Shown here one piece after another: positions 1 to 64,000 of a DNA stretch of 64,000 bases. The notes under the pieces were generated by a model, which saw nothing but the letters and a program-made list of their open reading frames with translations, ran no database searches and was not told where the DNA came from. The stretch's first letter is position 1. The number at the start of each line of letters is the position of its first letter. Source of the DNA: an uncultured Lachnospiraceae bacterium (lineage in GTDB: Bacteria; Bacillota; Clostridia; Lachnospirales; Lachnospiraceae); the NCBI GenBank assembly GCA_947625015.1, contig CANQMR010000004.1:1-64000 (forward strand). Direction: 5' to 3'. Both the position numbers and the translations under genes were made by a program.

Positions 1-167
1 AGCGGATTTCTAAAAAACCGCGTGTCGGGAAAATTGGGATAAGGATTACCTTGCGGCGGTAATTCACGAATATTCCGAAAGATAATAGAAAGATACCCGT
101 TAAACGCCGGGGAGATAATGTATGAAGAGTGGAGGGCAGAAAATATGGAATTTTTGTAAGTTTTTTC

Positions 168-196
168 TTGACAAATGGGTGGTGGGGTGTTACTCT
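168..196 (+). promoter_or_regulatory. Vegetative promoter of the hrcA operon
   Basis: A perfect -35 hexamer TTGACA (168-173) is followed after 17 bases by TACTCT (191-196), a 4/6 match to the -10 consensus. It lies just upstream of the CIRCE operator, so bound repressor would cover the start of transcription. This is the usual layout of class I heat-shock operons. Confidence 0.8.
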
Positions 197-207
197 ATAT
201 AAGGATA

Positions 208-234
208 TTAGCACTCGGAAAGATTGAGTGCTAA
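208..234 (+). promoter_or_regulatory. CIRCE operator (HrcA binding site)
   Basis: A perfect 9-9-9 inverted repeat is present: TTAGCACTC, nine bases, GAGTGCTAA. This is the exact consensus of CIRCE, the operator bound by HrcA. It sits between the promoter and hrcA itself, so the operon should be autoregulated and derepressed when HrcA is inactivated during heat shock. Confidence 0.97.
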
Positions 235-294
235 TAATCAGAAGAATCCAATGGGATATAAGAAAGCCCCAGGAGAAGGAAAGGAGCCTGGTGC

Positions 295-1326
295 ATGGAA
301 TTAGACGAACGAAAACTGAAGATTTTGAAGGCCATTATTTCTAATTATTTGGAGACCGGGGAACCGGTGGGGTCGAGAACCATATCCAAATATACGGACC
401 TGAACCTAAGTTCCGCTACGATTCGGAATGAGATGGCGGATTTAGAGGAGCTTGGGTTGATTATGCAGCCCCACACCTCCGCAGGAAGGATTCCCACCGA
501 TAAGGGTTACCGCCTGTATGTGGATCAGATGATGTCCGAAAAGGATACGGAGATGAAAGAGATGAAGACCCAGCTTTTAGAGCGGGTGGATAAGATGGAG
601 ACAATGCTTAAGCAGGTGGCAAAGGTATTGGCTTATAATACCAATTATGCCACGCTGGTTACGGCACCCCAGTATCAGAACTCCAAGCTTAAGTTTATTC
701 AGCTTTCCCAGGTGGATGACAGCCAGTTATTGGCAGTTATTGTGGTGGATGGGAATGTAATCAAGAATAAACTGATGCAAGTGGAGAGGATGCTTGCCAA
801 TGACGAGCTGCTTAAGCTGAATGTGTTGTTGAATACCTTTTTACAGGGAGCTTCCTTACAGGACATCAATTTAGAGATGATTCACACCATTAAGAATCAG
901 GCCGGGGAATTTGCAGACATCATGGAAAACATTTTCCAGGGGATTGCAGAGGCCATCCATGAAGCGGACGAAGTGGAGATTTACACCAGCGGAACGACGA
1001 ATATGTTAAAGTATCCGGAACTTGGCAATGTGGAGCAGACCACCAAGCTGTTAGAGGCGTTAGAGGAACGGCAGGGATTAAATGAACTGATTGACGAATC
1101 CCTGAACAACAGCGATGCCACCGGCATTCAGGTATACATTGGCGAGGAGGCTCCGGTTTCCAACATGAAGGATTGCAGTATTGTAACGGCTACCTATGAG
1201 TTGGACGGCGGCGGCAAGGGAACTATCGGAATTATCGGTCCAAAGCGCATGGACTATAAGAAAGTGGTCAGTACCCTTAAGAATCTTACAGATGAGTTAG
1301 ATACGATATTTAAGAAGAAAGAGTAG
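295..1326 (+). CDS. hrcA: Heat-inducible transcription repressor HrcA
   Basis: HrcA represses class I heat-shock operons by binding CIRCE, which lies just upstream of this gene. The 343-residue product has the family length. It begins with a winged-helix DNA-binding region (about residues 1-75, including SATIRNEMADLEELG and the HTSAGRIPTDKGYR segment typical of HrcA), followed by the GAF-like and dimerisation parts that end in a GTIGIIGPKRMDY segment. The ATG is preceded by AAGGAG at a good distance. It is the first gene of the hrcA-grpE-dnaK-dnaJ operon, the normal order in Firmicutes. In known species HrcA folding depends on GroEL, which links repression to chaperonin load. Confidence 0.97.
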   Translation: MELDERKLKILKAIISNYLETGEPVGSRTISKYTDLNLSSATIRNEMADLEELGLIMQPHTSAGRIPTDKGYRLYVDQMMSEKDTEMKEMKTQLLERVDKMETMLKQVAKVLAYNTNYATLVTAPQYQNSKLKFIQLSQVDDSQLLAVIVVDGNVIKNKLMQVERMLANDELLKLNVLLNTFLQGASLQDINLEMIHTIKNQAGEFADIMENIFQGIAEAIHEADEVEIYTSGTTNMLKYPELGNVEQTTKLLEALEERQGLNELIDESLNNSDATGIQVYIGEEAPVSNMKDCSIVTATYELDGGGKGTIGIIGPKRMDYKKVVSTLKNLTDELDTIFKKKE

Positions 1327-1336
1327 AGGTGTCAGA

Positions 1337-2005
1337 GTGGAAGAAAAGAAGAAAAGTAATGCCAACCGTAACGGAACAAAGAAAAAGCAGCCGGAAGGCA
1401 AAGCCACCGAGGAAAAGGTGGAGGAGGTTGCCGTAGAATCCACTGAGGAGACAGAAGTAGAAGAACAGCAGGTGGAAAAGGAAAGCGGTCCCAAACCGGC
1501 GAAAGGCAAGAAAGGCAATCGGCGCTCCGGCGGTGGCGGCAACAGCAAGGCCATGGAGGTGGAGCTTAATAAGCAAAAAGAGCTTGTAGAGGAAGCCAAT
1601 GACAAATACAAACGCCTTCTGGCGGAATTTGAAAATGCCAGGAACCGCAACGAAAAGGAATCTAAGCGGATGTATGACATCGGCGCCAAGGAGGTTTTGG
1701 AAAAACTTCTTCCGGTGGTGGATAACTTTGAACGGGCTTTGCAGGCCATCCCTGAGGAGGACAGGGAAAGAGCCTTTGAGCAGGGGGTTGACAAGATTTA
1801 TAAGCAGCTCATCGTTGCCTTGGAGGAGATTGGCGTAACCCCGATGAATGCGGAGGGCACAGAATTTAACCCGGACCTTCACAATGCGGTAATGCATGTG
1901 GAGGACGAAGAACTTGGAGACAACATTGTTGCCGAGGAATTGCAGAAGGGTTATATGTATAAGGATGAGGTGCTTCGCCACAGTATGGTAAAAGTAGCCA
2001 ACTAA
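1337..2005 (+). CDS. grpE: Nucleotide exchange factor GrpE
   Basis: GrpE releases ADP from DnaK and so resets the chaperone cycle in the cytoplasm. The start is a GTG ten bases after the hrcA stop, with GAGGTG in front. The 222-residue protein has an unusually long charged, low-complexity N-terminus (about residues 1-72, rich in Lys and Glu, with a short Gly-rich piece). A long dimerisation helix follows (about 75-130), then the conserved C-terminal beta domain with NPDLHNAVMHVED and the terminal VLRHSMVKVAN. Only the tail length is out of the ordinary. A small AAACAC/GTGTTT hairpin lies right at the stop codon. Confidence 0.96.
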   Translation: MEEKKKSNANRNGTKKKQPEGKATEEKVEEVAVESTEETEVEEQQVEKESGPKPAKGKKGNRRSGGGGNSKAMEVELNKQKELVEEANDKYKRLLAEFENARNRNEKESKRMYDIGAKEVLEKLLPVVDNFERALQAIPEEDRERAFEQGVDKIYKQLIVALEEIGVTPMNAEGTEFNPDLHNAVMHVEDEELGDNIVAEELQKGYMYKDEVLRHSMVKVAN

Positions 2006-2049
2006 ACACAGCGTGTTTGGAGCATATATTTATAAGATATGAAAGATGA

Positions 2050-3918
<1,869 letters not shown>

Positions 3919-3929
3919 GGGTGAGGAAG

Positions 3930-5093
3930 ATGGCAGAGACAAAGAGAGATTATTATGAGGTCCTTGGTGTTTCTAAAACGGCCACCGATGCAGAATTAAA
4001 GAAAGCTTACAGACAGATTGCCAAGAAGTATCATCCGGATATGAATCCGGGTGATGCGGAGGCGGAGGCGAAGTTTAAAGAGGCATCTGAGGCGTATAAA
4101 ATATTGAGCGACCCGGATACCAGAGCGAAGTATGACCAGTTCGGCCATGCGGCTTTTGACCCGAACAGCGGTATGGGAGGCGGCTTTAGCGGCTTCGATT
4201 TCAGCGATATGGGAGATATCTTCGGCGATATCTTTGGAGATATGTTCGGCGGTACCAGAACCCGCCAGTCCAACGGGCCGATAAAAGGCGCAAACATCAA
4301 GACCAGCGTCCGGGTAAAATTTGACGAGGCGGTATTTGGCTGTCAGAAGGAATTAGAGCTGCCCTTAAAGGACGAGTGCGTGGTCTGCCATGGAACCGGC
4401 GCCCAGCCGGGACACACGCCGGAGACCTGTACCAAGTGTAACGGAAAAGGCCAGGTGGTATTTACCCAGCAGTCCTTATTTGGCGTAGTGAGAAACGTGC
4501 AGACCTGTCCGGAGTGTAGTGGAACCGGTAAGGTAATTAAGTATAAATGTACCCAGTGTTCCGGTACCGGATATGTAAAGAGTAAGAAGAAGATTCAGGT
4601 GGTGGTTCCGGCCGGTATCGACAACGGCCAGAGCATCCGCATCCGGGAAAAAGGAGAACCGGGCGTGAATGGCGGCGGCAGAGGCGATTTGCTGGTTACC
4701 GTATTGGTAGACCGGCATCCGCAGTTTCAGCGGCAGGAGTATGATATCTTTTCCACAGAGCCGATTACCTTTACCCAGGCTGCTTTAGGCGGTAATATAA
4801 CCATTAATACCATAGACGGACCTATGGATTATGAGATTAAGGCCGGTACTCAGACGGATACCAAGGTGAAGCTAAAGGGCAAGGGCGTTCCCACCCTGCG
4901 GAATAAGAATGTCCGGGGCGACCATTATGTCACCTTAGTGGTACAGGTGCCCGACAAGCTTACTGAGGAGCAGAGAAGCATACTGAATAACTTTGACGAG
5001 GCCACCGGATCTACGGCCAGAAGGTCAACGGATTCTTCCGGCGATTTCAGCTTCGGCGGGCATAAGAAGAAGGGATTTAGCAAGAAGAAATAA
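3930..5093 (+). CDS. dnaJ: Chaperone protein DnaJ (Hsp40)
   Basis: DnaJ delivers unfolded clients to DnaK and stimulates its ATPase. The 387-residue protein has an N-terminal J domain with the HPD motif ([11 protein letters not shown]), a Gly/Phe-rich linker, four CxxCxGxG zinc repeats ([32 protein letters not shown]) and the two C-terminal client-binding domains, so it is a full type I DnaJ. I chose the ATG that gives [13 protein letters not shown]; an in-frame GTG nine bases earlier adds only MRK and leaves no room for a ribosome site. It is the last gene of the operon and is followed by a terminator. Confidence 0.97.
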
Positions 5094-5128
5094 GAGGAAA
5101 ACCAGTAGATAAAGAAAAAGGTATACCT

Positions 5129-5165
5129 AATTCCCATGCAGGACAGTCTGTATGGGAATTTTTTT
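5129..5165 (+). terminator. Rho-independent terminator after dnaJ
   Basis: AATTCCCAT pairs with ATGGGAATT, and the pairing can extend inward through GCAG/CTGT to leave a four-base loop. A run of T residues follows directly. It closes the heat-shock operon and separates it from the glycosylation island. Confidence 0.9.
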
Positions 5166-5204
5166 GCAAAAAATTCTCGTTATTCTTTACAACAGGAAAA
5201 TTTG

Positions 5205-5233
5205 TTGCAGAAGTTATAAAAAAGTAGTAAAAT
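5205..5233 (+). promoter_or_regulatory. Probable promoter of the glycosylation island
   Basis: TTGCAG and TAAAAT are separated by exactly 17 bases in a very AT-rich stretch between the dnaJ terminator and the first methyltransferase gene. It is the only good sigma-A-like site in this gap. Because the following genes are closely packed on one strand, it may drive much of the island. Confidence 0.6.
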
Positions 5234-5287
5234 ATTTTTTATAGTTTGTGGTTTAAAAGGTATATTTTTTATCAAGAGGAATTGATT

Positions 5288-6427
5288 ATGAAATTTATAG
5301 AAAAAATATCGGAAACAAAATGTTATTTAAAACAATATATAGACAATTATTATGGACAGCCATTAATAGTATTAGGGGCTGGAGTAGGAGCTGTTGGAAT
5401 AATATCATATTTGCTAGAAAAGGGAATAACTGAGTTTCATGTATGCGTTGATGATGTTTATTGGCAGGATGGTCAGAGAGTACAGGGATATGTTGTTGAA
5501 AGTATAAGTCAGGTGTTGTCAGAAGCTAGTAAACCATATGATATTATTGTAGCTTTTTCTACATTTGACAAGAGATCATTAGAACCATATAAAATGAAAT
5601 ATCCCGACTCAATAAACAATGTTGAATTTTATGATATTATTTCTCACTTTTGGGTGGAACCTCAAATATACAGTGTTGATAGGAAATTTTATGAATCAAA
5701 TGATAGTTTGCTTACAAAAATTTATGACAACTTAGCGGATGAACTGTCAAGGAAAGTTCTTGTTTCTTTTGTAGAACAGAGAATAAGTGGTGAGTTTAGT
5801 TATTCTGATGGGGTTCTTTCGCCAATAGATGAAAGATATTATGATACATCACTTTTTAATATGCATCATAACGCTGTGTTAATTGATTGTGGCGCTTATG
5901 ATGGTGAGGACACGAAAGAATTTTTTGCGCGTTTTGCTGGTGATACATTTTCGTTTGTTGTTGAGCCTGATAAAGAAAATGTAAAAAAAATAAGCGAAAA
6001 TCTTGCTGATTATAGTAATAGAACATTGATAATAAATAGTGCGGTGTGCGATAAAAAAGGGATGGTTTCTTTTTCGGATGGCGGTGGGGAAGGATCAGGC
6101 ATAAATGAGAATGGTTCTACTAAAGTAAGTGCTTTAACTATTGATGATTTGTATAAAGAATATCCTGATAAATTTGATAATAGAGATATCCTTATCAAAA
6201 TGGATATTGAGGGAACAGAGCTTAAAGCTCTTTACGGAGCAAAAAAAGTTATTGAAAAATTTACCCCCATATTATCAATATGTCTGTATCATAAACCGGA
6301 AGATATTATTGATATTCCTATTTATCTAATGAATTTGCAATTGGGATATAAATTTTATATGAGAAGATATGATAAAGGATTCAGAGAACTTATTTTATAT
6401 GCCATACCGAATAAAGATGGTGAATAA
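5288..6427 (+). CDS. FkbM family methyltransferase (copy 1)
   Basis: This is a probable SAM-dependent O-methyltransferase of 379 residues. The C-terminal half carries the FkbM-type fold: the SAM-binding strand and loop IDCGAYDGEDT near residue 199, the acidic VVEPDKEN segment, and IKMDIEGTELKAL plus SICLYHKPED at the end. The N-terminal half has a second nucleotide-binding-like stretch, VLGAGVGAVGIISYLLEKG, as in the other two copies of this island. I chose the ATG preceded by AAGAGGA; an upstream in-frame TTG has no ribosome site. The DNA is markedly more AT-rich than dnaJ before it, which suggests horizontal acquisition. The substrate is not visible; a surface sugar is inferred from the neighbours. 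Confidence 0.85.
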   Translation: MKFIEKISETKCYLKQYIDNYYGQPLIVLGAGVGAVGIISYLLEKGITEFHVCVDDVYWQDGQRVQGYVVESISQVLSEASKPYDIIVAFSTFDKRSLEPYKMKYPDSINNVEFYDIISHFWVEPQIYSVDRKFYESNDSLLTKIYDNLADELSRKVLVSFVEQRISGEFSYSDGVLSPIDERYYDTSLFNMHHNAVLIDCGAYDGEDTKEFFARFAGDTFSFVVEPDKENVKKISENLADYSNRTLIINSAVCDKKGMVSFSDGGGEGSGINENGSTKVSALTIDDLYKEYPDKFDNRDILIKMDIEGTELKALYGAKKVIEKFTPILSICLYHKPEDIIDIPIYLMNLQLGYKFYMRRYDKGFRELILYAIPNKDGE

Positions 6428-6484
6428 ATAACACATTGCATCATGCGCATTTGTGTTTTAGCAGGAAAGAAAGTCGGTGCGAAA

Positions 6485-7432
6485 ATGAAAGAATTAGAGA
6501 AGATTTCTTTTGTGATCCCCTGTTATCGTTCTGAAAAGACGGTTATTCTGGTGGTTAATGAAATTGAAGAGACCATGGGGCAAAGAAAGGAATTAGATTA
6601 TGAAATTATATTGGTGAATGACGGGTCTCCGGATAACGTCTGGGATGTGATTGCCAGACGGGCAGAAGAGGATAGTCATATTATTGGTATTAATCTGACC
6701 AGAAATTTTGGACAGCATGCGGCGCTCATGGCCGGATATAATTATTGTACCGGCGATTATGTGGTTTCTTTGGATGATGACGGGCAGACTCCGGCTAATG
6801 AGGTGTTTTCATTAATTGACGAGTTGGAAAAAGGATATGATGTAGTATATGCATCATATCCGGAAACGCATCAGAACTGGTTTCGACGTCTGGGATCGAT
6901 TTTTGCCAGTAAAACATCAGCATATGTTTTTGGCATGAAGGGAGACAATAGAAGGGGAAGCAGTTTTTTTGTGATGCGCAGATATATACTGGAAGAGATT
7001 ACCAGATATGGACATTCTTTCCCGTATATCGGAGGATTGCTATATAGGACCACAAGAAACATTGGTTTTGTGCAGGTTAATCATAGGGATCGTTTTTCAG
7101 GTACCTCCGGATACAGCCTTAAATCTTTGATTTCACTTTGGCTGAATGGATTTACTGCATTTTCAGTGCGGCCGTTAGAGCTAGGGGCCTATGCGGGTTT
7201 TGGCATGGCGATTGCGGGATTTATATATGCTATTTATACGATTATACGACGTTTGTTAAATCCGTCAATTATGCAGGGCTGGAGTTCGCTGATCTCCATT
7301 ACGCTGATTGTCGGAGGGCTTATTATGATTATGCTGGGGTTAATTGGGGAATATATTGGCCGTATATATATATGCATTAATAACTCTCCCCAGTATGTGG
7401 TAAAAGATATATGTAAAAGAGATAGAATGTAA
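6485..7432 (+). CDS. GT2 polyprenyl-phosphate sugar synthase (CsbB/GtrB/ArnC type)
   Basis: This glycosyltransferase probably transfers a sugar from a nucleotide donor to undecaprenyl phosphate on the inner face of the membrane. The GT-A domain starts with ISFVIPCYRSEKTV and has the metal-binding acidic cluster SLDDDGQTP, plus NLTRNFGQHAALMAG, which is highly typical of the CsbB/GtrB/DPM1-like group. Two C-terminal membrane helices (about 228-252 and 262-290) are also a hallmark of that group. The product is about 315 residues. The start is uncertain: this ATG fits the family, but the ribosome site (AGGAAAG) is rather distant, and an ATG 42 bases upstream is also in frame. It supplies the lipid-linked sugar for the downstream YfhO-type transferases. 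Confidence 0.88.
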   Translation: MKELEKISFVIPCYRSEKTVILVVNEIEETMGQRKELDYEIILVNDGSPDNVWDVIARRAEEDSHIIGINLTRNFGQHAALMAGYNYCTGDYVVSLDDDGQTPANEVFSLIDELEKGYDVVYASYPETHQNWFRRLGSIFASKTSAYVFGMKGDNRRGSSFFVMRRYILEEITRYGHSFPYIGGLLYRTTRNIGFVQVNHRDRFSGTSGYSLKSLISLWLNGFTAFSVRPLELGAYAGFGMAIAGFIYAIYTIIRRLLNPSIMQGWSSLISITLIVGGLIMIMLGLIGEYIGRIYICINNSPQYVVKDICKRDRM

Positions 7433-7446
7433 GAGGTGATATTCTT

Positions 7447-8592
7447 ATGAAAAAGCTATTAAGCGGCGTGATTTATCAAGAAAATGATTATTATGTTAAA
7501 ATTAATCATTTACTGCATAGTGATAAAAAAATTGGTATTTTTGGAGCCGGGATTTATGCAAAACAATTAGAATCGAGATTAAATAAATGGGGGATTTTAA
7601 TTGATTTTTGTGTAGTTGATGACGAGTATTTTGACACAGCAATTTCTAATGATAAAGAGCTGGTTAGATTAACCCAATTAAAATCTTATGGCGATGTTAT
7701 ATTAATTATTGGTTTTGAAACAATAGTTGAGCGGGAAGAATTTTTAAAGGGAAAAATTAATGAAATATTACTCTCTGCCCCCAATATCGAAATAATGGAT
7801 TTTGAAAATTGTTATGTTGATTGGGATTTTATTGATTATCCTTTTTTTCTTAATCATTATGAAGAATTTGAAACAACGTATAATCTATTAGCAGACGATT
7901 TTTCAAGAAGAGTTATGGTTGAATATTTAAATGCCTGCATTTCCGGAAAAGCAGGTGATTTTTGTAATTTAAAAACAGATCATATGCATGATTACGAGCA
8001 TGAACTGATTTTTAAGAACATAGTTTCGGGGGGGGTAATTGTAGAGTGCGGTGCATATAATGGCAAAACGGCAATCGAAACAGCAGAAACCTTAGAGGAT
8101 AAGAATATATCAGCAACAATTGTTGCATTAGAGCCGGATGAAAGTAATATCAAAATCTTGAATGATAATTGCAAAGATTATCCCAATATTGTTTTGGAAT
8201 CAAAAGGCGTGTATAGTAAGGACGGGACTGTATATTTCTGTCTGCTGGGAGGGCAGGCTGGAAAAATAACAGATATAAATGAAATTGAAGATATGTCGCA
8301 ATATGCCGCTGTTGATGTGGTCAGCATCGACACATTAGAGAAAAAATACGGCTCGATTACGGCTGTCTTAATGGATATAGAAGGAAGTGAGCTAGAGGCG
8401 CTTAAAGGAGGAATAAATGTTATCAAAAAATATAAACCTGCGTTAGCAATAAGGGCTTACCATAAAAAAACAGATTTATTTGAAATACCAATGTTTTTAG
8501 ATTCATTGTTGACTCAGAATAAATATAAATTATATCTTCGAAATAATGCAAACAGCAGGGGAATATTAGATTTAACATTATATGCTGTTTGA
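7447..8592 (+). CDS. FkbM family methyltransferase (copy 2)
   Basis: This 381-residue protein has the same two-part design as copy 1. The N-terminal nucleotide-binding-like stretch is KIGIFGAGIYAKQLESRL, followed by CVVDDEYF. The FkbM core has IVECGAYNGKTAIETA, ALEPDESNIKIL, and near the end AVLMDIEGSELEALKGG and LAIRAYHKKTD. GAGGTGAT lies just before the ATG. The gene is AT-rich like copy 1. It separates the GT2 gene from the EamA-like pair, so it is embedded in the lipid-linked sugar pathway rather than next to it. Substrate specificity cannot be read from the sequence. Confidence 0.84.
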   Translation: MKKLLSGVIYQENDYYVKINHLLHSDKKIGIFGAGIYAKQLESRLNKWGILIDFCVVDDEYFDTAISNDKELVRLTQLKSYGDVILIIGFETIVEREEFLKGKINEILLSAPNIEIMDFENCYVDWDFIDYPFFLNHYEEFETTYNLLADDFSRRVMVEYLNACISGKAGDFCNLKTDHMHDYEHELIFKNIVSGGVIVECGAYNGKTAIETAETLEDKNISATIVALEPDESNIKILNDNCKDYPNIVLESKGVYSKDGTVYFCLLGGQAGKITDINEIEDMSQYAAVDVVSIDTLEKKYGSITAVLMDIEGSELEALKGGINVIKKYKPALAIRAYHKKTDLFEIPMFLDSLLTQNKYKLYLRNNANSRGILDLTLYAV

Positions 8593-8628
8593 TATATATA
8601 GTATTGTTTGGGTAAAAGGATAATGGGA

Positions 8629-8997
8629 ATGAAAGAAAAAAGTTATAACTGGAAGGCATTTATTGTACTTCAGCTCGCTGTTTTTATTGTGTCTTTAGGC
8701 GGAATCTGTTCTAAACTGGCAGGACGGCAGATATTTTTGTCTAAAAAGTTTATAATATATTATGCCTTGCTGTTATGCGTACTGTTTGTATATGCGCTTA
8801 TATGGCAGCAGGTGCTTAAACATATTTCTCTGTCTGTCGCTTATGCCAGTAAAGGCGTGGGAATTGTATATGCGATTTTGTGGGGAATACTCATTTTTGG
8901 CGAAGAGATACGATGGAATATGATAGTAGGCGCAGTTTTGGTATTAATTGGTTCTTATTGTTATATCATTGATGAAATCAGGAGGATTTCCAAGTGA
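8629..8997 (+). CDS. Small EamA/SMR-type membrane protein, ArnF-like subunit
   Basis: The 122-residue product is almost entirely four hydrophobic helices. It has the drug/metabolite transporter signature near its end (YASKGVGIVYAILWGILIFGEE followed by GAVLVLIGSYCYI), and matches in size and design the half-transporters ArnE/ArnF that flip undecaprenyl-phosphate aminoarabinose. The start was set at the ATG eight bases after AAAAGGA; an ATG six bases earlier is too close. The last codons overlap the GTG start of the next gene, so the two products are made together, as expected for a heterodimer. The flippase role is inferred from neighbouring GT2 and YfhO genes. Confidence 0.78.
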   Translation: MKEKSYNWKAFIVLQLAVFIVSLGGICSKLAGRQIFLSKKFIIYYALLLCVLFVYALIWQQVLKHISLSVAYASKGVGIVYAILWGILIFGEEIRWNMIVGAVLVLIGSYCYIIDEIRRISK

Positions 8998-9329
8998 ACT
9001 ATATAATTATTTTTCTACTGTCTGTGTTTGTGTCCTCCGTTTCCCAGATCTTGCTGAAAAAAAGCGCAGGCAGACAATATAAGAGCGTGATTGCCGAATA
9101 TCTGAATCCGAGGGTTATTGCAGCATATGGGATGTTTTTTGTGTCCACCCTGTTAACCATGTATGCATATAAAGGCGTGCCGCTGTCTTTTGGCGCGCTT
9201 TTAGAGGCGGCAGGATATATATATATTCCGGTGTTAAGTTATTTTTTCCTTGGAGAAAAGATAACGTCGCTGAAAATAACCGGAGCTGTATTGATTATAC
9301 TTGGCATATGCTGTTATTCTTTACTATAG
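8994..9329 (+). CDS. Small EamA/SMR-type membrane protein, ArnE-like subunit
   Basis: This is the second four-helix half-transporter of the pair, 111 residues, starting at a GTG that overlaps the previous stop codon (GTGA) with GGAGGA in front. It has the SVSQILLKKSAG start and the GVPLSFGALLEAAGYIYIPVLSYFFLGEKIT region typical of the EamA-like fold, with the Glu-Lys pair that precedes the last helix. Together with the preceding gene it probably forms a dimer that flips the lipid-linked sugar to the outer face. A drug-efflux SMR function is possible from sequence alone but fits the context poorly. Confidence 0.8.
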   Translation: MNYIIIFLLSVFVSSVSQILLKKSAGRQYKSVIAEYLNPRVIAAYGMFFVSTLLTMYAYKGVPLSFGALLEAAGYIYIPVLSYFFLGEKITSLKITGAVLIILGICCYSLL

Positions 9330-9367
9330 GAATGACACCGATAATATGAAGAACAAAAAGGAGATAA

Positions 9368-10501
9368 ATGATGAGACAATTAGAAGATTATTCTAAAATT
9401 ATTTTTTTAGGCGGCGGCGTTATGGCTGAGCGGTTGTATCGACAGATTGATGGGATTGAACAAAAACTGGTTGGCGTTATGGATTTGTTAGAGCCTGAAA
9501 AACGGACCAAAACGGAGTTTAAGGGGTTGAAGATTCAGTCGCCGGAGTGTTACAGGGAGGTCCTGACCGGTGGAGATACTGCAGTTATCGTTGCGATAGG
9601 ACAATGGTTTGTGCCCGATATAGTTCATCAATATCTGTCTCAGTATGAATTCGGAGAAGAAAATCTTTTTGTTGTCAATCCGTATACAACGCTGCGTTTT
9701 TTCTGTATCGATGAAGAGTTGGAAAAGGAAAAGAGGATACCGCTCACAGACCCGGGGTATCAATTTGTCAGAGGACTGTTTCAGGATGAGCTTTCGCTGG
9801 AGATATACCGATTGCTGACGGAAAGTAAACCGTATGATACATTTGCCGACCCCTATGAGATTATGCCGTATACACAGATAAAAGATATGTATCACATGGA
9901 AGAGGATTACTGGCTAAGCTATGATTTTGGTAAAGGCTGTGGCGGAGAAGCTACAGTTATTGATTGCGGCGCGTATATTGGTGACAGCATATTGCCGGTT
10001 TGCAATAAAATACCGCAAAACCATATATGCTATTATGCCTTTGAGCCGGATCGGGAAAACGCAGACTGTATACGGAATAATGAGGAATTTAAAAATGCAG
10101 TCAGTCAACTGGAAGTATTTGAATATGGCGTAGGAGAGAAAAACCAGAGGCTTTCGTTTAAATATCCGGAAGATGGAAACAAAGAGGGCGGAAGGTTTGT
10201 GGAAATAAATGATGACGCCGCCGAAGCGTTAGAGGTGAAACGTTTAGATGACCTTAATCTCGATATCCACGGCACGCTATATATTAAAATGGATATAGAA
10301 GGTTCTGAACTGGGGGCGTTAAAGGGAGCAGAGGACATGTTGAAAAAGAACAGGCCTTATTTAGCGATTTGTCTTTATCACAGAAAAAATGATTTGTTAG
10401 AAATTCCCACATATATCGCAAAGCTTCTGCCGGATTATAAATTTTATCTGCGGGGGGGTTTTCATACCATATTGTGGGCAATTCCGGAAAAACAGGAGTA
10501 G
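9368..10501 (+). CDS. FkbM family methyltransferase (copy 3)
   Basis: The 377-residue protein repeats the two-part design of the other copies: IIFLGGGVMAERLYRQI at the N-terminus, and an FkbM core with VIDCGAYIGDSIL, YYAFEPDRENADC, IKMDIEGSELGALKGAE and LAICLYHRKNDLLEIPTYI. Base composition is closer to the chromosome than in copies 1 and 2, so the three genes may have had different histories or different time to ameliorate. Two adjacent ATGs are possible starts; the second (three bases later) has the better distance from AAGGAG. Its immediate downstream neighbours are the amino-sugar genes. Confidence 0.84.
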   Translation: MMRQLEDYSKIIFLGGGVMAERLYRQIDGIEQKLVGVMDLLEPEKRTKTEFKGLKIQSPECYREVLTGGDTAVIVAIGQWFVPDIVHQYLSQYEFGEENLFVVNPYTTLRFFCIDEELEKEKRIPLTDPGYQFVRGLFQDELSLEIYRLLTESKPYDTFADPYEIMPYTQIKDMYHMEEDYWLSYDFGKGCGGEATVIDCGAYIGDSILPVCNKIPQNHICYYAFEPDRENADCIRNNEEFKNAVSQLEVFEYGVGEKNQRLSFKYPEDGNKEGGRFVEINDDAAEALEVKRLDDLNLDIHGTLYIKMDIEGSELGALKGAEDMLKKNRPYLAICLYHRKNDLLEIPTYIAKLLPDYKFYLRGGFHTILWAIPEKQE

Positions 10502-10511
10502 TTGATTTATT

Positions 10512-11240
10512 ATGAAAATAATTAATGCAGTCTGGGAACAGCGAAATCTGGGCGTAGATGCAGCAGAGATTCAATTTGAGATGAATGATCGGATTGAGGA
10601 CATTGCAGATTCTTTTGAAAATGTAGCGGCAGCCTATCTGGTAGCCAAGATTCCCGGTGGACGTGGTGACTTATGTGAATTTGTGCAGGACCATGAATAT
10701 CGTTATATAGAAGATTTGATACAGGTGGAACATGATTTACATGAACCGGTGCGAACTCCGTTGCATCAGCGTCTGTATAATGCAACTTCTTATAGAAAAA
10801 TGACAGAGGAGGATATAGATATCCTGCAAAGGGAAGTCATGGCTGGAATGTTTGATTCCGACAGAATTTCCCAGGATTATGTCTTTGGAAAAGATGTGGC
10901 TGCAAAACGATATTGTAATTGGATTCATGATTTGATTGAACAAGGAGCAACGCCTTATGTAATCTTATATAAAGAGGAATCCACAGGTTTTGTTATCTTA
11001 AAAACTGCCGATGGGGTATATTATGAATCTGTTCTGGGCGGCGGATACCGGCGGTATCGTAACACCGGCCTTGGCCTTATTCAGAAAGAACAGGAAATTG
11101 TAAGAAGAGCCGGAGGAAAAAGGGTGACAACACATGTATCCTCCAATAATCCCGCCCAGTTAAGGGCATTGATGATAAACGGCTATGTCCCAATGGGGAT
11201 TGACCATATTTTTGTAAAGCATCAGGAGGAATACCGATGA
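10512..11240 (+). CDS. GNAT acetyltransferase, WecD/RffC-like (amino-sugar N-acetylation)
   Basis: The 242-residue product has a GNAT-type C-terminal half (YVILYKEESTGFVILK, then GLGLIQKEQEIVRRAGGKRVTTHVSSNN and a final GYVPMGIDHIFVKH). The middle segment DRISQDYVFG...AAKRYCNWI resembles WecD, which acetylates dTDP-4-amino-4,6-dideoxygalactose. The N-terminal half is less conserved. The stop overlaps the ATG of a WecE-like aminotransferase, so the two successive steps of one pathway are translationally coupled. The likely product is a dTDP-4-acetamido-4,6-dideoxyhexose; which epimer cannot be told. rmlA/rmlB are not in the window. Confidence 0.72.
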   Translation: MKIINAVWEQRNLGVDAAEIQFEMNDRIEDIADSFENVAAAYLVAKIPGGRGDLCEFVQDHEYRYIEDLIQVEHDLHEPVRTPLHQRLYNATSYRKMTEEDIDILQREVMAGMFDSDRISQDYVFGKDVAAKRYCNWIHDLIEQGATPYVILYKEESTGFVILKTADGVYYESVLGGGYRRYRNTGLGLIQKEQEIVRRAGGKRVTTHVSSNNPAQLRALMINGYVPMGIDHIFVKHQEEYR

Positions 11241-12367
11241 TCCCATTTAACAAACCGCCCTATGTGGGTAAAGAGGAACAATATATGAAAGAAGCCATCG
11301 GCAGCCGCAAAATCAGCGGGGATGGCAATTTTACAAGAAGGTGTCAGGATTGGTTGGAAAACGCTGCCGGAACTGATAAGGCATTATTAACCACTTCGGC
11401 AACTGCGGCGCTGGAAATGAGCGCCCTGCTATGTGATATTAAGCCGGGGGATGAGGTCATTATGCCGTCCTACACTTTTGTGTCGACAGCGAACGCCTTT
11501 GTCTTGCGGGGAGCCTCTATTGTCTTTGTGGATATCCGCCCGGATACCATGAATATAGATGAAAAGCTGATTGAGGAGGCGGTTACAAAGAAAACGAAGG
11601 CTATCGTGCCGGTGCATTATGCGGGAGTTTCCTGCGAAATGGATACCATTATGGACATTGCCGCAAGGCATGACCTTAAGGTAATAGAGGACGCGGCTCA
11701 GGGGTGTTATGCAACTTATAAAGGAAAAATGCTTGGCAGCATCGGGCATTTAGGCTGCTACAGCTTCCATGAGACTAAGAATTACAGTATGGGAGAAGGC
11801 GGCGCGCTTTTGATTAATCAAGAGGGATTGACTGATATGGCGGAGATTATCCGGGAAAAGGGAACCAACAGGAATCAGTTTTTCCGGGGCGAGGTGGACA
11901 AGTACAGTTGGGTAGAGCGAGGATCTTCCTATCTTCCCAGCGAGTTAAACGCCGCTTACCTATGGGCGCAGTTAGAGATGGCGGGCAAGATAAACGATAT
12001 GCGGCTTAATGCGTGGAAACGGTATAATAACGGTTTGCAGGAGCTGGAAACACAGGGAGATATTGAGCTTCCTTTTGTACCATCGGAGTGTGAGCATAAC
12101 GGGCATATGTTTTATCTGAAGGTAAAGGATTTGGAAACCCGTACCCGCCTGTTAGCCTATTTAAAAGAAAATGGTATATATGCAGTCTTTCATTATGTTC
12201 CGCTGCATTCTTCCGAAGGGGGAAGAAAGTATGGAAGATTTTTTGGAGAAGACAGATATACGACGAAAGAAAGCAACCGTCTGATCAGACTGCCCATGTA
12301 TTATGGCCTGACGGCCAGTGAGATAGATTATATTATAGATACAGTTCGAAGATTCTTTATTTCATAA
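11237..12367 (+). CDS. wecE: DegT/DnrJ/EryC1-type sugar aminotransferase, WecE/RffA-like
   Basis: This is a PLP-dependent transaminase acting on a dTDP-4-keto-6-deoxyhexose. The 376-residue length equals that of WecE. The PLP lysine is Lys181 in FHETKNYSMGEGGAL, the same position as in E. coli WecE. The IEDAAQGCYATYKGK segment carries the cofactor-binding Asp, and the start MIPFNKPPYVGKEE is very WecE-like. It overlaps the upstream acetyltransferase by four bases. The pair makes it likely that an acetamido-dideoxy sugar is the substrate handled by the GT2 and YfhO proteins here. Confidence 0.88.
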   Translation: MIPFNKPPYVGKEEQYMKEAIGSRKISGDGNFTRRCQDWLENAAGTDKALLTTSATAALEMSALLCDIKPGDEVIMPSYTFVSTANAFVLRGASIVFVDIRPDTMNIDEKLIEEAVTKKTKAIVPVHYAGVSCEMDTIMDIAARHDLKVIEDAAQGCYATYKGKMLGSIGHLGCYSFHETKNYSMGEGGALLINQEGLTDMAEIIREKGTNRNQFFRGEVDKYSWVERGSSYLPSELNAAYLWAQLEMAGKINDMRLNAWKRYNNGLQELETQGDIELPFVPSECEHNGHMFYLKVKDLETRTRLLAYLKENGIYAVFHYVPLHSSEGGRKYGRFFGEDRYTTKESNRLIRLPMYYGLTASEIDYIIDTVRRFFIS

Positions 12368-12439
12368 GGAATATGCTAATGAAAATCGAGGTGCTTTGCA
12401 AAATATCTATAGACTGGGATATTTGTAAGGAAAGGAAGA

Positions 12440-15052
12440 ATGGATATGAAAAAGGGTGTTACATGGATTAAGAAATATTGGGTATATGTCGCAGCGTTTT
12501 TTTTGCCTTGTGTGATTGTTCTGCTTCATCTGCTTACCAGAAATTCGTGGATATTCGGCGACGGAAGTATTCTCAGGGGAGATGCGGGTGTACAGTATGT
12601 ATATATTTTTGAAGAATTATGGAATAAATTACACAGTGGCGATTTGTCCTTTTATAGCTGGAATGCGATGAGCGGATATGACTTTTATCTGAATATGATA
12701 TATTATGCAATTTCGCCGGCAACGTTGATCCTGATGTTAATGCCTAAAAGTTTTTTATATGACGGTTTACAGTTTTTTATGGTGTTAAAATGGGCGATGT
12801 TATCTTTAAGCGCTGTGTATTTTTTTATGCATACAAAGTTTAATACATTAAAGAAGAACAGAAAATTGGTGGCGTTCACGTTAGGCGTATGTTATGCTTT
12901 GGGGAATTTTTTTATTGATATTTTAAATTATTTCAACTGGTTGGATTCTCTTATTTTATTTCCAATTTTGCTTTTGTTAATTGAAAAAATGATGGACCAG
13001 GGTAATTGGAAATTGTATTATGTATGCCTGACATTATGCATATTATGTAATTTTTATATTGCTTTTCCAATATGTATTTTTTTGTTTTTGTGGTATTTGA
13101 TAAATATATGGACTGTTGCAGATAAAGATAAGGTGACAAGAAGTAAATCCTTTTTTTGTGTGTCCCTTTTGGCAGGACTATCTTCAATGATTGTTGTGAT
13201 ACCGAGTGTTTTAAATGTCGGTAACAGGTATACGACCGGAAATGAAAATAAAATCCATGAATATATCAGAAGTTTGACTAAGACATTTCCGGAATTTTTG
13301 AAAAAGTTTTATATATTTAGTTATATTGATGAAAACAATATGTGTACGGCAACTTATTTGTCAATTGGGATTTTGCTTTTATGTATTTTTTTCTTTGCGA
13401 TTAGAATGGACAAACATATAAAATATACCAAAATTTTAATTTTTTTCCTGGTTTTATGTTCATTTTTTATAGGTGCGCTTAATTATGCCTGGCATGGATT
13501 TTCTATTCCACATGGTCCGGATAATCGATATGCCTTTGGTTTTCTTTTACTATTAGCTGTGATGGCTTTGGACGTAATCGGAAGATTAAAGCAGCTTACC
13601 TTAAAACATTGTTTGATTGCGATGGTCATTAGTTTGGCTTTATTCTTTGGTACATTTTTTACCATTGAAAAATTTGAAGCGGTTTATGTATATCTTGGCA
13701 CATTATTTTTAGTTGTACTGTATAATATATTATTTATATTAAATCGCAGAAAAAGTATTAGCAATAAAATATTTATACGGATATTTTGTTGTCTGTGTAT
13801 TTTAGAAATAAGCGCAAATGCATATTATCAGTGGAGGGCGTATGAAGCCTTACAGCCGGAAAAGATCGGAAATGTGGCAGAGGCAGAAAGACTGGTTGAG
13901 GACTTGAATGTAAAAGCGGGACAAAGGGTTGCGTTTCAGGACGCAGGATATGGAATGGGAATGAAGACGGGTCTTCCAAGTGTTTCAGGATATGTTTCTT
14001 TCTTTAATGGGAATCTGGGGGATTTATGCTATAACCTTGGTATGAATCGGGTTTCTGATGCCGCGGTTGATTATTCAGGTGGGACTCCGGTGATGAACGT
14101 GCTGTTTAATATTGGTTATGGTGCGGGAAAATATGAGACAGAATTTAGCGACTGTGAAATTTTGAAGGCGCAGGATAATATGGTACTATGCAAGATGAAG
14201 CGTTTGGCTGGTTTGGGATATATGCTGCCGTATGCGATAATGAACTGGGAAGGAAGCGATTTGTCCAATTTTGTTAACCAAAATGAATTTGTGGAATATG
14301 CGACAGATGGAAAGGTTAAAGAGGTGTTTAAGGTTTTTTCGCCGAAAATTACGCATTGTGCCAGCGATAGTTATGATTTATCACCTGTTACAGAAGAGCT
14401 GGAAGAAGCAGGCGTATCCTATCATTATCTGTCTTTAAACAATGGCGAAAACAGCATGATTGAATTTGAGGCAGAAGAAGATATGGATTTATACTTTACC
14501 ATAAAGGGAAGCACAGAGTATTATTCTTCTGTTTATGTGAATAATCAGCTATTCTATCAGGATACGATAAAATCAGGCCGGAATATTATTCATTTAAAAG
14601 ATATTAAAGCCGGAGATAAGATATCTATTAATAATTATGTAATGGACCAGACGGGAAATGAAGTTGCTTTTTATATGCAGTTTGCCAGATTTGACCAAGC
14701 GCAATTTGATACTTTTTATAATCTGATATCGAAAAATACATATCATATTACTGACTTGCAGGCAGATCGCATAAAAGGGAACATTTCTGTAGATAAAGAT
14801 GGAATTATGATGACGTCGATTCAGGATATGAAAGGGTTTGATGTGTATATCAATGGAAATAAGGCAGATTATAATATAATTGGAAATGCATTAATCGGAT
14901 TACCTCTATCAACCGGTGAATATGAAATAGAGTTTAAATATTCGACGCATGGATTTGTTATAGGATGTATCATGTCCATATTGGGAATTGTTATTTTCAT
15001 GTTAGTTTGTTATATGGAGAAAAGAAGGAGGATAACAGATGAAAAGGATTAA
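12440..15052 (+). CDS. YfhO family membrane glycosyltransferase (single module)
   Basis: The 870-residue protein has about a dozen hydrophobic helices in its first 450 residues and a large extracellular part, closed by a last helix and a basic tail. This is the design of YfhO, the GT-C enzyme that transfers a sugar from undecaprenyl phosphate to a surface polymer in Bacillus and Listeria three-component glycosylation systems. The first outer loop has IFGDGSILRGDAGVQYV, including the conserved acidic residues; RLAGLGYML and MMTSIQDMKGFDVYINGNKADY are shared with the next gene. AAGGAAAGGA precedes the ATG; a second ATG six bases later is also usable. The acceptor is unknown. Confidence 0.85.
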   Translation: MDMKKGVTWIKKYWVYVAAFFLPCVIVLLHLLTRNSWIFGDGSILRGDAGVQYVYIFEELWNKLHSGDLSFYSWNAMSGYDFYLNMIYYAISPATLILMLMPKSFLYDGLQFFMVLKWAMLSLSAVYFFMHTKFNTLKKNRKLVAFTLGVCYALGNFFIDILNYFNWLDSLILFPILLLLIEKMMDQGNWKLYYVCLTLCILCNFYIAFPICIFLFLWYLINIWTVADKDKVTRSKSFFCVSLLAGLSSMIVVIPSVLNVGNRYTTGNENKIHEYIRSLTKTFPEFLKKFYIFSYIDENNMCTATYLSIGILLLCIFFFAIRMDKHIKYTKILIFFLVLCSFFIGALNYAWHGFSIPHGPDNRYAFGFLLLLAVMALDVIGRLKQLTLKHCLIAMVISLALFFGTFFTIEKFEAVYVYLGTLFLVVLYNILFILNRRKSISNKIFIRIFCCLCILEISANAYYQWRAYEALQPEKIGNVAEAERLVEDLNVKAGQRVAFQDAGYGMGMKTGLPSVSGYVSFFNGNLGDLCYNLGMNRVSDAAVDYSGGTPVMNVLFNIGYGAGKYETEFSDCEILKAQDNMVLCKMKRLAGLGYMLPYAIMNWEGSDLSNFVNQNEFVEYATDGKVKEVFKVFSPKITHCASDSYDLSPVTEELEEAGVSYHYLSLNNGENSMIEFEAEEDMDLYFTIKGSTEYYSSVYVNNQLFYQDTIKSGRNIIHLKDIKAGDKISINNYVMDQTGNEVAFYMQFARFDQAQFDTFYNLISKNTYHITDLQADRIKGNISVDKDGIMMTSIQDMKGFDVYINGNKADYNIIGNALIGLPLSTGEYEIEFKYSTHGFVIGCIMSILGIVIFMLVCYMEKRRRITDEKD

Positions 15053-18000
15053 AGATATATTAAAAAAATATTGGTTTTATATATTGGCCTTTGTTATTCC
15101 CTGGCTGGTGGTGGTGATTCATTCATGGCTTGCCAATACCTGGGTAACAGGAAATGGAACTTTACTGCGGGGGGATATGTCTGCCCAACTGGTGCCTTTT
15201 TATTATGAATTATGGGACAAAATTCATTCCGGAGAATCTTTTGCTTACACCTGGCATATGTTCGGCGGGATAGACTTCCATTCTATCTTAGGCTATTTAA
15301 TTTCGCCTTTTACGCTGCTGGTATTGATTTTTCCTAAAGATTGGATTGAGAATGTTGTTCAGTTTATTATGGTGACCAAGTTGGCGCTGGTTTCCCTGAG
15401 TATGGTATATTATATGTATAATACCAAATATAATACGCTGAAAATCCATAAAGGATTAGTGTCCCTGTTTTTAGGCCTGGCTTTTGCGTTGGGAAACGGA
15501 ATGTTGAATTTTATGGGGTACATTCAGTTTAATGATGTAATGTATTGTGTCCCGATTTTACTGTTGTTAGTAGAGCGCATGGTGGATAATAAAAAATGGA
15601 AACTGTACTATCTGATTCTGACGTTTTGTATGTTCAGTAATTTATATTTAACTTACAGTGTTTGTATTTTCCTTTTGCTCTGGTTTGGATTTCAGATGAT
15701 GGGGAAGGTAGAACAAAGAGGAAGAAAATTCATGTTATTTGCAGGAAGTTCAGTTCTGTCGGCATTGACTTCGGCCGGCGGTATCTGCAGCGCCCTGGTT
15801 TTAAATTACAGTCGTTATTCTACGGAAAAAGATAGTATAATATCCGGATATATATACCGGATACTGGTTAATTTTTCAGATTTTGTTAAACAGTTTTTTG
15901 TTTTATCTCCTATTGCAGAAGCGGATAATTTAGCCCCGAACATATATGTTTCTGTGTTGGGAGTTGTATTAGCGGCTTTTATACTCTGTATTAAGATGAA
16001 TAAAAAAGAAAAAGTATATTTAATCATACTTTTTGGGTTGATGGCAGCAAGCATTTCTTTTGGTTACCTCAGTTATGTCTGGCACTTGTTTGCGGTGCCC
16101 AATGGCGTGTATCATCGTTTTTCCAATTTATTTGTTTTTGTAATCCTTTTTATGATGCTGCTTACTTTTACGCATATGCAGGATCTGAAAAAAAGGCATG
16201 TGGCAGGCATAGGAGCGGTTTTACTGGTTTTGTTTTTTCTTGCATTTTTCAAGATTGATCAATACGAGACGCCTGCTGTGTATATAGCGACAATTACGTT
16301 GTTGATTATATATATTATTCTTTTGTTTTTTTATTGTAAAAAAGATATAAGTTATAGCCGGATTCTTGTTGTTCTGGCTGTGTTTGGCATTGCGGAGCTT
16401 TGCATAAATGCACAGGTGGCTTTAAAATCCTATGATTGCGTAAGTTTTCTGAAAGATAATAAACAAAAGCAGATGCTCAGACTGTTAGAAGATACGACGC
16501 TTGAACCGGGAGAGCGGGTTGCATGGTCCCAATTTACCAATAATATGGGTTTGATAGCGGGAATCAATACAGATGGAGGATTTGCATCCGGTATTAACGG
16601 ACAGAACAGGGAATTTCATCAGAGATTAGGCATGGCGTGCATGGGAAGGGTTGGATATTTAACCAGTGGAGGTTCCCCTTTAATTAATCTGCTTTTCAAT
16701 AATCGTTATGGAATCAGCGATTCGGATACAGAATACAGCGACGCCCGGATCGTGTCGCAGACAGAGGATTATAAATTATATCGGATGAACCGGTTGGCGG
16801 GCCTTGGCTATATGGTAAATTCGGATGTTTTACAATGGGATATTGATAAGGGAACATATTTTGATGTACAAAATCAATTTGTGGAGTATGCGACAGGAGA
16901 AGCTCCGATTTTCCATGCAGAAAAAGTGGAAATGACATATGAAAACGGCGGGAATGATACAGTATCTGTATGGGACAAGGAATTGGAGCAATATGGAACT
17001 TATGCAGTTAAATATCAATATAAATATGACGACAGCAGGGATATGTTGAAAGCGGAATTTACAGTCGATGAGGAAATGGATTTATATTTGTCGTCTGAGA
17101 TCAATGGGAACGGAGAGGCAGTAAGTGTATTTCTGGATGGTGAAATGCTGTTTACAAACGAGAGAGCCAGTTCGCAGTGGTCCTATCATATTGGAAATGT
17201 CAGGAAAGGACAAAAAGTGTCGGTATATGTTCTTCCGGAATATGAACTGAACGGTCAGGGAGGATTCGATTGGGTACTTCAACTGGCAAGTTTTGATGAA
17301 GAGGCCTATGCGAAGGCATATGAAAAATTGAGCCAAAATACTTACCATATTGAGTCGGAAACATCGGATTATCTATGCGGCACCATAGAAGCAAAAGAGG
17401 CGGGCGTGATGATGACCTCCATTCAGGCGGCGGACGGCTTCTCTGTGATAGTGGACGGGAAAAAAAGCGATTATGTAACAATAGCCGGTGCGATGATCGG
17501 TGTTTCTTTGCCAAAAGGCAAACATAATATTGAATTTGTATATGATACGCCGGAGATAAAATACGGGAAATTAATTTCCGTATTCAGTATTGCCTTATTT
17601 TTGCTGTTGTGTTTTTATGACTATGGATTAGCGCTCAGTAAATCCGAGACGGGAATGGAAAAATTATGGAAGATAAAGAAAGTTATCAATCAATATGGAA
17701 TTTATATTCTGGCTTTCCTCATACCTTGGATGATTTTGCTTTTACGATGCTTTTATGACGGTATCTGGCTGTTTGGGGACGGCAGTCTGCTCAGGGGGGA
17801 TATGTCTGCCCAACTGGTGCCTTTTTATTATGAATTATGGAATAAGGTGCACGCCGGGGAGGCGCTTTCCTTTACCTGGAATGTGGGAGGCGGAACGGAT
17901 TTCCATACGCTTAGCGGATACCTGATTTCTCCCTTCACCCTGCTGGTGCTGGTATTGCCTAAAACCTGGATTCCCAATGTGGTACAGTTTATTATGGGAA

Positions 18001-20285
18001 TGAAATGGGCGCTGGTAACAGTCAGCATGGTATATTTTTTCAAAAATACCCGTTATAATACGTTGCACAGGCATAAGGGAATGGTTTCTTTGTTTCTTGG
18101 TATTGCCTATGGAATGGGAACCGGCATGCTTAATTATATGGGTTATATTCAATTTGAGGATGTCATGATCTGTTTCCCTGTTTTACTGCTGCTGGTTGAA
18201 AAGATAGCGATGGAAAAACGTTGGAAGTTGTATTATCTTTTGCTTACATTTTCCATGTTGAGTAACATATATATATCTTTTAGCGTATGTATCTTTTTAC
18301 TCATGTGGTTTGTTTTTCAGCTTTTGTCGGAGAAAAAGGAAAGGGCAGGAAAATTTTTTCTGTTTGCGGGCGTATCGCTCCTTTCGGCCCTGACCGTATT
18401 TAATAGTCTGATCGGCGGTTTGATATTGGCGCAGGGGAGGCTGGATGTAGCGCAGGAAAGCACGCTTCTCAGTTATTTACAGGGGATGCTGATTAAACCA
18501 TATGATTTTATAAAGCAGATGTTTGCGCTGACACCGATTGCGTCTGCGGCAAGCTATGACCCCAACATTTATTTTTCCGTATTGGCCGCAGTACTGGCAG
18601 GGGCGTTTTTATTTATTAAAATGGATAAAAAGAAAAAGCTCTATTTGATTGGCGTAACGTTAGTTTTGACCGTCAGTTTTTTCTATGGCCCCTTAAGCCT
18701 TGTATGGCATTGTTTTGCGGTGCCTAATGCAGTGTATCATCGTTTCTCCTATTTGTTTGTATTTGTAATGCTCTTTTTGGTGCTCTTGGTGCTGATTCAT
18801 CTGAAAGAACTGCGGCTGAGACAGATCTGTGCGGTGGGAACGGCGGATGGCGTGTTGTTTATTATAACTTTTTTGCTGCTGGATAGATTTGAGTCATATA
18901 TTGTATATTTGGTTACGATCTTATTGATTGTGCTTACCATGATTTTGCTGTATCTGTTTCGCAAAAAACACATTACTTATTCACAGATACTGCTTGCCGT
19001 CTCGGTAATCGGTATATTAGAAATGTGTTCCAGCGCTTTTGTAGCGTTAAATGATTATAATGTAGAGGGATATTACAATAAACAGGGTAATCAGCAGGCT
19101 GTGACTTTGGCGGAAAAGGCGGTTATGGAAGACGGCGAGAGAATGGAATACATGGATTGTTCACTGAATATGGGCCTGGTAACTTCAAAAGCATCGGATT
19201 CCGCTTTTTTGTCCAGTATTAACGGATATAAGATGCGGATGCACAAACAATTGGGAATGCCTTATAACGGAGAAGTGGAATATTCTTATTATGGAGCGTC
19301 TCCTTTGGTGAATTTGTTATCGAACATTCGGTATTATGTAGCTACGGGTGCCTGTCAGGTGAGCGACGCAGACGAGGTGGAGACAACAAACGGATATACT
19401 TTATACAGAACGAGGCGCCTTGCCGGATTAGGCTATATGGTAGATGAACAGATAACAGATTGGAATACAGACTTTTCAGTCGGATTTGACGTTCAAAATG
19501 ATTTTGTGAAAAAGGCGGTTGGCGGAACTGAAATTTTCGATTTGATTGAACAGCCTCAGTTGAGTTGTTACACAGCAGGCGGAGAAAAGGTGGAAGAAGA
19601 TCCGCGCTGGGCGGAAAAGGGCGTATACCGATATGATTATAAGATGAAGTATGGAAATGAACAGGATACGATGATTGCGGAATATAAGGTGACAGAGGAT
19701 ATTGACGATTTATATATGGCAGAGATTGCTAACTGGGGCGCCTATATTAATATATTTGTGGATGGAGAACTCATTCGCTCAGATTTGACGATAAATGTAC
19801 AGCAGATGTTTCATATTGGAAAGATCAATAAGGGACAAACACTGACAATCTGTGCAGTTCCGGTTCCTTCAATTTTCACTGTTCCAGAAGGTATTCTTGT
19901 GCTTGAATTTGCAAAGTTTAACGAGGACGCCTATGCGGCCGCCTATGAAAAGTTAAGCAGCAATGTGTATCAAATTGAAACACAGGAGGCAGACTATGTA
20001 AAAGGCTCTATTGAGGCCGAACAGTCAGGAATTATGATGACGTCAATTCAGGCTTTAGATGGTTTTACGGTTTATGTAGACGGAAAGGAAACCCAATGTG
20101 TTAAGGTGGCTGACGCTTTGCTTGGTGTTCCGCTGGAAAAGGGGAAGCATACGGTTGAGTTTAAGTACCGGACGCCGTCGCCTCTGTATGGAAAGGTAAT
20201 CTCTGTAGGCGCATTTGTCCTGTATGTGATATTCTGCCTGATTGATGATAGGAAGAAGAGGAAGAAAAATGGAAGTATACTTTGA
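15039..20285 (+). CDS. Tandem YfhO-YfhO fusion membrane glycosyltransferase
   Basis: This single reading frame of 1748 residues contains two complete YfhO modules, about 1-870 and 873-1748, twice the family's usual length. Each module has its own N-terminal membrane block, first-loop motif (GNGTLLRGDMSAQLV in module 1, GDGSLLRGDMSAQLV in module 2), a RLAGLGYMV motif and a C-terminal MMTSIQA...VDGK segment with a closing helix. Module 2 begins with Met873, as if two adjacent genes were joined by loss of a stop. A 47-base stretch is identical between modules. The gene overlaps the previous YfhO gene by 14 bases and the next gene by 17. Module 1 replaces the first Asp of the loop motif with Asn, so the modules may not be equivalent. 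Confidence 0.88.
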   Translation: MKRIKDILKKYWFYILAFVIPWLVVVIHSWLANTWVTGNGTLLRGDMSAQLVPFYYELWDKIHSGESFAYTWHMFGGIDFHSILGYLISPFTLLVLIFPKDWIENVVQFIMVTKLALVSLSMVYYMYNTKYNTLKIHKGLVSLFLGLAFALGNGMLNFMGYIQFNDVMYCVPILLLLVERMVDNKKWKLYYLILTFCMFSNLYLTYSVCIFLLLWFGFQMMGKVEQRGRKFMLFAGSSVLSALTSAGGICSALVLNYSRYSTEKDSIISGYIYRILVNFSDFVKQFFVLSPIAEADNLAPNIYVSVLGVVLAAFILCIKMNKKEKVYLIILFGLMAASISFGYLSYVWHLFAVPNGVYHRFSNLFVFVILFMMLLTFTHMQDLKKRHVAGIGAVLLVLFFLAFFKIDQYETPAVYIATITLLIIYIILLFFYCKKDISYSRILVVLAVFGIAELCINAQVALKSYDCVSFLKDNKQKQMLRLLEDTTLEPGERVAWSQFTNNMGLIAGINTDGGFASGINGQNREFHQRLGMACMGRVGYLTSGGSPLINLLFNNRYGISDSDTEYSDARIVSQTEDYKLYRMNRLAGLGYMVNSDVLQWDIDKGTYFDVQNQFVEYATGEAPIFHAEKVEMTYENGGNDTVSVWDKELEQYGTYAVKYQYKYDDSRDMLKAEFTVDEEMDLYLSSEINGNGEAVSVFLDGEMLFTNERASSQWSYHIGNVRKGQKVSVYVLPEYELNGQGGFDWVLQLASFDEEAYAKAYEKLSQNTYHIESETSDYLCGTIEAKEAGVMMTSIQAADGFSVIVDGKKSDYVTIAGAMIGVSLPKGKHNIEFVYDTPEIKYGKLISVFSIALFLLLCFYDYGLALSKSETGMEKLWKIKKVINQYGIYILAFLIPWMILLLRCFYDGIWLFGDGSLLRGDMSAQLVPFYYELWNKVHAGEALSFTWNVGGGTDFHTLSGYLISPFTLLVLVLPKTWIPNVVQFIMGMKWALVTVSMVYFFKNTRYNTLHRHKGMVSLFLGIAYGMGTGMLNYMGYIQFEDVMICFPVLLLLVEKIAMEKRWKLYYLLLTFSMLSNIYISFSVCIFLLMWFVFQLLSEKKERAGKFFLFAGVSLLSALTVFNSLIGGLILAQGRLDVAQESTLLSYLQGMLIKPYDFIKQMFALTPIASAASYDPNIYFSVLAAVLAGAFLFIKMDKKKKLYLIGVTLVLTVSFFYGPLSLVWHCFAVPNAVYHRFSYLFVFVMLFLVLLVLIHLKELRLRQICAVGTADGVLFIITFLLLDRFESYIVYLVTILLIVLTMILLYLFRKKHITYSQILLAVSVIGILEMCSSAFVALNDYNVEGYYNKQGNQQAVTLAEKAVMEDGERMEYMDCSLNMGLVTSKASDSAFLSSINGYKMRMHKQLGMPYNGEVEYSYYGASPLVNLLSNIRYYVATGACQVSDADEVETTNGYTLYRTRRLAGLGYMVDEQITDWNTDFSVGFDVQNDFVKKAVGGTEIFDLIEQPQLSCYTAGGEKVEEDPRWAEKGVYRYDYKMKYGNEQDTMIAEYKVTEDIDDLYMAEIANWGAYINIFVDGELIRSDLTINVQQMFHIGKINKGQTLTICAVPVPSIFTVPEGILVLEFAKFNEDAYAAAYEKLSSNVYQIETQEADYVKGSIEAEQSGIMMTSIQALDGFTVYVDGKETQCVKVADALLGVPLEKGKHTVEFKYRTPSPLYGKVISVGAFVLYVIFCLIDDRKKRKKNGSIL
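15169..15215 (+). repeat. 47-bp identical repeat, YfhO module 1 copy
   Basis: This tract is base-for-base identical to 17794-17840 in the second module of the same gene, starting with six G and ending at TTATGG. Surrounding bases differ by many substitutions, including wobble positions. It encodes the conserved first extracytoplasmic loop (RGDMSAQLVPFYYELW). Local identity at silent positions suggests gene conversion or a recent exchange. Confidence 0.95.
17794..17840 (+). repeat. 47-bp identical repeat, YfhO module 2 copy
   Basis: This is the second copy of the identical tract at 15169-15215, 2625 bases apart and in the same reading frame. Recombination between the copies would remove exactly one module and leave a single-length YfhO gene. 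Confidence 0.95.
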
Positions 20286-21423
20286 TAATGCGGCTACAAC
20301 GAAAGTCATCCCGGAAGTCCGGGACATTATGGTAAAGACCATGGAGGAGGAATACGGCAACCCCTCCTCTATGCACAGAAAAGGTGTGGAGGCGGAAAAT
20401 TATCTGAAACGCACCAGAGAGATTATCAGCAGGCAGCTAAAATGTGAACCCAAGGAGCTGATTTTTACTTCCGGCGGAACCGAAGCCAATAATCTGGCTT
20501 TGATTGGCATTGCCATGGCAAACCGCCGGGCGGGTAATCACATTATCACAACCAAGATTGAACATGCGTCGGTAATCAATACAGTGCTCTATTTGGAAGA
20601 ACAGGGATTCCGGGTTACGTTTCTTCATGTGGATGCGAATGGAAAGGTAGATATGGACCATCTTCGGGAGGTCCTTGATGAGGAGACGATTCTGGTGTCT
20701 GTCATGGCGGTTAACAATGAGATTGGCGCAGTGGAACCACTGGAAGAGATTGCTTCTGAAATTGTGAAATATAATCAAGGGCATGGAAAGAACATTGTGT
20801 TTCATGTAGATGCGATTCAGGCTTTTGGAAAACGGCTGATTTATCCCAAGCGGATAGGGATTGGCGCATTGTCCATGAGCGGCCATAAGATCCATGGACC
20901 GAAGGGAAGCGGCGCTTTATTTGTGGACAGCGCTGTGAAGATTCAGCCCATCCTGTACGGCGGCGGGCAGGAAAAGGGACGACGTTCGGGCACCGAAAAT
21001 ACGACCGCCATTGCCGGGTTCGGCAGGGCTGTGGAGGTGATGTATGATCATCTGGATGAAAACATCACAAAAATGGAATCAGTTAAACAAAAGTTGATTG
21101 CCGGGGCGACCGCCATAGAAGGCGTCACAGATAATTCAGGGGAATCTCCCCATATTGCCAGCTTAAGTTTCCGCGGCGTCAAAAGCGAGGTTTTGCTGCA
21201 TGCCCTGGAGGAGAAAGGAATCTGCGTTTCCGCAGGCTCCGCCTGCGCCTCTAATCATCCGGCAGTCAGCGGCGTGTTAAAAGCGATTGGACTGGATAAA
21301 GATTTGCTGGATTCTACACTTCGATTCAGTTTTTGTGAGCAAAACACCGTAGAGGAGGCGGAGTATACAGTAAAGGTATTGGAAGAACTGTTGCCGAAAC
21401 TACGCCGGTTTACCAGAAAGTAA
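20269..21423 (+). CDS. Cysteine desulfurase (NifS/IscS class, thiI partner)
   Basis: This PLP enzyme takes sulfur from cysteine as a persulfide. The 385-residue product starts MEVYFDNAATTKV, has the PLP lysine Lys207 in SMSGHKIHGPKG and the catalytic Cys326 in SAGSACASNHPAVSG. The start used here has GAGGA in front and overlaps the end of the YfhO gene by 17 bases; in-frame starts further upstream lie deeper in that gene and lack a site. It is directly followed by thiI, so its main job is probably to load ThiI for 4-thiouridine formation in tRNA, as with the nifZ-thiI pair of B. subtilis. Confidence 0.95.
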   Translation: MEVYFDNAATTKVIPEVRDIMVKTMEEEYGNPSSMHRKGVEAENYLKRTREIISRQLKCEPKELIFTSGGTEANNLALIGIAMANRRAGNHIITTKIEHASVINTVLYLEEQGFRVTFLHVDANGKVDMDHLREVLDEETILVSVMAVNNEIGAVEPLEEIASEIVKYNQGHGKNIVFHVDAIQAFGKRLIYPKRIGIGALSMSGHKIHGPKGSGALFVDSAVKIQPILYGGGQEKGRRSGTENTTAIAGFGRAVEVMYDHLDENITKMESVKQKLIAGATAIEGVTDNSGESPHIASLSFRGVKSEVLLHALEEKGICVSAGSACASNHPAVSGVLKAIGLDKDLLDSTLRFSFCEQNTVEEAEYTVKVLEELLPKLRRFTRK

Positions 21424-21437
21424 GGGGGAGAAATACA

Positions 21438-22613
21438 ATGGAATACAAGGCGTTTTTGATTAAATACGCAGAGATTGGCACCAAGGGAAAGAACCGCTAT
21501 GTATTTGAAGAGGTTCTGTGCAAACGGATATCAGAGCATGTCGCCGGCTTGGGGGAATTTTCCATCCGGCGGGAATATGGAAGGATTTTTTTAGAGGCGG
21601 AATCCGCCTATGATTATGAGGACCTGACGGCGGAGCTTAAGAAGGTATTCGGCATTGTGGGCATCTGCCCGGTTGTGGTGGAAGAACACGTGGAATTTGA
21701 GGCGATTAAGAGCCGGGCCGTTTCCTACATGCAGGAGTGTTACGGGGAACGGGACCTTACGTTTAAGGTCAATGCCAGACGGACCAACAAAGCGTTCCCT
21801 ATGCATTCCATGGAATTAAACAGTGAAATCGGGCACTTTGTGTTAGAAGCGCTGCCCGGTATGTCTGTGGACGTCCATGCACCGGATGTCATGTTACATA
21901 TCGAGGTCCGGGACAGGGTATACATTTATTCGGAAACCATTAAGGGAGCTGGGGGCCTGCCGGTTGGAACCAACGGAAAGGCTATGCTTTTGCTCTCCGG
22001 CGGCATTGACTCTCCGGTAGCCGGATATATGATTTCCAAGCGCGGCGTGGAGTTAGAGGCGGTGTATTTCAACGCGCCGCCCTATACGTCCGAGAGGGCA
22101 AAGCAGAAGGTTATTGATTTGGCGAAGATTGTGGCCGGCTATGCGGGGCATATCCGCCTGCATATCGTGAATTTTACGGATATTCAGTTAGCCATCTACG
22201 AAAAATGCCCCCATGCGGAGCTCACGATTATCATGCGCCGTTATATGATGAAGATTGCCCAGCATTTAGCCGGGGAAAACCAGTGCCAGGCGTTGATTAC
22301 GGGGGAGAGCATCGGACAGGTGGCCAGCCAGACCATGCACAGCTTGGCCTGCACCAATGAAGTGTGTATGATGCCGGTCTTCCGGCCCTGTATCGGCATG
22401 GACAAGCAGGAGATTGTAGATATCTCGGAACAGATTGGCACCTATGAGACCTCGATTCAGCCATATGAGGACTGCTGTACCATCTTTGTGGCAAAGCATC
22501 CGGTCACGAAACCTGTGCTGGACGTCATTAAGCGGTCAGAGACAAAGCTTGATGATGTAATAGATGAATTGATGGAGAAGGCGCTTGGCAGCGTGGAGGT
22601 TGTCGAAATCTAA
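21438..22613 (+). CDS. thiI: tRNA sulfurtransferase ThiI (4-thiouridine synthase)
   Basis: ThiI adenylates U8 of tRNA and transfers sulfur to make 4-thiouridine. The 391-residue protein has an N-terminal ferredoxin-like and THUMP region (about 1-165) and a PP-loop ATP pyrophosphatase domain with SGGIDS at 187-192. It ends without the C-terminal rhodanese domain found in E. coli ThiI, so, as in other Firmicutes, sulfur probably comes straight from the desulfurase encoded 14 bases upstream. A role in thiamine synthesis is not expected for this short form. GGGGGAG precedes the ATG. Confidence 0.96.
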   Translation: MEYKAFLIKYAEIGTKGKNRYVFEEVLCKRISEHVAGLGEFSIRREYGRIFLEAESAYDYEDLTAELKKVFGIVGICPVVVEEHVEFEAIKSRAVSYMQECYGERDLTFKVNARRTNKAFPMHSMELNSEIGHFVLEALPGMSVDVHAPDVMLHIEVRDRVYIYSETIKGAGGLPVGTNGKAMLLLSGGIDSPVAGYMISKRGVELEAVYFNAPPYTSERAKQKVIDLAKIVAGYAGHIRLHIVNFTDIQLAIYEKCPHAELTIIMRRYMMKIAQHLAGENQCQALITGESIGQVASQTMHSLACTNEVCMMPVFRPCIGMDKQEIVDISEQIGTYETSIQPYEDCCTIFVAKHPVTKPVLDVIKRSETKLDDVIDELMEKALGSVEVVEI

Positions 22614-22627
22614 AGATGAAAAATAAA

Positions 22628-22653
22628 AGAAGGCTGCCGTCTGACAGCCTTCT
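22628..22653 (-). terminator. Terminator of the HPr-like gene (minus strand)
   Basis: A perfect nine-base stem AGAAGGCTG/CAGCCTTCT with an eight-base loop lies between the convergent thiI and HPr-like genes. Read on the minus strand it is followed by a T-rich stretch (CTTTTATTTTTC). On the plus strand no T-run follows, so it should act mainly on the minus-strand gene. Confidence 0.75.
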
Positions 22654-22669
22654 GATACCTGCGTTTCAG

Positions 22670-22900
22670 TTAGATAAGATATGGCTTCAACGCTTCCATA
22701 ATCTCAGCGTCATCGCCGTCTGTGTGGATATTCAAATCGATGGGCTGGGAAATATCCAGACTGAAGATGCCCATGATGGATTTGGCGTCAATGACATATC
22801 TTCCGGATACCAGATCAAACTCGGCGTCGAATCTGGCAATATCGTTGACAAAGCTCTTGACTTTGTCGATAGAATTTAACGAGATCTTAACTGATTTCAT
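22670..22900 (-). CDS. HPr-like protein lacking the phosphorylatable histidine (Crh-like)
   Basis: The 76-residue product has the size and pattern of HPr, the PTS phosphocarrier. The regulatory serine segment is well kept (AKSIMGIFSLDIS, compare KSIMGVMSLG of HPr), but the N-terminal active-site segment that carries His15 in HPr is replaced (LNSIDKVKSFVND), with no histidine there. It therefore cannot carry PTS phosphate in the usual way, but could be a target of HPr kinase, as is Crh in Bacillus. GGAGGA lies upstream of the ATG. It is a single-gene unit with its own promoter and terminator, divergent from mtaB. Confidence 0.75.
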   Translation of the reverse strand: MKSVKISLNSIDKVKSFVNDIARFDAEFDLVSGRYVIDAKSIMGIFSLDISQPIDLNIHTDGDDAEIMEALKPYLI

Positions 22901-22925
22901 AACTGTTCCTCCTGAATATACTATT

Positions 22926-22938
22926 ATGCGTTACGCAT
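22926..22938 (-). promoter_or_regulatory. Operator-like palindrome in the leader of the HPr-like gene
   Basis: ATGCG and CGCAT flank three bases as a perfect inverted repeat. It lies just downstream of the predicted start of transcription and upstream of the ribosome site, a position where a bound repressor or a small hairpin could block expression. The binding protein is unknown. Confidence 0.4.
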
Positions 22939-22948
22939 TACTGCTATT

Positions 22949-22977
22949 ATGATAACTTTTTGGACAACAAAAGTCAA
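22949..22977 (-). promoter_or_regulatory. Promoter of the HPr-like gene
   Basis: On the minus strand TTGACT (22977-22972) and TATCAT (22954-22949) are separated by exactly 17 bases. The predicted transcript would have a leader of about 40 bases that contains the palindrome at 22926-22938. Confidence 0.65.
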
Positions 22978-22989
22978 TAGGGATAACCA

Positions 22990-24408
22990 ATGGATAAGAA
23001 AAAACAATTATTACAGAATAAAAAGGCCCTGCTGATTAATCTGGGCTGCAAAGTGAATAAATATGAGACGGACGCCATGGCAGAGCGTCTGCGGGAAGCA
23101 GGAATGGAGATTGTGGAGCCGGGCGTTCCGGCGGACGTTTGCATTGTCAATACCTGTTCCGTAACCAATATGGCGGAGAAGAAATCCCGGCAGATGCTAA
23201 GCAGGGTGAGAAGGCAGAATGAAAAGGCAGTGGTAATCGCCGCAGGCTGTTATGTTAATGCAGAGCATGAAAAGCTCCTTGGGGACGAGCATGTGGATAT
23301 TGTGGTTGGCAACAACCGGAAAAAAGAGATTGTTAAGGTGTTAGAGGATTATTACCTTGAACATACCGGGGAACGGGCGGGAGAACAGGCCGGGGATCAT
23401 GTTCACATGGACTGCTATGTTCCCATAGGCGGGCAAAAGGAATATGAGGAGATGGGAAGCCTCCGGGCGGAGGGGCTTGACCACAGACGGGCTTATATCA
23501 AGATTCAGGACGGATGCAACCAGTTCTGCTCTTACTGCATCATTCCCTATACCAGAGGCAGGGTGAGAAGCAGGGAGCCGGAGGAGATCATAAGGGAAAT
23601 TTCCCGGCTTGCCGCCTCCGGCGTGAAGGAATTTGTGCTTACCGGCATCCATATATCCTCGTACGGAACGGATTTTTCCGGCGTGAAGGAGCCAAACGAC
23701 TTAGGCAGCCTTGTCCAGGCCATAGACAGGATTCCGGAGGTTAGGCGGATTCGCTTAGGCTCGTTGGAACCCCGGATTATCACAGAAGAATTTCTTTCTA
23801 AGATCAGGGACAGCGAAAAGCTCTGCCCGCATTTCCACCTGTCCCTGCAAAGCGCCTGCAACGCAACCCTTAAGCGGATGAACCGCAGATATACCATAGA
23901 GGAGTATATGGATAAATGCAGGCTGTTGCGGGAATGTTTTGACCGGCCGGCCATTACTACAGATGTGATTGTAGGTTTTCCGGGAGAGACAGAGGAAGAG
24001 TTTGCCGAGACATTTGCCAATTTAAAAAAGCTTGGCCTTTACGAAATCCATGTGTTTAAATACTCCCTTCGCTCCCAAACGGCGGCGGAGAAACTGCCGG
24101 ACCATGTGCCGGAGGAGATAAAGAATATCCGCAGCAATCTGCTGCTGGAACTGACCGGGGAACAAAAGGCTGACTTTGAAGGAAAACTTTCCGGCATAGT
24201 GGAAGAGGTGTTGGTGGAGGAAACTCTTGACTGTAGCAGTGAGGGGGAAAAGTTAGCTAAGGCAGAGATTCTTTCAAAGTCCGGTTTTCCTGAAAATATA
24301 CCGGAGGACGGGCAGTATTTCACCGGACATACAAAAAGATACGTTAAAGTGAGGGTAAAGTCGGATCAGAACTTAGTTAACCGTCTTCTTGCGGTAAAAA
24401 TGTCCTGA
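22990..24408 (+). CDS. mtaB: tRNA ms2t6A37 methylthiotransferase MtaB
   Basis: MtaB is a radical-SAM iron-sulfur enzyme that adds a methylthio group to t6A at position 37 of tRNAs reading ANN codons. The 472-residue protein starts with the UPF0004 domain (LINLGCKVNKYETDAMAERL, typical of MtaB rather than MiaB, and cysteines in IVNTCSVTN and AAGCYV). The radical-SAM cysteines are Cys176, Cys180 and Cys183 in GCNQFCSYCIIPYTRGR. A C-terminal TRAM-like region follows. A less conserved linker rich in Glu and Gly lies near residues 120-140. It is divergent from the HPr-like gene. Confidence 0.94.
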   Translation: MDKKKQLLQNKKALLINLGCKVNKYETDAMAERLREAGMEIVEPGVPADVCIVNTCSVTNMAEKKSRQMLSRVRRQNEKAVVIAAGCYVNAEHEKLLGDEHVDIVVGNNRKKEIVKVLEDYYLEHTGERAGEQAGDHVHMDCYVPIGGQKEYEEMGSLRAEGLDHRRAYIKIQDGCNQFCSYCIIPYTRGRVRSREPEEIIREISRLAASGVKEFVLTGIHISSYGTDFSGVKEPNDLGSLVQAIDRIPEVRRIRLGSLEPRIITEEFLSKIRDSEKLCPHFHLSLQSACNATLKRMNRRYTIEEYMDKCRLLRECFDRPAITTDVIVGFPGETEEEFAETFANLKKLGLYEIHVFKYSLRSQTAAEKLPDHVPEEIKNIRSNLLLELTGEQKADFEGKLSGIVEEVLVEETLDCSSEGEKLAKAEILSKSGFPENIPEDGQYFTGHTKRYVKVRVKSDQNLVNRLLAVKMS

Positions 24409-24411
24409 CTT

Positions 24412-24449
24412 TGTCGGAAAATTGGGAAAACGCTGGGGATTTTCCGACA
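24412..24449 (+). other. Stem-loop between mtaB and ireB
   Basis: An 11-base perfect stem TGTCGGAAAAT/ATTTTCCGACA encloses a 16-base loop, starting four bases after the mtaB stop. No T-run follows on either strand. It may be a weak or factor-dependent terminator, or a 3'-end stabiliser of the mtaB transcript. Confidence 0.6.
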
Positions 24450-24465
24450 GAGAATAAGATACGAC

Positions 24466-24494
24466 TTGCAACTTTTGGAAAATTATATTATCAT
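24466..24494 (+). promoter_or_regulatory. Promoter of the ireB-ruvX operon
   Basis: TTGCAA and TATCAT are 17 bases apart, directly upstream of ireB. This gives a leader of about 20 bases with GTGAGGA as ribosome site, and makes ireB the first gene of the downstream unit. Confidence 0.65.
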
Positions 24495-24519
24495 AGAGAC
24501 ATTGAAGTGAGGACGTGAT

Positions 24520-24789
24520 ATGATGAATAACCAGAATACATTTAACACACAATTTGTGGAAGTAGTGAAAGATAACGATCTGCCGGTAACAGAGATTCTT
24601 GAGGATGTGTATAACGCCCTTTCCGAGAAAGGGTATAATCCGGTAAGTCAGATTGTTGGTTATATAATGAGCGGAGACCCAACCTATATAACCAGCTATA
24701 AGAATGCGAGAAGTCTGATTATGAAGGCGGAGCGGGATGAGATTATTGAGGTTTTGTTGTCGCACTATATTGAGACAAAGCTCAAATAA
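24520..24789 (+). CDS. ireB: IreB family regulatory phosphoprotein (UPF0297)
   Basis: The 89-residue product matches the UPF0297/IreB family: [39 protein letters not shown] is strongly diagnostic. In Enterococcus faecalis IreB is phosphorylated on N-terminal threonines by the PASTA kinase IreK and restrains cephalosporin resistance; the N-terminus here also offers two threonines (NTFNTQF). It is the first gene of the widely conserved ireB-ruvX-DUF1292 trio. Two adjacent ATGs are possible starts, three bases apart. Confidence 0.93.
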
Positions 24790-24802
24790 CGGGAGACGGA
24801 TG

Positions 24803-25225
24803 ATGCGGATTATGGGACTGGACTATGGGAGTAAGACGGTCGGCGTTGCCGTAAGCGATGAGCTTTTGCTTACCGCCCAGCCTGTAGAGACCATAGAGAG
24901 AAAGTCGGAGAATAAACTTAGAAGAACCTTGGCGAGAATCGAGGAGCTAATCGATTCCTATGGGGTTTCTTTTATCGTGCTTGGATATCCGAAAAATATG
25001 GATAATTCGGAAGGGTTCCGGGCGCAGGCAACGGAAGAATTTAAGGAGACGTTAGAGCGCAGAACCGGCTTGGAGGTGTTCTTGCAGGATGAACGGCTCT
25101 CCACTGTGGAATCTGAACGGGTTTTAATGGAGCAGGGTGTGCGCCGGGAGAACCGGAAACGCTATGTGGATAAGTTGGCGGCTTCTGTTATCTTACAGGG
25201 TTATCTGGATAAGCAGAAGCGGTGA
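24803..25225 (+). CDS. ruvX: Holliday junction resolvase-like nuclease RuvX (YqgF)
   Basis: The 140-residue protein has the RNase H-like fold of Yqg[17 protein letters not shown] with the first catalytic Asp, [16 protein letters not shown], and the late [13 protein letters not shown] plus [14 protein letters not shown] segments. The family is implicated in 16S rRNA 5'-end processing and possibly in recombination. The ATG with the best distance from GGGAG was used; another ATG lies three bases upstream. It follows ireB by 13 bases. Longer in-frame extensions into ireB have no support. Confidence 0.92.
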
Positions 25226-25286
25226 AGGAAAAGAGCGTTATCAGGAGAGGAAGATAAAAGGACAGGAAAATAGGAAAGGAAATGGA

Positions 25287-25580
25287 ATGGAAGAAGAATT
25301 AGAGACGATTGTGATTACTTTTGAGGATGGGGAGGAAACGGAATTTTATGTATTGGAAGAGACGCAGTTAATGGGTGTGAATTATTATCTGGTACTGCCG
25401 GCGGAGAAGGAAGACGACGACAGCGGGGAACTGGAATGTTATATTCTTAAGGAGAACGGAAATCCGGAACAGGATGGAGAGGCAACCTATGAATTTGTGG
25501 AGGACGAAGCGGAACTGCAAAGTTTAGGTTCGATTTTTGACGAGTTGTTAGCGGACAGTGATATGGAGGTAGAGTTTTGA
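25287..25580 (+). CDS. DUF1292 domain-containing protein (YrzB-like)
   Basis: This small, very acidic protein of 97 residues has the DUF1292 pattern: IVITFEDGEETEFYVLEET, a short beta-hairpin (NYYLVLPAE), an acidic stretch, and ECYILKE. Its molecular role is not known. Its place after ireB and ruvX is conserved across Firmicutes. The ATG was chosen because AGGAAAGGA precedes it; the open frame upstream overlaps ruvX and is not coding. The stop codon overlaps the TTG that probably starts the RNase J gene. Confidence 0.88.
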   Translation: MEEELETIVITFEDGEETEFYVLEETQLMGVNYYLVLPAEKEDDDSGELECYILKENGNPEQDGEATYEFVEDEAELQSLGSIFDELLADSDMEVEF

Positions 25581-27280
25581 AAATGAATATGAAGAAAGGG
25601 GAGCCTTACAGGAAGGGAAAGACGTCTAAGGCGCCCAGCGTGAAGATTATTCCTTTGGGAGGTCTTGAGCAGATCGGCATGAACATTACAGCCATTGAGT
25701 ATGAGGATACCATTGTTGTAATCGACTGCGGTCTGGCATTTCCGGAAGAGGATATGTTGGGAATTGATCTGGTGATACCGGATGTATCATATCTGAAAGA
25801 GAACATCGAGAAAGTAAAGGGATTGGTAGTAACCCATGGACATGAGGACCACATCGGCGCGATCCCCTATGTAGAGAAAGAAATGAATATGCCGATTTAT
25901 GCGACCAAACTTACGATGGGACTGATTGAGAACAAATTGAAAGAACATAATCTGATGAACAATGTGAAACGGAAGGTGGTAAAGCATGGACAGACCATTA
26001 ATTTAGGCTGTTTCCGGGTAGAGTTTATCCGTTCTAACCACTCCATTGCAGATTCTTCCGGCCTTGCCATCTATACCCCGGCGGGAATTTTGGTGCATAC
26101 CGGCGATTTCAAGGTGGACTTTACTCCGGTTTTCGGGGAGACTATCGACTTACAGCGGTATGCGGAGCTTGGAAAGAAGGGCGTGCTTGCCCTGATGGCG
26201 GACTCCACCAATGTGGAGAGACCGGGCTTTACGCCCAGCGAGAAGAAAGTGGGACGCACTTTTGATATCCTCTTTTCCGAGAACAAGAACAGCCGCCTGA
26301 TTATTGCCACCTTTGCTTCTAATGTGGACAGGGTCCAGCAGATCATCAACAGTGCGGACAAGTACGGGCGGAAGGTGATTATCGAGGGAAGAAGTATGGT
26401 AAATGTGATCAATACGGCTTCTGAACTTGGATTTATCCAGATTCCGGATAATACCTTAATTGACATAGAACAGATGAAGAACTACCCCGACGAGCAGATT
26501 GTGCTGATTACCACAGGAAGCCAGGGGGAGAACATGGCGGCTTTAAGCCGGATTGCCGCCAATATCCACAGCAAGGTGAGCATCAAGCCGGGGGATACGG
26601 TCATCCTAAGTTCCAGCCCCATTCCCGGCAATGAGAAGGCCATTAACAAGATTATCAATGAGTTAGAGATGAAGGGGGCGAAGGTGATTTTCCAGGATAC
26701 CCACGTATCCGGACATGCCTGCCAGGAGGAGTTAAAGTTAATTTATGCCCTGACCAAGCCCCAGTATGCGATTCCGGTACATGGAGAGTACCGGCATTTA
26801 AAGCGGCATGCCCAGCTGGCGATGGAGATGGGCGTGGAAAAGGACCATGTGCAGATTTTGAGCAACGGCATGATTTTAGAGCTTTCCGCAGATTCTTCCA
26901 AGATTACCGGCCATGTGACCTCTCAGGGTGTGTTGGTGGACGGCCTTGGAGTCGGAGATGTGGGCAACATTGTCCTTCGCGACCGCCAGCACCTTTCACA
27001 GAATGGTTTGATTATTGTGGTGGTTGCATTGGAAAAGAACAGCAACCTGTTAGTGGCAGGGCCGGATATAGTCTCCAGAGGTTTTGTGTATGTCAGGGAA
27101 TCAGAGAATCTGATGGACGAATGTCATGACGTGGTGGAAGACGCCTTAAACGACTGCTTGGAACGGAATATTACGGACTGGGGTAAGTTAAAGACTTCCA
27201 TTAAGGACGAGTTGGGGGATTTCCTCTGGAAACGGACCAAGCGGAACCCCATGATTTTACCGATTATTACGGAAGTGTAG
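25577..27280 (+). CDS. rnj: Ribonuclease J
   Basis: RNase J is a metallo-beta-lactamase-fold nuclease with 5'-exonuclease and endonuclease activity, central to mRNA decay and rRNA maturation in Firmicutes. The 567-residue product has the metal-binding motif HGHEDH at 87-92, HTGDFKVD, the DSTNVERPG beta-CASP start, GSQGE and PVHGEYRHLKRHA. The proposed TTG start overlaps the previous stop (TTGA) and has GGAGGT seven bases before it, which would couple translation; an ATG six bases further in is an alternative. Only one RNase J is in the window. Confidence 0.95.
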   Translation: MKMNMKKGEPYRKGKTSKAPSVKIIPLGGLEQIGMNITAIEYEDTIVVIDCGLAFPEEDMLGIDLVIPDVSYLKENIEKVKGLVVTHGHEDHIGAIPYVEKEMNMPIYATKLTMGLIENKLKEHNLMNNVKRKVVKHGQTINLGCFRVEFIRSNHSIADSSGLAIYTPAGILVHTGDFKVDFTPVFGETIDLQRYAELGKKGVLALMADSTNVERPGFTPSEKKVGRTFDILFSENKNSRLIIATFASNVDRVQQIINSADKYGRKVIIEGRSMVNVINTASELGFIQIPDNTLIDIEQMKNYPDEQIVLITTGSQGENMAALSRIAANIHSKVSIKPGDTVILSSSPIPGNEKAINKIINELEMKGAKVIFQDTHVSGHACQEELKLIYALTKPQYAIPVHGEYRHLKRHAQLAMEMGVEKDHVQILSNGMILELSADSSKITGHVTSQGVLVDGLGVGDVGNIVLRDRQHLSQNGLIIVVVALEKNSNLLVAGPDIVSRGFVYVRESENLMDECHDVVEDALNDCLERNITDWGKLKTSIKDELGDFLWKRTKRNPMILPIITEV

Positions 27281-27357
27281 AAAAAGACAGCATCATAGGG
27301 TTTGATGTGTATTTTAGTAATAACTGACATGTGTATGTTTGGGAAAGGAAGTCCGGT

Positions 27358-27693
27358 ATGATAACAAAAGAAGCTGAACGGCTGAATCAGACAATTAAAG
27401 AGAGTCCGGAATACCGGAATTATCTTACAGCCCTCAACCGGCTTAGGGAGAATCAGGAGCTTTATCAGGCCATGAATGTCTTCCGGAGAAGAAATTATGA
27501 GCTGCAAAGCTATGACGACGGCATTAACCGTTACCATGAGATTAACAATTTAGGCCTGGAGTATGAAAAGGTACTCCGTAATCCTTTAGTCAATGAATTT
27601 CTGATTGCAGAGCAGATCCTCTCCAGGAAGATGACAAGGGTATATGAGCTGATTGCAGACGGGCTGGAATTGGATTACAGTTATATGGAGTAG
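27358..27693 (+). CDS. ylbF: YlbF family regulator
   Basis: The 111-residue helical protein matches the YlbF/YmcA family (RLNQTIKESPEYRNYLTALNRLRENQELYQAMNVFRRRN, then YEKVLRNPLVNEFLIAEQ). In B. subtilis YlbF works with YmcA and YaaT in the Y-complex, which directs RNase Y maturation of operon transcripts and affects competence, biofilm and sporulation. Here it follows RNase J, so two RNA-decay factors are neighbours. The ATG 8-9 bases after GGGAAAGGA was chosen; nine extra codons upstream are unlikely to be used. Confidence 0.85.
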   Translation: MITKEAERLNQTIKESPEYRNYLTALNRLRENQELYQAMNVFRRRNYELQSYDDGINRYHEINNLGLEYEKVLRNPLVNEFLIAEQILSRKMTRVYELIADGLELDYSYME

Positions 27694-27701
27694 GTGAGAA
27701 G

Positions 27702-28088
27702 ATGGCAGGAGACAAAGACAGATTTTCAGGTAGTATATTGCGTATCAGTCTGCGGCTTTTAATCAATATGATCTTAATATTTGTTTTGGTGGAAGGATTT
27801 GTGGGGGCATATCATTTTTCCTACAAGCTGTTTGCTGATCTGCCTGAATCTGCCGCCTCCCAACAGGAAAGCAAAGTTACCATTCCAGAGGGGGAAAATG
27901 CATGGGATGTGGCGGTTACACTGGAAAAATGTGGGATTGTGGGCAGCCGCTATCTGTTTTTAGCAAGAGCCTATCTGGGTAAGTATAATAACCGGATTCA
28001 GTCGGGGGAATATATGTTGAGTCCTGCAATGACGCCGGAGGAGATCTGCAAAAAGATATGCGGACAGCAGAGTGAGGAGGATAAATGA
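27702..28088 (+). CDS. MltG N-terminal-like membrane protein without catalytic domain
   Basis: The 128-residue protein has one membrane helix (about 12-38) followed by an extracellular LysM-like segment (VTIPEGENAWDVAVTLEKCGIV, then RIQSGEYMLSPAMTPEEICKKI). This is the N-terminal part of MltG, the endolytic murein transglycosylase, but the large YceG catalytic domain with its active-site Glu is absent. In B. subtilis mltG (yrrL) stands in front of trmR and trhP, exactly as this gene does, so it is a positional equivalent that has lost or never had the enzyme domain. It overlaps the next gene by four bases (ATGA). No frameshifted remnant follows. Confidence 0.72.
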   Translation: MAGDKDRFSGSILRISLRLLINMILIFVLVEGFVGAYHFSYKLFADLPESAASQQESKVTIPEGENAWDVAVTLEKCGIVGSRYLFLARAYLGKYNNRIQSGEYMLSPAMTPEEICKKICGQQSEEDK

Positions 28089-28744
28089 TTACCGACGAGA
28101 GAATTACCTCTTTTATTCAGTCCATGATTCCGGATATGGAGGGTGTGCTGGGACAAATTGAAAGAGAGGCTATAGAGGACGGGGTGCCGATTATTCGAAA
28201 GGAGACAAGAGAGTGGATGAAGACGCTGCTGCTTGTCAAACGGCCTGTGCGTGTGTTAGAAGTAGGGACTGCTGTAGGGTTTTCTGCCATTTTTATGAGT
28301 CGTTATATTCCTGAAGAAGGCCATATTACAACAATAGAAAACTGGGAGCCCAGAATCAGAAAAGCGAAAGAGAACTTGATAAGAGCCGGTGTTGGGAACC
28401 GGATTACCCTGTTAGAAGGAGACGCCACGGAAGTGTTAAAGACACTTGAGGGCGGTTTTGATTTTATTTTTATGGATGCGGCTAAGGGCCAATATATCCG
28501 ATTCCTGCCGGAAGTACTGCGTCTTTTGGCGGAAGGCGGCGTGTTGGTGTCGGATAATGTGTTACAGGAGGGGGAGGTATTGGATTCCAGATATGTAGTG
28601 GAGAGAAGGAACCGCACAATTCATGGCCGCATGCGGGAATATTTGTATATGTTGAAAAATCATGAGCTGCTGGCCACTTCGGTAATTCCCCTAGGGGACG
28701 GCGTGGCTTTTTCAGTAAAATGCAGCGGTCGGAATATGGAGTAA
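28085..28744 (+). CDS. trmR: SAM-dependent O-methyltransferase, TrmR (YrrM) type
   Basis: The 219-residue protein belongs to the caffeoyl-CoA/COMT-like class 3 methyltransferases: VLEVGTAVGFSAIFMSRYI is the SAM loop, FDFIFMDAAKGQY the metal-binding segment, and GGVLVSDNVLQEG the late core strand. In B. subtilis the equivalent YrrM (TrmR) methylates 5-hydroxyuridine at position 34 of tRNA to 5-methoxyuridine. The next gene encodes a U32 protein of the type that makes the hydroxyuridine, which supports this role. It overlaps the upstream MltG-like gene by four bases. Confidence 0.85.
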   Translation: MITDERITSFIQSMIPDMEGVLGQIEREAIEDGVPIIRKETREWMKTLLLVKRPVRVLEVGTAVGFSAIFMSRYIPEEGHITTIENWEPRIRKAKENLIRAGVGNRITLLEGDATEVLKTLEGGFDFIFMDAAKGQYIRFLPEVLRLLAEGGVLVSDNVLQEGEVLDSRYVVERRNRTIHGRMREYLYMLKNHELLATSVIPLGDGVAFSVKCSGRNME

Positions 28745-28761
28745 GCCGGGTGAGGAATATG

Positions 28762-30009
28762 ATGAAAGATATTGAATTACTGGTTCCGGCAGGAAGCCTG
28801 GAAGTGTTAAAAGTAGCGGTGGATTATGGGGCGGATGCGGTATACATTGGCGGTGAGGCTTATGGATTACGGGCTAAGGCCCATAATTTTTCGCTTGCAG
28901 AGATGAAAGAGGCGGTTGATTACTGCCACGACAGGAAGGTAAAACTTTATGTGACAGCCAATATTTTTGCCCATAACCGGGATATTTCAGGTATTCGCAC
29001 CTATTTTGAGCAGCTAAAGCCTCTGGGCATAGATGGGTTGATTATATCGGATCCGGCGGTTTTTATGCTGGCAAAGGAGATTCTGCCGGAGGTGGAACGC
29101 CATATCAGTACGCAGGCCAACAATACCAATTATGGGACATATCGTTTCTGGTATGATCTGGGAGCGAAGCGGGTGGTTTCCGCCAGAGAGCTTTCCCTGT
29201 TGGAAATTAAGGAAATCAGGCGGCAGATTCCAGAAGATATGGAGATAGAAAGTTTTGTTCATGGCGCCATGTGCATATCCTATTCCGGACGGTGCCTTCT
29301 GTCTCATTATCTTACAGGGCGGGACGCCAATCAGGGCGCATGTACCCACCCCTGCCGCTGGAAATATGCAGTGGTGGAGGAAAAACGCCCCGGCGAATAT
29401 TATCCGGTTGATGAGGATGAACGGGGAACCTATATATTTAACTCTAAGGATTTGTGTATGGTGGAACATATTCCCGAGATGGCGGAGGCTGGGATTAACA
29501 GCTTTAAGATTGAGGGAAGGATGAAGACTGCGCTCTATGTGGCTACAGTGGCGAGAACTTACCGCATGGCGATAGATGATTATCTGGAGTCGCCGCAACT
29601 GTATACCAGCAGGCTTCCCTATTACAGGGAAGAGATTGGGAAGTGTACCTACCGGCAGTTTACCACAGGCTTTTACTTTGGCGGAACAGATGAGACTTCC
29701 CAGGTCTATGACAGCAATGAATATGTAAAGGATTACACTTATATTGGCAGAGTGGAGACGGTGGATGATCAGGGGAGAGCCTGTTTTATTCAACGCAATA
29801 AATTCTCTGTCGGCGAGCAGGTGGAGGCAATGCTTTTCGATGGAACCAATAAAATGCTTACGGTAAAATCCATTGTGAACGAAAAGGGAGAAACGGTAGA
29901 CAGCGCTCCACATCCAAAGGAGCCGCTTATCGTAAATTTTGACGAAACCGTACCGCCGGGGGTAATCCTACGCAGGGAAAATGTCAAAAGCCCTGCGCAG
30001 CTTGTGTAA
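28762..30009 (+). CDS. trhP: U32 family protein TrhP-like (tRNA 5-hydroxyuridine synthesis)
   Basis: The 415-residue protein is a U32 peptidase-family member: ELLVPAGSLEVLKVAVDYGADAVYIGG at the start, the signature ESFVHGAMCISYSGRCLLSHYL with ANQGACTHPCRW, and EGRMKTALYVATVARTYR. Family members YegQ/TrhP of E. coli and YrrN-YrrO of B. subtilis hydroxylate U34 of tRNA; the trmR neighbour fits that. Only one U32 gene is present rather than the Bacillus pair. The second of two adjacent ATGs was chosen, six bases after GGGTGAGG. The last 42 bases overlap the 3' end of sigK on the other strand. Confidence 0.87.
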   Translation: MKDIELLVPAGSLEVLKVAVDYGADAVYIGGEAYGLRAKAHNFSLAEMKEAVDYCHDRKVKLYVTANIFAHNRDISGIRTYFEQLKPLGIDGLIISDPAVFMLAKEILPEVERHISTQANNTNYGTYRFWYDLGAKRVVSARELSLLEIKEIRRQIPEDMEIESFVHGAMCISYSGRCLLSHYLTGRDANQGACTHPCRWKYAVVEEKRPGEYYPVDEDERGTYIFNSKDLCMVEHIPEMAEAGINSFKIEGRMKTALYVATVARTYRMAIDDYLESPQLYTSRLPYYREEIGKCTYRQFTTGFYFGGTDETSQVYDSNEYVKDYTYIGRVETVDDQGRACFIQRNKFSVGEQVEAMLFDGTNKMLTVKSIVNEKGETVDSAPHPKEPLIVNFDETVPPGVILRRENVKSPAQLV

Positions 30010-30600
30010 TGCCTTTTTTTCAATGCGCGATACATAAGAGCGGGAAATTTTCAGGACGTCGGCTACTTCCCGCTGGGTAAGCGGTTCCTGATTGAAAAGT
30101 CCGTAGCGCAGGGTAAGTACCTGAAATTCCCTCTGGTCCAGCTGCTGTCGCAGCGACTGGTAGAGCTGTTTGATATTATCTTCTAATATAATGTGTTCGG
30201 CAATATCTTTTCCTTCATATTCTACAATGTCCAGCAGATTGATTTCGTTTCCTTCCTTGTCGGTGCCGATTGGCTCATAGAGGGAAAATTCTCTGGAACA
30301 CTTTCGTTCCTGGCGGAGCATCATCAGCAGTTCATTTTCAATACAGCGGGAGGCATAGGTGACTAACCGGCTGCCTTTTTCCATATCATAAGTGTTGATG
30401 GCTTTAATCAGGCCGATGGTGCCGATAGAGATCAGGTCGTCGGTATCCCGGTCAAAATTATTGTATTTTTTGACAATGTGGGCAACCAGCCGTAGATTAT
30501 ATTCAACCAGAATGTTTCTTGCCTCTAAGTCGCCCTCTTTGCTTCTTTTCAAATAGTAAAGCTCGGATTCTCTGGATAGAGGCTGTTTGAATGTCTGCAT
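29968..30600 (-). CDS. sigK: Sporulation sigma factor of the SigK type
   Basis: The 210-residue protein is a sigma-70 family factor with region 2 (NLRLVAHIVKKYNNFDRDTDDLISIGTIGLIKAINTYD, YASRCIENELLMMLR) and region 4 (REFQVLTLRYGL, QREVADVLKISRSYVSRIEKKAL). It resembles SigK, the late mother-cell factor. It begins at MQTFKQPLSRESELYYL, so the 20-residue pro-sequence of Bacillus SigK is missing, as in Clostridioides difficile. The frame is intact, with no skin-type insertion. AAGGTGA stands before the ATG on the minus strand. A second in-frame ATG further upstream would extend far into pilB and is not credible. It converges on trhP and diverges from pilB. Confidence 0.9.
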   Translation of the reverse strand: MQTFKQPLSRESELYYLKRSKEGDLEARNILVEYNLRLVAHIVKKYNNFDRDTDDLISIGTIGLIKAINTYDMEKGSRLVTYASRCIENELLMMLRQERKCSREFSLYEPIGTDKEGNEINLLDIVEYEGKDIAEHIILEDNIKQLYQSLRQQLDQREFQVLTLRYGLFNQEPLTQREVADVLKISRSYVSRIEKKALHKLRRAFDIFPA

Positions 30601-30732
30601 AGAAGTCACCTTAAAGGGGTTTTTCCTTATTTTATGATGAAAATAAGCAAAAGTGCTTTTCCACAAAGGTTTTTGCTGGTTTTTGTGCAAATAAACAAAA
30701 TTATAGAAAAGGTTTCTTTTTTTTTGGTAATG

Positions 30733-30741
30733 TGGTACAAT
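30733..30741 (+). promoter_or_regulatory. Possible extended -10 promoter of the pil locus
   Basis: TGGTACAAT matches an extended -10 element and lies 34 bases before the likely pilB start. No good -35 hexamer is seen at 17 bases. The region between sigK and pilB (30601-30775) is AT-rich and must hold promoters for both strands. Confidence 0.45.
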
Positions 30742-30775
30742 ATGATTATCTAAAATTATTTGTGAGGTCATGCGT

Positions 30776-32491
30776 ATGCGAATCGGAGTAGGAAGAAAGA
30801 AAATAAGAATCGGTGATTTGCTGGTTGCAGCGGGGGCGATTACAGAAGAACAGTTGCAAGAGGCGCTTAGCATCCAGAAGGAGAAAGGACAGAAATTAGG
30901 ACAGACGCTTCTGGAGGAAGGGTTTATCAGCAAGGAATTATTTATTGCGGTACTGACCCAGCAGATGGGGGTTGAATATATAGATCTGAGGGGCTGCAAG
31001 TTTGATGATGAAGTATTGTCTACCATCCCGGAAGAGATTGTCATGAAATACAACGTGGTGCCTCTGGGGTTTGACGAGGCCAATCCCAATGTACTGCGGG
31101 TGGCTATGGCAGATCCGATGGATATTATTGCGGTTGATGATATTTCCATTGCTACGGGAACCCAGATAGAACCGCTGTTGGCGATGGAAGATGAGATATC
31201 AGAGACGATCGGTAAGTATTACGGCAGCCATCAGGCGATGGAGGCCGCTGAAGCATACAGGAAAGAGCGGGAGGCTTCCATGCTTTCAGAGGCAGAGGAA
31301 GAGGAGATGAATGCCGATATTGAAAATTCTCCTATTGTTCTGTTGGTAAAGCAGATTTTGGAGGGCGGTGTCAGACAGAGAGCTTCCGATATTCATATCG
31401 AGCCTCTTGAGACTTCAGTCCGCGTCAGATATCGTATAGATGGTGCGCTGAAACAGGTTATGTCATATGATTATTCTTTACTTTCCGGTATCTGCGCCCG
31501 CTTGAAGATTATGGGCGGAATGGATATTTCTGAAAAGAGAAAGCCGCAGGACGGTCGTATCTCCATTATGGTAGACCGTAAGGAGTTTGATATTCGTGTG
31601 TCTATGCTGCCTACAGTGTACGGAGAGAAGACGGTTATGCGTCTTACTTCCAAGGAGGGGTTGACCAGACCTAAGTCCGGACTTGGTTTTACTCCGGAAG
31701 AGGAGAAGGTGTTTGATGGTATTTTGAGTAATCCACATGGAATTATTCTGGTAACGGGGCCTACGGGTTCAGGTAAGTCGACGACGCTGTATACGGCGTT
31801 AAGCGAATTGAATACAGAGGATGTGAATATTATCACTGTAGAAGATCCTGTGGAGGCAAATATTGAAGGGATTAACCAGTGTCAGGTAAACGAGAAAGCG
31901 GATATGACTTTTGCGGCGGCGCTTCGTTCTATATTGCGTCAGGACCCGGACATTATCATGATTGGTGAGATTCGTGACGGCGAGACGGCGGATATTGCGG
32001 TTAAGGCGGCGATTACCGGACATTTGGTGGTATCTACCCTGCATACCAACTCTGCCGCATCCACTGTTACCCGTCTGATTGATATGGGGATAGAGCCCTA
32101 TACCGCTGGTGATGCGCTGGTAGGGGTAATTGCCCAGCGTCTGGTAAGAAGACTGTGTACCTGCAAACAGCCAAGATACGCAGAGGAGAACGAGAAGCGC
32201 CAGTTAGGCGTGGCAGGAGAAGAGGATGTGGTAATTTATGAACCGGTTGGCTGTCCGCTTTGTAATGACACCGGATACACCGGACGTATCGGTGTATATG
32301 AGATGATGCCGGTATCGAGAGGTCTTCAGCAGGTCATTGCCACCAATGCACCGGCCAATGAAATTGAAAAACAAGCGTTATCAGAGGGCATGATGACGTT
32401 AAAACTTAGCTGTGCAAAGCATGTATTAAGTGGAATTACGTCAATCTCCGAGATGCGGAAGATTGTATATGAAGCAGGAGACGAATATTAA
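30776..32491 (+). CDS. pilB: Type IV pilus assembly ATPase PilB
   Basis: PilB powers pilus extension from the cytoplasmic face. The 571-residue protein has the N-terminal GspE/MshE domain (IGDLLVAAGAITEEQLQEAL, about 1-150), Walker A GPTGSGKS at 328-335, Asp box and Walker B (LRSILRQDPDIIMIGEIRDGETA), His box (HLVVSTLHTN), and a tetracysteine zinc site (CTCKQP and CPLCNDTGY). The ATG eight bases after GAGGT was chosen; another lies six bases upstream. It is the first gene of the pilus locus, divergent from sigK. Confidence 0.95.
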   Translation: MRIGVGRKKIRIGDLLVAAGAITEEQLQEALSIQKEKGQKLGQTLLEEGFISKELFIAVLTQQMGVEYIDLRGCKFDDEVLSTIPEEIVMKYNVVPLGFDEANPNVLRVAMADPMDIIAVDDISIATGTQIEPLLAMEDEISETIGKYYGSHQAMEAAEAYRKEREASMLSEAEEEEMNADIENSPIVLLVKQILEGGVRQRASDIHIEPLETSVRVRYRIDGALKQVMSYDYSLLSGICARLKIMGGMDISEKRKPQDGRISIMVDRKEFDIRVSMLPTVYGEKTVMRLTSKEGLTRPKSGLGFTPEEEKVFDGILSNPHGIILVTGPTGSGKSTTLYTALSELNTEDVNIITVEDPVEANIEGINQCQVNEKADMTFAAALRSILRQDPDIIMIGEIRDGETADIAVKAAITGHLVVSTLHTNSAASTVTRLIDMGIEPYTAGDALVGVIAQRLVRRLCTCKQPRYAEENEKRQLGVAGEEDVVIYEPVGCPLCNDTGYTGRIGVYEMMPVSRGLQQVIATNAPANEIEKQALSEGMMTLKLSCAKHVLSGITSISEMRKIVYEAGDEY

Positions 32492-32508
32492 TATGATGAG
32501 ATAAGCCG

Positions 32509-32539
32509 AATGCCGCCTGTGCCTGCATAAGGCGGCATT
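32509..32539 (+). other. Stem-loop between pilB and pilT
   Basis: A ten-base perfect stem AATGCCGCCT/AGGCGGCATT with an 11-base loop lies 18 bases after the pilB stop. No T-run follows, so complete termination is unlikely; a processing or attenuation site is more plausible. Confidence 0.65.
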
Positions 32540-32603
32540 TGACGAAATATATGCGGAGCCGTCAGGCGACGAGATATAATGTAACAGGGAAAGGGGAAAA
32601 GAC

Positions 32604-33656
32604 ATGATTGACATCAAAGAATTATTGGCATTTTCAGTGGAACAGAAGGCTTCTGACGTGCATATTGCAGTGGGGATTCCACCGAAACTTCGAATTAACG
32701 GTAAATTGATTGAGGTGGAGAGCCCGCCCTTAGAGCCCGCAGATGCGGCAGAGATGATTGGGGCGACCATGCATGAGCGTCATAAGCAGCTTCTGAAGGA
32801 ACGGGGAGAAGTGGACTTTTCCTTTGACTCCGACGAAACCGGCCGTTTTCGTGTAAATGTGTTTATGGACCGGGGCAATATGGCAGCCGCCTACCGGCGG
32901 GTGGAGACGATAATTCCCAGACCGGATCAGTTAGGCATACCTACGGAGGTCGTGGAATTATATAAGAAAAAGAGAGGCCTGGTGTTGGTAACGGGGCCTA
33001 CGGGTTCAGGTAAATCCACTACCCTTGCTTCTATTATTAACAAGGCTAACGAGAATTTGACGGATCATATTATTACGCTGGAGGACCCGATTGAGTATGT
33101 CCATCATCATAAGAAATCCGTAGTGAACCAACGGGAGGTAGGCATGGATACGTTAAGTTATGGCAATGCTTTACGTGCCGCTCTTCGTGAGGACCCGGAT
33201 ATTATTCTTTTGGGAGAGATGCGTGACTTGGAGACCATTTCCACAGCGATTACCGCTGCCGAGACCGGACATTTGGTGTTCTCAACCCTGCATACCATTG
33301 GTGCAGCGAATACCATCGACCGTATTATCGACGTATTCCCGACGCATCAACAGCAGCAGACGCGTGTCCAGCTGGCAATGATCTTAGAGGGAGTTATCTC
33401 TCAGGCACTGGTGCCGGCAGAAGACGGCAGAGGGCGTGTGGCTGCTTTTGAGGTCATGTTTGGAAGCGCGGCAATCCGGAGCCTGATTCGTGAGGCGAAG
33501 ACGCATCAGATCCAGTCCACAATTCAGACCAGCCGTCAGCAGGGAATGATTACTTTGGATGATCATTTGTATGAATTGTACAGAGAAGGGGCAATTAGTC
33601 GTGAAAATGCACTAATTTACGCCCAGGACCAGACGGCATTAAAGAAGAAAATGTAA
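32604..33656 (+). CDS. pilT: Type IV pilus retraction ATPase PilT
   Basis: PilT drives pilus retraction and twitching motility. The 350-residue length and layout are typical: N-terminal PAS-like part with ASDVHIAVGIPPKLRINGKL, Walker A GPTGSGKS at 131-138, Asp box and Walker B (ALREDPDIILLGEMRDLETI), His box (HLVFSTLHT), and the C-terminal AIRSLIREAKTHQI segment where PilT has its AIRNLIRE motif. Its presence indicates that these pili retract, rather than being a pure secretion pseudopilus. AAGGGG lies before the ATG. Confidence 0.96.
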   Translation: MIDIKELLAFSVEQKASDVHIAVGIPPKLRINGKLIEVESPPLEPADAAEMIGATMHERHKQLLKERGEVDFSFDSDETGRFRVNVFMDRGNMAAAYRRVETIIPRPDQLGIPTEVVELYKKKRGLVLVTGPTGSGKSTTLASIINKANENLTDHIITLEDPIEYVHHHKKSVVNQREVGMDTLSYGNALRAALREDPDIILLGEMRDLETISTAITAAETGHLVFSTLHTIGAANTIDRIIDVFPTHQQQQTRVQLAMILEGVISQALVPAEDGRGRVAAFEVMFGSAAIRSLIREAKTHQIQSTIQTSRQQGMITLDDHLYELYREGAISRENALIYAQDQTALKKKM

Positions 33657-33703
33657 AAAATTGTACAAAATTCATAGAAAATTGATTTTATGTTAATTTA
33701 TTA

Positions 33704-33732
33704 TTGCAATTTTGACGAAAATGGTTTATTAT
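33704..33732 (+). promoter_or_regulatory. Internal promoter before pilC
   Basis: TTGCAA and TATTAT are separated by exactly 17 bases in the 193-base gap between pilT and pilC. A second, weaker combination (TTGACG at 33712 with TAGTTA) overlaps it. The rest of the gap shows no recognisable riboswitch. It could raise expression of pilC and the pilin relative to the two ATPases. Confidence 0.55.
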
Positions 33733-33849
33733 CATAGTTAGGCAATAGAATGTTAATAATTTGTTCATATTTTATACGGAACTGCATATCTAGATAGTAA
33801 GGGGTTTTACAGGGTATGGACAAAGGGTGAATGGTGGAGGAGTAGTTAT

Positions 33850-35058
33850 ATGGCACAGTTTAATTATAAGGCGACCGATAAGGCCGGTAAGGGAAGAAAA
33901 GGTACCATTGACGCTGCTGATATCTCCAAGGCAAGGGAGAAGTTAAAGGCAGAGGGGCTTACCGTCAATGAGATTAAGGATGCCGGGGAGACGAAGTCCG
34001 GCTTTGGTATTAAGAAGAAAGTTAAGAATCGTGATTTGTCCATTCTGTGTAAGCAGATGGTCAGTATCCTGAATGCCGGCGTGACGGTAATTACCGCATT
34101 AGAGATGCTTTCAGAACAGATGGACAATAAGACTTTGCGGGCGGCGCTGGTCGAGGCGAAGGTATATGTGGAGAAGGGCGGTACGTTGTCAGACGCCATG
34201 AGACTGAATCCCGGTGTATTTCCGCCAATGATGATTAACATGGTAGGCGCAGGTGAGGCTACAGGTAGTATGGAGACCTCCTTTGAGAGACTTTCTACTC
34301 ATTTCGAGAAGGCGGATGCGGTACAGGGCAAGATTAAGGGCGCCCTGACTTATCCAATTATCGTTATGATTGTAGCGGTGCTGGTAATTATCGTAGTCAT
34401 GGTTGCGGTTATTCCGACTTTTGTGGATATGTTTGCAGAGATGGGAACGGAACTGCCGTTGGCTACCCGGATTATGATGGCGGGAAGCGATTTTATTCTG
34501 ACCAAGTGGTTTATCCTGATACCTGTTGTGGTAGGTATCATTGTAGCGCTTAAGTTGTTCCTTGCTACTCCGACCGGACAGCTGCTTTCAGCAAAGATTG
34601 CCATTAATGCGCCGATTTTCAGTGATTTGGTAATCAAGCAGAATGCTTCCCAGTTTGCAAGAACTTTAAGTACCCTGATGGGTGCAGGTATTCCGATGCT
34701 TGACTCCATTGAGATGGTAGCCAAGATGATGAACAATAAGATCTTCCGGGACGGTTTGATGGATACAAAGTCCCAGGTGGCAAAGGGACTTCCTTTATCA
34801 AAGCCGTTAAAGGATATGGAAGTATTCCCCACCATGCTGGTGCAGATGGTTAAGATTGGAGAAGAGACCGGTAATATTGAGGATATGATGGAGAAAGTTG
34901 CCGACCTTTATGACAGGGAAGTGGATTTGGCAACGGAGTCTCTGACCGCAGCCATGGAACCGCTGACTATGGTGCTGATGGCGGGTATTGTAGGTATGAT
35001 TGTTGCCGCAGTATACGGTCCAATCTTAAGTATGTACGAAGGCATCGACAATATGTAA
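33850..35058 (+). CDS. pilC: Type IV pilus inner-membrane platform protein PilC
   Basis: PilC is the integral membrane platform on which the ATPases act. The 402-residue protein starts with FNYKATDKAGKGRKGTIDA, followed by two related T2SS-F domains (about 60-185 and 265-385), each with a GEATGSMETSFERLS or GEETGNIEDMMEKVAD signature followed by hydrophobic helices. TGGAGGAG stands before the ATG. It is followed by a long structured gap and then by the major pilin. Confidence 0.95.
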   Translation: MAQFNYKATDKAGKGRKGTIDAADISKAREKLKAEGLTVNEIKDAGETKSGFGIKKKVKNRDLSILCKQMVSILNAGVTVITALEMLSEQMDNKTLRAALVEAKVYVEKGGTLSDAMRLNPGVFPPMMINMVGAGEATGSMETSFERLSTHFEKADAVQGKIKGALTYPIIVMIVAVLVIIVVMVAVIPTFVDMFAEMGTELPLATRIMMAGSDFILTKWFILIPVVVGIIVALKLFLATPTGQLLSAKIAINAPIFSDLVIKQNASQFARTLSTLMGAGIPMLDSIEMVAKMMNNKIFRDGLMDTKSQVAKGLPLSKPLKDMEVFPTMLVQMVKIGEETGNIEDMMEKVADLYDREVDLATESLTAAMEPLTMVLMAGIVGMIVAAVYGPILSMYEGIDNM

Positions 35059-35074
35059 TTCTTACGAGCCTTGC

Positions 35075-35138
35075 ACGAATATCTGGGAAACAATCTACGC
35101 AAGCTTGCTTGCAGTCAGATTGTTTCGCGGATATTCGT
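35075..35138 (+). other. Large stem-loop in the leader of the major pilin gene
   Basis: Two 22-base arms pair almost completely: ACGAATATC...AAACAATCT on the left and AGATTGTTT...GATATTCGT on the right, with a short imperfect TGGG/CGCG section. The 20-base loop contains its own GCAAGC/GCTTGC palindrome. It lies 16 bases after the pilC stop and about 120 bases before the pilin start. There is no T-run. It is either an RNA-processing or stability element or the trace of a small repeat. Confidence 0.8.
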
Positions 35139-35259
35139 ATACGGCGACAAGCCGCAGCAAACTGCGAAGCAGAGAGCTGGCAAGGCGAGGTGTATGGTTA
35201 ATTCTGTTGCTGACCACAACAGTTTTAATAAAAATTTTATAAGTAAAGGAGAGATGATT

Positions 35260-35760
35260 ATGAAAACAAACAAAGGTTTTTCAATGGTCGAGTTAATTAT
35301 CGTTATTGCCATTATGGCAATCTTGGCAGGTGCATTGGCACCGGCGTTGATTAAGTACATCAACAAGTCTAGAATCTCAACGGATATCCAGACAGGTAAC
35401 ACAATCGCAACCGCAATCCAGACAGCGCTTTCAAACGAGGGTGCATATGATGCTGCTTCTGTTTATGATTATGGCTCTGGTGCTACTTCTTGGGTGGATC
35501 TTAATGCAATTTATGATACCGCTACTGATTCATTTATGACTGCGGTAAAAGATACGGTTGGTGCAAAAGCACCAAAGGTTAAGTCTAAGAAATGTGTAGG
35601 TAAGGGTACTAATAACACAACTGGAGGACCTTTTGAGTTTGCACTTAACCGTACAAGCAATGTTGTCTATGTAAGAATTGGTGGAAGCCATCTGGTATTC
35701 CCATCAGCTGATTCATGTTTGACGGATGATACAACCACACATTCAGGTACAGCTAACTAA
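35260..35760 (+). CDS. pilA: Major type IV pilin (PilA-like)
   Basis: The 166-residue prepilin has a short basic leader MKTNKG, cut after Gly, then the class III N-terminus FSMVELIIVIAIMAILAG with Phe+1 and Glu+5, and a long hydrophobic helix that continues into ALIKYINKSR. The globular part is rich in Ser, Thr and Ala and contains only two cysteines (KKCVGKG and ADSCL), which could form a loop-closing disulfide. The ATG eight bases after AGGAGA was chosen over one six bases upstream. Its position between pilC and pilD, its own structured leader and its small size support a major pilin. Confidence 0.9.
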   Translation: MKTNKGFSMVELIIVIAIMAILAGALAPALIKYINKSRISTDIQTGNTIATAIQTALSNEGAYDAASVYDYGSGATSWVDLNAIYDTATDSFMTAVKDTVGAKAPKVKSKKCVGKGTNNTTGGPFEFALNRTSNVVYVRIGGSHLVFPSADSCLTDDTTTHSGTAN

Positions 35761-35769
35761 TTAATTATT

Positions 35770-35803
35770 GCATCAGACACATCCGGAAAGATGTGTCTGA
35801 TGC
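35770..35803 (+). other. 13-bp stem-loop after the pilin gene
   Basis: GCATCAGACACAT pairs perfectly with ATGTGTCTGATGC around an eight-base loop, starting nine bases after the pilin stop. No T-run follows; pilD starts 16 bases later. It is likely a 3' stabiliser or partial terminator that keeps pilin mRNA in excess. Confidence 0.8.
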
Positions 35804-35818
35804 TGGTAGGGAAACTTT

Positions 35819-36646
35819 ATGAAATGGTTATTAATAGGTGGAACGGATATTCTGTTTGCCTGGCTTTCGGGTTTTGCTGTTTCGCTGTCTGCGTTTATCA
35901 ATGCGGTTGAGGATGGTGTTACATGCCGTCAGTGCGGCGGACAGAAAGATTGTTTTGCAAGACGCAGAATGAGGTTCCGGCAGATGGATTATCTTGAAGA
36001 ATGGATGTTTGTCTCTTTTTGGAAGATGAAAAGACAATGTCCCTACATTAGTCGGGATTCCATGTTAAGCAGAGCCGGATGTTCCACTGTGGCTTTTTTG
36101 ATTTTTCTGCTTCCTCTCTGGTCAGGAGGAACGGGGATAAGAGGAGTTTTATATGGGATTGCCGCCGCTATGTTGTTTTTACTGTCTGTAGTGGATTGGC
36201 GGACCCAGTATATTCCTTTGGAGTGCAATGTTATAATTTTTTTATGCGGACTGATTCATTTATTTGCAGATTTTTCTAATTGGGTAGATTATTTAATTGG
36301 TCTTTTTGCGGTCAGCGGTTTTTTATTATTTGTAGATAGGATTTTCACGCCGGTTCTTCGGGAGAAATATCAGGGTGAAGCAAAGATCGAACATGTAATA
36401 GGGGACGGCGACATCAAATTAATGGCAGCAACTGGCTTACTATTAGGCTGGCAACTTAATTTTTTAGCATTGGGAATTGGATGTGTGGCAGGGTCAGTTA
36501 TACATTTGGTTCTGATGAAAATCAGGAAGGCGGACAGACAATTTGCCTTCGGCCCGTATTTATCTTTGGGCGTTTATATAACAATGATATGCGGTGAACA
36601 GCTTGTAAGCTGGTACCTGAACATGATGGGGGTGACACCCTATTAA
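35819..36646 (+). CDS. pilD: Prepilin peptidase PilD (A24 aspartic protease)
   Basis: PilD removes the leader of prepilins at the membrane. The 275-residue polytopic protein has the two catalytic aspartates expected of the A24 family: Asp126 in SVVDWRTQYIP and Asp198 in GDGDIKLMAATGLLLGW. The N-terminal cytoplasmic part has cysteines (CRQCGGQKDC) as in many PilD proteins but is divergent, and methylation activity cannot be predicted. It should process the five or so prepilin-like proteins of this locus. Confidence 0.9.
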   Translation: MKWLLIGGTDILFAWLSGFAVSLSAFINAVEDGVTCRQCGGQKDCFARRRMRFRQMDYLEEWMFVSFWKMKRQCPYISRDSMLSRAGCSTVAFLIFLLPLWSGGTGIRGVLYGIAAAMLFLLSVVDWRTQYIPLECNVIIFLCGLIHLFADFSNWVDYLIGLFAVSGFLLFVDRIFTPVLREKYQGEAKIEHVIGDGDIKLMAATGLLLGWQLNFLALGIGCVAGSVIHLVLMKIRKADRQFAFGPYLSLGVYITMICGEQLVSWYLNMMGVTPY

Positions 36647-36676
36647 GAACTTCTGATTAGCGAGGGAGGCTACGAC

Positions 36677-38302
36677 ATGGCGAAAAGTAATAAAGTCTTA
36701 ACAGTAGAGATAACAAATGAAAGTATTACGATTATTGAAGTGACGCCTTCAATAAAAAAACAAACTAATATACATAATGCGTTAATATTTGAGACACCTG
36801 AAGATGCCTATGAAGACGGTACGCTAAGGGATGTGGAGCGGATTGCTTCTGCAATCCGGGAGCAGTTAGATGCAAACGGAATAACCAATAAGAATGCAAT
36901 ATTTGTCTTATCCTCATCTAAGGTTGTAAACCGGGAGGTGCTTATTCCGGAAGTAAAAGAGAACAAGGTAAAGGGAATTGTAGATGCCAATGCATCCGAG
37001 TATTTCCCGGTTAATATAGAAGATTACGTTGTTTCTCATTCTATCTTGGAGCATGTGGTCAATGAAGACAAGACCAAACAGATTAAACTTATGGTAGTTG
37101 CAGCGCCGATTAACATGGTAAAAAGCTATTATGAACTGGGCAGTATGCTGGGTCTTAATGTGCAGTCCATCGATTATGTCGGTAACGCAATGTTCCAGTT
37201 GATTAAGACCCAGACCAGTGCAACCATGACGACCATGGTAATTCAGTTGGGCAGTGAATCTACGATTTTGAATATTGTGAAAGGCGATACTTTGTTACTA
37301 CAGAGAACAGTTCCTTACGGAACCAATGCGGTTGTAACAGAGATTATGGATGAAAAAGGCGTAGATGCGACAACGGCCATGACACTTTTACAGAATGAGA
37401 GACTGATTACAGTTGATTTTGATGACAATGCGGCGACAGGCGCTTTCCGGTATCTGATTAATAATATCGGCCGCGTAATTGATTATTACTCCACTAAGAA
37501 TCCGGATAAACCTATTGATGACGTGTTCTTAACCGGCGACGGTGCGTTGATTCGCGGTATTGACGGATTGTTTAAAATTCAGTTGAATATTCAGACCCGG
37601 ATTATGGACAGCTTGTATAACATCAAGTTTGATCCCAAGATTGATTTGAAGATATATAATCCGGTCTATCTGATTTCTTCAATCGGCGCAGCTTTTGCTC
37701 CGATGGGATTCCTGCCGGTAGAGGCTAAGGCGAAGAAAGCGGGCTCCGGAGATTACCTGAAATATGGTATTATTACCTGTGCGGTTGGTATTATCGTTGG
37801 CGTCGGTGCTGTTGCGGTGACGACAGTGTTAAAGAATAATGCTTCTGCCGAACGGGATAATTTGAATGCCCAGATTGCAGCCATTGCAGACATCGATCAG
37901 ATTATCAGCGAGTACAACACAGTAAAGGCCAAATATGATGATATTGAACTGATGTATGAACAGACCAAGAATCTGAACGAGAATGTGATTACTCTTATTG
38001 AGGAGTTAGAGGATAAACTCCCTAAAGAGATTGTAATCAACAGCTTCAGTTCTAATGAGAGCGGGGTTTCAATGTCCGGCATTTCAAGCAGTTATGATGC
38101 GATTGCCAAATTTATTACCCAGTTAAAGACCATTGCATGTATAGATGAGGCTTATGTGCCTTCTATTTCAGAGTCAGTGGATGAGGAGTCAGGAGAAGCA
38201 ACTTATACATTTTCTGTTTCGGTGATTTATGTATCAACGGAACCGGCAACGGAAGAAGGGGAGGCAGCAGACGCCACCTTAGGGGAAACTACGGCTGAAT
38301 AG
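36677..38302 (+). CDS. pilM: PilM-PilN fusion protein
   Basis: The 541-residue protein joins two assembly-platform parts. Residues about 1-345 form a PilM-type actin-like domain (KVLTVEITNESITIIEV, ATMTTMVIQLGSESTILNI, DDVFLTGDGALIRGI). A membrane helix follows near 362-386 (GIITCAVGIIVGVGAVAV), then a coiled region and a small extracellular PilN-like domain (about 430-530: LPKEIVINSFSSNESGVSMSGIS). In Gram-negative bacteria these are separate proteins that bind each other; Clostridioides difficile has a similar fusion. The Asp/Glu-rich tail is low complexity. Confidence 0.85.
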   Translation: MAKSNKVLTVEITNESITIIEVTPSIKKQTNIHNALIFETPEDAYEDGTLRDVERIASAIREQLDANGITNKNAIFVLSSSKVVNREVLIPEVKENKVKGIVDANASEYFPVNIEDYVVSHSILEHVVNEDKTKQIKLMVVAAPINMVKSYYELGSMLGLNVQSIDYVGNAMFQLIKTQTSATMTTMVIQLGSESTILNIVKGDTLLLQRTVPYGTNAVVTEIMDEKGVDATTAMTLLQNERLITVDFDDNAATGAFRYLINNIGRVIDYYSTKNPDKPIDDVFLTGDGALIRGIDGLFKIQLNIQTRIMDSLYNIKFDPKIDLKIYNPVYLISSIGAAFAPMGFLPVEAKAKKAGSGDYLKYGIITCAVGIIVGVGAVAVTTVLKNNASAERDNLNAQIAAIADIDQIISEYNTVKAKYDDIELMYEQTKNLNENVITLIEELEDKLPKEIVINSFSSNESGVSMSGISSSYDAIAKFITQLKTIACIDEAYVPSISESVDEESGEATYTFSVSVIYVSTEPATEEGEAADATLGETTAE

Positions 38303-38313
38303 GAGGGATGGTT

Positions 38314-39549
38314 ATGAAGTTAGGCGATACAGAAAAAGCAATATTATTAGGAATATTAGGAGTTGCAATTGCCATTCTGGCAATTATATATGTGGCAAAG
38401 CCCAATTGGGAAGAAACGCAGTCAATCAACAGTGAGATTACGACTTTACAGGCTAAATTGGCAGATTTACAGAGCAAACAGGCAGACCGCGAGTTTTATC
38501 TGTCGGAGACAGAGCGCTATGAACAGGAATTTGACCGGGTGTTAAATTCTTTCCCGCCGGATTTGAATCAGGAAATTACGATTATGTTCATGCAGGGAAT
38601 TAAGGACAATAATGATTTTACAATCGGTACGTTGGGATTGGGCCAGCAGGAGCAGTTCTATACCCTGGGCATGAACGGCGGAGATGCGACTTTAGGCGCA
38701 GCCCCGGCGGATGCGGCGGCAACGGAAGCAGCGTCTACGGATGCGGCGGCAACAGAAGCAGCGGCGGACCCCAATGCAGCTGGAGGACTGACTGTCGGCG
38801 AAGCTGCACCGGCTGCCTCATATGACTGCTATCGCGCTGCGTTTCCATTAGATTACACAGGTTCCTATGAATCCTTAAAGGATGTTGTTACTTATGTAGA
38901 TACTTATGCTGACCGGATGACCGTCAACTCCATAGATATTTCATATGATGCGGAGAATGACCGCTATCGGGGCTCCCTGAACGTGATGTGTTATGCGATT
39001 GAAAGCACAGAACGGACAGAGCGGAACATTGACTTAAACCAGGTAGAGGTTGGCGTAGACAATATCTTTAACGGCGGTTCGGCAGGAAGCGGCAGTTCTT
39101 CATCTTCACTGAATAAATATGATGAGAACGACGGAGCCGCTCTGGAAAGCAATTATGACTTCTATGCAATGCTGAATCCGGCTACCAGTGATGTATCGGC
39201 TAAGGTAGTGGGACAGAATGGCACCGGCAAGGAAGCAAGCGTTATTTCTAACAGTGATAATACAGTATCAACCTTAAGTTTTGAATTTTATGAGAAGGAC
39301 GGCAAGAATTACTGCAAATATACATTGGATAATTCCAAATCTTATGAAGCTGAGGTTACGGCCGCTGAAGATATTAAGCTGTTAATTCAGTCGTCTGCAA
39401 GAAAAGATGCTGAAGATAAGGTAGGAATCCGGGTATCTGTCAGCAATTCTACAAAACTTCCGGTATATGTGAAGGTAAGCGGTGATGATACAACGTCGCC
39501 AAGAGTAAATGTAACAGGCAGAACAGGTTCTGTTAAGGTTTATAAGTAG
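38314..39549 (+). CDS. pilO: PilO-like pilus assembly protein
   Basis: The 411-residue product has one N-terminal membrane helix (AILLGILGVAIAILAIIYVA), a coiled coil (about 30-80) and an extracellular part with a ferredoxin-like pattern, which is the design of PilO. It is about twice the usual length: an Ala/Thr/Asp-rich linker with a 30-base repeat near residues 133-155 joins a second domain of unknown type (about 250-411). The ATG seven bases after AGGAGG was chosen. It follows the PilM-N fusion by 11 bases, as expected for a partner. Confidence 0.75.
   Translation: MKLGDTEKAILLGILGVAIAILAIIYVAKPNWEETQSINSEITTLQAKLADLQSKQADREFYLSETERYEQEFDRVLNSFPPDLNQEITIMFMQGIKDNNDFTIGTLGLGQQEQFYTLGMNGGDATLGAAPADAAATEAASTDAAATEAAADPNAAGGLTVGEAAPAASYDCYRAAFPLDYTGSYESLKDVVTYVDTYADRMTVNSIDISYDAENDRYRGSLNVMCYAIESTERTERNIDLNQVEVGVDNIFNGGSAGSGSSSSSLNKYDENDGAALESNYDFYAMLNPATSDVSAKVVGQNGTGKEASVISNSDNTVSTLSFEFYEKDGKNYCKYTLDNSKSYEAEVTAAEDIKLLIQSSARKDAEDKVGIRVSVSNSTKLPVYVKVSGDDTTSPRVNVTGRTGSVKVYK
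38710..38763 (+). repeat. Short in-frame tandem repeat in the PilO-like gene
   Basis: A 24-base tract starting GATGCGGCGGCAAC recurs after 30 bases with a single mismatch and encodes DAAATEAA twice. It forms a flexible Ala-rich linker. A length that is a multiple of three means that gain or loss of a unit would keep the frame. Confidence 0.8.
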
Positions 39550-39565
39550 ATGATGCAGAGAGAGG

Positions 39566-39600
39566 GAAGAGAGAGTTTACCATAAATTCTCTCTCTCTTC
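39566..39600 (+). other. Stem-loop between pilO and the PilV-like gene
   Basis: GAAGAGAGAG pairs with CTCTCTCTTC (ten base pairs) around a 15-base loop, in a purine-pyrimidine biased tract. There is no T-run. It marks a possible boundary between the assembly-platform genes and the minor-pilin genes. Confidence 0.55.
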
Positions 39601-39634
39601 TGTACAGGTGAAAAGAAGAATTGAGGAGGTCTTC

Positions 39635-41263
39635 ATGACGGTTTGGAATAAGATGAATAAAGGAAAACAATTAAATACGGGTTTTTCAATGGTAGAAGTC
39701 TTGATTTCCATGGCAATCTTCGCATTATTGATAACGCCTATTGTGTCAGGAATTATTAGCTCATTGAAGATGTCTAACAATTCTAAGACGCTACAGTATC
39801 GTAATGATTTTGCACAGAATGTCATGGAGTATGTAAAAGATGCGCCGATTAGTGAGATTATGTCCGGGGATTATGTAAAGAATCTGGGAACGGACAGCAG
39901 CAGCATATACACAACCGGTGAATCCAGTGATACGGCGAGTCCGGGATCATCCTGGGTGACGGATTGGACTTCTGTGGCTCCCTTGAAGTACACATTATAT
40001 AAGGACGCCGATAAGAAACCGGAAGAGATGATAGAAAAAGAACTGAATTATGATACTTATACCATGTCTGGAAAGATTGAGCTGGGATCAGCAACAGGTA
40101 AGAAAGATTACGCCTATGTTCTGGAAATCAGTAATAAAGAGTATGCTGAAAACGAGCAGAAGGTAAAGAATATGAAGACGCAGGATGAAGCAGATGTTTT
40201 GTATACGGATGTGAACAATCTGGCTACGTCTACAGTGGAAAATCTGGATTATACTAAGGTTGCGTTGATTAACGGTACTTTTGCCAATTATGACGACGCT
40301 GCCTATCAGGCTATGTATACACAGAAATTGCAGGTGTTAAAGCAGTATGCACCAGAGAGATATGAACAGATATTGAAAGGACAGGAGGCGGCCACAACTT
40401 TTGCTTCTGACCGGGGAATAAGAATTATAACTGTGCGTGTATATCAGGATGCAACATCTAAGGAATATGTGGTTGCCTGTTATCTGACTTACCATGATAA
40501 AAGTTTGGTTGCTACAGAAAGTAATAAACCCGTCAGTGATTATCTGAATGATATTGTGTATACAGTGTATGCGACAAGTTTTTCTGAACTGCCTAACATT
40601 TATCTGATGTATAACGCATGTATTTACAATAAGGATTATGCTGATGAAGATTATATTGTTTTTGATACAAGCGGATTGGATGATGAAGATAAGGCAAATT
40701 TCTTTGTGGTGGAGACAGCGGAGACGTATTCACAAGATGTTACGGACAATGCAGATGCGACAGTTCAGGGTATTATGGATAAGACGGGAACAGATCTTTA
40801 CCGGAATGAGAGTGCAACAAACAAATCCAGAGAAGATGTGGAGATTTTCATGCTGAAGTCTAAAGACTCCAAAGACTTTTCTGTGTATACTAACTTTGGT
40901 GAAGATACGAAAGTTAATAAGACCAATACAAAGGTATATTACAAGGCAAGCGACTTGTCGGTTAATTCCAGCAATTTGAACGATACGGGTGGCGAATATA
41001 AGTTTTCTTTTGGAAAGTATTCGGCGCTTAATGACGGAAATGAGACTATATGCACCGGGATTGCTGAGGATGATGTAAAGCAGCTTCAAAATTCACAGGA
41101 CGCCAGAGTTGGACTCTATACAGTTAAACTCTGGATGGAAGAAGGGGATGATCCTACGGCGCTGCGGAATAAAATTTATGTGACGCAGCCGGATGGAACA
41201 AAGAAACTTAGCTTGGAGCCGATATTAAAGGGAACGAAAGGAGGAGATTTGCTAAATGATTAA
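39635..41263 (+). CDS. PilV-like minor pilin, large
   Basis: The 542-residue protein has a prepilin N-terminus: a basic leader ending in LNTG, then FSMVEVLISMAIFALLITPIVSGI with Glu+5, very close to the PilV type. The extracellular part is much larger than a usual minor pilin (about 150-200 residues) and has no recognised domain; it is acidic and Tyr/Thr-rich. GAGGAGGT stands before the chosen ATG. It overlaps the next gene by eight bases. It probably belongs to the priming or tip complex of the pilus. Confidence 0.8.
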   Translation: MTVWNKMNKGKQLNTGFSMVEVLISMAIFALLITPIVSGIISSLKMSNNSKTLQYRNDFAQNVMEYVKDAPISEIMSGDYVKNLGTDSSSIYTTGESSDTASPGSSWVTDWTSVAPLKYTLYKDADKKPEEMIEKELNYDTYTMSGKIELGSATGKKDYAYVLEISNKEYAENEQKVKNMKTQDEADVLYTDVNNLATSTVENLDYTKVALINGTFANYDDAAYQAMYTQKLQVLKQYAPERYEQILKGQEAATTFASDRGIRIITVRVYQDATSKEYVVACYLTYHDKSLVATESNKPVSDYLNDIVYTVYATSFSELPNIYLMYNACIYNKDYADEDYIVFDTSGLDDEDKANFFVVETAETYSQDVTDNADATVQGIMDKTGTDLYRNESATNKSREDVEIFMLKSKDSKDFSVYTNFGEDTKVNKTNTKVYYKASDLSVNSSNLNDTGGEYKFSFGKYSALNDGNETICTGIAEDDVKQLQNSQDARVGLYTVKLWMEEGDDPTALRNKIYVTQPDGTKKLSLEPILKGTKGGDLLND

Positions 41264-44261
41264 GATGAACAGGAAACATCATAAGAAACATAAAAATCAG
41301 GGTAACTCTTATATTATGGTTGTGGCAACTCTTTCATTTCTTGCAGTATTGGTAACCGCTTTGTTAGTTGCAATAGGCGTCCTGTATAAATTAAAGGCCT
41401 ATGATATTAATTCCCGCGATAATTTTTATTATCTGGAGCAGGCCATGGACGAAATCTATGCGGGAATCGGTACAGATTCAATGACAATGTTAAGTGATGC
41501 CTACAATGACACGATTGAAGTTTTAGTATACTATGACACCAACAGTAAGTCTTATGTAACGATGACGGATGAAGAAGCAAATAGTATTTTTAAAAGTACT
41601 TATTTGCAGAAGATCAGCAAGTATTACATAGATGATGTAGGCGGAACTAATCTGATTCCGAACATAACCCAGTATCTGAATGATTTTATCAGCAATAAAT
41701 ATAATGCATCTACTAATGCAGAAGGTGTTCAGCTTTCTGTCGGCAACATTGTTAAACAGCAGATTGACGGTGTTGAGGGTATTGTGTTCACAGATGTAAC
41801 GCTTAGACGAGAGGCATATTATTCTACACAGATTGCAAGAGCTTCTGACTCGTCAGATGCAGCTTCCGATAAGTTTATTCAGACATTGACTACGGATATT
41901 GTTGTCACAAGTCCGGAATTTGATGTAACCTTTAATACAATCAGCGCTGAGTTAAATGATTTATATTCATTTTCTCTTATCTCGGATTTGGGCGTGGAGA
42001 TTACCGGTGCAACGACAAAGGTGGATATAACGGGTAATCTGTATGCTGCGGCTGATTTTTATAACAAAGATTACAATATTACGGATGAAGATAATCCCAA
42101 CTATCTGAGTAAGGCGACAACGCCTGCTGCCCCTTCAGGTGAGGGCGAGGATGAGGATAAGGATAAGTCGGCTCAGGGTGGAAGATATAATGTGATTAAT
42201 GAAGATTCTTATGACAATGAGAAGTATGACGGCAAGCGGGAAACCAGTATGTATTCCGGACTTTATATTGGCGGCTCAGATGTAGTGCTTACTGCTGACC
42301 GCATTATTGTTCCGGGTACTATAGCTGCCATGAACTGTGCGGATTTAACCATAGCTGCGGCGACCAAAACTCAGGCTGATGTGTGGGCTGATGGTATTGT
42401 CCTTGGCGGATATTCCCTGAAGGCAAGCAATACATCAGACGAGGTAAACGGTTCTACGCTTACTATGCGTGCAGATGCTTATATCTCTGACGATTTGGAG
42501 TTGAATGCTACAGGATGTATGTATTCGCTGACCGGTAATTATTATGGATATAACTATGCTTCTACAGATAACAGAACCTATAATGGAAGCGTGGTAACGA
42601 AGGACGGACGCTCTTATGTTAATAGGGTAAGCGATGCAATTAAAGATGGAACGACTATTGAAGGCCAGAACCATTACAACAGTAGTGCAATTATTATTAA
42701 TGGGGAGAACGCCAGCCTGGATTTGAAAGGTGTGGAATCCATGTACATTGCCGGGCAGGCCTATGTAGAACTTTCCAAGGAGACCAAGACAACAGAAGTT
42801 AAGGTTACCAATGTGGATGGAACGAACTATGTGGATCAGAATGCTAACGACAAGGGTGAAATACCGGATCAGCAGATTGGAAAAGATGATGATACGGTTG
42901 ATGTTAAGAGTTATGAATACAATTCAATGGTAAAGAATAAGGATGGAAATGCAACAGATAACTATTCTGTCTCTACCAAGGACAGTGAACCTTCTAACAT
43001 TCTTGATTACCGTACAGGCGAGGCGATTTCTGTAAAGAGTAATCAGCTTGCCTATATTCCAAACTGGGCAGTAACGGAGACAAAAGACGGTGAGTTGTAT
43101 CTGTCAATTCCTGAAGGTTATCGAAATAATGATTTCTGGAAAACAGATGACGGCAAGACGATTTGGGATAATCTGGCTAAGGTGCCGGTGATTAAGTCGG
43201 TTATATCCGGAAAGACATATTATTTCCTGGATTTTTCAGACGCCAATGAATCAATGAACGAATATATTGAAAAGTATGCGCAGTTGTTCTCCGAGACAAC
43301 GGCCGGAACGACCGATGGCGAAGTGCTGGGTATGCAGAATATTACGGATTATCCGTATTTTAAGGTTAAGATGCTTGATGTGAAAGATGCGGTTACAGAT
43401 AAAGGGGAATTGCAGTTACAGGACAACAATATCAGCACAATTTACTCTAATTCTGCTATTTCAATCAAGACAGGCAATACCATTACAATTAAGGCAAACA
43501 GCAGCAGTCTGGCTCCTTTGACGGAGGCGGTAAAGCGGATTAATGCAAATATTGACGAGCATAATGCGGGCATTACCACCGGAAGTACACAGCCGGATGA
43601 TGGCAGTGGCGAACCGGATGATGATAAAAATGCAACGCCGGAGAGTACCATTGTTACAGAGAACGCATCTGCTGCGACAATCGCTAATTCGGTTACCAGT
43701 AAATTACAGCAGCAGTATAAAGAGGCCAAGTGGCTGTTGTCACCTTCCAGCAGAAATCCTGAGGGAGTAGCGGAGGCACATGACCTGAGTGAAAGCGATA
43801 TTACGCCGATTAACCATTTCTTCAATTACGCATATCTTACGGATGAATGGATTAAGAAGGATTTGCTCTGCGGCTATGATATTTATGTCAGCGATGGAGA
43901 TGTGAAGTTATCTGATAAGAATATCAAGGGGATTGTTATCTGCCGCGGTGATGTAACCTTTACAGATGATGTGGAGAATTTTGAGGGCTTGATTGTTGCC
44001 GGCGGCAAGATTTACGTCACACATAGCATGAGTTTTATTGCCAATGAAGAGATTATCAAGTCAATTCTGCGTGAATGTGACGAACGGCAGATTGAGTACA
44101 AGAGCGGTGTGAAATTTTACGAACTGTTCCGACAGTATAAATCTTTCTATGTAGATAATACCGGTGACGGTGATGTGACAACCAAATCCTTAAGGGATAT
44201 CAGTTCTGTCCAGTTTGAGGATATTATTGGATTCCGTAATTGGGTTAAGAATGTGAAGTAG
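41256..44261 (+). CDS. Giant PilX-like pilus protein
   Basis: The 1001-residue protein starts with a Lys/His-rich leader (RKHHKKHKNQG), then a hydrophobic helix NSYIMVVATLSFLAVLVTALLVAIGVLY that lacks Glu+5, followed by an amphipathic helical stretch, as in PilX/GspK-like minor pilins. The rest is extracellular: a mid region with strand-rich repeats (GGYSLKAS, ADAYISDDLELNATG, SLDLKGVESMYIAGQAYVELS) that suggests a beta-helix, an acidic linker, and a late strand-rich segment (VKLSDKNIKGIVICRGDVTF, ENFEGLIVAGGKIYV). No enzyme motif is evident. AAGGAGGAG precedes the ATG. Confidence 0.7.
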   Translation: MIKMNRKHHKKHKNQGNSYIMVVATLSFLAVLVTALLVAIGVLYKLKAYDINSRDNFYYLEQAMDEIYAGIGTDSMTMLSDAYNDTIEVLVYYDTNSKSYVTMTDEEANSIFKSTYLQKISKYYIDDVGGTNLIPNITQYLNDFISNKYNASTNAEGVQLSVGNIVKQQIDGVEGIVFTDVTLRREAYYSTQIARASDSSDAASDKFIQTLTTDIVVTSPEFDVTFNTISAELNDLYSFSLISDLGVEITGATTKVDITGNLYAAADFYNKDYNITDEDNPNYLSKATTPAAPSGEGEDEDKDKSAQGGRYNVINEDSYDNEKYDGKRETSMYSGLYIGGSDVVLTADRIIVPGTIAAMNCADLTIAAATKTQADVWADGIVLGGYSLKASNTSDEVNGSTLTMRADAYISDDLELNATGCMYSLTGNYYGYNYASTDNRTYNGSVVTKDGRSYVNRVSDAIKDGTTIEGQNHYNSSAIIINGENASLDLKGVESMYIAGQAYVELSKETKTTEVKVTNVDGTNYVDQNANDKGEIPDQQIGKDDDTVDVKSYEYNSMVKNKDGNATDNYSVSTKDSEPSNILDYRTGEAISVKSNQLAYIPNWAVTETKDGELYLSIPEGYRNNDFWKTDDGKTIWDNLAKVPVIKSVISGKTYYFLDFSDANESMNEYIEKYAQLFSETTAGTTDGEVLGMQNITDYPYFKVKMLDVKDAVTDKGELQLQDNNISTIYSNSAISIKTGNTITIKANSSSLAPLTEAVKRINANIDEHNAGITTGSTQPDDGSGEPDDDKNATPESTIVTENASAATIANSVTSKLQQQYKEAKWLLSPSSRNPEGVAEAHDLSESDITPINHFFNYAYLTDEWIKKDLLCGYDIYVSDGDVKLSDKNIKGIVICRGDVTFTDDVENFEGLIVAGGKIYVTHSMSFIANEEIIKSILRECDERQIEYKSGVKFYELFRQYKSFYVDNTGDGDVTTKSLRDISSVQFEDIIGFRNWVKNVK

Positions 44262-44273
44262 GTGGTGATTAAT

Positions 44274-44810
44274 ATGGAAAAAAACCATGGATACACAATG
44301 ATTGAAATGATTATTGTAATAGCGATTATGGCGATTCTTACCGCAATGGCTTTTGCCAATCTTGGTATTGTCAAGGAGGCAAAATGTACTGCGGCGGCCA
44401 CAAGCCTGGATAACCAGATTACTGCCTTATACACACAGACTATGGCTTTGTCGGATGTCAAGTCGGATGATACCAAACTATGCATGAGGATATGGAACGG
44501 GCAGCCTAATGGGAATAGGACAGCGACTAAGATCGAGATTGGTTATGTTACAGGAGGTACCTTTACAGCAAAGACAGGTATAGATCCGGTATGGCTTTCA
44601 GATGTGGTAAATGAAGTGACTTATACACCTTCAGCTGCCGTTCAGGAACACGCCATTACACAGGCGGATGAGAAGCAGTTTATTATTATGTTTAATAAGT
44701 CCAATAGTGCAGTTGTCTATGGCGCTGGTGATTATGAGGTTAAATATAACGGACGGGTAATGGCGAAGATTCATTTAGATGCAGTTACCGGCCGACATTC
44801 CGTTAAGTAA
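44274..44810 (+). CDS. GspH/FimU-like minor pilin
   Basis: The 178-residue prepilin has the leader MEKNHG and mature start YTMIEMIIVIAIMAILTAMAFANLG with Glu+5. Tyr at +1 rather than Phe or Met is unusual but tolerated. The globular part is short and strand-rich, ending RVMAKIHLDAVTGRHSVK. The start used has AGGTGGTGA before it; a GTG 12 bases upstream lies inside that site. It is located among large minor pilins, so a priming role like that of GspH/FimU is inferred; a second structural pilin is the alternative. Confidence 0.8.
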   Translation: MEKNHGYTMIEMIIVIAIMAILTAMAFANLGIVKEAKCTAAATSLDNQITALYTQTMALSDVKSDDTKLCMRIWNGQPNGNRTATKIEIGYVTGGTFTAKTGIDPVWLSDVVNEVTYTPSAAVQEHAITQADEKQFIIMFNKSNSAVVYGAGDYEVKYNGRVMAKIHLDAVTGRHSVK

Positions 44811-44828
44811 AGGCTGGAGGTGTTATAT

Positions 44829-46103
44829 GTGCTAAAACAAATACAGAGAAAAAAACAACTGAATCGTGGATTTTCACTGATTGAATTGTTGATTGCAATG
44901 ACAATTATTTCCATTGTCATGTTGATGGTTGTGTCTTTTATGTCCAGCACATCAGCTGCATATAAGAAAACCCTTAGTAATCAGGAAGTGCAGAAGGAAT
45001 CTGACGCAGTAAATGCCAATTTGGAAAGCATGATGATGTCCGCCAATTATGTACGTATTTCTTCTAAAGACGGAAAATTCTATGAGTTGACATATGGGGA
45101 TAACAATTCTTACTCTGCAACTGCGGTTGCGTCGAAGAGTTGTCCGGGCTATGATTTTGTGCCGGATAATTATCCTAATTATGTGAGTGGTTATGGCAAG
45201 GCAACAGACGAATCAAAAGATGTGATTCTGAATACAGATTTTCAGATTATTACTTCGGACGGCAAGCGTTATCCCTTGTCAGATAATTCCTTATATGAGG
45301 AGGTTGCTGATTTGGGGACTACTGATACGGCAGTATTTTCATTGCGCGCCTTGTCCTATGATTATGATGCGACAAATAAGAAGTTTGTGCGCAATGCAAG
45401 TCCCTACTATATAAAGCCGGATTATATTTATATGGAGTACAGTGTGTTAGACCCTGACCCGACAGACGATAAGAATAATTATCTGGGGCATGTAATATAT
45501 GGTTTTACCTATAGGGATTTAAAGACAGATACGATTGACTGGACAATGTCTTCCACTGTACCGACAGGTAAACTTGGCGTTGATTATGCATACAGTGTGT
45601 ATATGTACCGTTATTATACGTATGAGAAAAGTACTAATGTGTATGTAACGGATTCGGAGACGGCAATTACCTCTAGTGCAGATACTTCATGGAATATGGT
45701 TGCAGGCGGGTATGTCGGTTATGGGTATGCAAAGGATATTCTACCCAGCAAGGCCTCTAGTACGAGCGGCGTGCTGACAGAACTGCTGACACAGGATTAT
45801 TATGTATCAGCAGATGCAGACAGCAACACCCTGTTCCTTAATTTTATCTATAACGGACCGCGTGGATATGGATATACCTACTACGGAAGGCAAAGCATCA
45901 GCAGCCGGACCACATATTCACTGACTGCTAAACCGCAAAAACTGAAACAATACGTGAATGGTACGGTAGAAGAGGCCACATACCAGACCAGCGGCGGAGG
46001 CGGCGATGACGAAGACGGAGGCGGAACCGGAGGAAACAGTGAGGAAGATAGCGGCGGCGGTGGCAATTCGGAAAATCCACCAGCAGATAATGGCGAATCG
46101 TAA
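44829..46103 (+). CDS. PilW-like minor pilin with Gly-rich acidic tail
   Basis: The 424-residue prepilin starts at a GTG six bases after GGAGGTG. Leader KKQLNRG is followed by FSLIELLIAMTIISIVMLMVVSFM with Glu+5, typical of PilW/GspJ-like pilins. The extracellular part is Tyr-rich. The last 40 residues are a Gly/Asp/Glu/Ser tail (GGGGDDEDGGGTGGNSE) which may be a flexible link to the next, giant protein. It is the last prepilin gene of the locus. Confidence 0.8.
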   Translation: MLKQIQRKKQLNRGFSLIELLIAMTIISIVMLMVVSFMSSTSAAYKKTLSNQEVQKESDAVNANLESMMMSANYVRISSKDGKFYELTYGDNNSYSATAVASKSCPGYDFVPDNYPNYVSGYGKATDESKDVILNTDFQIITSDGKRYPLSDNSLYEEVADLGTTDTAVFSLRALSYDYDATNKKFVRNASPYYIKPDYIYMEYSVLDPDPTDDKNNYLGHVIYGFTYRDLKTDTIDWTMSSTVPTGKLGVDYAYSVYMYRYYTYEKSTNVYVTDSETAITSSADTSWNMVAGGYVGYGYAKDILPSKASSTSGVLTELLTQDYYVSADADSNTLFLNFIYNGPRGYGYTYYGRQSISSRTTYSLTAKPQKLKQYVNGTVEEATYQTSGGGGDDEDGGGTGGNSEEDSGGGGNSENPPADNGES

Positions 46104-46152
46104 GAGGAATAAAGATTACAGTAGTTAGAAGATAAGTGAAGGGAGAAAAAGC

Positions 46153-49100
46153 ATGAACAGAAAAAAAATAGTAAACCTGATATCAATAACGGCTTTGGTT
46201 GCTTTTATAGTAGCTGTTTCTGTAATTTCTTATTCGATTGCCACAAGAAATAGTAACGGCGGCAGTGAAAAGATTGATTCGCAGATTTCTCAGCGCGGCG
46301 CTTTTGCCGACAATATGATTTATAAAAGCAATATTGATATGATTATTGATAATTCATACGCCAACGAGACGTTTAACATTGTGGAGATTCTGCCAGTCGG
46401 ACAGAGCAGTTCCGGTCTGGATGCATATGTGTCTAGCGACGATTTTGCAAAATATGTATTAAACGCAAACAAGAGTGCGAGCCAGACTAAAGAGATGAAT
46501 ACAGCTTTGAATCCCAATGTGGCTTATACACTGTTGAATGTGAATAGTACTACGTCATTAAGCGATGCGGCAGGCAGTTCTACCTACCAGCAGATTTTAG
46601 ATGCAGCAGATTTAATCTATCTGAGCAGTCCGGCATATACCTCATATACAGGCACAAGTAATATGAGTGAGGAGATTTATAACTGGCTGCATACCTATTC
46701 TCTGGGCACATACCGTCCGATTATTATGGATTATGTGACAAGCAGCAGCGGTGTAACCGCAGCAGCCAGAACCTATTCGGATTTGGTAACGGCAATCTCC
46801 GGTAACTATATCCGGTACCGTACATTTTATTGGGATGAAAACTTAGAGGCGCAACAGTTTTTTAATTCCCAGGGAAATTCTTATTTCCTGAAATTCAATG
46901 TTAATAACAATACTCCTACAGGAAAGGTGTTGGTAATCGGTACTGGCTGGATTCAAGAAAAAATGCAGAATTATCCTGACGTAATTAACTCCGCTTATTA
47001 TGGAGATGCTTCAAAAAAACCGTCTGCATTGGAATATACTACATTAGATGTAGCTAACGTGACGGCGGAGAGTATTGCGGGATATGATTTTGTTATTCTT
47101 GAAAACAGCATTATGAATACGACAATCAGCGACGCGGCTTATAGTGCATTAAAGAGTTTGTCTGAAACCAGTAAATATATTATCTATGATAAAAAGAATA
47201 TCAAGGAAAATACCGGCAGTGTAGATGTATCCGGCAGTAATTACCTGAAACTGATGGATTTGCTGATCAGCAATCAGGGCGTTGCCAGATACGCTAATGT
47301 AATGTCAGTTTCCTATGGTTTCTTTACTTCTTTGAAAGACGCAGGTGATGAAGGACTGGCGTCTGCAAAGGTTATTGCAGATCTGATTAATTCTTCTGAT
47401 TACAGGGGAAGTCTGACTTCAGGCGCCAATGGTAAGACTTACCGGGTTTTGGAACTGCAACCTTGTTATCCGATTGATTTGGAATTGGCAGCAAAAGAAG
47501 GTGAAAAGGTAGAAATGAAAGGCGCCATCACAACTTCTGAACTATGGGATAAATGTAATTATTATTTGAATCCTAATCAGATTTTATCCGGCGTCAGCGA
47601 GGATCAGGTAGATGGAGAGACAGAGTATTATAAATTTGAACTTTCCAAGGCTAAACTGGTTAAGGCACTGGGACTGCCTTATAATCAGATTACCATTGAC
47701 CAGATGTCTACGGAGGAGTTTATTTCCCGAAAAGAAGTTGTGTTGGAAACTTATGATTTGGTGTATATTGGCGGCAATGTGACTGCGTTGACTCCGTATA
47801 CAATGAAGAGTTTTTATTCAGGAAATTATGGTACCTTGAGTAAGTATAGGACTTATGCGGTTACACAGTATTTAACTAGTTTTGATATGTATACCCATAC
47901 TGGTAATATCTCCCAGTTGTTTACATATCCTTCGAACACTTCCACAAATGCAGGTGATCCATTTGGTAAAATTGATGGCGCTAACGTGACCAATGTGGTA
48001 CAGAATGGTAACGATATTACTTTCGATAAACTGAATGAACTGAAAGCATATATTGATGCGGGTATGCCGATTATCTTTAGCAATGCAGTATCAAAAGTTT
48101 ATGAAGCGGTAAAAGATAAGTCTCGTATGCAGAAACTGGCTGCGCATGATATTGACCCGGATTCCAGAATGTATATGCTATTGGAATATGCTTACGGAAA
48201 GAAAGCGGATGCAAACAACATTTTATGGGATATGGATATTACAGCTGAGAATACTGAAGATTCTGAACATTATAATGAAAATGATAAGTTTGGTCCATCT
48301 ATCAAGTCATATGTACATTTATTTAATAAAGATACCAATGATGCAATGCTGAATCTGGTAGAGCAGTCTGAGACCAGACCGGCATTACAGATCGTGTCCA
48401 TGCCCAAGAATTATATACAGGGCAATGAGACCACATACAATGTCAATGAAGATGGAAAAATGACGATTAAGGCGACAGCTACGCCGGTCGGCGGAAAGAC
48501 TTCTGCCAAGATGACCTTGCAGCTTCTTATTGATAAGGACGGCAATGGTACTTTTGACCCGGAGGGAACAGTAGAAGTCGGCGGCCTTAAGGATGTAAAG
48601 GAGTTAGTAGACACCCAGACTTATAATTACAGCAAGGACGCTACCCCGTCTCCGGTAACCCTTACCTATGAGTTTGATTATGATGACTTTTTCGGACTGG
48701 TAAGCTGGAAGGTTGTGGCTGTTGAAGAGGGCTCTAAAGGCGCTTGTGATATTGCCAAGGGGTATGCTTATTATAAGAGAAAAGATGAAGTAGATAAAAA
48801 AGAAGTAAATATTTTGCAGATTATGCCTATGGATAAGGTGGATAATCCAAGTGATAATTATGGAGAGTCTGACGGACATTCCCTGTATCTGTGTACAGAA
48901 TGTCAGATGGCAAAGTACAGGCCCAAATATAATCTGACCAATAATGGTAGTATTTACTTGAATGTGTCAGGTGTTAACGCTTCTTTTGGTAGGGTAAAGA
49001 ATATGGGCTTACATGAACATAAATTTGGTATTGTGAAGTATGACACCGCAGGACCGATTACATCTGATTTGGATACGTCAACCAGCGGGTCCGAGGACTG

Positions 49101-51645
49101 GGATTCCAACTTTGCAGATGTATTATTGGATGATTATGATTTTTCAACTACAGTTTTGTTTGTTGAAGAATTGAATGAATATGCAAAGATAATTTCCGGC
49201 AATACGGATGCGGAAGGCAATCTGACCACAACGACAGAAGATGAAGAAGGGAATGCGTTTGGAAATGACGAGGATGGAAATCCAATCAGCATGACCTGGG
49301 TGGACTATTATACAGCTAAGGCGGATGAATATTATACCGAATGGGAGACGGCTAAGAGCGCTTTAGAGGCGTCAGGTACGGAGGCTGCTCTGATTAAATA
49401 TCTTACTAACCTAAAGACTAACGCTCCCTATACAGTTACGCTTGGTCCTAATAGTAATTTTCAAATTACTGCGGACAGAATCCAGCAATGGATTGATCAT
49501 AAGGCATATTATATGTATTTCATGTATTTTGGTTACTATACCAGCGAAGAAAAAGGTGAATTTATTGATTTATATAGTCAATGGGTACCTTATCATGACG
49601 CAGTGGTTGAGGCGCATGACAATTATAAAAAGTATAGCTGCTATTCCTATACCAGTGATGAATGGCTGATTAATAACTATGATATGGTTGTGCTGGGATT
49701 TGCCGAGGATTTTGGCGGAAAAGATTTGAATGTACAGGAATGTCAGGATATCAAGGATTATCTCGCAAATGGCGGTTCTGTTCTGACAACCCATGATACG
49801 ACATCACGTTATAAGACTAGTGGTTCCCATGTGTTGACTGAACAGCTCAGGACTACTTTTGGTATTGACCGTTTTCATGTTGTTGATACAGAATATGGGA
49901 CTGCGGATACTTATACAGTAACAGATCGAATTGCAGAATCAATTTATCTTCGTGATACGCAGAATAAGAGATTATATGGTCCGGTTACGGTGACTAATCG
50001 AAATCTTACTGTTGATGTGGTCTTGGATTCAGATACATATAAGAATCCGATAGGAGATCTTGATGGCAAAGGGGATTGCTATTATGTTGCAAATATAACT
50101 GAAGGAGATCTGGTTTCACCGGGAGGTACCTTTAATATTACATTTAGGCTTTATGATAGTGATACAGATTATGCCAATGGAACAATTAGTTCAATAACAA
50201 GTGGGTATAGATTTGGAATTGCCAGAATGACACAATGGGAGTTAACTGATGGTACAAATGAATGGTTAACCAGTCTTGCAAATGGTCAGGGAACTTATAC
50301 AGGTTTAACTCTTTCATCGACCACGTATACAGGATTATTGAAATATCCTAAATATATTACTTCAGATGCTGATAAATATTATTTTTCAGAACTTTCCACT
50401 ATTGGTTCTGAAGAATTGGCAGATCGCGTAATGTGGCAGTATGGTTTGGAGCATAGAACATCAGTTGGTAATGGCGGAAGATTTTTTGGTGTGATTTCGC
50501 CAATAGGAATTACGGATTCGGTTGCTATTTTTGAAACCACCTCTAATAATTCATCACCATATAAATATGTTGAGTTTAATCAACAGTCCGCTCTTACTTG
50601 GAATAAAGGTATAACACAATCAGCGATTGGCGGTACCAGCAGAGCATCTCAGGTAAATACAGGTATTGTGACTACATACCCATTTACCATTAGTTCAGAA
50701 TTGCGCATAACGGGTACTCACACGCAGACCTATGCTTTAGACTTAGAGGATAGTGGAGCAGCCGTATGGTATACGTTGGCGGGATGTGAAGGAAATAAAG
50801 ATCGTTCTTCTCTCTTTGCCGCCTCACCCTATGACGGCATGGATGCTTATTTCCTGTACAGTTATCAGGTTGGTAAGGGAACAGTAAACTATTGTGGCGC
50901 CGGTCATACGGTTGTTACCGGTCCGAAAAAAGATAACAATGATGAGCGTATGCTTTACATGAATGTAATCGTAAATGCAGTGCGGAACAAGGGATCAAAA
51001 CCGAAGATTACCATACATGAAAAGAATAAGCCGAATAAGAATCTGACAGCGGATAATCAGGATACGAATCCTTATATTACTGAGGATGGCGAGTATAATT
51101 ATACTGTATACTCCAAGGATGATACGCCGGAGATGGATTACAAGGTTAAGGTAAATTCCCAGACCACATTGGCGGAGATGTATGTCTTCTATGATTTGAA
51201 CTATGGCATTACCGGCGGCGATTACTCCAACAAGTATACCGCAGATGACAACCATGTCCTGCTCTATCATTATCTGAGTACAGATTATGAGAAGGATATT
51301 GAGGCCGGTAAACTGGAAGTATATCAGGAGGACGGTGCAGACGCGCCTGATCCGGGTGAACCCAGCAATCCGATTGTTGGTAAATTGAAAGCTAATCTGT
51401 ATATGCGTACAGAGAATGGCGAACAGATTGATTTGCTGAAACTGAAGCCGGAGTATTTTGATCCATACGGTAATTATACGTATCTGGTAATCTGGGCGAA
51501 GGATGCAAACAATAAGACGTCATATCAGCGGATTAAGATTAATCTGGTTCCGAACCTCTTTGATCTGACCTATGAGAATGGGACCTCCATTCCAAGGTAT
51601 CAGTTCCGATTGGATATGATAGATAAACAAAAGTACAAATTATAA
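46153..51645 (+). CDS. Giant exported protein of the pilus locus (possible tip protein)
   Basis: The 1830-residue protein has an N-terminal membrane helix (about 7-28: ISITALVAFIVAVSVISYSIA) and then an entirely extracellular-looking body. Three similar alpha/beta modules can be seen, each opening with a strand of the type FNIVEILP (residue 74), YRVLELQP (430) and VNILQIMP (885), and later holding YDFVILENS, YDLVYIGGN or YDMVVLGFA. The third resembles a class-I amidotransferase/ThuA-like fold (DYLANGGSVLTTHDTTS). A Ca-binding-like loop DKDGNGTFD is at 794-802. The C-terminal 200 residues look like Ig-type strands. I recall related DUF5057 proteins in Lachnospiraceae, but cannot verify. It is not a prepilin and ends the operon. 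Confidence 0.65.
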   Translation: MNRKKIVNLISITALVAFIVAVSVISYSIATRNSNGGSEKIDSQISQRGAFADNMIYKSNIDMIIDNSYANETFNIVEILPVGQSSSGLDAYVSSDDFAKYVLNANKSASQTKEMNTALNPNVAYTLLNVNSTTSLSDAAGSSTYQQILDAADLIYLSSPAYTSYTGTSNMSEEIYNWLHTYSLGTYRPIIMDYVTSSSGVTAAARTYSDLVTAISGNYIRYRTFYWDENLEAQQFFNSQGNSYFLKFNVNNNTPTGKVLVIGTGWIQEKMQNYPDVINSAYYGDASKKPSALEYTTLDVANVTAESIAGYDFVILENSIMNTTISDAAYSALKSLSETSKYIIYDKKNIKENTGSVDVSGSNYLKLMDLLISNQGVARYANVMSVSYGFFTSLKDAGDEGLASAKVIADLINSSDYRGSLTSGANGKTYRVLELQPCYPIDLELAAKEGEKVEMKGAITTSELWDKCNYYLNPNQILSGVSEDQVDGETEYYKFELSKAKLVKALGLPYNQITIDQMSTEEFISRKEVVLETYDLVYIGGNVTALTPYTMKSFYSGNYGTLSKYRTYAVTQYLTSFDMYTHTGNISQLFTYPSNTSTNAGDPFGKIDGANVTNVVQNGNDITFDKLNELKAYIDAGMPIIFSNAVSKVYEAVKDKSRMQKLAAHDIDPDSRMYMLLEYAYGKKADANNILWDMDITAENTEDSEHYNENDKFGPSIKSYVHLFNKDTNDAMLNLVEQSETRPALQIVSMPKNYIQGNETTYNVNEDGKMTIKATATPVGGKTSAKMTLQLLIDKDGNGTFDPEGTVEVGGLKDVKELVDTQTYNYSKDATPSPVTLTYEFDYDDFFGLVSWKVVAVEEGSKGACDIAKGYAYYKRKDEVDKKEVNILQIMPMDKVDNPSDNYGESDGHSLYLCTECQMAKYRPKYNLTNNGSIYLNVSGVNASFGRVKNMGLHEHKFGIVKYDTAGPITSDLDTSTSGSEDWDSNFADVLLDDYDFSTTVLFVEELNEYAKIISGNTDAEGNLTTTTEDEEGNAFGNDEDGNPISMTWVDYYTAKADEYYTEWETAKSALEASGTEAALIKYLTNLKTNAPYTVTLGPNSNFQITADRIQQWIDHKAYYMYFMYFGYYTSEEKGEFIDLYSQWVPYHDAVVEAHDNYKKYSCYSYTSDEWLINNYDMVVLGFAEDFGGKDLNVQECQDIKDYLANGGSVLTTHDTTSRYKTSGSHVLTEQLRTTFGIDRFHVVDTEYGTADTYTVTDRIAESIYLRDTQNKRLYGPVTVTNRNLTVDVVLDSDTYKNPIGDLDGKGDCYYVANITEGDLVSPGGTFNITFRLYDSDTDYANGTISSITSGYRFGIARMTQWELTDGTNEWLTSLANGQGTYTGLTLSSTTYTGLLKYPKYITSDADKYYFSELSTIGSEELADRVMWQYGLEHRTSVGNGGRFFGVISPIGITDSVAIFETTSNNSSPYKYVEFNQQSALTWNKGITQSAIGGTSRASQVNTGIVTTYPFTISSELRITGTHTQTYALDLEDSGAAVWYTLAGCEGNKDRSSLFAASPYDGMDAYFLYSYQVGKGTVNYCGAGHTVVTGPKKDNNDERMLYMNVIVNAVRNKGSKPKITIHEKNKPNKNLTADNQDTNPYITEDGEYNYTVYSKDDTPEMDYKVKVNSQTTLAEMYVFYDLNYGITGGDYSNKYTADDNHVLLYHYLSTDYEKDIEAGKLEVYQEDGADAPDPGEPSNPIVGKLKANLYMRTENGEQIDLLKLKPEYFDPYGNYTYLVIWAKDANNKTSYQRIKINLVPNLFDLTYENGTSIPRYQFRLDMIDKQKYKL

Positions 51646-51674
51646 GTTTTCTTGTAAGACTTCTGATAAGACTT

Positions 51675-51708
51675 CTGCCAGCAGGATAAACCTGCTGGCA
51701 GTTTTTTT
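51675..51708 (+). terminator. Rho-independent terminator of the pil locus
   Basis: A perfect 11-base stem CTGCCAGCAGG/CCTGCTGGCAG with a five-base loop is followed by seven T residues. It lies 29 bases after the stop of the 1830 aa protein. Just before it, TAAGACTTCTG occurs twice in tandem (51655 and 51667). Confidence 0.95.
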
Positions 51709-51769
51709 GCATATAACAAACAGCCGGAATTGGATGTTGCAATCCTATTGGTTAAAGAAGCGGTTAAGG

Positions 51770-51798
51770 TAGTCAAATGCAGTGGTCTGTGTTATACT
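51770..51798 (+). promoter_or_regulatory. Promoter of the yqeG-aroEK unit
   Basis: TAGTCA and TATACT are 17 bases apart, and TGT directly before TATACT makes an extended -10 element. It is the first promoter-like site after the pil terminator. An AAGGAGG at 51843-51849 further down has no start codon at a useful distance. Confidence 0.55.
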
Positions 51799-51897
51799 TA
51801 CATAATGGAGATATGGAAAATGTGGCAGCCTTTTACGATTTTTAAGGAGGGATAGGACGTCACAGACAGATATAATTTTATGTTGATGGAGAGTATG

Positions 51898-52419
51898 ATG
51901 AATGTATTTTTTCCCAGAAGATATTATGATAAAAAGGAGGATATTCCCATTGAAGCATATTACCGCCGGGGATTTCGGGGAATATTAATGGATATTGACA
52001 ACACGTTGGTTCCTCATGATCAGCCGGTGGACGGGAAAGCGGAACTTTTTGTCCGGCGGTTAAAGGCGGCCGGATTCGGCGTCTGCCTGATTTCTAACAA
52101 TGATGAGGAGCGGGTGCGTACCTTTGCGGATCCCTTGTCCGTCCAATATGTCTATAAAGCCTGGAAGCCCGCTAAGCGGGGGTATCAGGAGGGAATGGAG
52201 AAGCTGGGGACAGACCTTGGTAATACCTTGTTTGTGGGAGACCAGATTTTTACGGATATCTGGGGGGCAAACCGGGCCGGGATGTACAGTATTTTATTGG
52301 ACCCCATTGACCCGAAGGAGGAAATCCAGATTATACTGAAAAGACTGCCGGAAAAGCTGGTTAAGTGGCTCTACCGGAAGAAAAAGCATTTAGGGAGGCG
52401 GGAATTTGATGGATATTAA
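51898..52419 (+). CDS. yqeG: YqeG family HAD-type phosphatase
   Basis: The 173-residue protein is a HAD IIIA-type hydrolase: motif I is DIDNTLV with the two catalytic aspartates, ISNNDEERV is motif II, and FVGDQIFTDIWGANRAG the acidic motif IV. It matches YqeG, whose gene commonly precedes aroE. The substrate is not firmly known. The start is uncertain: ATGs at 51880, 51886, 51895 and 51898 are all in frame; the last was chosen for GGAGAG before it and for the family's short N-terminus (NVFFPRRYYD). It overlaps the next gene by 11 bases. Confidence 0.88.
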   Translation: MNVFFPRRYYDKKEDIPIEAYYRRGFRGILMDIDNTLVPHDQPVDGKAELFVRRLKAAGFGVCLISNNDEERVRTFADPLSVQYVYKAWKPAKRGYQEGMEKLGTDLGNTLFVGDQIFTDIWGANRAGMYSILLDPIDPKEEIQIILKRLPEKLVKWLYRKKKHLGRREFDGY

Positions 52420-53791
52420 TGGAAAGACCAGTGTGATTGGTTTGATTGGTAATCCGGTGGAGCATACATTGTCACCGGTGATTCATAATGGACTGGGACA
52501 GCGGCTTGGTATTCCTTCCGTATATGTGCCTTTTTTAGTGGAAAAAGAGGGGCTTGGCGCAGCAGTGAAGGGCGCTTACGCGTTGAACATAAAGGGGCTT
52601 AACGTGACTGTACCCCATAAGAATGACGTGATGGATGCTTTAGTGGAGATAGACCCGGCGGCGGCGGCAATCGGAGCGGTCAATACGCTGGTCCGCTGTG
52701 AAGAGAAAGGCGGCTATAAGGGGTACAATACGGATATGTCAGGGCTCAGGCGGCAGATTAAGGAGGACGGAATTTCCCTTAAGGGGGAAACAGTGGTCAT
52801 TCTCGGCGCAGGCGGGGCGGCAAAGGCGGTTATCTATATGTGTCTCATAGAGGGGGCGGCAAAGATTTATCTGTTGAACCGCACTGTGGGAAAGGCGGAG
52901 GAGATTGCCGGTATGCTTGACCCGGCTGGAAAGGTGATACGTCCTATGGCCCTGGCGGATTATGGGAAACTTTACGGCGGTCCGGAAAAATGGATTGTCT
53001 TTCAGGCAACGTCGATTGGACTGGCGCCTCATGCAGACAAAGTAGTAATTGAGGACGGTTCATTTTATGACAGGGTAAAAATCGGCGTGGACCTTATTTA
53101 TAATCCGGCGGAAACTAAGTTCATGAAACTGGTATCCGCGCATGGTGGAAAAGCATTTAACGCCCTGAAAATGCTGCTTTATCAGGGAATTATTGCCTAT
53201 GAACTCTGGCATGACATGACAGTGCCGGAGGACGTGGCGGCGGAGATTTATACCGAGTTAAGGCGGAGGGTGTACCCGAAAGATAACCTTGTCCTTATCG
53301 GTTACATGGGAAGCGGCAAGACCACTTTTGGAAAGGCTTTGGCAAAGCATTTCGACATGGATTTTCTGGATACGGACGAATATATTGAGCGGCAGGCGGG
53401 AAAGAAGATTTCAGCGATTTTTGCGGAAGAAGGGGAGGAAGCCTTCCGGAAGCTGGAGACGGAAGTGTTGGCCGGATTGCGGGATTCCCTGCAAAATACG
53501 GTGGTCGCCACCGGCGGCGGTATGCCTCTGCGGCCGGAAAATGCAAGGCTTTTAAGGGAGATTGGCCGGGTTTGTTACCTAACGGCGGCTCCCCAGGTCA
53601 TTTATGAACGGGTAAAGGAAGACGGGAACCGCCCCCTCTTAAAGGGGGAAGACCCTTACGGCACCATATGCGGGATGATGAAGCAGAGGGAGCCCTTGTA
53701 CAGGCGGGCGGCTGATGTGGCGGTGGACGCAAACTGCGACAGCATTGAGGAAATGCTGGAGAGACTGATTCCGGCTGTGGGCAGGGAATAA
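52409..53791 (+). CDS. aroE: Bifunctional shikimate dehydrogenase/shikimate kinase (AroE-AroK fusion)
   Basis: One 460-residue chain carries two steps of aromatic amino acid synthesis. Residues 1 to about 288 are AroE: GLIGNPVEHTLSPVIHN (shikimate site), NVTVPHKNDVM with the catalytic Lys, GAVNTLV, and the NADP loop VILGAGGAAKAV. Residues about 291-460 are AroK: Walker A GYMGSGKT at 298-305, DTDEYIE, and GGGMPLR. The enzymes act one after the other (dehydroshikimate to shikimate to shikimate 3-phosphate), so the fusion could help channelling. The ATG with GGGAGG in front was chosen. The 3' end is echoed downstream in degenerate form. Confidence 0.95.
   Translation: MDINGKTSVIGLIGNPVEHTLSPVIHNGLGQRLGIPSVYVPFLVEKEGLGAAVKGAYALNIKGLNVTVPHKNDVMDALVEIDPAAAAIGAVNTLVRCEEKGGYKGYNTDMSGLRRQIKEDGISLKGETVVILGAGGAAKAVIYMCLIEGAAKIYLLNRTVGKAEEIAGMLDPAGKVIRPMALADYGKLYGGPEKWIVFQATSIGLAPHADKVVIEDGSFYDRVKIGVDLIYNPAETKFMKLVSAHGGKAFNALKMLLYQGIIAYELWHDMTVPEDVAAEIYTELRRRVYPKDNLVLIGYMGSGKTTFGKALAKHFDMDFLDTDEYIERQAGKKISAIFAEEGEEAFRKLETEVLAGLRDSLQNTVVATGGGMPLRPENARLLREIGRVCYLTAAPQVIYERVKEDGNRPLLKGEDPYGTICGMMKQREPLYRRAADVAVDANCDSIEEMLERLIPAVGRE
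53738..53791 (+). repeat. aroK 3'-end unit, coding copy
   Basis: The last 54 bases of aroE-aroK, ending in TAA, form the first unit of a tandem series. They encode a C-terminus that closes with IPAVGRE. Confidence 0.75.
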
Positions 53792-53845
53792 GACAGCATG
53801 GGGGAGGGACTGGAGAAATTGGTTCCGGCTGCGGGCGGGAAGTGA
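53792..53845 (+). repeat. aroK 3'-end unit, echo copy after the stop
   Basis: This 54-base unit begins immediately after the aroE-aroK stop, starts with the same GACAGCAT, and matches the coding copy at 40 of 54 positions by my count. It is in the same reading frame and also ends in a stop (TGA), reading DSMGEGLEKLVPAAGGK. It is not known to be translated. Confidence 0.75.
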
Positions 53846-53884
53846 GTTTCGGAAGTGCGGGTTCCGGCGGTAAACGGAAAATGA
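53846..53884 (+). repeat. aroK 3'-end unit, third shortened copy
   Basis: A 39-base stretch whose last 25 bases (from 53860) match the preceding unit at 18 positions, again ending in TGA, and reading VPAVNGK. Two further TTTCG-starting segments (53885 and 53929) show a looser resemblance to this unit. The remainder up to 54021 holds nothing else I recognise. Confidence 0.5.
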
Positions 53885-54021
53885 ATTTCGAGAGTACGGA
53901 ATTTTAGCAGCGGCGGGCGGAAAAACGGATTTCGGTAACGTGCGGCAGGGCGGTAAGCGTTGGCTTTGACAGCGAAGCCGGGAAAACAGGAAATTTTGCA
54001 GGAACAGGGAAAGGACAGAAT

Positions 54022-55158
54022 TTGGAAATGTGGCAGGCAAGAAGGGATGTTTTAAGGAAAAAACTTAAAGGACAGGGAATGGCGGCTGTGCTGATTGACA
54101 GTCCGGCGAACCTTTATTACTATACAGGATTTACCGGCGGAGAGGCGGTATTTTTAATGAGCGCAGAAGACGGGCGGGGCTTCATTACAACGGATTCCCG
54201 CTATTATGAACAGGTGGAGAAGGAGTGTCCGGATATTCCCCTGTCGCCGTTAGAAAAAGAACCTTATCATATTGTGGTTAGAAAGCTGCTTGGAGAGCTT
54301 GTTGGGGAAGGCGTATCAGGCGGAGCCGGTGCGGGAAGCAGTGTATTCGGTAACGCTAAGGCGGTTGTGGGAATTGAGGCGGCTATGCCGCTTTCCCGGT
54401 ATCTGCGGTTTTGCGAGACCTGTGGAGAATATGAGTTCATTTTGGCACAGGAGACGATTCAGGAAAGCCGTCAGGTGAAGGACGAAAAAGAACTTTCCCT
54501 TATTGCCAAAGCGGAGGCCATTGGCGATGCAGCATTTTCCCATATATTGGAAATGATCCGGCCGGGGATGACAGAGGCGGAAATCGCCTTGGAACTGGAA
54601 TTTTTCATGAAGCGGCAGGGCGCCGCTAAGTTAAGTTTTGATACTATTGTGGCCAGTGGCCCTAATTCTTCCATGCCGCATGCACAGGTGAGCGGCAGAA
54701 AGCTGCAACCTGGAGAGTTTATCACCATGGATTTTGGCTGTGTGTATCAGGGATATTGTTCTGATATGACAAGAACTGTTGCGTTGGGAAAGCCTTCCGG
54801 GGAAATGCGGCGCATATATGAGATTGTGTCTGAGGCAAACCGCCGGGCCATGGAGGCAGTTCGCGCAGGCGTAAAGTGCAGCTTCGTTGATGCGGCGGCA
54901 AGGGATTATATTGCCGATATGGGTTATGGGGAGTATTTCGGCCATGGCCTTGGGCACAGCGTGGGACTGGAAATCCATGAGGAACCACGTTTTTCCCCTA
55001 AGTGTGACGTTGTAACCAAAGAGAATATGGTGATTACGGATGAACCGGGAATTTATCTGCCGGGGAAATTTGGCGTCCGCATTGAGGATTTGCTGGTGGT
55101 AAAGGAGAGTGGATGCGAGTGCCTTTCTCATTCTCCAAAGGAGTTGATTATTCTATAG
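54022..55158 (+). CDS. pepP: M24 family Xaa-Pro aminopeptidase
   Basis: This two-metal aminopeptidase removes N-terminal residues before proline. The 378-residue protein has a creatinase-like N-domain (ALIDSPANLYYYTGFTGGEAV, TDSRYYEQVEKECP) and the pita-bread catalytic domain with all five metal ligands: Asp237 (MDFGC), Asp248 (CSDMTRT), His312 (GLGHSVGLE), Glu341 (TDEPGIY) and Glu355 (VRIEDLL). The TTG start has AAAGGA at a normal distance; an ATG six bases in is the alternative. A Gly/Ser insertion (GEGVSGGAGAGSSVFGN) near residues 95-112 is unusual. The 3' end is repeated just downstream. Confidence 0.92.
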   Translation: MEMWQARRDVLRKKLKGQGMAAVLIDSPANLYYYTGFTGGEAVFLMSAEDGRGFITTDSRYYEQVEKECPDIPLSPLEKEPYHIVVRKLLGELVGEGVSGGAGAGSSVFGNAKAVVGIEAAMPLSRYLRFCETCGEYEFILAQETIQESRQVKDEKELSLIAKAEAIGDAAFSHILEMIRPGMTEAEIALELEFFMKRQGAAKLSFDTIVASGPNSSMPHAQVSGRKLQPGEFITMDFGCVYQGYCSDMTRTVALGKPSGEMRRIYEIVSEANRRAMEAVRAGVKCSFVDAAARDYIADMGYGEYFGHGLGHSVGLEIHEEPRFSPKCDVVTKENMVITDEPGIYLPGKFGVRIEDLLVVKESGCECLSHSPKELIIL

Positions 55159-55162
55159 GGCT
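55140..55162 (+). repeat. pepP 3'-end unit, coding copy
   Basis: These 23 bases span the last codons and the stop of the aminopeptidase gene (ELIIL then TAG) plus GGCT. They are repeated 41 bases downstream. Confidence 0.75.
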
Positions 55163-55180
55163 AAAGCTTTCTTTCCAGAT

Positions 55181-55203
55181 GGAGCTGATCATTCTGTAGG
55201 GCT
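55181..55203 (+). repeat. pepP 3'-end unit, echo copy
   Basis: This copy matches 55140-55162 at 20 of 23 positions. All three differences are silent third- or first-position changes of Leu or Ile codons, so it also reads ELIIL then TAG. It reaches the stop codon of the convergent LysR gene. Confidence 0.75.
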
Positions 55204-56210
55204 CAGTGTGTAATGTCAAGGAAACGCTTTGCTGTGGTGCCGATGGCATGTTCGTTATACACAAAGCCTACGGTGCGTTCCGGGATTTCATAATCCATGG
55301 GAATTTCTATGACCTGGCCGCTTTCAATGTAGGAATCCACAAATTCCCGCACCACACAGGCGACCCCCATGCCAATGGCGGCAAAATCAATCAGCAGATC
55401 CATATTGTTAATTTCCAAAATCTGTCCCGGCTGGATGCGGTGCTTTTCCATATAGGCGTCGATGTATTGCCGGGATATATTTCCTTTGTCTAACAGCATG
55501 AGATTGGATTTTTCCAGAATCTCTTTTTCGGTAAAGGGGATATCGGGAACCTTTTTCTTATCATCCTCCGCAAACAGCAATAGACCGGTCATGGGCGGAA
55601 GAGGGGTTTTTCCGGTACTTGTTTCATTGTCGGAATGGGTGTTTCCTTTATCGGCGTCGTATTCCCGCAAAATCAGGTTATCCAGATAAAGCCTTGTGGT
55701 GACAAAGGTGTCGTGGATTTTCCGCAGGGGTGCAAAATGAAAGTCCCTGTCTAATTTCGTCTCACAGATTAATCCAATGTCAATTTTATCTGCCTTAAGG
55801 AGCTGGATGGTCTCAAAGGTGGGATTACATTCAATGGAAACCTTGACATGGGGATTTTCCCGGATAAAATCCTGTAGATAGGACAGCAGCACATATTTAC
55901 AAAGCGAGGTTGAAACGCCGATGCGGAGCTGTCCCATGCCCAGATTTTTAATGCGTTTTAAGGTGTTTTCCGCCATGTCAATGGAGGCAAAGGCGGTTTC
56001 TAAGTGCTGGTAGAGGGTCTTGCCTTCTTCCGTCAGCTTTACGCCTTTTTTGCTCCGGATAAAAAGCGCCTGTCCGAGGGAATGTTCTAATCCGGTGATG
56101 GATTTGGAAACAGCGGGCTGGCTGATATAAAGATTCTCTGCCGCCCGACTGATATTGCCGGTTCTGGCGGCTTCATAAAAAATGCGGTAATGGTTTAAAT
56201 TCTGTTCCAT
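55203..56210 (-). CDS. LysR family transcriptional regulator
   Basis: The 335-residue protein has the LysR winged helix (NHYRIFYEAARTGNISRAAENLYISQPAVSKSITGLEHSLG, residues about 5-48) and a periplasmic-binding-like effector domain (LRIGVSTSLCKYVLLSYLQ, AAIGMGVACVVREFV). A hydrophilic insertion around residues 180-215 (ADKGNTHSDNETSTGK) makes it longer than the usual 300 residues. The ATG with AAAGGAAAA before it was chosen; the open frame extends upstream without a site. Target genes cannot be read directly; it faces the rpn gene divergently and lies 1.8 kb from the leu-ilv operon. Confidence 0.9.
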   Translation of the reverse strand: MEQNLNHYRIFYEAARTGNISRAAENLYISQPAVSKSITGLEHSLGQALFIRSKKGVKLTEEGKTLYQHLETAFASIDMAENTLKRIKNLGMGQLRIGVSTSLCKYVLLSYLQDFIRENPHVKVSIECNPTFETIQLLKADKIDIGLICETKLDRDFHFAPLRKIHDTFVTTRLYLDNLILREYDADKGNTHSDNETSTGKTPLPPMTGLLLFAEDDKKKVPDIPFTEKEILEKSNLMLLDKGNISRQYIDAYMEKHRIQPGQILEINNMDLLIDFAAIGMGVACVVREFVDSYIESGQVIEIPMDYEIPERTVGFVYNEHAIGTTAKRFLDITH

Positions 56211-56547
56211 TGGATTTTCCTTTCTTCTATGAGTCTTATAATCTTTTATGATTTTGCAGGCATCTGTCTTTTTTACAATTCGGAGATGTATTGTAAGAAA
56301 CACATTCCATAAATGATAGTTATTATATATTTTAATATCTATGCAATAAAATTATATTATATCAATAAAATTATTTTTTCAAGTCCGGTTAATGGGACAC
56401 TTATTTTGATACAATGAATTTATCAAGAACCTGGATTGAAAAATTAAACCTGTACTTTGACAACTGACAATGTTTTGGAAATTGTCTGGGAATAATTTTA
56501 GGTTGCCTAAGTGTCGACGGAAGATTATAATACAAGGAGGAATGGCT
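56211..56547. other. AT-rich intergenic region between lysR and rpn
   Basis: This 337-base gap holds no gene. It is strongly AT-rich from about 56300 to 56375, where the LysR protein might bind, though no clear T-N11-A palindrome stands out. On the plus strand TGATACAAT (56407-56415) is an extended -10 candidate, and TTGCCT plus TATAAT with 17-base spacing lies at 56503-56531, rather close to the ribosome site of rpn. A TTGACA at 56457 has no good -10 partner. Confidence 0.5.
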
Positions 56548-57534
56548 ATGGGGAAACAGGAGAATATTGTAGTTCATTTTTTATCGCGGGATGACCGGTT
56601 TGCAGATTTGTTTAATGCGGTTTGTTTTAATGGGGAGCATGTGATTGATGAGAAGGCGCTTAGGCCATGGAACGAGACTTACCGGACAGTGGTTAAGGAT
56701 CGTACTGGTATGGATGTGATTCGCAGGGAACGGGATATTTCCAGAGTGGTAACGTTTGGAGACACAAAGCTTTTGCTGATGGTCTGCTGTGTGGAGCATC
56801 AGGAACATATCAATTACTGTATGCCTTTTCGGAGCATGATGTACGATTGCCTGGAATATTCGGATCAGGTAAGCCGGATACAGTACCAACATGCACAGAG
56901 GAAGGATCTGTCCGGAGATGCGTATCTGGGACGTTTTGCCAAAGAGGATAAGCTGATTCCTGTGATAACGCTGATTTTCTATACAGGAGACGACAAGTGG
57001 GATGCCGGCAGGTGTCTGTGGGATATGCTGGATATCGGGCTTCCGGATTTGGTGCGCCCCTATATTGGGAACTGGCCTCTTAATCTGGTAGAGTTCCAGA
57101 ATATGGGAGATACAGGCGGTTACCGTTCGGATCTTAAGCTGGTGTTAGATATTCTAAAGCACCGGGACAGCAAAGATGATCTGTGGAATTTTATTAATGG
57201 GAATGTACAATATCGTAATCTGGAAGCGGATACCTATATGATGATATCTAAGTTTATGAACATGGATTTGATTGTAGATTCAGAGAATTATGAGAACGAG
57301 GAAGGTGGGATTGATATGTGTAAGGCAGTACGGGAGATTTTTGAAGAAGGCCAGATGAATGGAAGGATAGCGGGAAGAGAAGAAGGAAAGAAAGAGGGCA
57401 GAGAAGAAGGTAGAAAAGAAGGAATACGCCTGGCAAAGCGGATATTTGAGAGAAGGTCAGCCGGAGAGGACATCGAGGAGATAGCGAAAGGGGAAGGTTT
57501 GGATATAGAATATGTCAGATCCATTCTGCTATAG
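56548..57534 (+). CDS. Rpn family nuclease / putative transposase (PD-(D/E)XK)
   Basis: The 328-residue protein matches the Rpn group that is abundant in Lachnospiraceae: DDRFADLFNAVCFNGEHVI at the start, a nuclease-like core (KLLLMVCCVEHQEHINYCMPFRSMMYDCLEY, where Glu-x-Gln fits the family), and PVITLIFYTGDDKWDAGRCLWDM. The C-terminus has a charged repeat (GREEGKKEGREEGRKEG) followed by a small helical domain ending DIEYVRSILL, typical of these proteins. E. coli Rpn proteins promote RecA-independent recombination; a toxin-like or phage-defence role has also been proposed. The ATG seven bases after AAGGAGG was chosen. The catalytic Asp was not assigned with certainty. Confidence 0.85.
   Translation: MGKQENIVVHFLSRDDRFADLFNAVCFNGEHVIDEKALRPWNETYRTVVKDRTGMDVIRRERDISRVVTFGDTKLLLMVCCVEHQEHINYCMPFRSMMYDCLEYSDQVSRIQYQHAQRKDLSGDAYLGRFAKEDKLIPVITLIFYTGDDKWDAGRCLWDMLDIGLPDLVRPYIGNWPLNLVEFQNMGDTGGYRSDLKLVLDILKHRDSKDDLWNFINGNVQYRNLEADTYMMISKFMNMDLIVDSENYENEEGGIDMCKAVREIFEEGQMNGRIAGREEGKKEGREEGRKEGIRLAKRIFERRSAGEDIEEIAKGEGLDIEYVRSILL
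57256..57534 (+). repeat. rpn C-terminal repeat, copy in the intact gene
   Basis: This is the direct-repeat partner of 57643-57921, offset by 387 bases. Recombination between the copies would leave a single intact gene. The inner tract AGAAGGAAAGAAAGAGGG is itself purine-rich and repetitive (GAAGAAGG units). Confidence 0.9.
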
Positions 57535-57642
57535 AGGATTGGGTGCAATCAAGAGTTTGAAAAATTAGCTAAAAGTCATAGCGGAGAAGCCGAATTATAT
57601 CAGAGTAGTTTTTTATAAACAGATGCCCAGGAACTTAAGTTC

Positions 57643-57921
57643 ATGAACATGGATTTGATTGTAGATTCAGAGAATTATGAGAACGAGGAAGGTGGGATTG
57701 ATATGTGTAAGGCAGTGCGGGAGATTTTTGAGGAAGGCCAGATGAATGGAAGGATAGCGGGAAGAGAAGAAGGAAAGAAAGAGGGCAGAGAAGAAGGTAG
57801 AAAAGAAGGAATACGCCTGGCAAAGCGGATATTTGAGAGAAGGTCAGCCGGAGAGGACATCGAGGAGATAGCGAAAGAGGAAGGTTTGGATATAGAATAT
57901 GTCCGATCTATTCTGCTATAA
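57643..57921 (+). pseudogene. Duplicated 3' fragment of the rpn gene
   Basis: These 279 bases repeat the last 279 bases of rpn (57256-57534) with six differences by my count, one of them in the stop codon (TAG to TAA). The fragment is open from an internal Met (MNMDLIVDSENYENEEGG) but has no ribosome site, so it is probably not translated. It keeps the charged repeat and terminal helix domain. A 108-base unique spacer separates the copies. It looks like a recent partial duplication, or the remains of a second rpn gene deleted at its 5' end. Confidence 0.85.
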
Positions 57922-58003
57922 GGCTATAAGGGTTTGAATACTATGCATGAATTTATGTTATGATATATATTCTATATATATATTTTAATTATAAATAGGA
58001 TTA

Positions 58004-58012
58004 TGCTATACT
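58004..58012 (+). promoter_or_regulatory. Extended -10 promoter of the leu-ilv operon
   Basis: TGCTATACT matches an extended -10 element and lies 40 bases before leuC, in a very AT-rich stretch (57950-58030). A -35 match is weak (TTTAAT at 57984). The leader is too short for a T-box or attenuator, so control is presumably at initiation, for example by CodY or a LysR-type activator. Confidence 0.5.
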
Positions 58013-58051
58013 GTATATGCATTTAATCAATAAGTAAAGGAGAGAATGGTT

Positions 58052-59317
58052 ATGGGAATGACAATGACACAGAAGATTCTTGCTGCCCATGCAGGACTTC
58101 CCTCGGTAGAAGCAGGTCAGTTGATTGAGGCAGACTTGGATTTAGTATTAGGAAATGATGTGACAACGCCGGTAGCCATCCATGAGATGGAGAAGTTCAA
58201 GACGGATAAGGTGTTTGACAAGGATAAAATCGCTATGGTGCTTGATCATTTTACCCCGAATAAGGACATTAAGAGCGCAGAGCACTGTAAGTGTGTCAGG
58301 GAGTATGCGAATGCGCAGGATATCACTAATTTCTTTGATGTGGGAGAGATGGGGATTGAACATGCCCTGCTTCCCGAGAAGGGCTTGATTGTTGCCGGAG
58401 AGACCTGTATTGGCGCAGATTCCCACACCTGTACCTATGGCGCATTGGGCGCATTTTCTACCGGAGTGGGTTCTACGGATATGGCGGCCGGAATGGCAAC
58501 CGGTAAGGCATGGTTCAAGGTACCTTCTGCGATTCAGTTTGTATTGACCGGGAAACCAAAGAAATGGGTAAGCGGCAAGGATGTTATTTTACATATTATC
58601 GGCCTGATTGGCGTAGACGGCGCCCTTTATAAGTCGATGGAGTTTGTAGGAGACGGCATTGCCAATCTTTCGATGGATGACCGTTTTACCATGGCGAATA
58701 TGGCCATTGAAGCAGGGGCCAAGAATGGAATTTTCCCTGTGGACGATAAGACGATTGCTTATATGAAGGAACATTCCAAGAAAGAGTATAAGGTCTATGA
58801 GGCAGATGAGGATGCGGTATATGACGAGGTGTATACCATTGATTTAAGCGCTTTAGAGCCCACTGTGGCGTTCCCTCATTTGCCGGAGAATACAAAGCCA
58901 ATCAGTCAGGTTCCGGATATTGCCATTGATCAGGTGGTAATTGGCTCCTGTACCAATGGACGGATTGAGGATTTGCGGATTGCCGCAGAGGTGTTGAAAG
59001 GAAGACATTGTGCAAAGGGTCTCCGCGTAATTGTGATTCCGGCTACCCAGGCAATCTATTTACAGGCAATGGAGGAAGGCTTGCTCAAGATTTTTGTGGA
59101 GGCAGGGGCAGTTGTATCTACGCCAACCTGCGGTCCATGTCTTGGCGGACATATGGGAATCCTTGCGGCAGGGGAAAAAGCAGTGGCCACAACTAACCGG
59201 AATTTTGTAGGGCGCATGGGGCATGTGGATTCTGAAATTTATCTGGCTTCTCCGGCGGTGGCAGCAGCTTCAGCGGTAACCGGCAAGATTTCCTGTCCAT
59301 GCCAGTTAGAGAATTAG
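58052..59317 (+). CDS. leuC: 3-isopropylmalate dehydratase large subunit LeuC
   Basis: LeuC with LeuD isomerises 2-isopropylmalate in leucine synthesis. The 421-residue protein is an aconitase-family [4Fe-4S] enzyme: cluster cysteines in [11 protein letters not shown] and [13 protein letters not shown], substrate motifs in [14 protein letters not shown] and [20 protein letters not shown]. The length is that of the shorter, archaeal/clostridial LeuC type (about 420 rather than 470 residues). The ATG nine bases after AAGGAG was chosen over one six bases upstream. It is the first gene of the operon; leuA is not in the window. Confidence 0.95.
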
Positions 59318-59439
59318 GATAGAAAAGAAAGCCTGGACAACAGGAATTTAAGACTGCATATCAGGCATCCGACAGGAAAGCATCAGACAGATATGGAGTG
59401 TTTGATAAGAAGAATGAGCAAACAGGAGGTTTAAGAATA

Positions 59440-59925
59440 ATGAAAGCACATGGAACAGTACACAAGTATGGAGATAATGTGGATACTGATGTTATTATTC
59501 CGGCAAGATATCTAAATTCATCTGATCCGGCGGAGCTGGCAAAGAATTGCATGGAGGATATTGATAAGGATTTTGTAAAACGGGTAAAGCCGGGCGATAT
59601 TATGGTAGCCAATAAGAATTTCGGCTGCGGTTCCTCAAGGGAACATGCCCCGATAGCAATTAAGGCCAGTGGAATTAGCTGTGTGATTGCGGAGACTTTT
59701 GCAAGAATTTTTTACCGCAATGCCATTAATATCGGACTTCCGATTATTGAATGTCCGGAGGCGGCAAAGGGAATTGATGCTGGTGACGAGGTGGAGATTG
59801 ATTTTGACAGCGGAATGATTTATGACCGGACCAAGGGGACGGAGTTTAAAGGACAGGCATTTCCGCCCTTTATGCAGGAGATCATCAAGGCGGAAGGTCT
59901 GGTAAATTATATTAATAATAAGTAA
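59440..59925 (+). CDS. leuD: 3-isopropylmalate dehydratase small subunit LeuD
   Basis: LeuD is the swivel-domain subunit that completes the active site of LeuC. The 161-residue product is of the short type that pairs with a 420-residue LeuC. It has [12 protein letters not shown] at the start, the [18 protein letters not shown] active-site loop, and [30 protein letters not shown] stands nine bases before the ATG; the 122-base gap after leuC holds no gene or clear structure. Upstream in-frame codons lack a site. Confidence 0.95.
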
Positions 59926-59941
59926 TCCGGGAGGAAGGAAG

Positions 59942-61024
59942 ATGAATTTTAATTTAGCGGTCATCAAGGGAGATGGCATTGGACCGGAGGTTGTCACAGA
60001 GGCAATGAAGGTCTTAGATCGGATTGGGGAAAAGTATGGACATACCTTTCAGTATGACCAGCTTTTAATGGGGGGCTGCTCCATTGATGCTTACGGCGAA
60101 CCGTTGACAGACGAGACAGTGGAACGGGCAAAGAAGGCAGACGCAGTGCTGTTGGGCTCCATTGGCGGCAATACCAGCACTTCCCCATGGTATAAGTTAG
60201 AACCTCATTTAAGACCGGAGGCGGGACTTTTAAAAATCCGCAAGGAATTGAATCTGTTTGCCAACTTAAGACCGGCGTTATTATATCCCGAATTGAGAGG
60301 CGCATGCCCTCTGAAGGAGGAAATCTCTGAAAAGGGCTTTGACATGATGATTATGCGCGAACTGACCGGAGGCCTGTATTTCGGTGAAAGGAAGACGGTT
60401 GAAGAGAACGGTAAGAAAAAGGCTATTGATACATTGACCTACACCGAGGACGAGATCAGAAGAATTGCAATCCGGGGATTTGACATTGCAATGAAACGCC
60501 GGAAGAAGGTCACCTCGGTAGACAAAGCGAATGTATTAGATTCATCAAGACTTTGGCGGGCTGTAGTCAACGAAGTGGCAAAGGATTATCCGGAGGTTCA
60601 GTTAGAGCATATGCTGGTGGATAACTGCGCTATGCAGTTGGTGAAGGATCCGGCGCAGTTTGATGTGATCCTGACAGAGAATATGTTTGGGGATATTTTA
60701 TCTGACGAGGCGTCTATGGTAACCGGTTCCATCGGAATGTTAGCCTCCGCTTCCCTCAATGAGACGAAGTTTGGTATGTATGAACCAAGCGGCGGTTCCG
60801 CACCGGATATTGCAGGACAGAATAAGGCAAATCCTATTGCCACAATCCTGTCTGCGGCTATGCTGCTTCGGTTTTCCTTAGATCTGGACAAGGAAGCCGA
60901 TGCGGTTGAGGCGGCAGTGAAGAAAGTCCTTGAAGATGGGTACCGCACCTGTGATATTGTATCGGAAGGAACACAGCTGGTCAGCTGTACGCAAATGGGA
61001 GACCTGATTGCTGAAAGGCTATAA
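59942..61024 (+). CDS. leuB: 3-isopropylmalate dehydrogenase LeuB
   Basis: LeuB oxidises and decarboxylates 3-isopropylmalate with NAD. The 360-residue protein has the family start ([24 protein letters not shown]), the substrate arginines in [22 protein letters not shown] and [13 protein letters not shown], the metal-binding [23 protein letters not shown], and the NAD-binding [24 protein letters not shown] precedes the ATG, 16 bases after leuD. Confidence 0.97.
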
Positions 61025-61049
61025 TAAAAGAATGTAAAGGAGACAGATT

Positions 61050-62714
61050 ATGAAGAGTGATAATGTTAAAGTTGGTATGCAGCAGGCGCCGCACAGATCT
61101 TTATTTAATGCGCTGGGCATGACTGAAGAGGAGATGAAGAAACCTTTAGTTGGTATTGTATGTTCCTATAATGAGATTGTTCCGGGACATATAAATCTGG
61201 ATAAGATTGCCCAGGCCGTTAAGATGGGGGTTGCCATGGCAGGCGGTACGCCGGTTATGTTCCCGGCTATTGCTGTCTGTGACGGAATTGCCATGGGGCA
61301 TATCGGTATGAAGTATTCTTTAGTGACGAGAGATCTGATTGCAGATTCTACAGAGTGTATGGCCATTGCCCATCAGTTTGACGCTTTAGTCATGATTCCT
61401 AACTGTGATAAGAATGTGCCGGGACTTTTAATGGCGGCGGCAAGAGTGAATGTGCCGACGGTATTTGTATCCGGCGGTCCTATGCTTGCCGGTCATGTAA
61501 AGGGACATAAGACTTCCCTTTCCTCTATGTTTGAGGCGGTGGGTTCATATGCGGCAGGCACGATGTCAGAAGAGGATGTGAATGAGTTTGAATGTAAGGC
61601 TTGTCCGACCTGCGGTTCCTGCTCCGGTATGTATACGGCCAATTCCATGAACTGTCTGACGGAGGCGTTAGGTATGGGACTTCCGGGCAACGGAACCATT
61701 CCGGCAGTATATTCTGAGCGTTTGAAACTTGCCAAACATGCGGGTATGGCTGTTATGGATATGTATAATAAGAATATCCGGCCAAGGGACATTATTACAA
61801 AAGATGCGATTTTGAATGCGCTGACCGTAGATATGGCATTGGGATGCTCCACTAACTCTATGCTGCATATACCGGCCATTGCCCATGAGATTGGTTTTGA
61901 CTTTGATATTTCCCTGGCGAATGAACTTAGCGCTAAGACGCCGAATCTTTGTCATTTAGCGCCGGCAGGTCCGACTTATATGGAGGATCTGAACGAGGCG
62001 GGCGGCGTCTATGCGGTAATGAACCAGTTAAAGAGCGCCGGATTGTTAAATGAGGACTGCATGACGGTAACTGGAAAGACGATTGGCGAGGCTGTAGAAG
62101 GACATGTGAATAAAAATCCGGAGGTTATCCGGCCAATGGATAATCCATACAGCAAGACTGGCGGATTGGCTGTATTAAAGGGCAATCTTGCGCCGGACGG
62201 TTCTGTGGTAAAGCGTTCCGCAGTGGTTCCTGAGATGATGAAGCACGAAGGTCCGGCAAGAGTCTTTGACTGTGAGGAGGATGCCATTGAAGCGATCAAG
62301 GGCGGTAAGATTGTCGAAGGGGATGTAGTGGTCATCCGTTATGAGGGACCAAAGGGCGGTCCGGGTATGAGAGAGATGTTAAATCCTACTTCTGCCATAG
62401 CCGGAATGGGACTTGGTTCTTCCGTAGCCCTGATTACCGACGGGCGGTTTTCCGGTGCAAGCCGCGGAGCGTCTATCGGGCATATTTCCCCTGAGGCGGC
62501 AGTAGGCGGGCCGATTGCTTTTGTGGAAGAGGGAGATATTATCAAGATTGATATTGACAATCATTCTTTAGAACTTGCGGTTTCCGATGAGGAGATGGCA
62601 AGGCGTAAAGCTGCCTGGACACCGAGAGAACCTAAGGTGACAACCGGTTATCTGGCAAGATATGCTAAGATGGTAACATCAGGAAACCGGGGAGCAGTAT
62701 TAGAACTTGACTGA
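61050..62714 (+). CDS. ilvD: Dihydroxy-acid dehydratase IlvD
   Basis: IlvD dehydrates dihydroxy acids to the 2-keto acids of valine and isoleucine. The 554-residue protein has the conserved cysteines of the Fe-S cluster in [15 protein letters not shown] and [24 protein letters not shown], the Mg-binding region, and the C-terminal [15 protein letters not shown] and [10 protein letters not shown] motifs. GTAAAGGAGAC precedes the ATG. Its oxygen-sensitive cluster fits an anaerobe. It is followed by ilvB. Confidence 0.97.
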
Positions 62715-62787
62715 TTCCCCCTAAATACAGTACAATAATGAGTTGTTAAGAGGATATATAGATTACAAGAATTAAGGAGACATGTAA

Positions 62788-64000
62788 ATGAAACAGTTGA
62801 CAGGTTCAGAGATTATTATTGAGTGTTTGAAGGAGCAGGGCGTGGATACCGTATTTGGTTATCCCGGCGGCACCATCTTGAACGTATATGATGCCCTTTA
62901 TCAGCATCAGGATGAGATTACCCATGTGCTGACTTCCCATGAGCAGGGTGCGTCCCATGCAGCTGACGGTTATGCCAGGGCTACCGGTAAGGTAGGCGTG
63001 TGCATGGCAACCTCCGGTCCCGGGGCGACGAATCTGGTAACGGGGATTGCAACAGCTTATATGGATTCTATTCCTTTAGTTGCAATTACAGCTAATGTAG
63101 GTGTTTCCCTGTTAGGAAAGGATTCTTTTCAGGAGGTAGATATTGCGGGAGTGGTTATGCCGGTAACCAAGCACAGCTTTATTGTCAAGAATGTACATGA
63201 GCTGGCTTCTACGATCAGACGTGCCTTTAAGATTGCCCAAACGGGAAGGCCGGGGCCTGTCCTTGTGGATATTACCAAGGATGTGACGGCGAATCTGGCA
63301 GACTATGAATATAAGAAACCGGAACCAATCTCTCCGATAACGAATACGATTAAGGAAGACGATATTGCCGAGGCAGCGAAGCTGATTAAGAAATCCAAGA
63401 AGCCTTTTATCATGGCGGGCGGCGGTGTGGTCGCTTCCGGCGCTTATAAGGAATTTCGGGAGTTTGCGAAGCTGATGGATGCGCCGGTCTGTGATACTTT
63501 GATGGGAAAAGGCGTTATGGATGGCCACGATCCTCATTATACCGGTATGATTGGAATGCATGGGACAAAGACTTCCAATTTCGGCGTGACTGCCTGCGAC
63601 TTGCTGGTGGTGGTTGGCGGACGGTTTTCAGACCGGGTAATCGGTAATGCCAAGAAATTTGCCAATGACGCCAAGATTATCCAGATTGATGTAGATGCGG
63701 CTGAGATTAACAAGAATGTGGTTGTGGACGCCTGTATTGTGGGCGATGCAAAAGAGGTCTTAACCAGATTAAATCAGGTGATTGAGCAGAAAGATAATAA
63801 GGAATGGTTAGCGGAGATTAAAGCGTTAGACCGGAAATATCCGGATACCTATCCGAAGGATATCCTTACCGGCCCGACAATCATTTCCAAGATTTATGAA
63901 CTGACAAAAGGGGATGCAATTATCACAACAGATGTAGGACAGCACCAGATGTGGGCTGCGCAGATGTACCGTTATAAAGAGCCGAGACAGCTGCTTACTT
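62788..64000 (+). CDS. ilvB: Acetolactate synthase large subunit IlvB (partial, runs off the window)
   Basis: The reading frame from this ATG, seven bases after AAGGAGA, stays open to the last base of the window (404 codons). It begins MKQLTGSEIIIECLKEQGVD and continues VFGYPGGTILNVYDAL, with the thiamine-pyrophosphate glutamate in SHEQGASHAADGYARATG. Further on are SGPGATNLVTGIATAYMDS and, late, ITTDVGQHQMWAAQ, which starts the cofactor-binding third domain. About 150 residues are missing at the C-terminus. IlvB makes acetolactate and acetohydroxybutyrate; an ilvN regulatory subunit gene may follow beyond the window. Confidence 0.95.
   Translation, partial: MKQLTGSEIIIECLKEQGVDTVFGYPGGTILNVYDALYQHQDEITHVLTSHEQGASHAADGYARATGKVGVCMATSGPGATNLVTGIATAYMDSIPLVAITANVGVSLLGKDSFQEVDIAGVVMPVTKHSFIVKNVHELASTIRRAFKIAQTGRPGPVLVDITKDVTANLADYEYKKPEPISPITNTIKEDDIAEAAKLIKKSKKPFIMAGGGVVASGAYKEFREFAKLMDAPVCDTLMGKGVMDGHDPHYTGMIGMHGTKTSNFGVTACDLLVVVGGRFSDRVIGNAKKFANDAKIIQIDVDAAEINKNVVVDACIVGDAKEVLTRLNQVIEQKDNKEWLAEIKALDRKYPDTYPKDILTGPTIISKIYELTKGDAIITTDVGQHQMWAAQMYRYKEPRQLLT

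Follow-up and report, generated by a model that had tools for sequence, protein, structure and literature searches.

The window, the whole 64,000-nucleotide stretch of DNA analysed here, carries an AT-rich gene island (38.3% GC, versus 48.2% and 47.6% in its flanks) which, as regards its donor side and flippase, we interpret as an Arn-like extracytoplasmic glycosylation system, with a probability of roughly 0.75. In the proposed pathway, RmlB, encoded elsewhere in the genome, would supply dTDP-4-keto-6-deoxyglucose, which a WecE-type enzyme would aminate to dTDP-Fuc4N; an acyltransferase of the GNAT type would then N-acylate the amino sugar, an ArnC-like GT2 would load it onto undecaprenyl phosphate (UndP), an antiparallel SMR-type heterodimer (EamA1/EamA2) would flip the UndP-sugar, and three YfhO modules would transfer the sugar outside the cell, with FkbM enzymes O-methylating it at some step. 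The likeliest acceptor would be the type IV pilus whose genes lie 10 kb downstream, either its pilins or surface proteins associated with it, and we give the complete pathway ending on pili or pilus proteins slightly less than an even chance. This interpretation draws on features read directly from sequence, namely the gene families, the residues and charge bias of the two EamA proteins, the recurrence of the module and an enriched YfhO-pilT linkage.

Proposed donor-side enzymes and YfhO proteins of the island

The genes dnaJ and nifS flank the island, and a terminator-like hairpin (5129..5160, plus strand; a 14-pair stem with a T run behind it, by consensus match only) lies after dnaJ, upstream of the island. 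All island genes named in an earlier note on this DNA were recovered in place on the plus strand, using the ORF list, Pfam and NCBIfam, and their families support the lipid-linked sugar transfer logic proposed there. Coding sequences overlap by 4 bases between EamA1 and EamA2, by 4 bases between the WecD-like and WecE-like genes, and by 14 bases between the two YfhO genes. Comparison with plasmid DNA returned only partial matches, covering at most 12% of the query among the matches listed.

The aminotransferase (11237..12367, plus strand; Pfam DegT 8e-87) passes the curated WecE model TIGR02379 with 643 bits (cut-off 434.85), and its closest solved relatives are WecE-type enzymes at 546 and 544 bits, the next family scoring 169 bits. 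It is predicted to convert dTDP-4-keto-6-deoxyglucose to dTDP-Fuc4N, in agreement with the earlier proposal of on-site amination, the product being a 4-amino-4,6-dideoxy sugar. The island had also been called self-contained, a description that we reject because dTDP-glucose 4,6-dehydratase (RmlB, over cut-off) is encoded outside it, on contig C2. The overlapping WecD-like gene (10512..11240, plus strand), a predicted N-acyltransferase (GNAT), matches only the WecD models (5e-5 and 8e-5), where its 22-23 bits fall far short of the curated cut-offs of 195 and 219; searches of Pfam (to 0.01) and of the PDB (to E 1) found no match.

The GT2 gene (6443..7432, plus strand; Pfam GT2 8e-28) encodes a putative undecaprenyl-phosphate sugar synthase, which scores 179 bits with the NCBIfam ArnC model (equivalog cut-off 529) and 145 bits with PgfS, both below the equivalog cut-offs; among solved structures it comes closest to ArnC (146-158 bits) and then to sll0501 (138 bits). 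By these profiles the protein is an ArnC relative and not an ArnC orthologue. In place of the CsbB/GtrB-type assignment made earlier, the GT2 is ArnC/PgfS-like by both profile and structure-sequence searches, and therefore the Arn pathway combined with a YfhO transferase offers a better template. Three FkbM-type methyltransferases, missed in the earlier note, are interspersed on the plus strand at 5288..6427 (PF05050 9e-15), 7447..8592 (PF05050 1e-12) and 9368..10501 (PF05050 6e-13; solved FkbM 2py6, 4e-24), all three over the TIGR01444 cut-off, and they may O-methylate the sugar.

Two putative YfhO transferases complete the island on the plus strand: a single-module protein (12440..15052; PF09586, 403 bits, 4e-120) and a 1748-aa protein of two fused modules (15039..20285; PF09586, 744 bits, 5e-223, in two stretches) that are 47% identical to each other. 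Asp48 is present in the single protein and in both modules of the fusion. The only NCBIfam models matched by these modules are PgfM1 and PgfM2, at 135-310 bits, with the cut-offs of 1400 and 1500 not reached. No PDB relative was found by profile up to E 10, the profile searches reveal no GT-C fold, and hhalign found no similarity between YfhO and ArnT. An assembly artefact is an unlikely origin for the two-module gene, since double-length YfhO frames occur in other genomes (1864 aa in G045; 1542 aa, in two stretches, in G374; 1694 aa in G332).

The EamA pair and the recurrence of its module

Between the second and third methyltransferase genes lie two short plus-strand genes, EamA1 (8608..8997) and EamA2 (8994..9329), which encode the predicted flippase subunits. 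EamA1 scores 28.2 bits (3e-6) with PF00892, exactly the cut-off, and 24.8 bits with PF00893 (Multi_Drug_Res; cut-off 23.7), and EamA2 scores 31.6 bits (2e-7) with PF00892 (cut-off 28.2). Their charge biases, an indirect sign of topology, are opposite, +4 (N-in) for EamA1 and -6 for EamA2, and 20 of the 22 pairs have opposite K/R bias, with means of +3.2 and -5.0; according to passages of PMC9574504, opposite bias is seen in more than 95% of SMR pairs encoded by adjacent genes. At the positions equivalent to those of EmrE, as taken from the EamA1/EamA2 profile comparison, Glu14 is replaced by Val in EamA1 and by Ser in EamA2, and Trp63 by Lys in EamA1. Across the aligned proteins, an acidic residue is absent from the Glu14 position in 23/23 EamA2 and 21/22 EamA1 proteins, and all 22 EamA1 proteins carry Lys or Arg at the Trp63 position. 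Among lipid SMRs, the same passages report, Asn often replaces the central Glu. The two proteins may accordingly be pictured as subunits of an antiparallel SMR-type heterodimer that would flip the UndP-sugar; flipping of UndP-monosugars is a poorly established step of such systems, and a passage of a 2024 paper describes direct evidence for it as lacking (PMC11127046).

Raw profile scores leave lipid and other SMR subtypes unseparated: the EamA1 profile gives ArnE 32.8 versus 29.7 bits for MdtJ, the EamA2 profile MdtJ 29.7 versus 26.1 bits for ArnE, and the NCBIfam ArnE model gives 22 bits for EamA1 (cut-off 92) and nothing for EamA2. Identity as a drug-efflux SMR was rejected on residues and gene context, though raw scores alone do not exclude it, so that the earlier expectation that the pair would not group with such proteins is borne out by the former and not by the latter. 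A conventional SMR exporter of metabolites or drugs, sitting in the sugar operon by chance, would fit the Multi_Drug_Res score of EamA1, its weak NCBIfam matches to EbrB and MdtI, slightly ahead of ArnE, and the precedence of MdtJ with the EamA2 profile; we nevertheless regard it as very improbable, given that the exporters' acidic residue is missing in 44/45 aligned proteins, that the pair is associated with WecE and GT2, and that two WecE loci carry GtrA in the absence of EamA2. A local GtrA profile also gave a weak match at the WecE locus of genome G062 (L075), one absent from the Pfam search results. GtcA/GtrA (PF04138) was not found in the island, in keeping with the earlier proposal that an ArnE/F-like pair fills the flippase position, which the residues and opposite bias also favour; the genome's one PF04138 match is on contig C2, and its product could still act in trans. 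The pair is no constant part of this island type, as genomes G002 and G005 have such an island and no EamA2 match anywhere.

The four-gene core (WecE, GT2, EamA1, EamA2) is a widespread module, since all four genes occur in 45 of the 80 named loci, and we reject the notion of a unique island. At these EamA loci, four of which (L109, L111, L112 and L171) are contigs of G023, G065, G004 and G006 in the EamA2 survey of relatives, EamA1 was found at 76, WecE at 55 and GT2 at 53; here and below, gene labels in other genomes derive from BLAST against the window proteins, except where a Pfam or NCBIfam match is stated. Relatives of EamA2 were confirmed by tblastn at 420 places, and EamA2 lies within 10 kb of WecE at 14 of 26 WecE loci in relatives, versus 0.13 expected, counting the best 23 of 31 EamA2 places. 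In other genera the module also sits within large polysaccharide-type loci (L042, L068, L076; by reading), as would suit an exopolysaccharide or capsule locus in which the sugar belongs to the repeat unit and the YfhO proteins are not transferases. That reading is the least probable of those considered, as the window's island lies between dnaJ and nifS and its ORFs, Pfam and NCBIfam matches include no initiating transferase, polymerase family or additional glycosyltransferase. With its residue signature and the 420 relatives of one subunit, the EamA pair makes the flippase step testable outside Enterobacteria.

Pilus linkage and the candidate acceptor

Downstream, beyond some 10 kb of housekeeping genes, the window holds a type IV pilus operon (30770..51645, plus strand) with pilB, pilT, pilC, pilin, pilD, pilM, pilN-like and pseudopilin genes and a gene for a 1830-aa protein. 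PilT (32613-33632) and the prepilin domain are over cut-off, the PilB model gives 617 bits, just below cut-off, and the rest were identified by reading translations. Under a crude uniform placement model applied to best-scoring matches only, 6 of 63 other genera have YfhO and pilT no more than 10 kb apart, versus 1.06 expected (p about 0.0006, among the matches listed), second fragments of split genes and matches below cut-off being left out. In the 44 genera new to the test, absent from the first one, the linkage was found in 4 versus 0.75 expected (p about 0.006, among the matches listed), G027 and G029 being counted in both placement tests. Within the genus, where the same model was used with start-to-start distances, 13 of the 24 genomes that have both genes keep the linkage among the matches listed, and these represent one inherited arrangement; in the class sample, inspected by eye, YfhO was seen about 9-12 kb from pilT only in genus g141 (G172, G198, G271), besides the window's own.

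In two distant genomes the whole cassette lies amid pilus genes. G374 has WecE, GNAT, an FkbH-type gene, GT2, EamA1 and EamA2 between pilT and pilB, with a two-module YfhO there on the other strand; locus L181, from a MAG named Ruminococcus sp. SIG544, has pilB, pilT, two pilins, YfhO, EamA1, EamA2, FkbM, ATP-grasp, Gfo/Idh and GT2, followed on the opposite strand by WecE and YfhO. In G029, four YfhO genes surround a pilin gene and adjoin the pilus operon. The presence of the gene set amid pilus genes in some relatives therefore suggests that pili may be the target. At 75 of the 80 EamA loci, Blautia loci included, no pilus label was found within 8 kb, and the 5 pilus-adjacent loci represent about three lineages, because L118, L123 and L124 have one common gene order.

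The same donor side and flippase could instead serve a YfhO decoration of teichoic acid or another wall polysaccharide, with pilus proximity reflecting shared chromosomal order, an explanation that we consider a serious one at clearly less than even odds. According to passages of PMC8035078, LTA or WTA is modified by the YfhO enzymes of Bacillus, Staphylococcus and Listeria; PF04464 matches of teichoic type number four in the genome, and three of these have rml-type genes within about 10 kb, so that a polymer acceptor may exist; and within the genus, YfhO adjoining nifS and a pilus operon some 12-20 kb off amount to a shared order. Against this, the YfhO-pilT linkage recurs across genera whose gene orders differ, and cassettes sit amid pilus genes, while the match of the YfhO modules to Pgf protein-modification models weighs little, no other NCBIfam models having been matched. 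The earlier note named an unknown surface polymer as acceptor; the PF04464 genes are compatible with this, although the neighbourhoods point at least equally to type IV pili. Another surface protein, such as an adhesin modified in a Pgf-like manner with no special tie to pili, appears unlikely: the PgfS/PgfM-type scores of GT2 and YfhO and the large surface-type proteins beside some YfhO genes (L081, L083, L195; by reading) agree with it, but no large surface-type protein was found in the window's island.

Pili or pilus proteins are favoured over a wall polymer as acceptor because of the enriched YfhO-pilT linkage and of the cassette placed amid pilus genes in two distant genomes. Extending this to monoderm gut bacteria at large, we tentatively suggest, as a doubtful generalisation, that they may place on their type IV pili, outside the cell, a 4-amino-4,6-dideoxyhexose that is N-acylated and probably methylated, for which WecE, an ArnC-like GT2 and an antiparallel EamA1/EamA2 flippase (with Lys/Arg for the exporters' Glu and Trp in its binding site) would feed YfhO, tailoring genes swapped between strains making the coat variable. 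Were pili to be the acceptor, the type IV pili of monoderms would bear a dedicated, variable glycan coat; a term search of a review of monoderm pili (PMC6916266) returned no word beginning with "glyco".

Comparison with known systems

The Arn (L-Ara4N) pathway of E. coli (arnBCADTEF) shares with the island a DegT aminotransferase, a GT2 loading a 4-amino sugar onto UndP, a paired SMR-type flippase and a separate membrane transferase. The island differs in having a dTDP-hexose line (WecE) instead of a UDP-pentose, in the absence of ArnA and ArnD, and in YfhO taking the place of ArnT; to our knowledge, no lipid A is expected in the family of the host. The CsbB-GtcA-YfhO systems of Bacillus, Listeria and Staphylococcus likewise combine a GT2, YfhO and a small-protein flippase, whereas the island has the EamA pair for GtcA, an ArnC/PgfS-like GT2, three YfhO modules and methyltransferases, and would make its amino sugar on site from dTDP-4-keto-6-deoxyglucose. 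The Pgf machinery of Streptococcus mutans (pgfS-pgfM1-pgfE-pgfM2) resembles it in a PgfS-type GT2 and in YfhO-type enzymes matching PgfM1/PgfM2; the island, however, scores far below the equivalog cut-offs, has an aminotransferase and an acyltransferase for the epimerase, and encodes a flippase pair. TfpW is the transferase of a diderm type IV pilus glycosylation system. In S. mutans, the Pgf machinery modifies surface proteins (passages of PMC5856776), and the pilus glycosylation described in part of PMC11127046, with another sugar and loading enzyme and a diderm host, shares with our reading of the island a lipid-monophosphate sugar as the proposed donor.

The Arn-like island and its sugar supply

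The studied genome comprises 2.82 Mb, and the window lies on its contig C4, where ten island genes, all on the + strand with inter-gene gaps of at most 72 bases, are bounded by dnaJ upstream (3921-5093) and a nifS-like gene downstream (20242-21423). Their order is FkbM1, GT2, FkbM2, EamA1, EamA2, FkbM3, a WecD-like GNAT, a WecE-type DegT protein, YfhO and a two-module YfhO; the genes named in the earlier note were all correct, and the three FkbM methyltransferases had been missed. Because a terminator-like hairpin follows dnaJ and the GC content drops to 38.3% in the island versus ~48% outside, the island is probably transcribed from a start of its own and probably differs in history from its flanks.

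The DegT protein exceeded the cut-off of the curated WecE model (643 bits versus 435), and its best solved relatives were WecE-type enzymes (546 and 544 bits; next family, 169). In Escherichia coli, WecE converts dTDP-4-keto-6-deoxyglucose into dTDP-Fuc4N. The enzyme making this substrate, RmlB, is encoded on contig C2, where the match exceeds its cut-off and rml-type neighbours were recognized by reading; therefore, the island is not self-contained, contrary to the earlier note. The GNAT matched WecD weakly in profile searches, and formyltransferase, MaoC-like and other GNAT genes were read near the corresponding place in relatives, while Pfam identified ATP-grasp and Gfo/Idh genes at a Ruminococcus sp. 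SIG544 locus (L181) and FkbH in genome G374. Since these tailoring genes differ, the acyl group of the amino sugar would vary between relatives. The GT2 scored 179 bits against ArnC and 145 against PgfS, both below cut-off, its best solved relatives being ArnC structures followed by sll0501, known as GtrB.

EamA1 and EamA2 as a putative flippase pair

The two small proteins are EamA-like, and profile scores do not discriminate between SMR subtypes, for which the residues are more telling. We aligned 23 EamA2 and 22 EamA1 sequences, including the window's pair; E. coli K-12 ArnE, ArnF, EmrE, MdtI and MdtJ served as references. At the site of the exporters' central Glu, all 23 EamA2 have Ser, Ala or Asn, and all EamA1 but one (21 of 22) have a non-acidic residue, the exception having Glu; lipid SMRs often carry Asn there (PMC9574504). 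In EamA1, the position of EmrE Trp63 is Lys or Arg in 22/22 and that of Tyr60 is Tyr in 20/22; a basic residue at the exporters' aromatic position would suit a phosphate head group. With helix ends placed manually from hydropathy, the K/R bias was opposite in 20 of 22 pairs, EamA1 being zero in the other two (means +3.2 for EamA1 and -5.0 for EamA2). A review describes opposite bias as the mark of heterodimer-forming SMR gene pairs, and the lipid SMRs of the genome set surveyed there were all singletons (PMC9574504). In the third helix, EamA1 (8608-8997) has Lys or Arg at residue 82 in 22/22 sequences, and EamA2 (8994-9329) has Glu at residue 71 in 19/23; these residues are a possible inter-subunit pair or phosphate-binding site.

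Distribution of the module and diversity of YfhO

Among 115 relatives, EamA2 matches occurred in 26 genomes. A WecE-type gene scored over cut-off in 26 genomes, and in 14 of these EamA2 lay within 10 kb of it (0.13 expected); within this distance, GtrA occurred without EamA2 at two WecE loci (G066, G029), both occurred at two (G009, G038), and neither was found at ten, of which the G004 locus is cut by a contig end. In named genomes, where the closest EamA2 found (97% identical) belongs to a Lachnospiraceae MAG, 420 EamA2 places were confirmed; the best 80 of them were accompanied by EamA1 (76), WecE (55), ArnC-like GT2 (53), YfhO (10) and GtrA (6). Among the carriers are Blautia, Eubacterium callanderi, Propionispira raffinosivorans, Parvibacter caecicola and an Olsenella. 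The four genes EamA1, EamA2, WecE and GT2 were together in 45 of these 80 places, and this core had YfhO within 8 kb in 5/80. Given these counts in relatives and named genomes, the EamA pair looks like a widespread alternative flippase for a Fuc4N-type UndP-sugar, and YfhO like one of a number of membrane proteins found alongside it.

The nifS-adjacent slot was inspected in 14 genus members picked for YfhO or EamA matches there, which gives no frequency. YfhO was common to these slots, with the sugar cassette present or absent: YfhO stood without cassette genes in G009, G010, G018, G020 (two), G025 and G015, and the EamA pair with WecE was found in G006, G012, G013, G016, G023 and the window. 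Loci L066 and L067 (in G002 and G005) show the window's island type with GT2, GNAT, WecE and two YfhO, the EamA pair being absent; as no EamA2 match was found across either whole genome and GtrA lies on other contigs, GtrA may serve these islands in trans.

A loop Asp48 is present in each of the window's three YfhO modules, the position being acidic in 25/25 aligned modules. Double-length YfhO occurs in several genera (window 15039-20285, G045:C6, G332:C6, G374:C48), those of G332 and G374 adjoining type IV pilus genes. Adjacent GtrA and YfhO matches sharing a single open reading frame, 977-1098 aa long (G039:C60, G043:C350, G065:C6, G052:C60, G027:C36) are apparent natural flippase-transferase fusions, and this shared frame hints that both proteins act as a complex.

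Candidate acceptors and known systems

A type IV pilus operon spans 30.8-51.6 kb of the window, ended by an 1830-aa protein (46153-51645) with relatives at the matching place in G065 and G332. Of the 26 relatives outside the genus that carry both YfhO and pilT, 3 had the two within 10 kb of each other (0.36 expected, p ~0.005); with one genome per genus, this held in 6/63 genera (1.06 expected, p ~0.0006), and in 4 of the 44 genera new to the test (0.75 expected, p ~0.006), or 2 within 5 kb (p 0.07). A class-level sample added one further genus only.

In G374, WecE, GNAT, FkbH, GT2, EamA1, EamA2, further genes and, on the other strand, a two-module YfhO lie between pilT and pilB-pilC, ~24 kb apart; L181 (a MAG) reads pilB, pilT, two pilins, YfhO, EamA1, EamA2, FkbM, ATP-grasp, Gfo/Idh, GT2, WecE, YfhO; and in G065 (L111), the pilus operon is followed by EamA1, EamA2, ATP-grasp-like, Gfo/Idh-like, GT2 and FkbM genes. 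A pilin gene amid four YfhO genes adjoins a type IV pilus operon in G029 (C1, 7879-19770), GT2 and YfhO lie a few kb upstream of pilB in G027 and G095, and the orders pilB-pilT-YfhO and GT2-GtrA-YfhO-pilT occur in G351 and G335, the latter pilT having no further pilus gene around it across the inspected 20 kb. Elsewhere in G029 (C3, 8408-10680), an EamA pair lies between a TadZ-like gene (weak, under cut-off) and a prepilin peptidase (over cut-off), and the best-scoring YfhO of the studied genome (C9, 2644-10330) has Tad-type pilus genes nearby: a T2SSE ATPase and a prepilin peptidase, each exceeding its cut-off, and an intervening histidine kinase. We tentatively favor pili or pilus proteins as the acceptor, with a probability of about 0.45. 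Against this reading, a pilus label was absent within 8 kb at 75 of the best 80 of 420 EamA loci, housekeeping genes separate island and pilus operon in the window, and the genome has four teichoic-type PF04464 matches. That the sugar decorates a polymer is a substantial, if lesser, possibility.

In the literature searched, no work joined Lachnospiraceae, YfhO and glycosyltransferase; three papers contain YfhO and pilin, each mentioning pilin once, and the only one combining EamA with undecaprenyl phosphate, flippase, Gram-positive and glycosyltransferase is, judging by its title, a structure-prediction study. Lipid-linked GT2/flippase/GT-C systems acting on polymers are already established, with flippases of the Wzx and MATE types proposed to substitute for GtrA (PMC8035078, PMC11127046). 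Flippases of the SMR type are known from Arn and have been suggested for mycobacterial arabinose (PMC9574504, PMC7389260, PMC11127046), surface proteins are modified by the Pgf operon (PMC5856776), and a lipid-linked route has been proposed for pilus glycosylation in Pseudomonas aeruginosa (PMC11127046).
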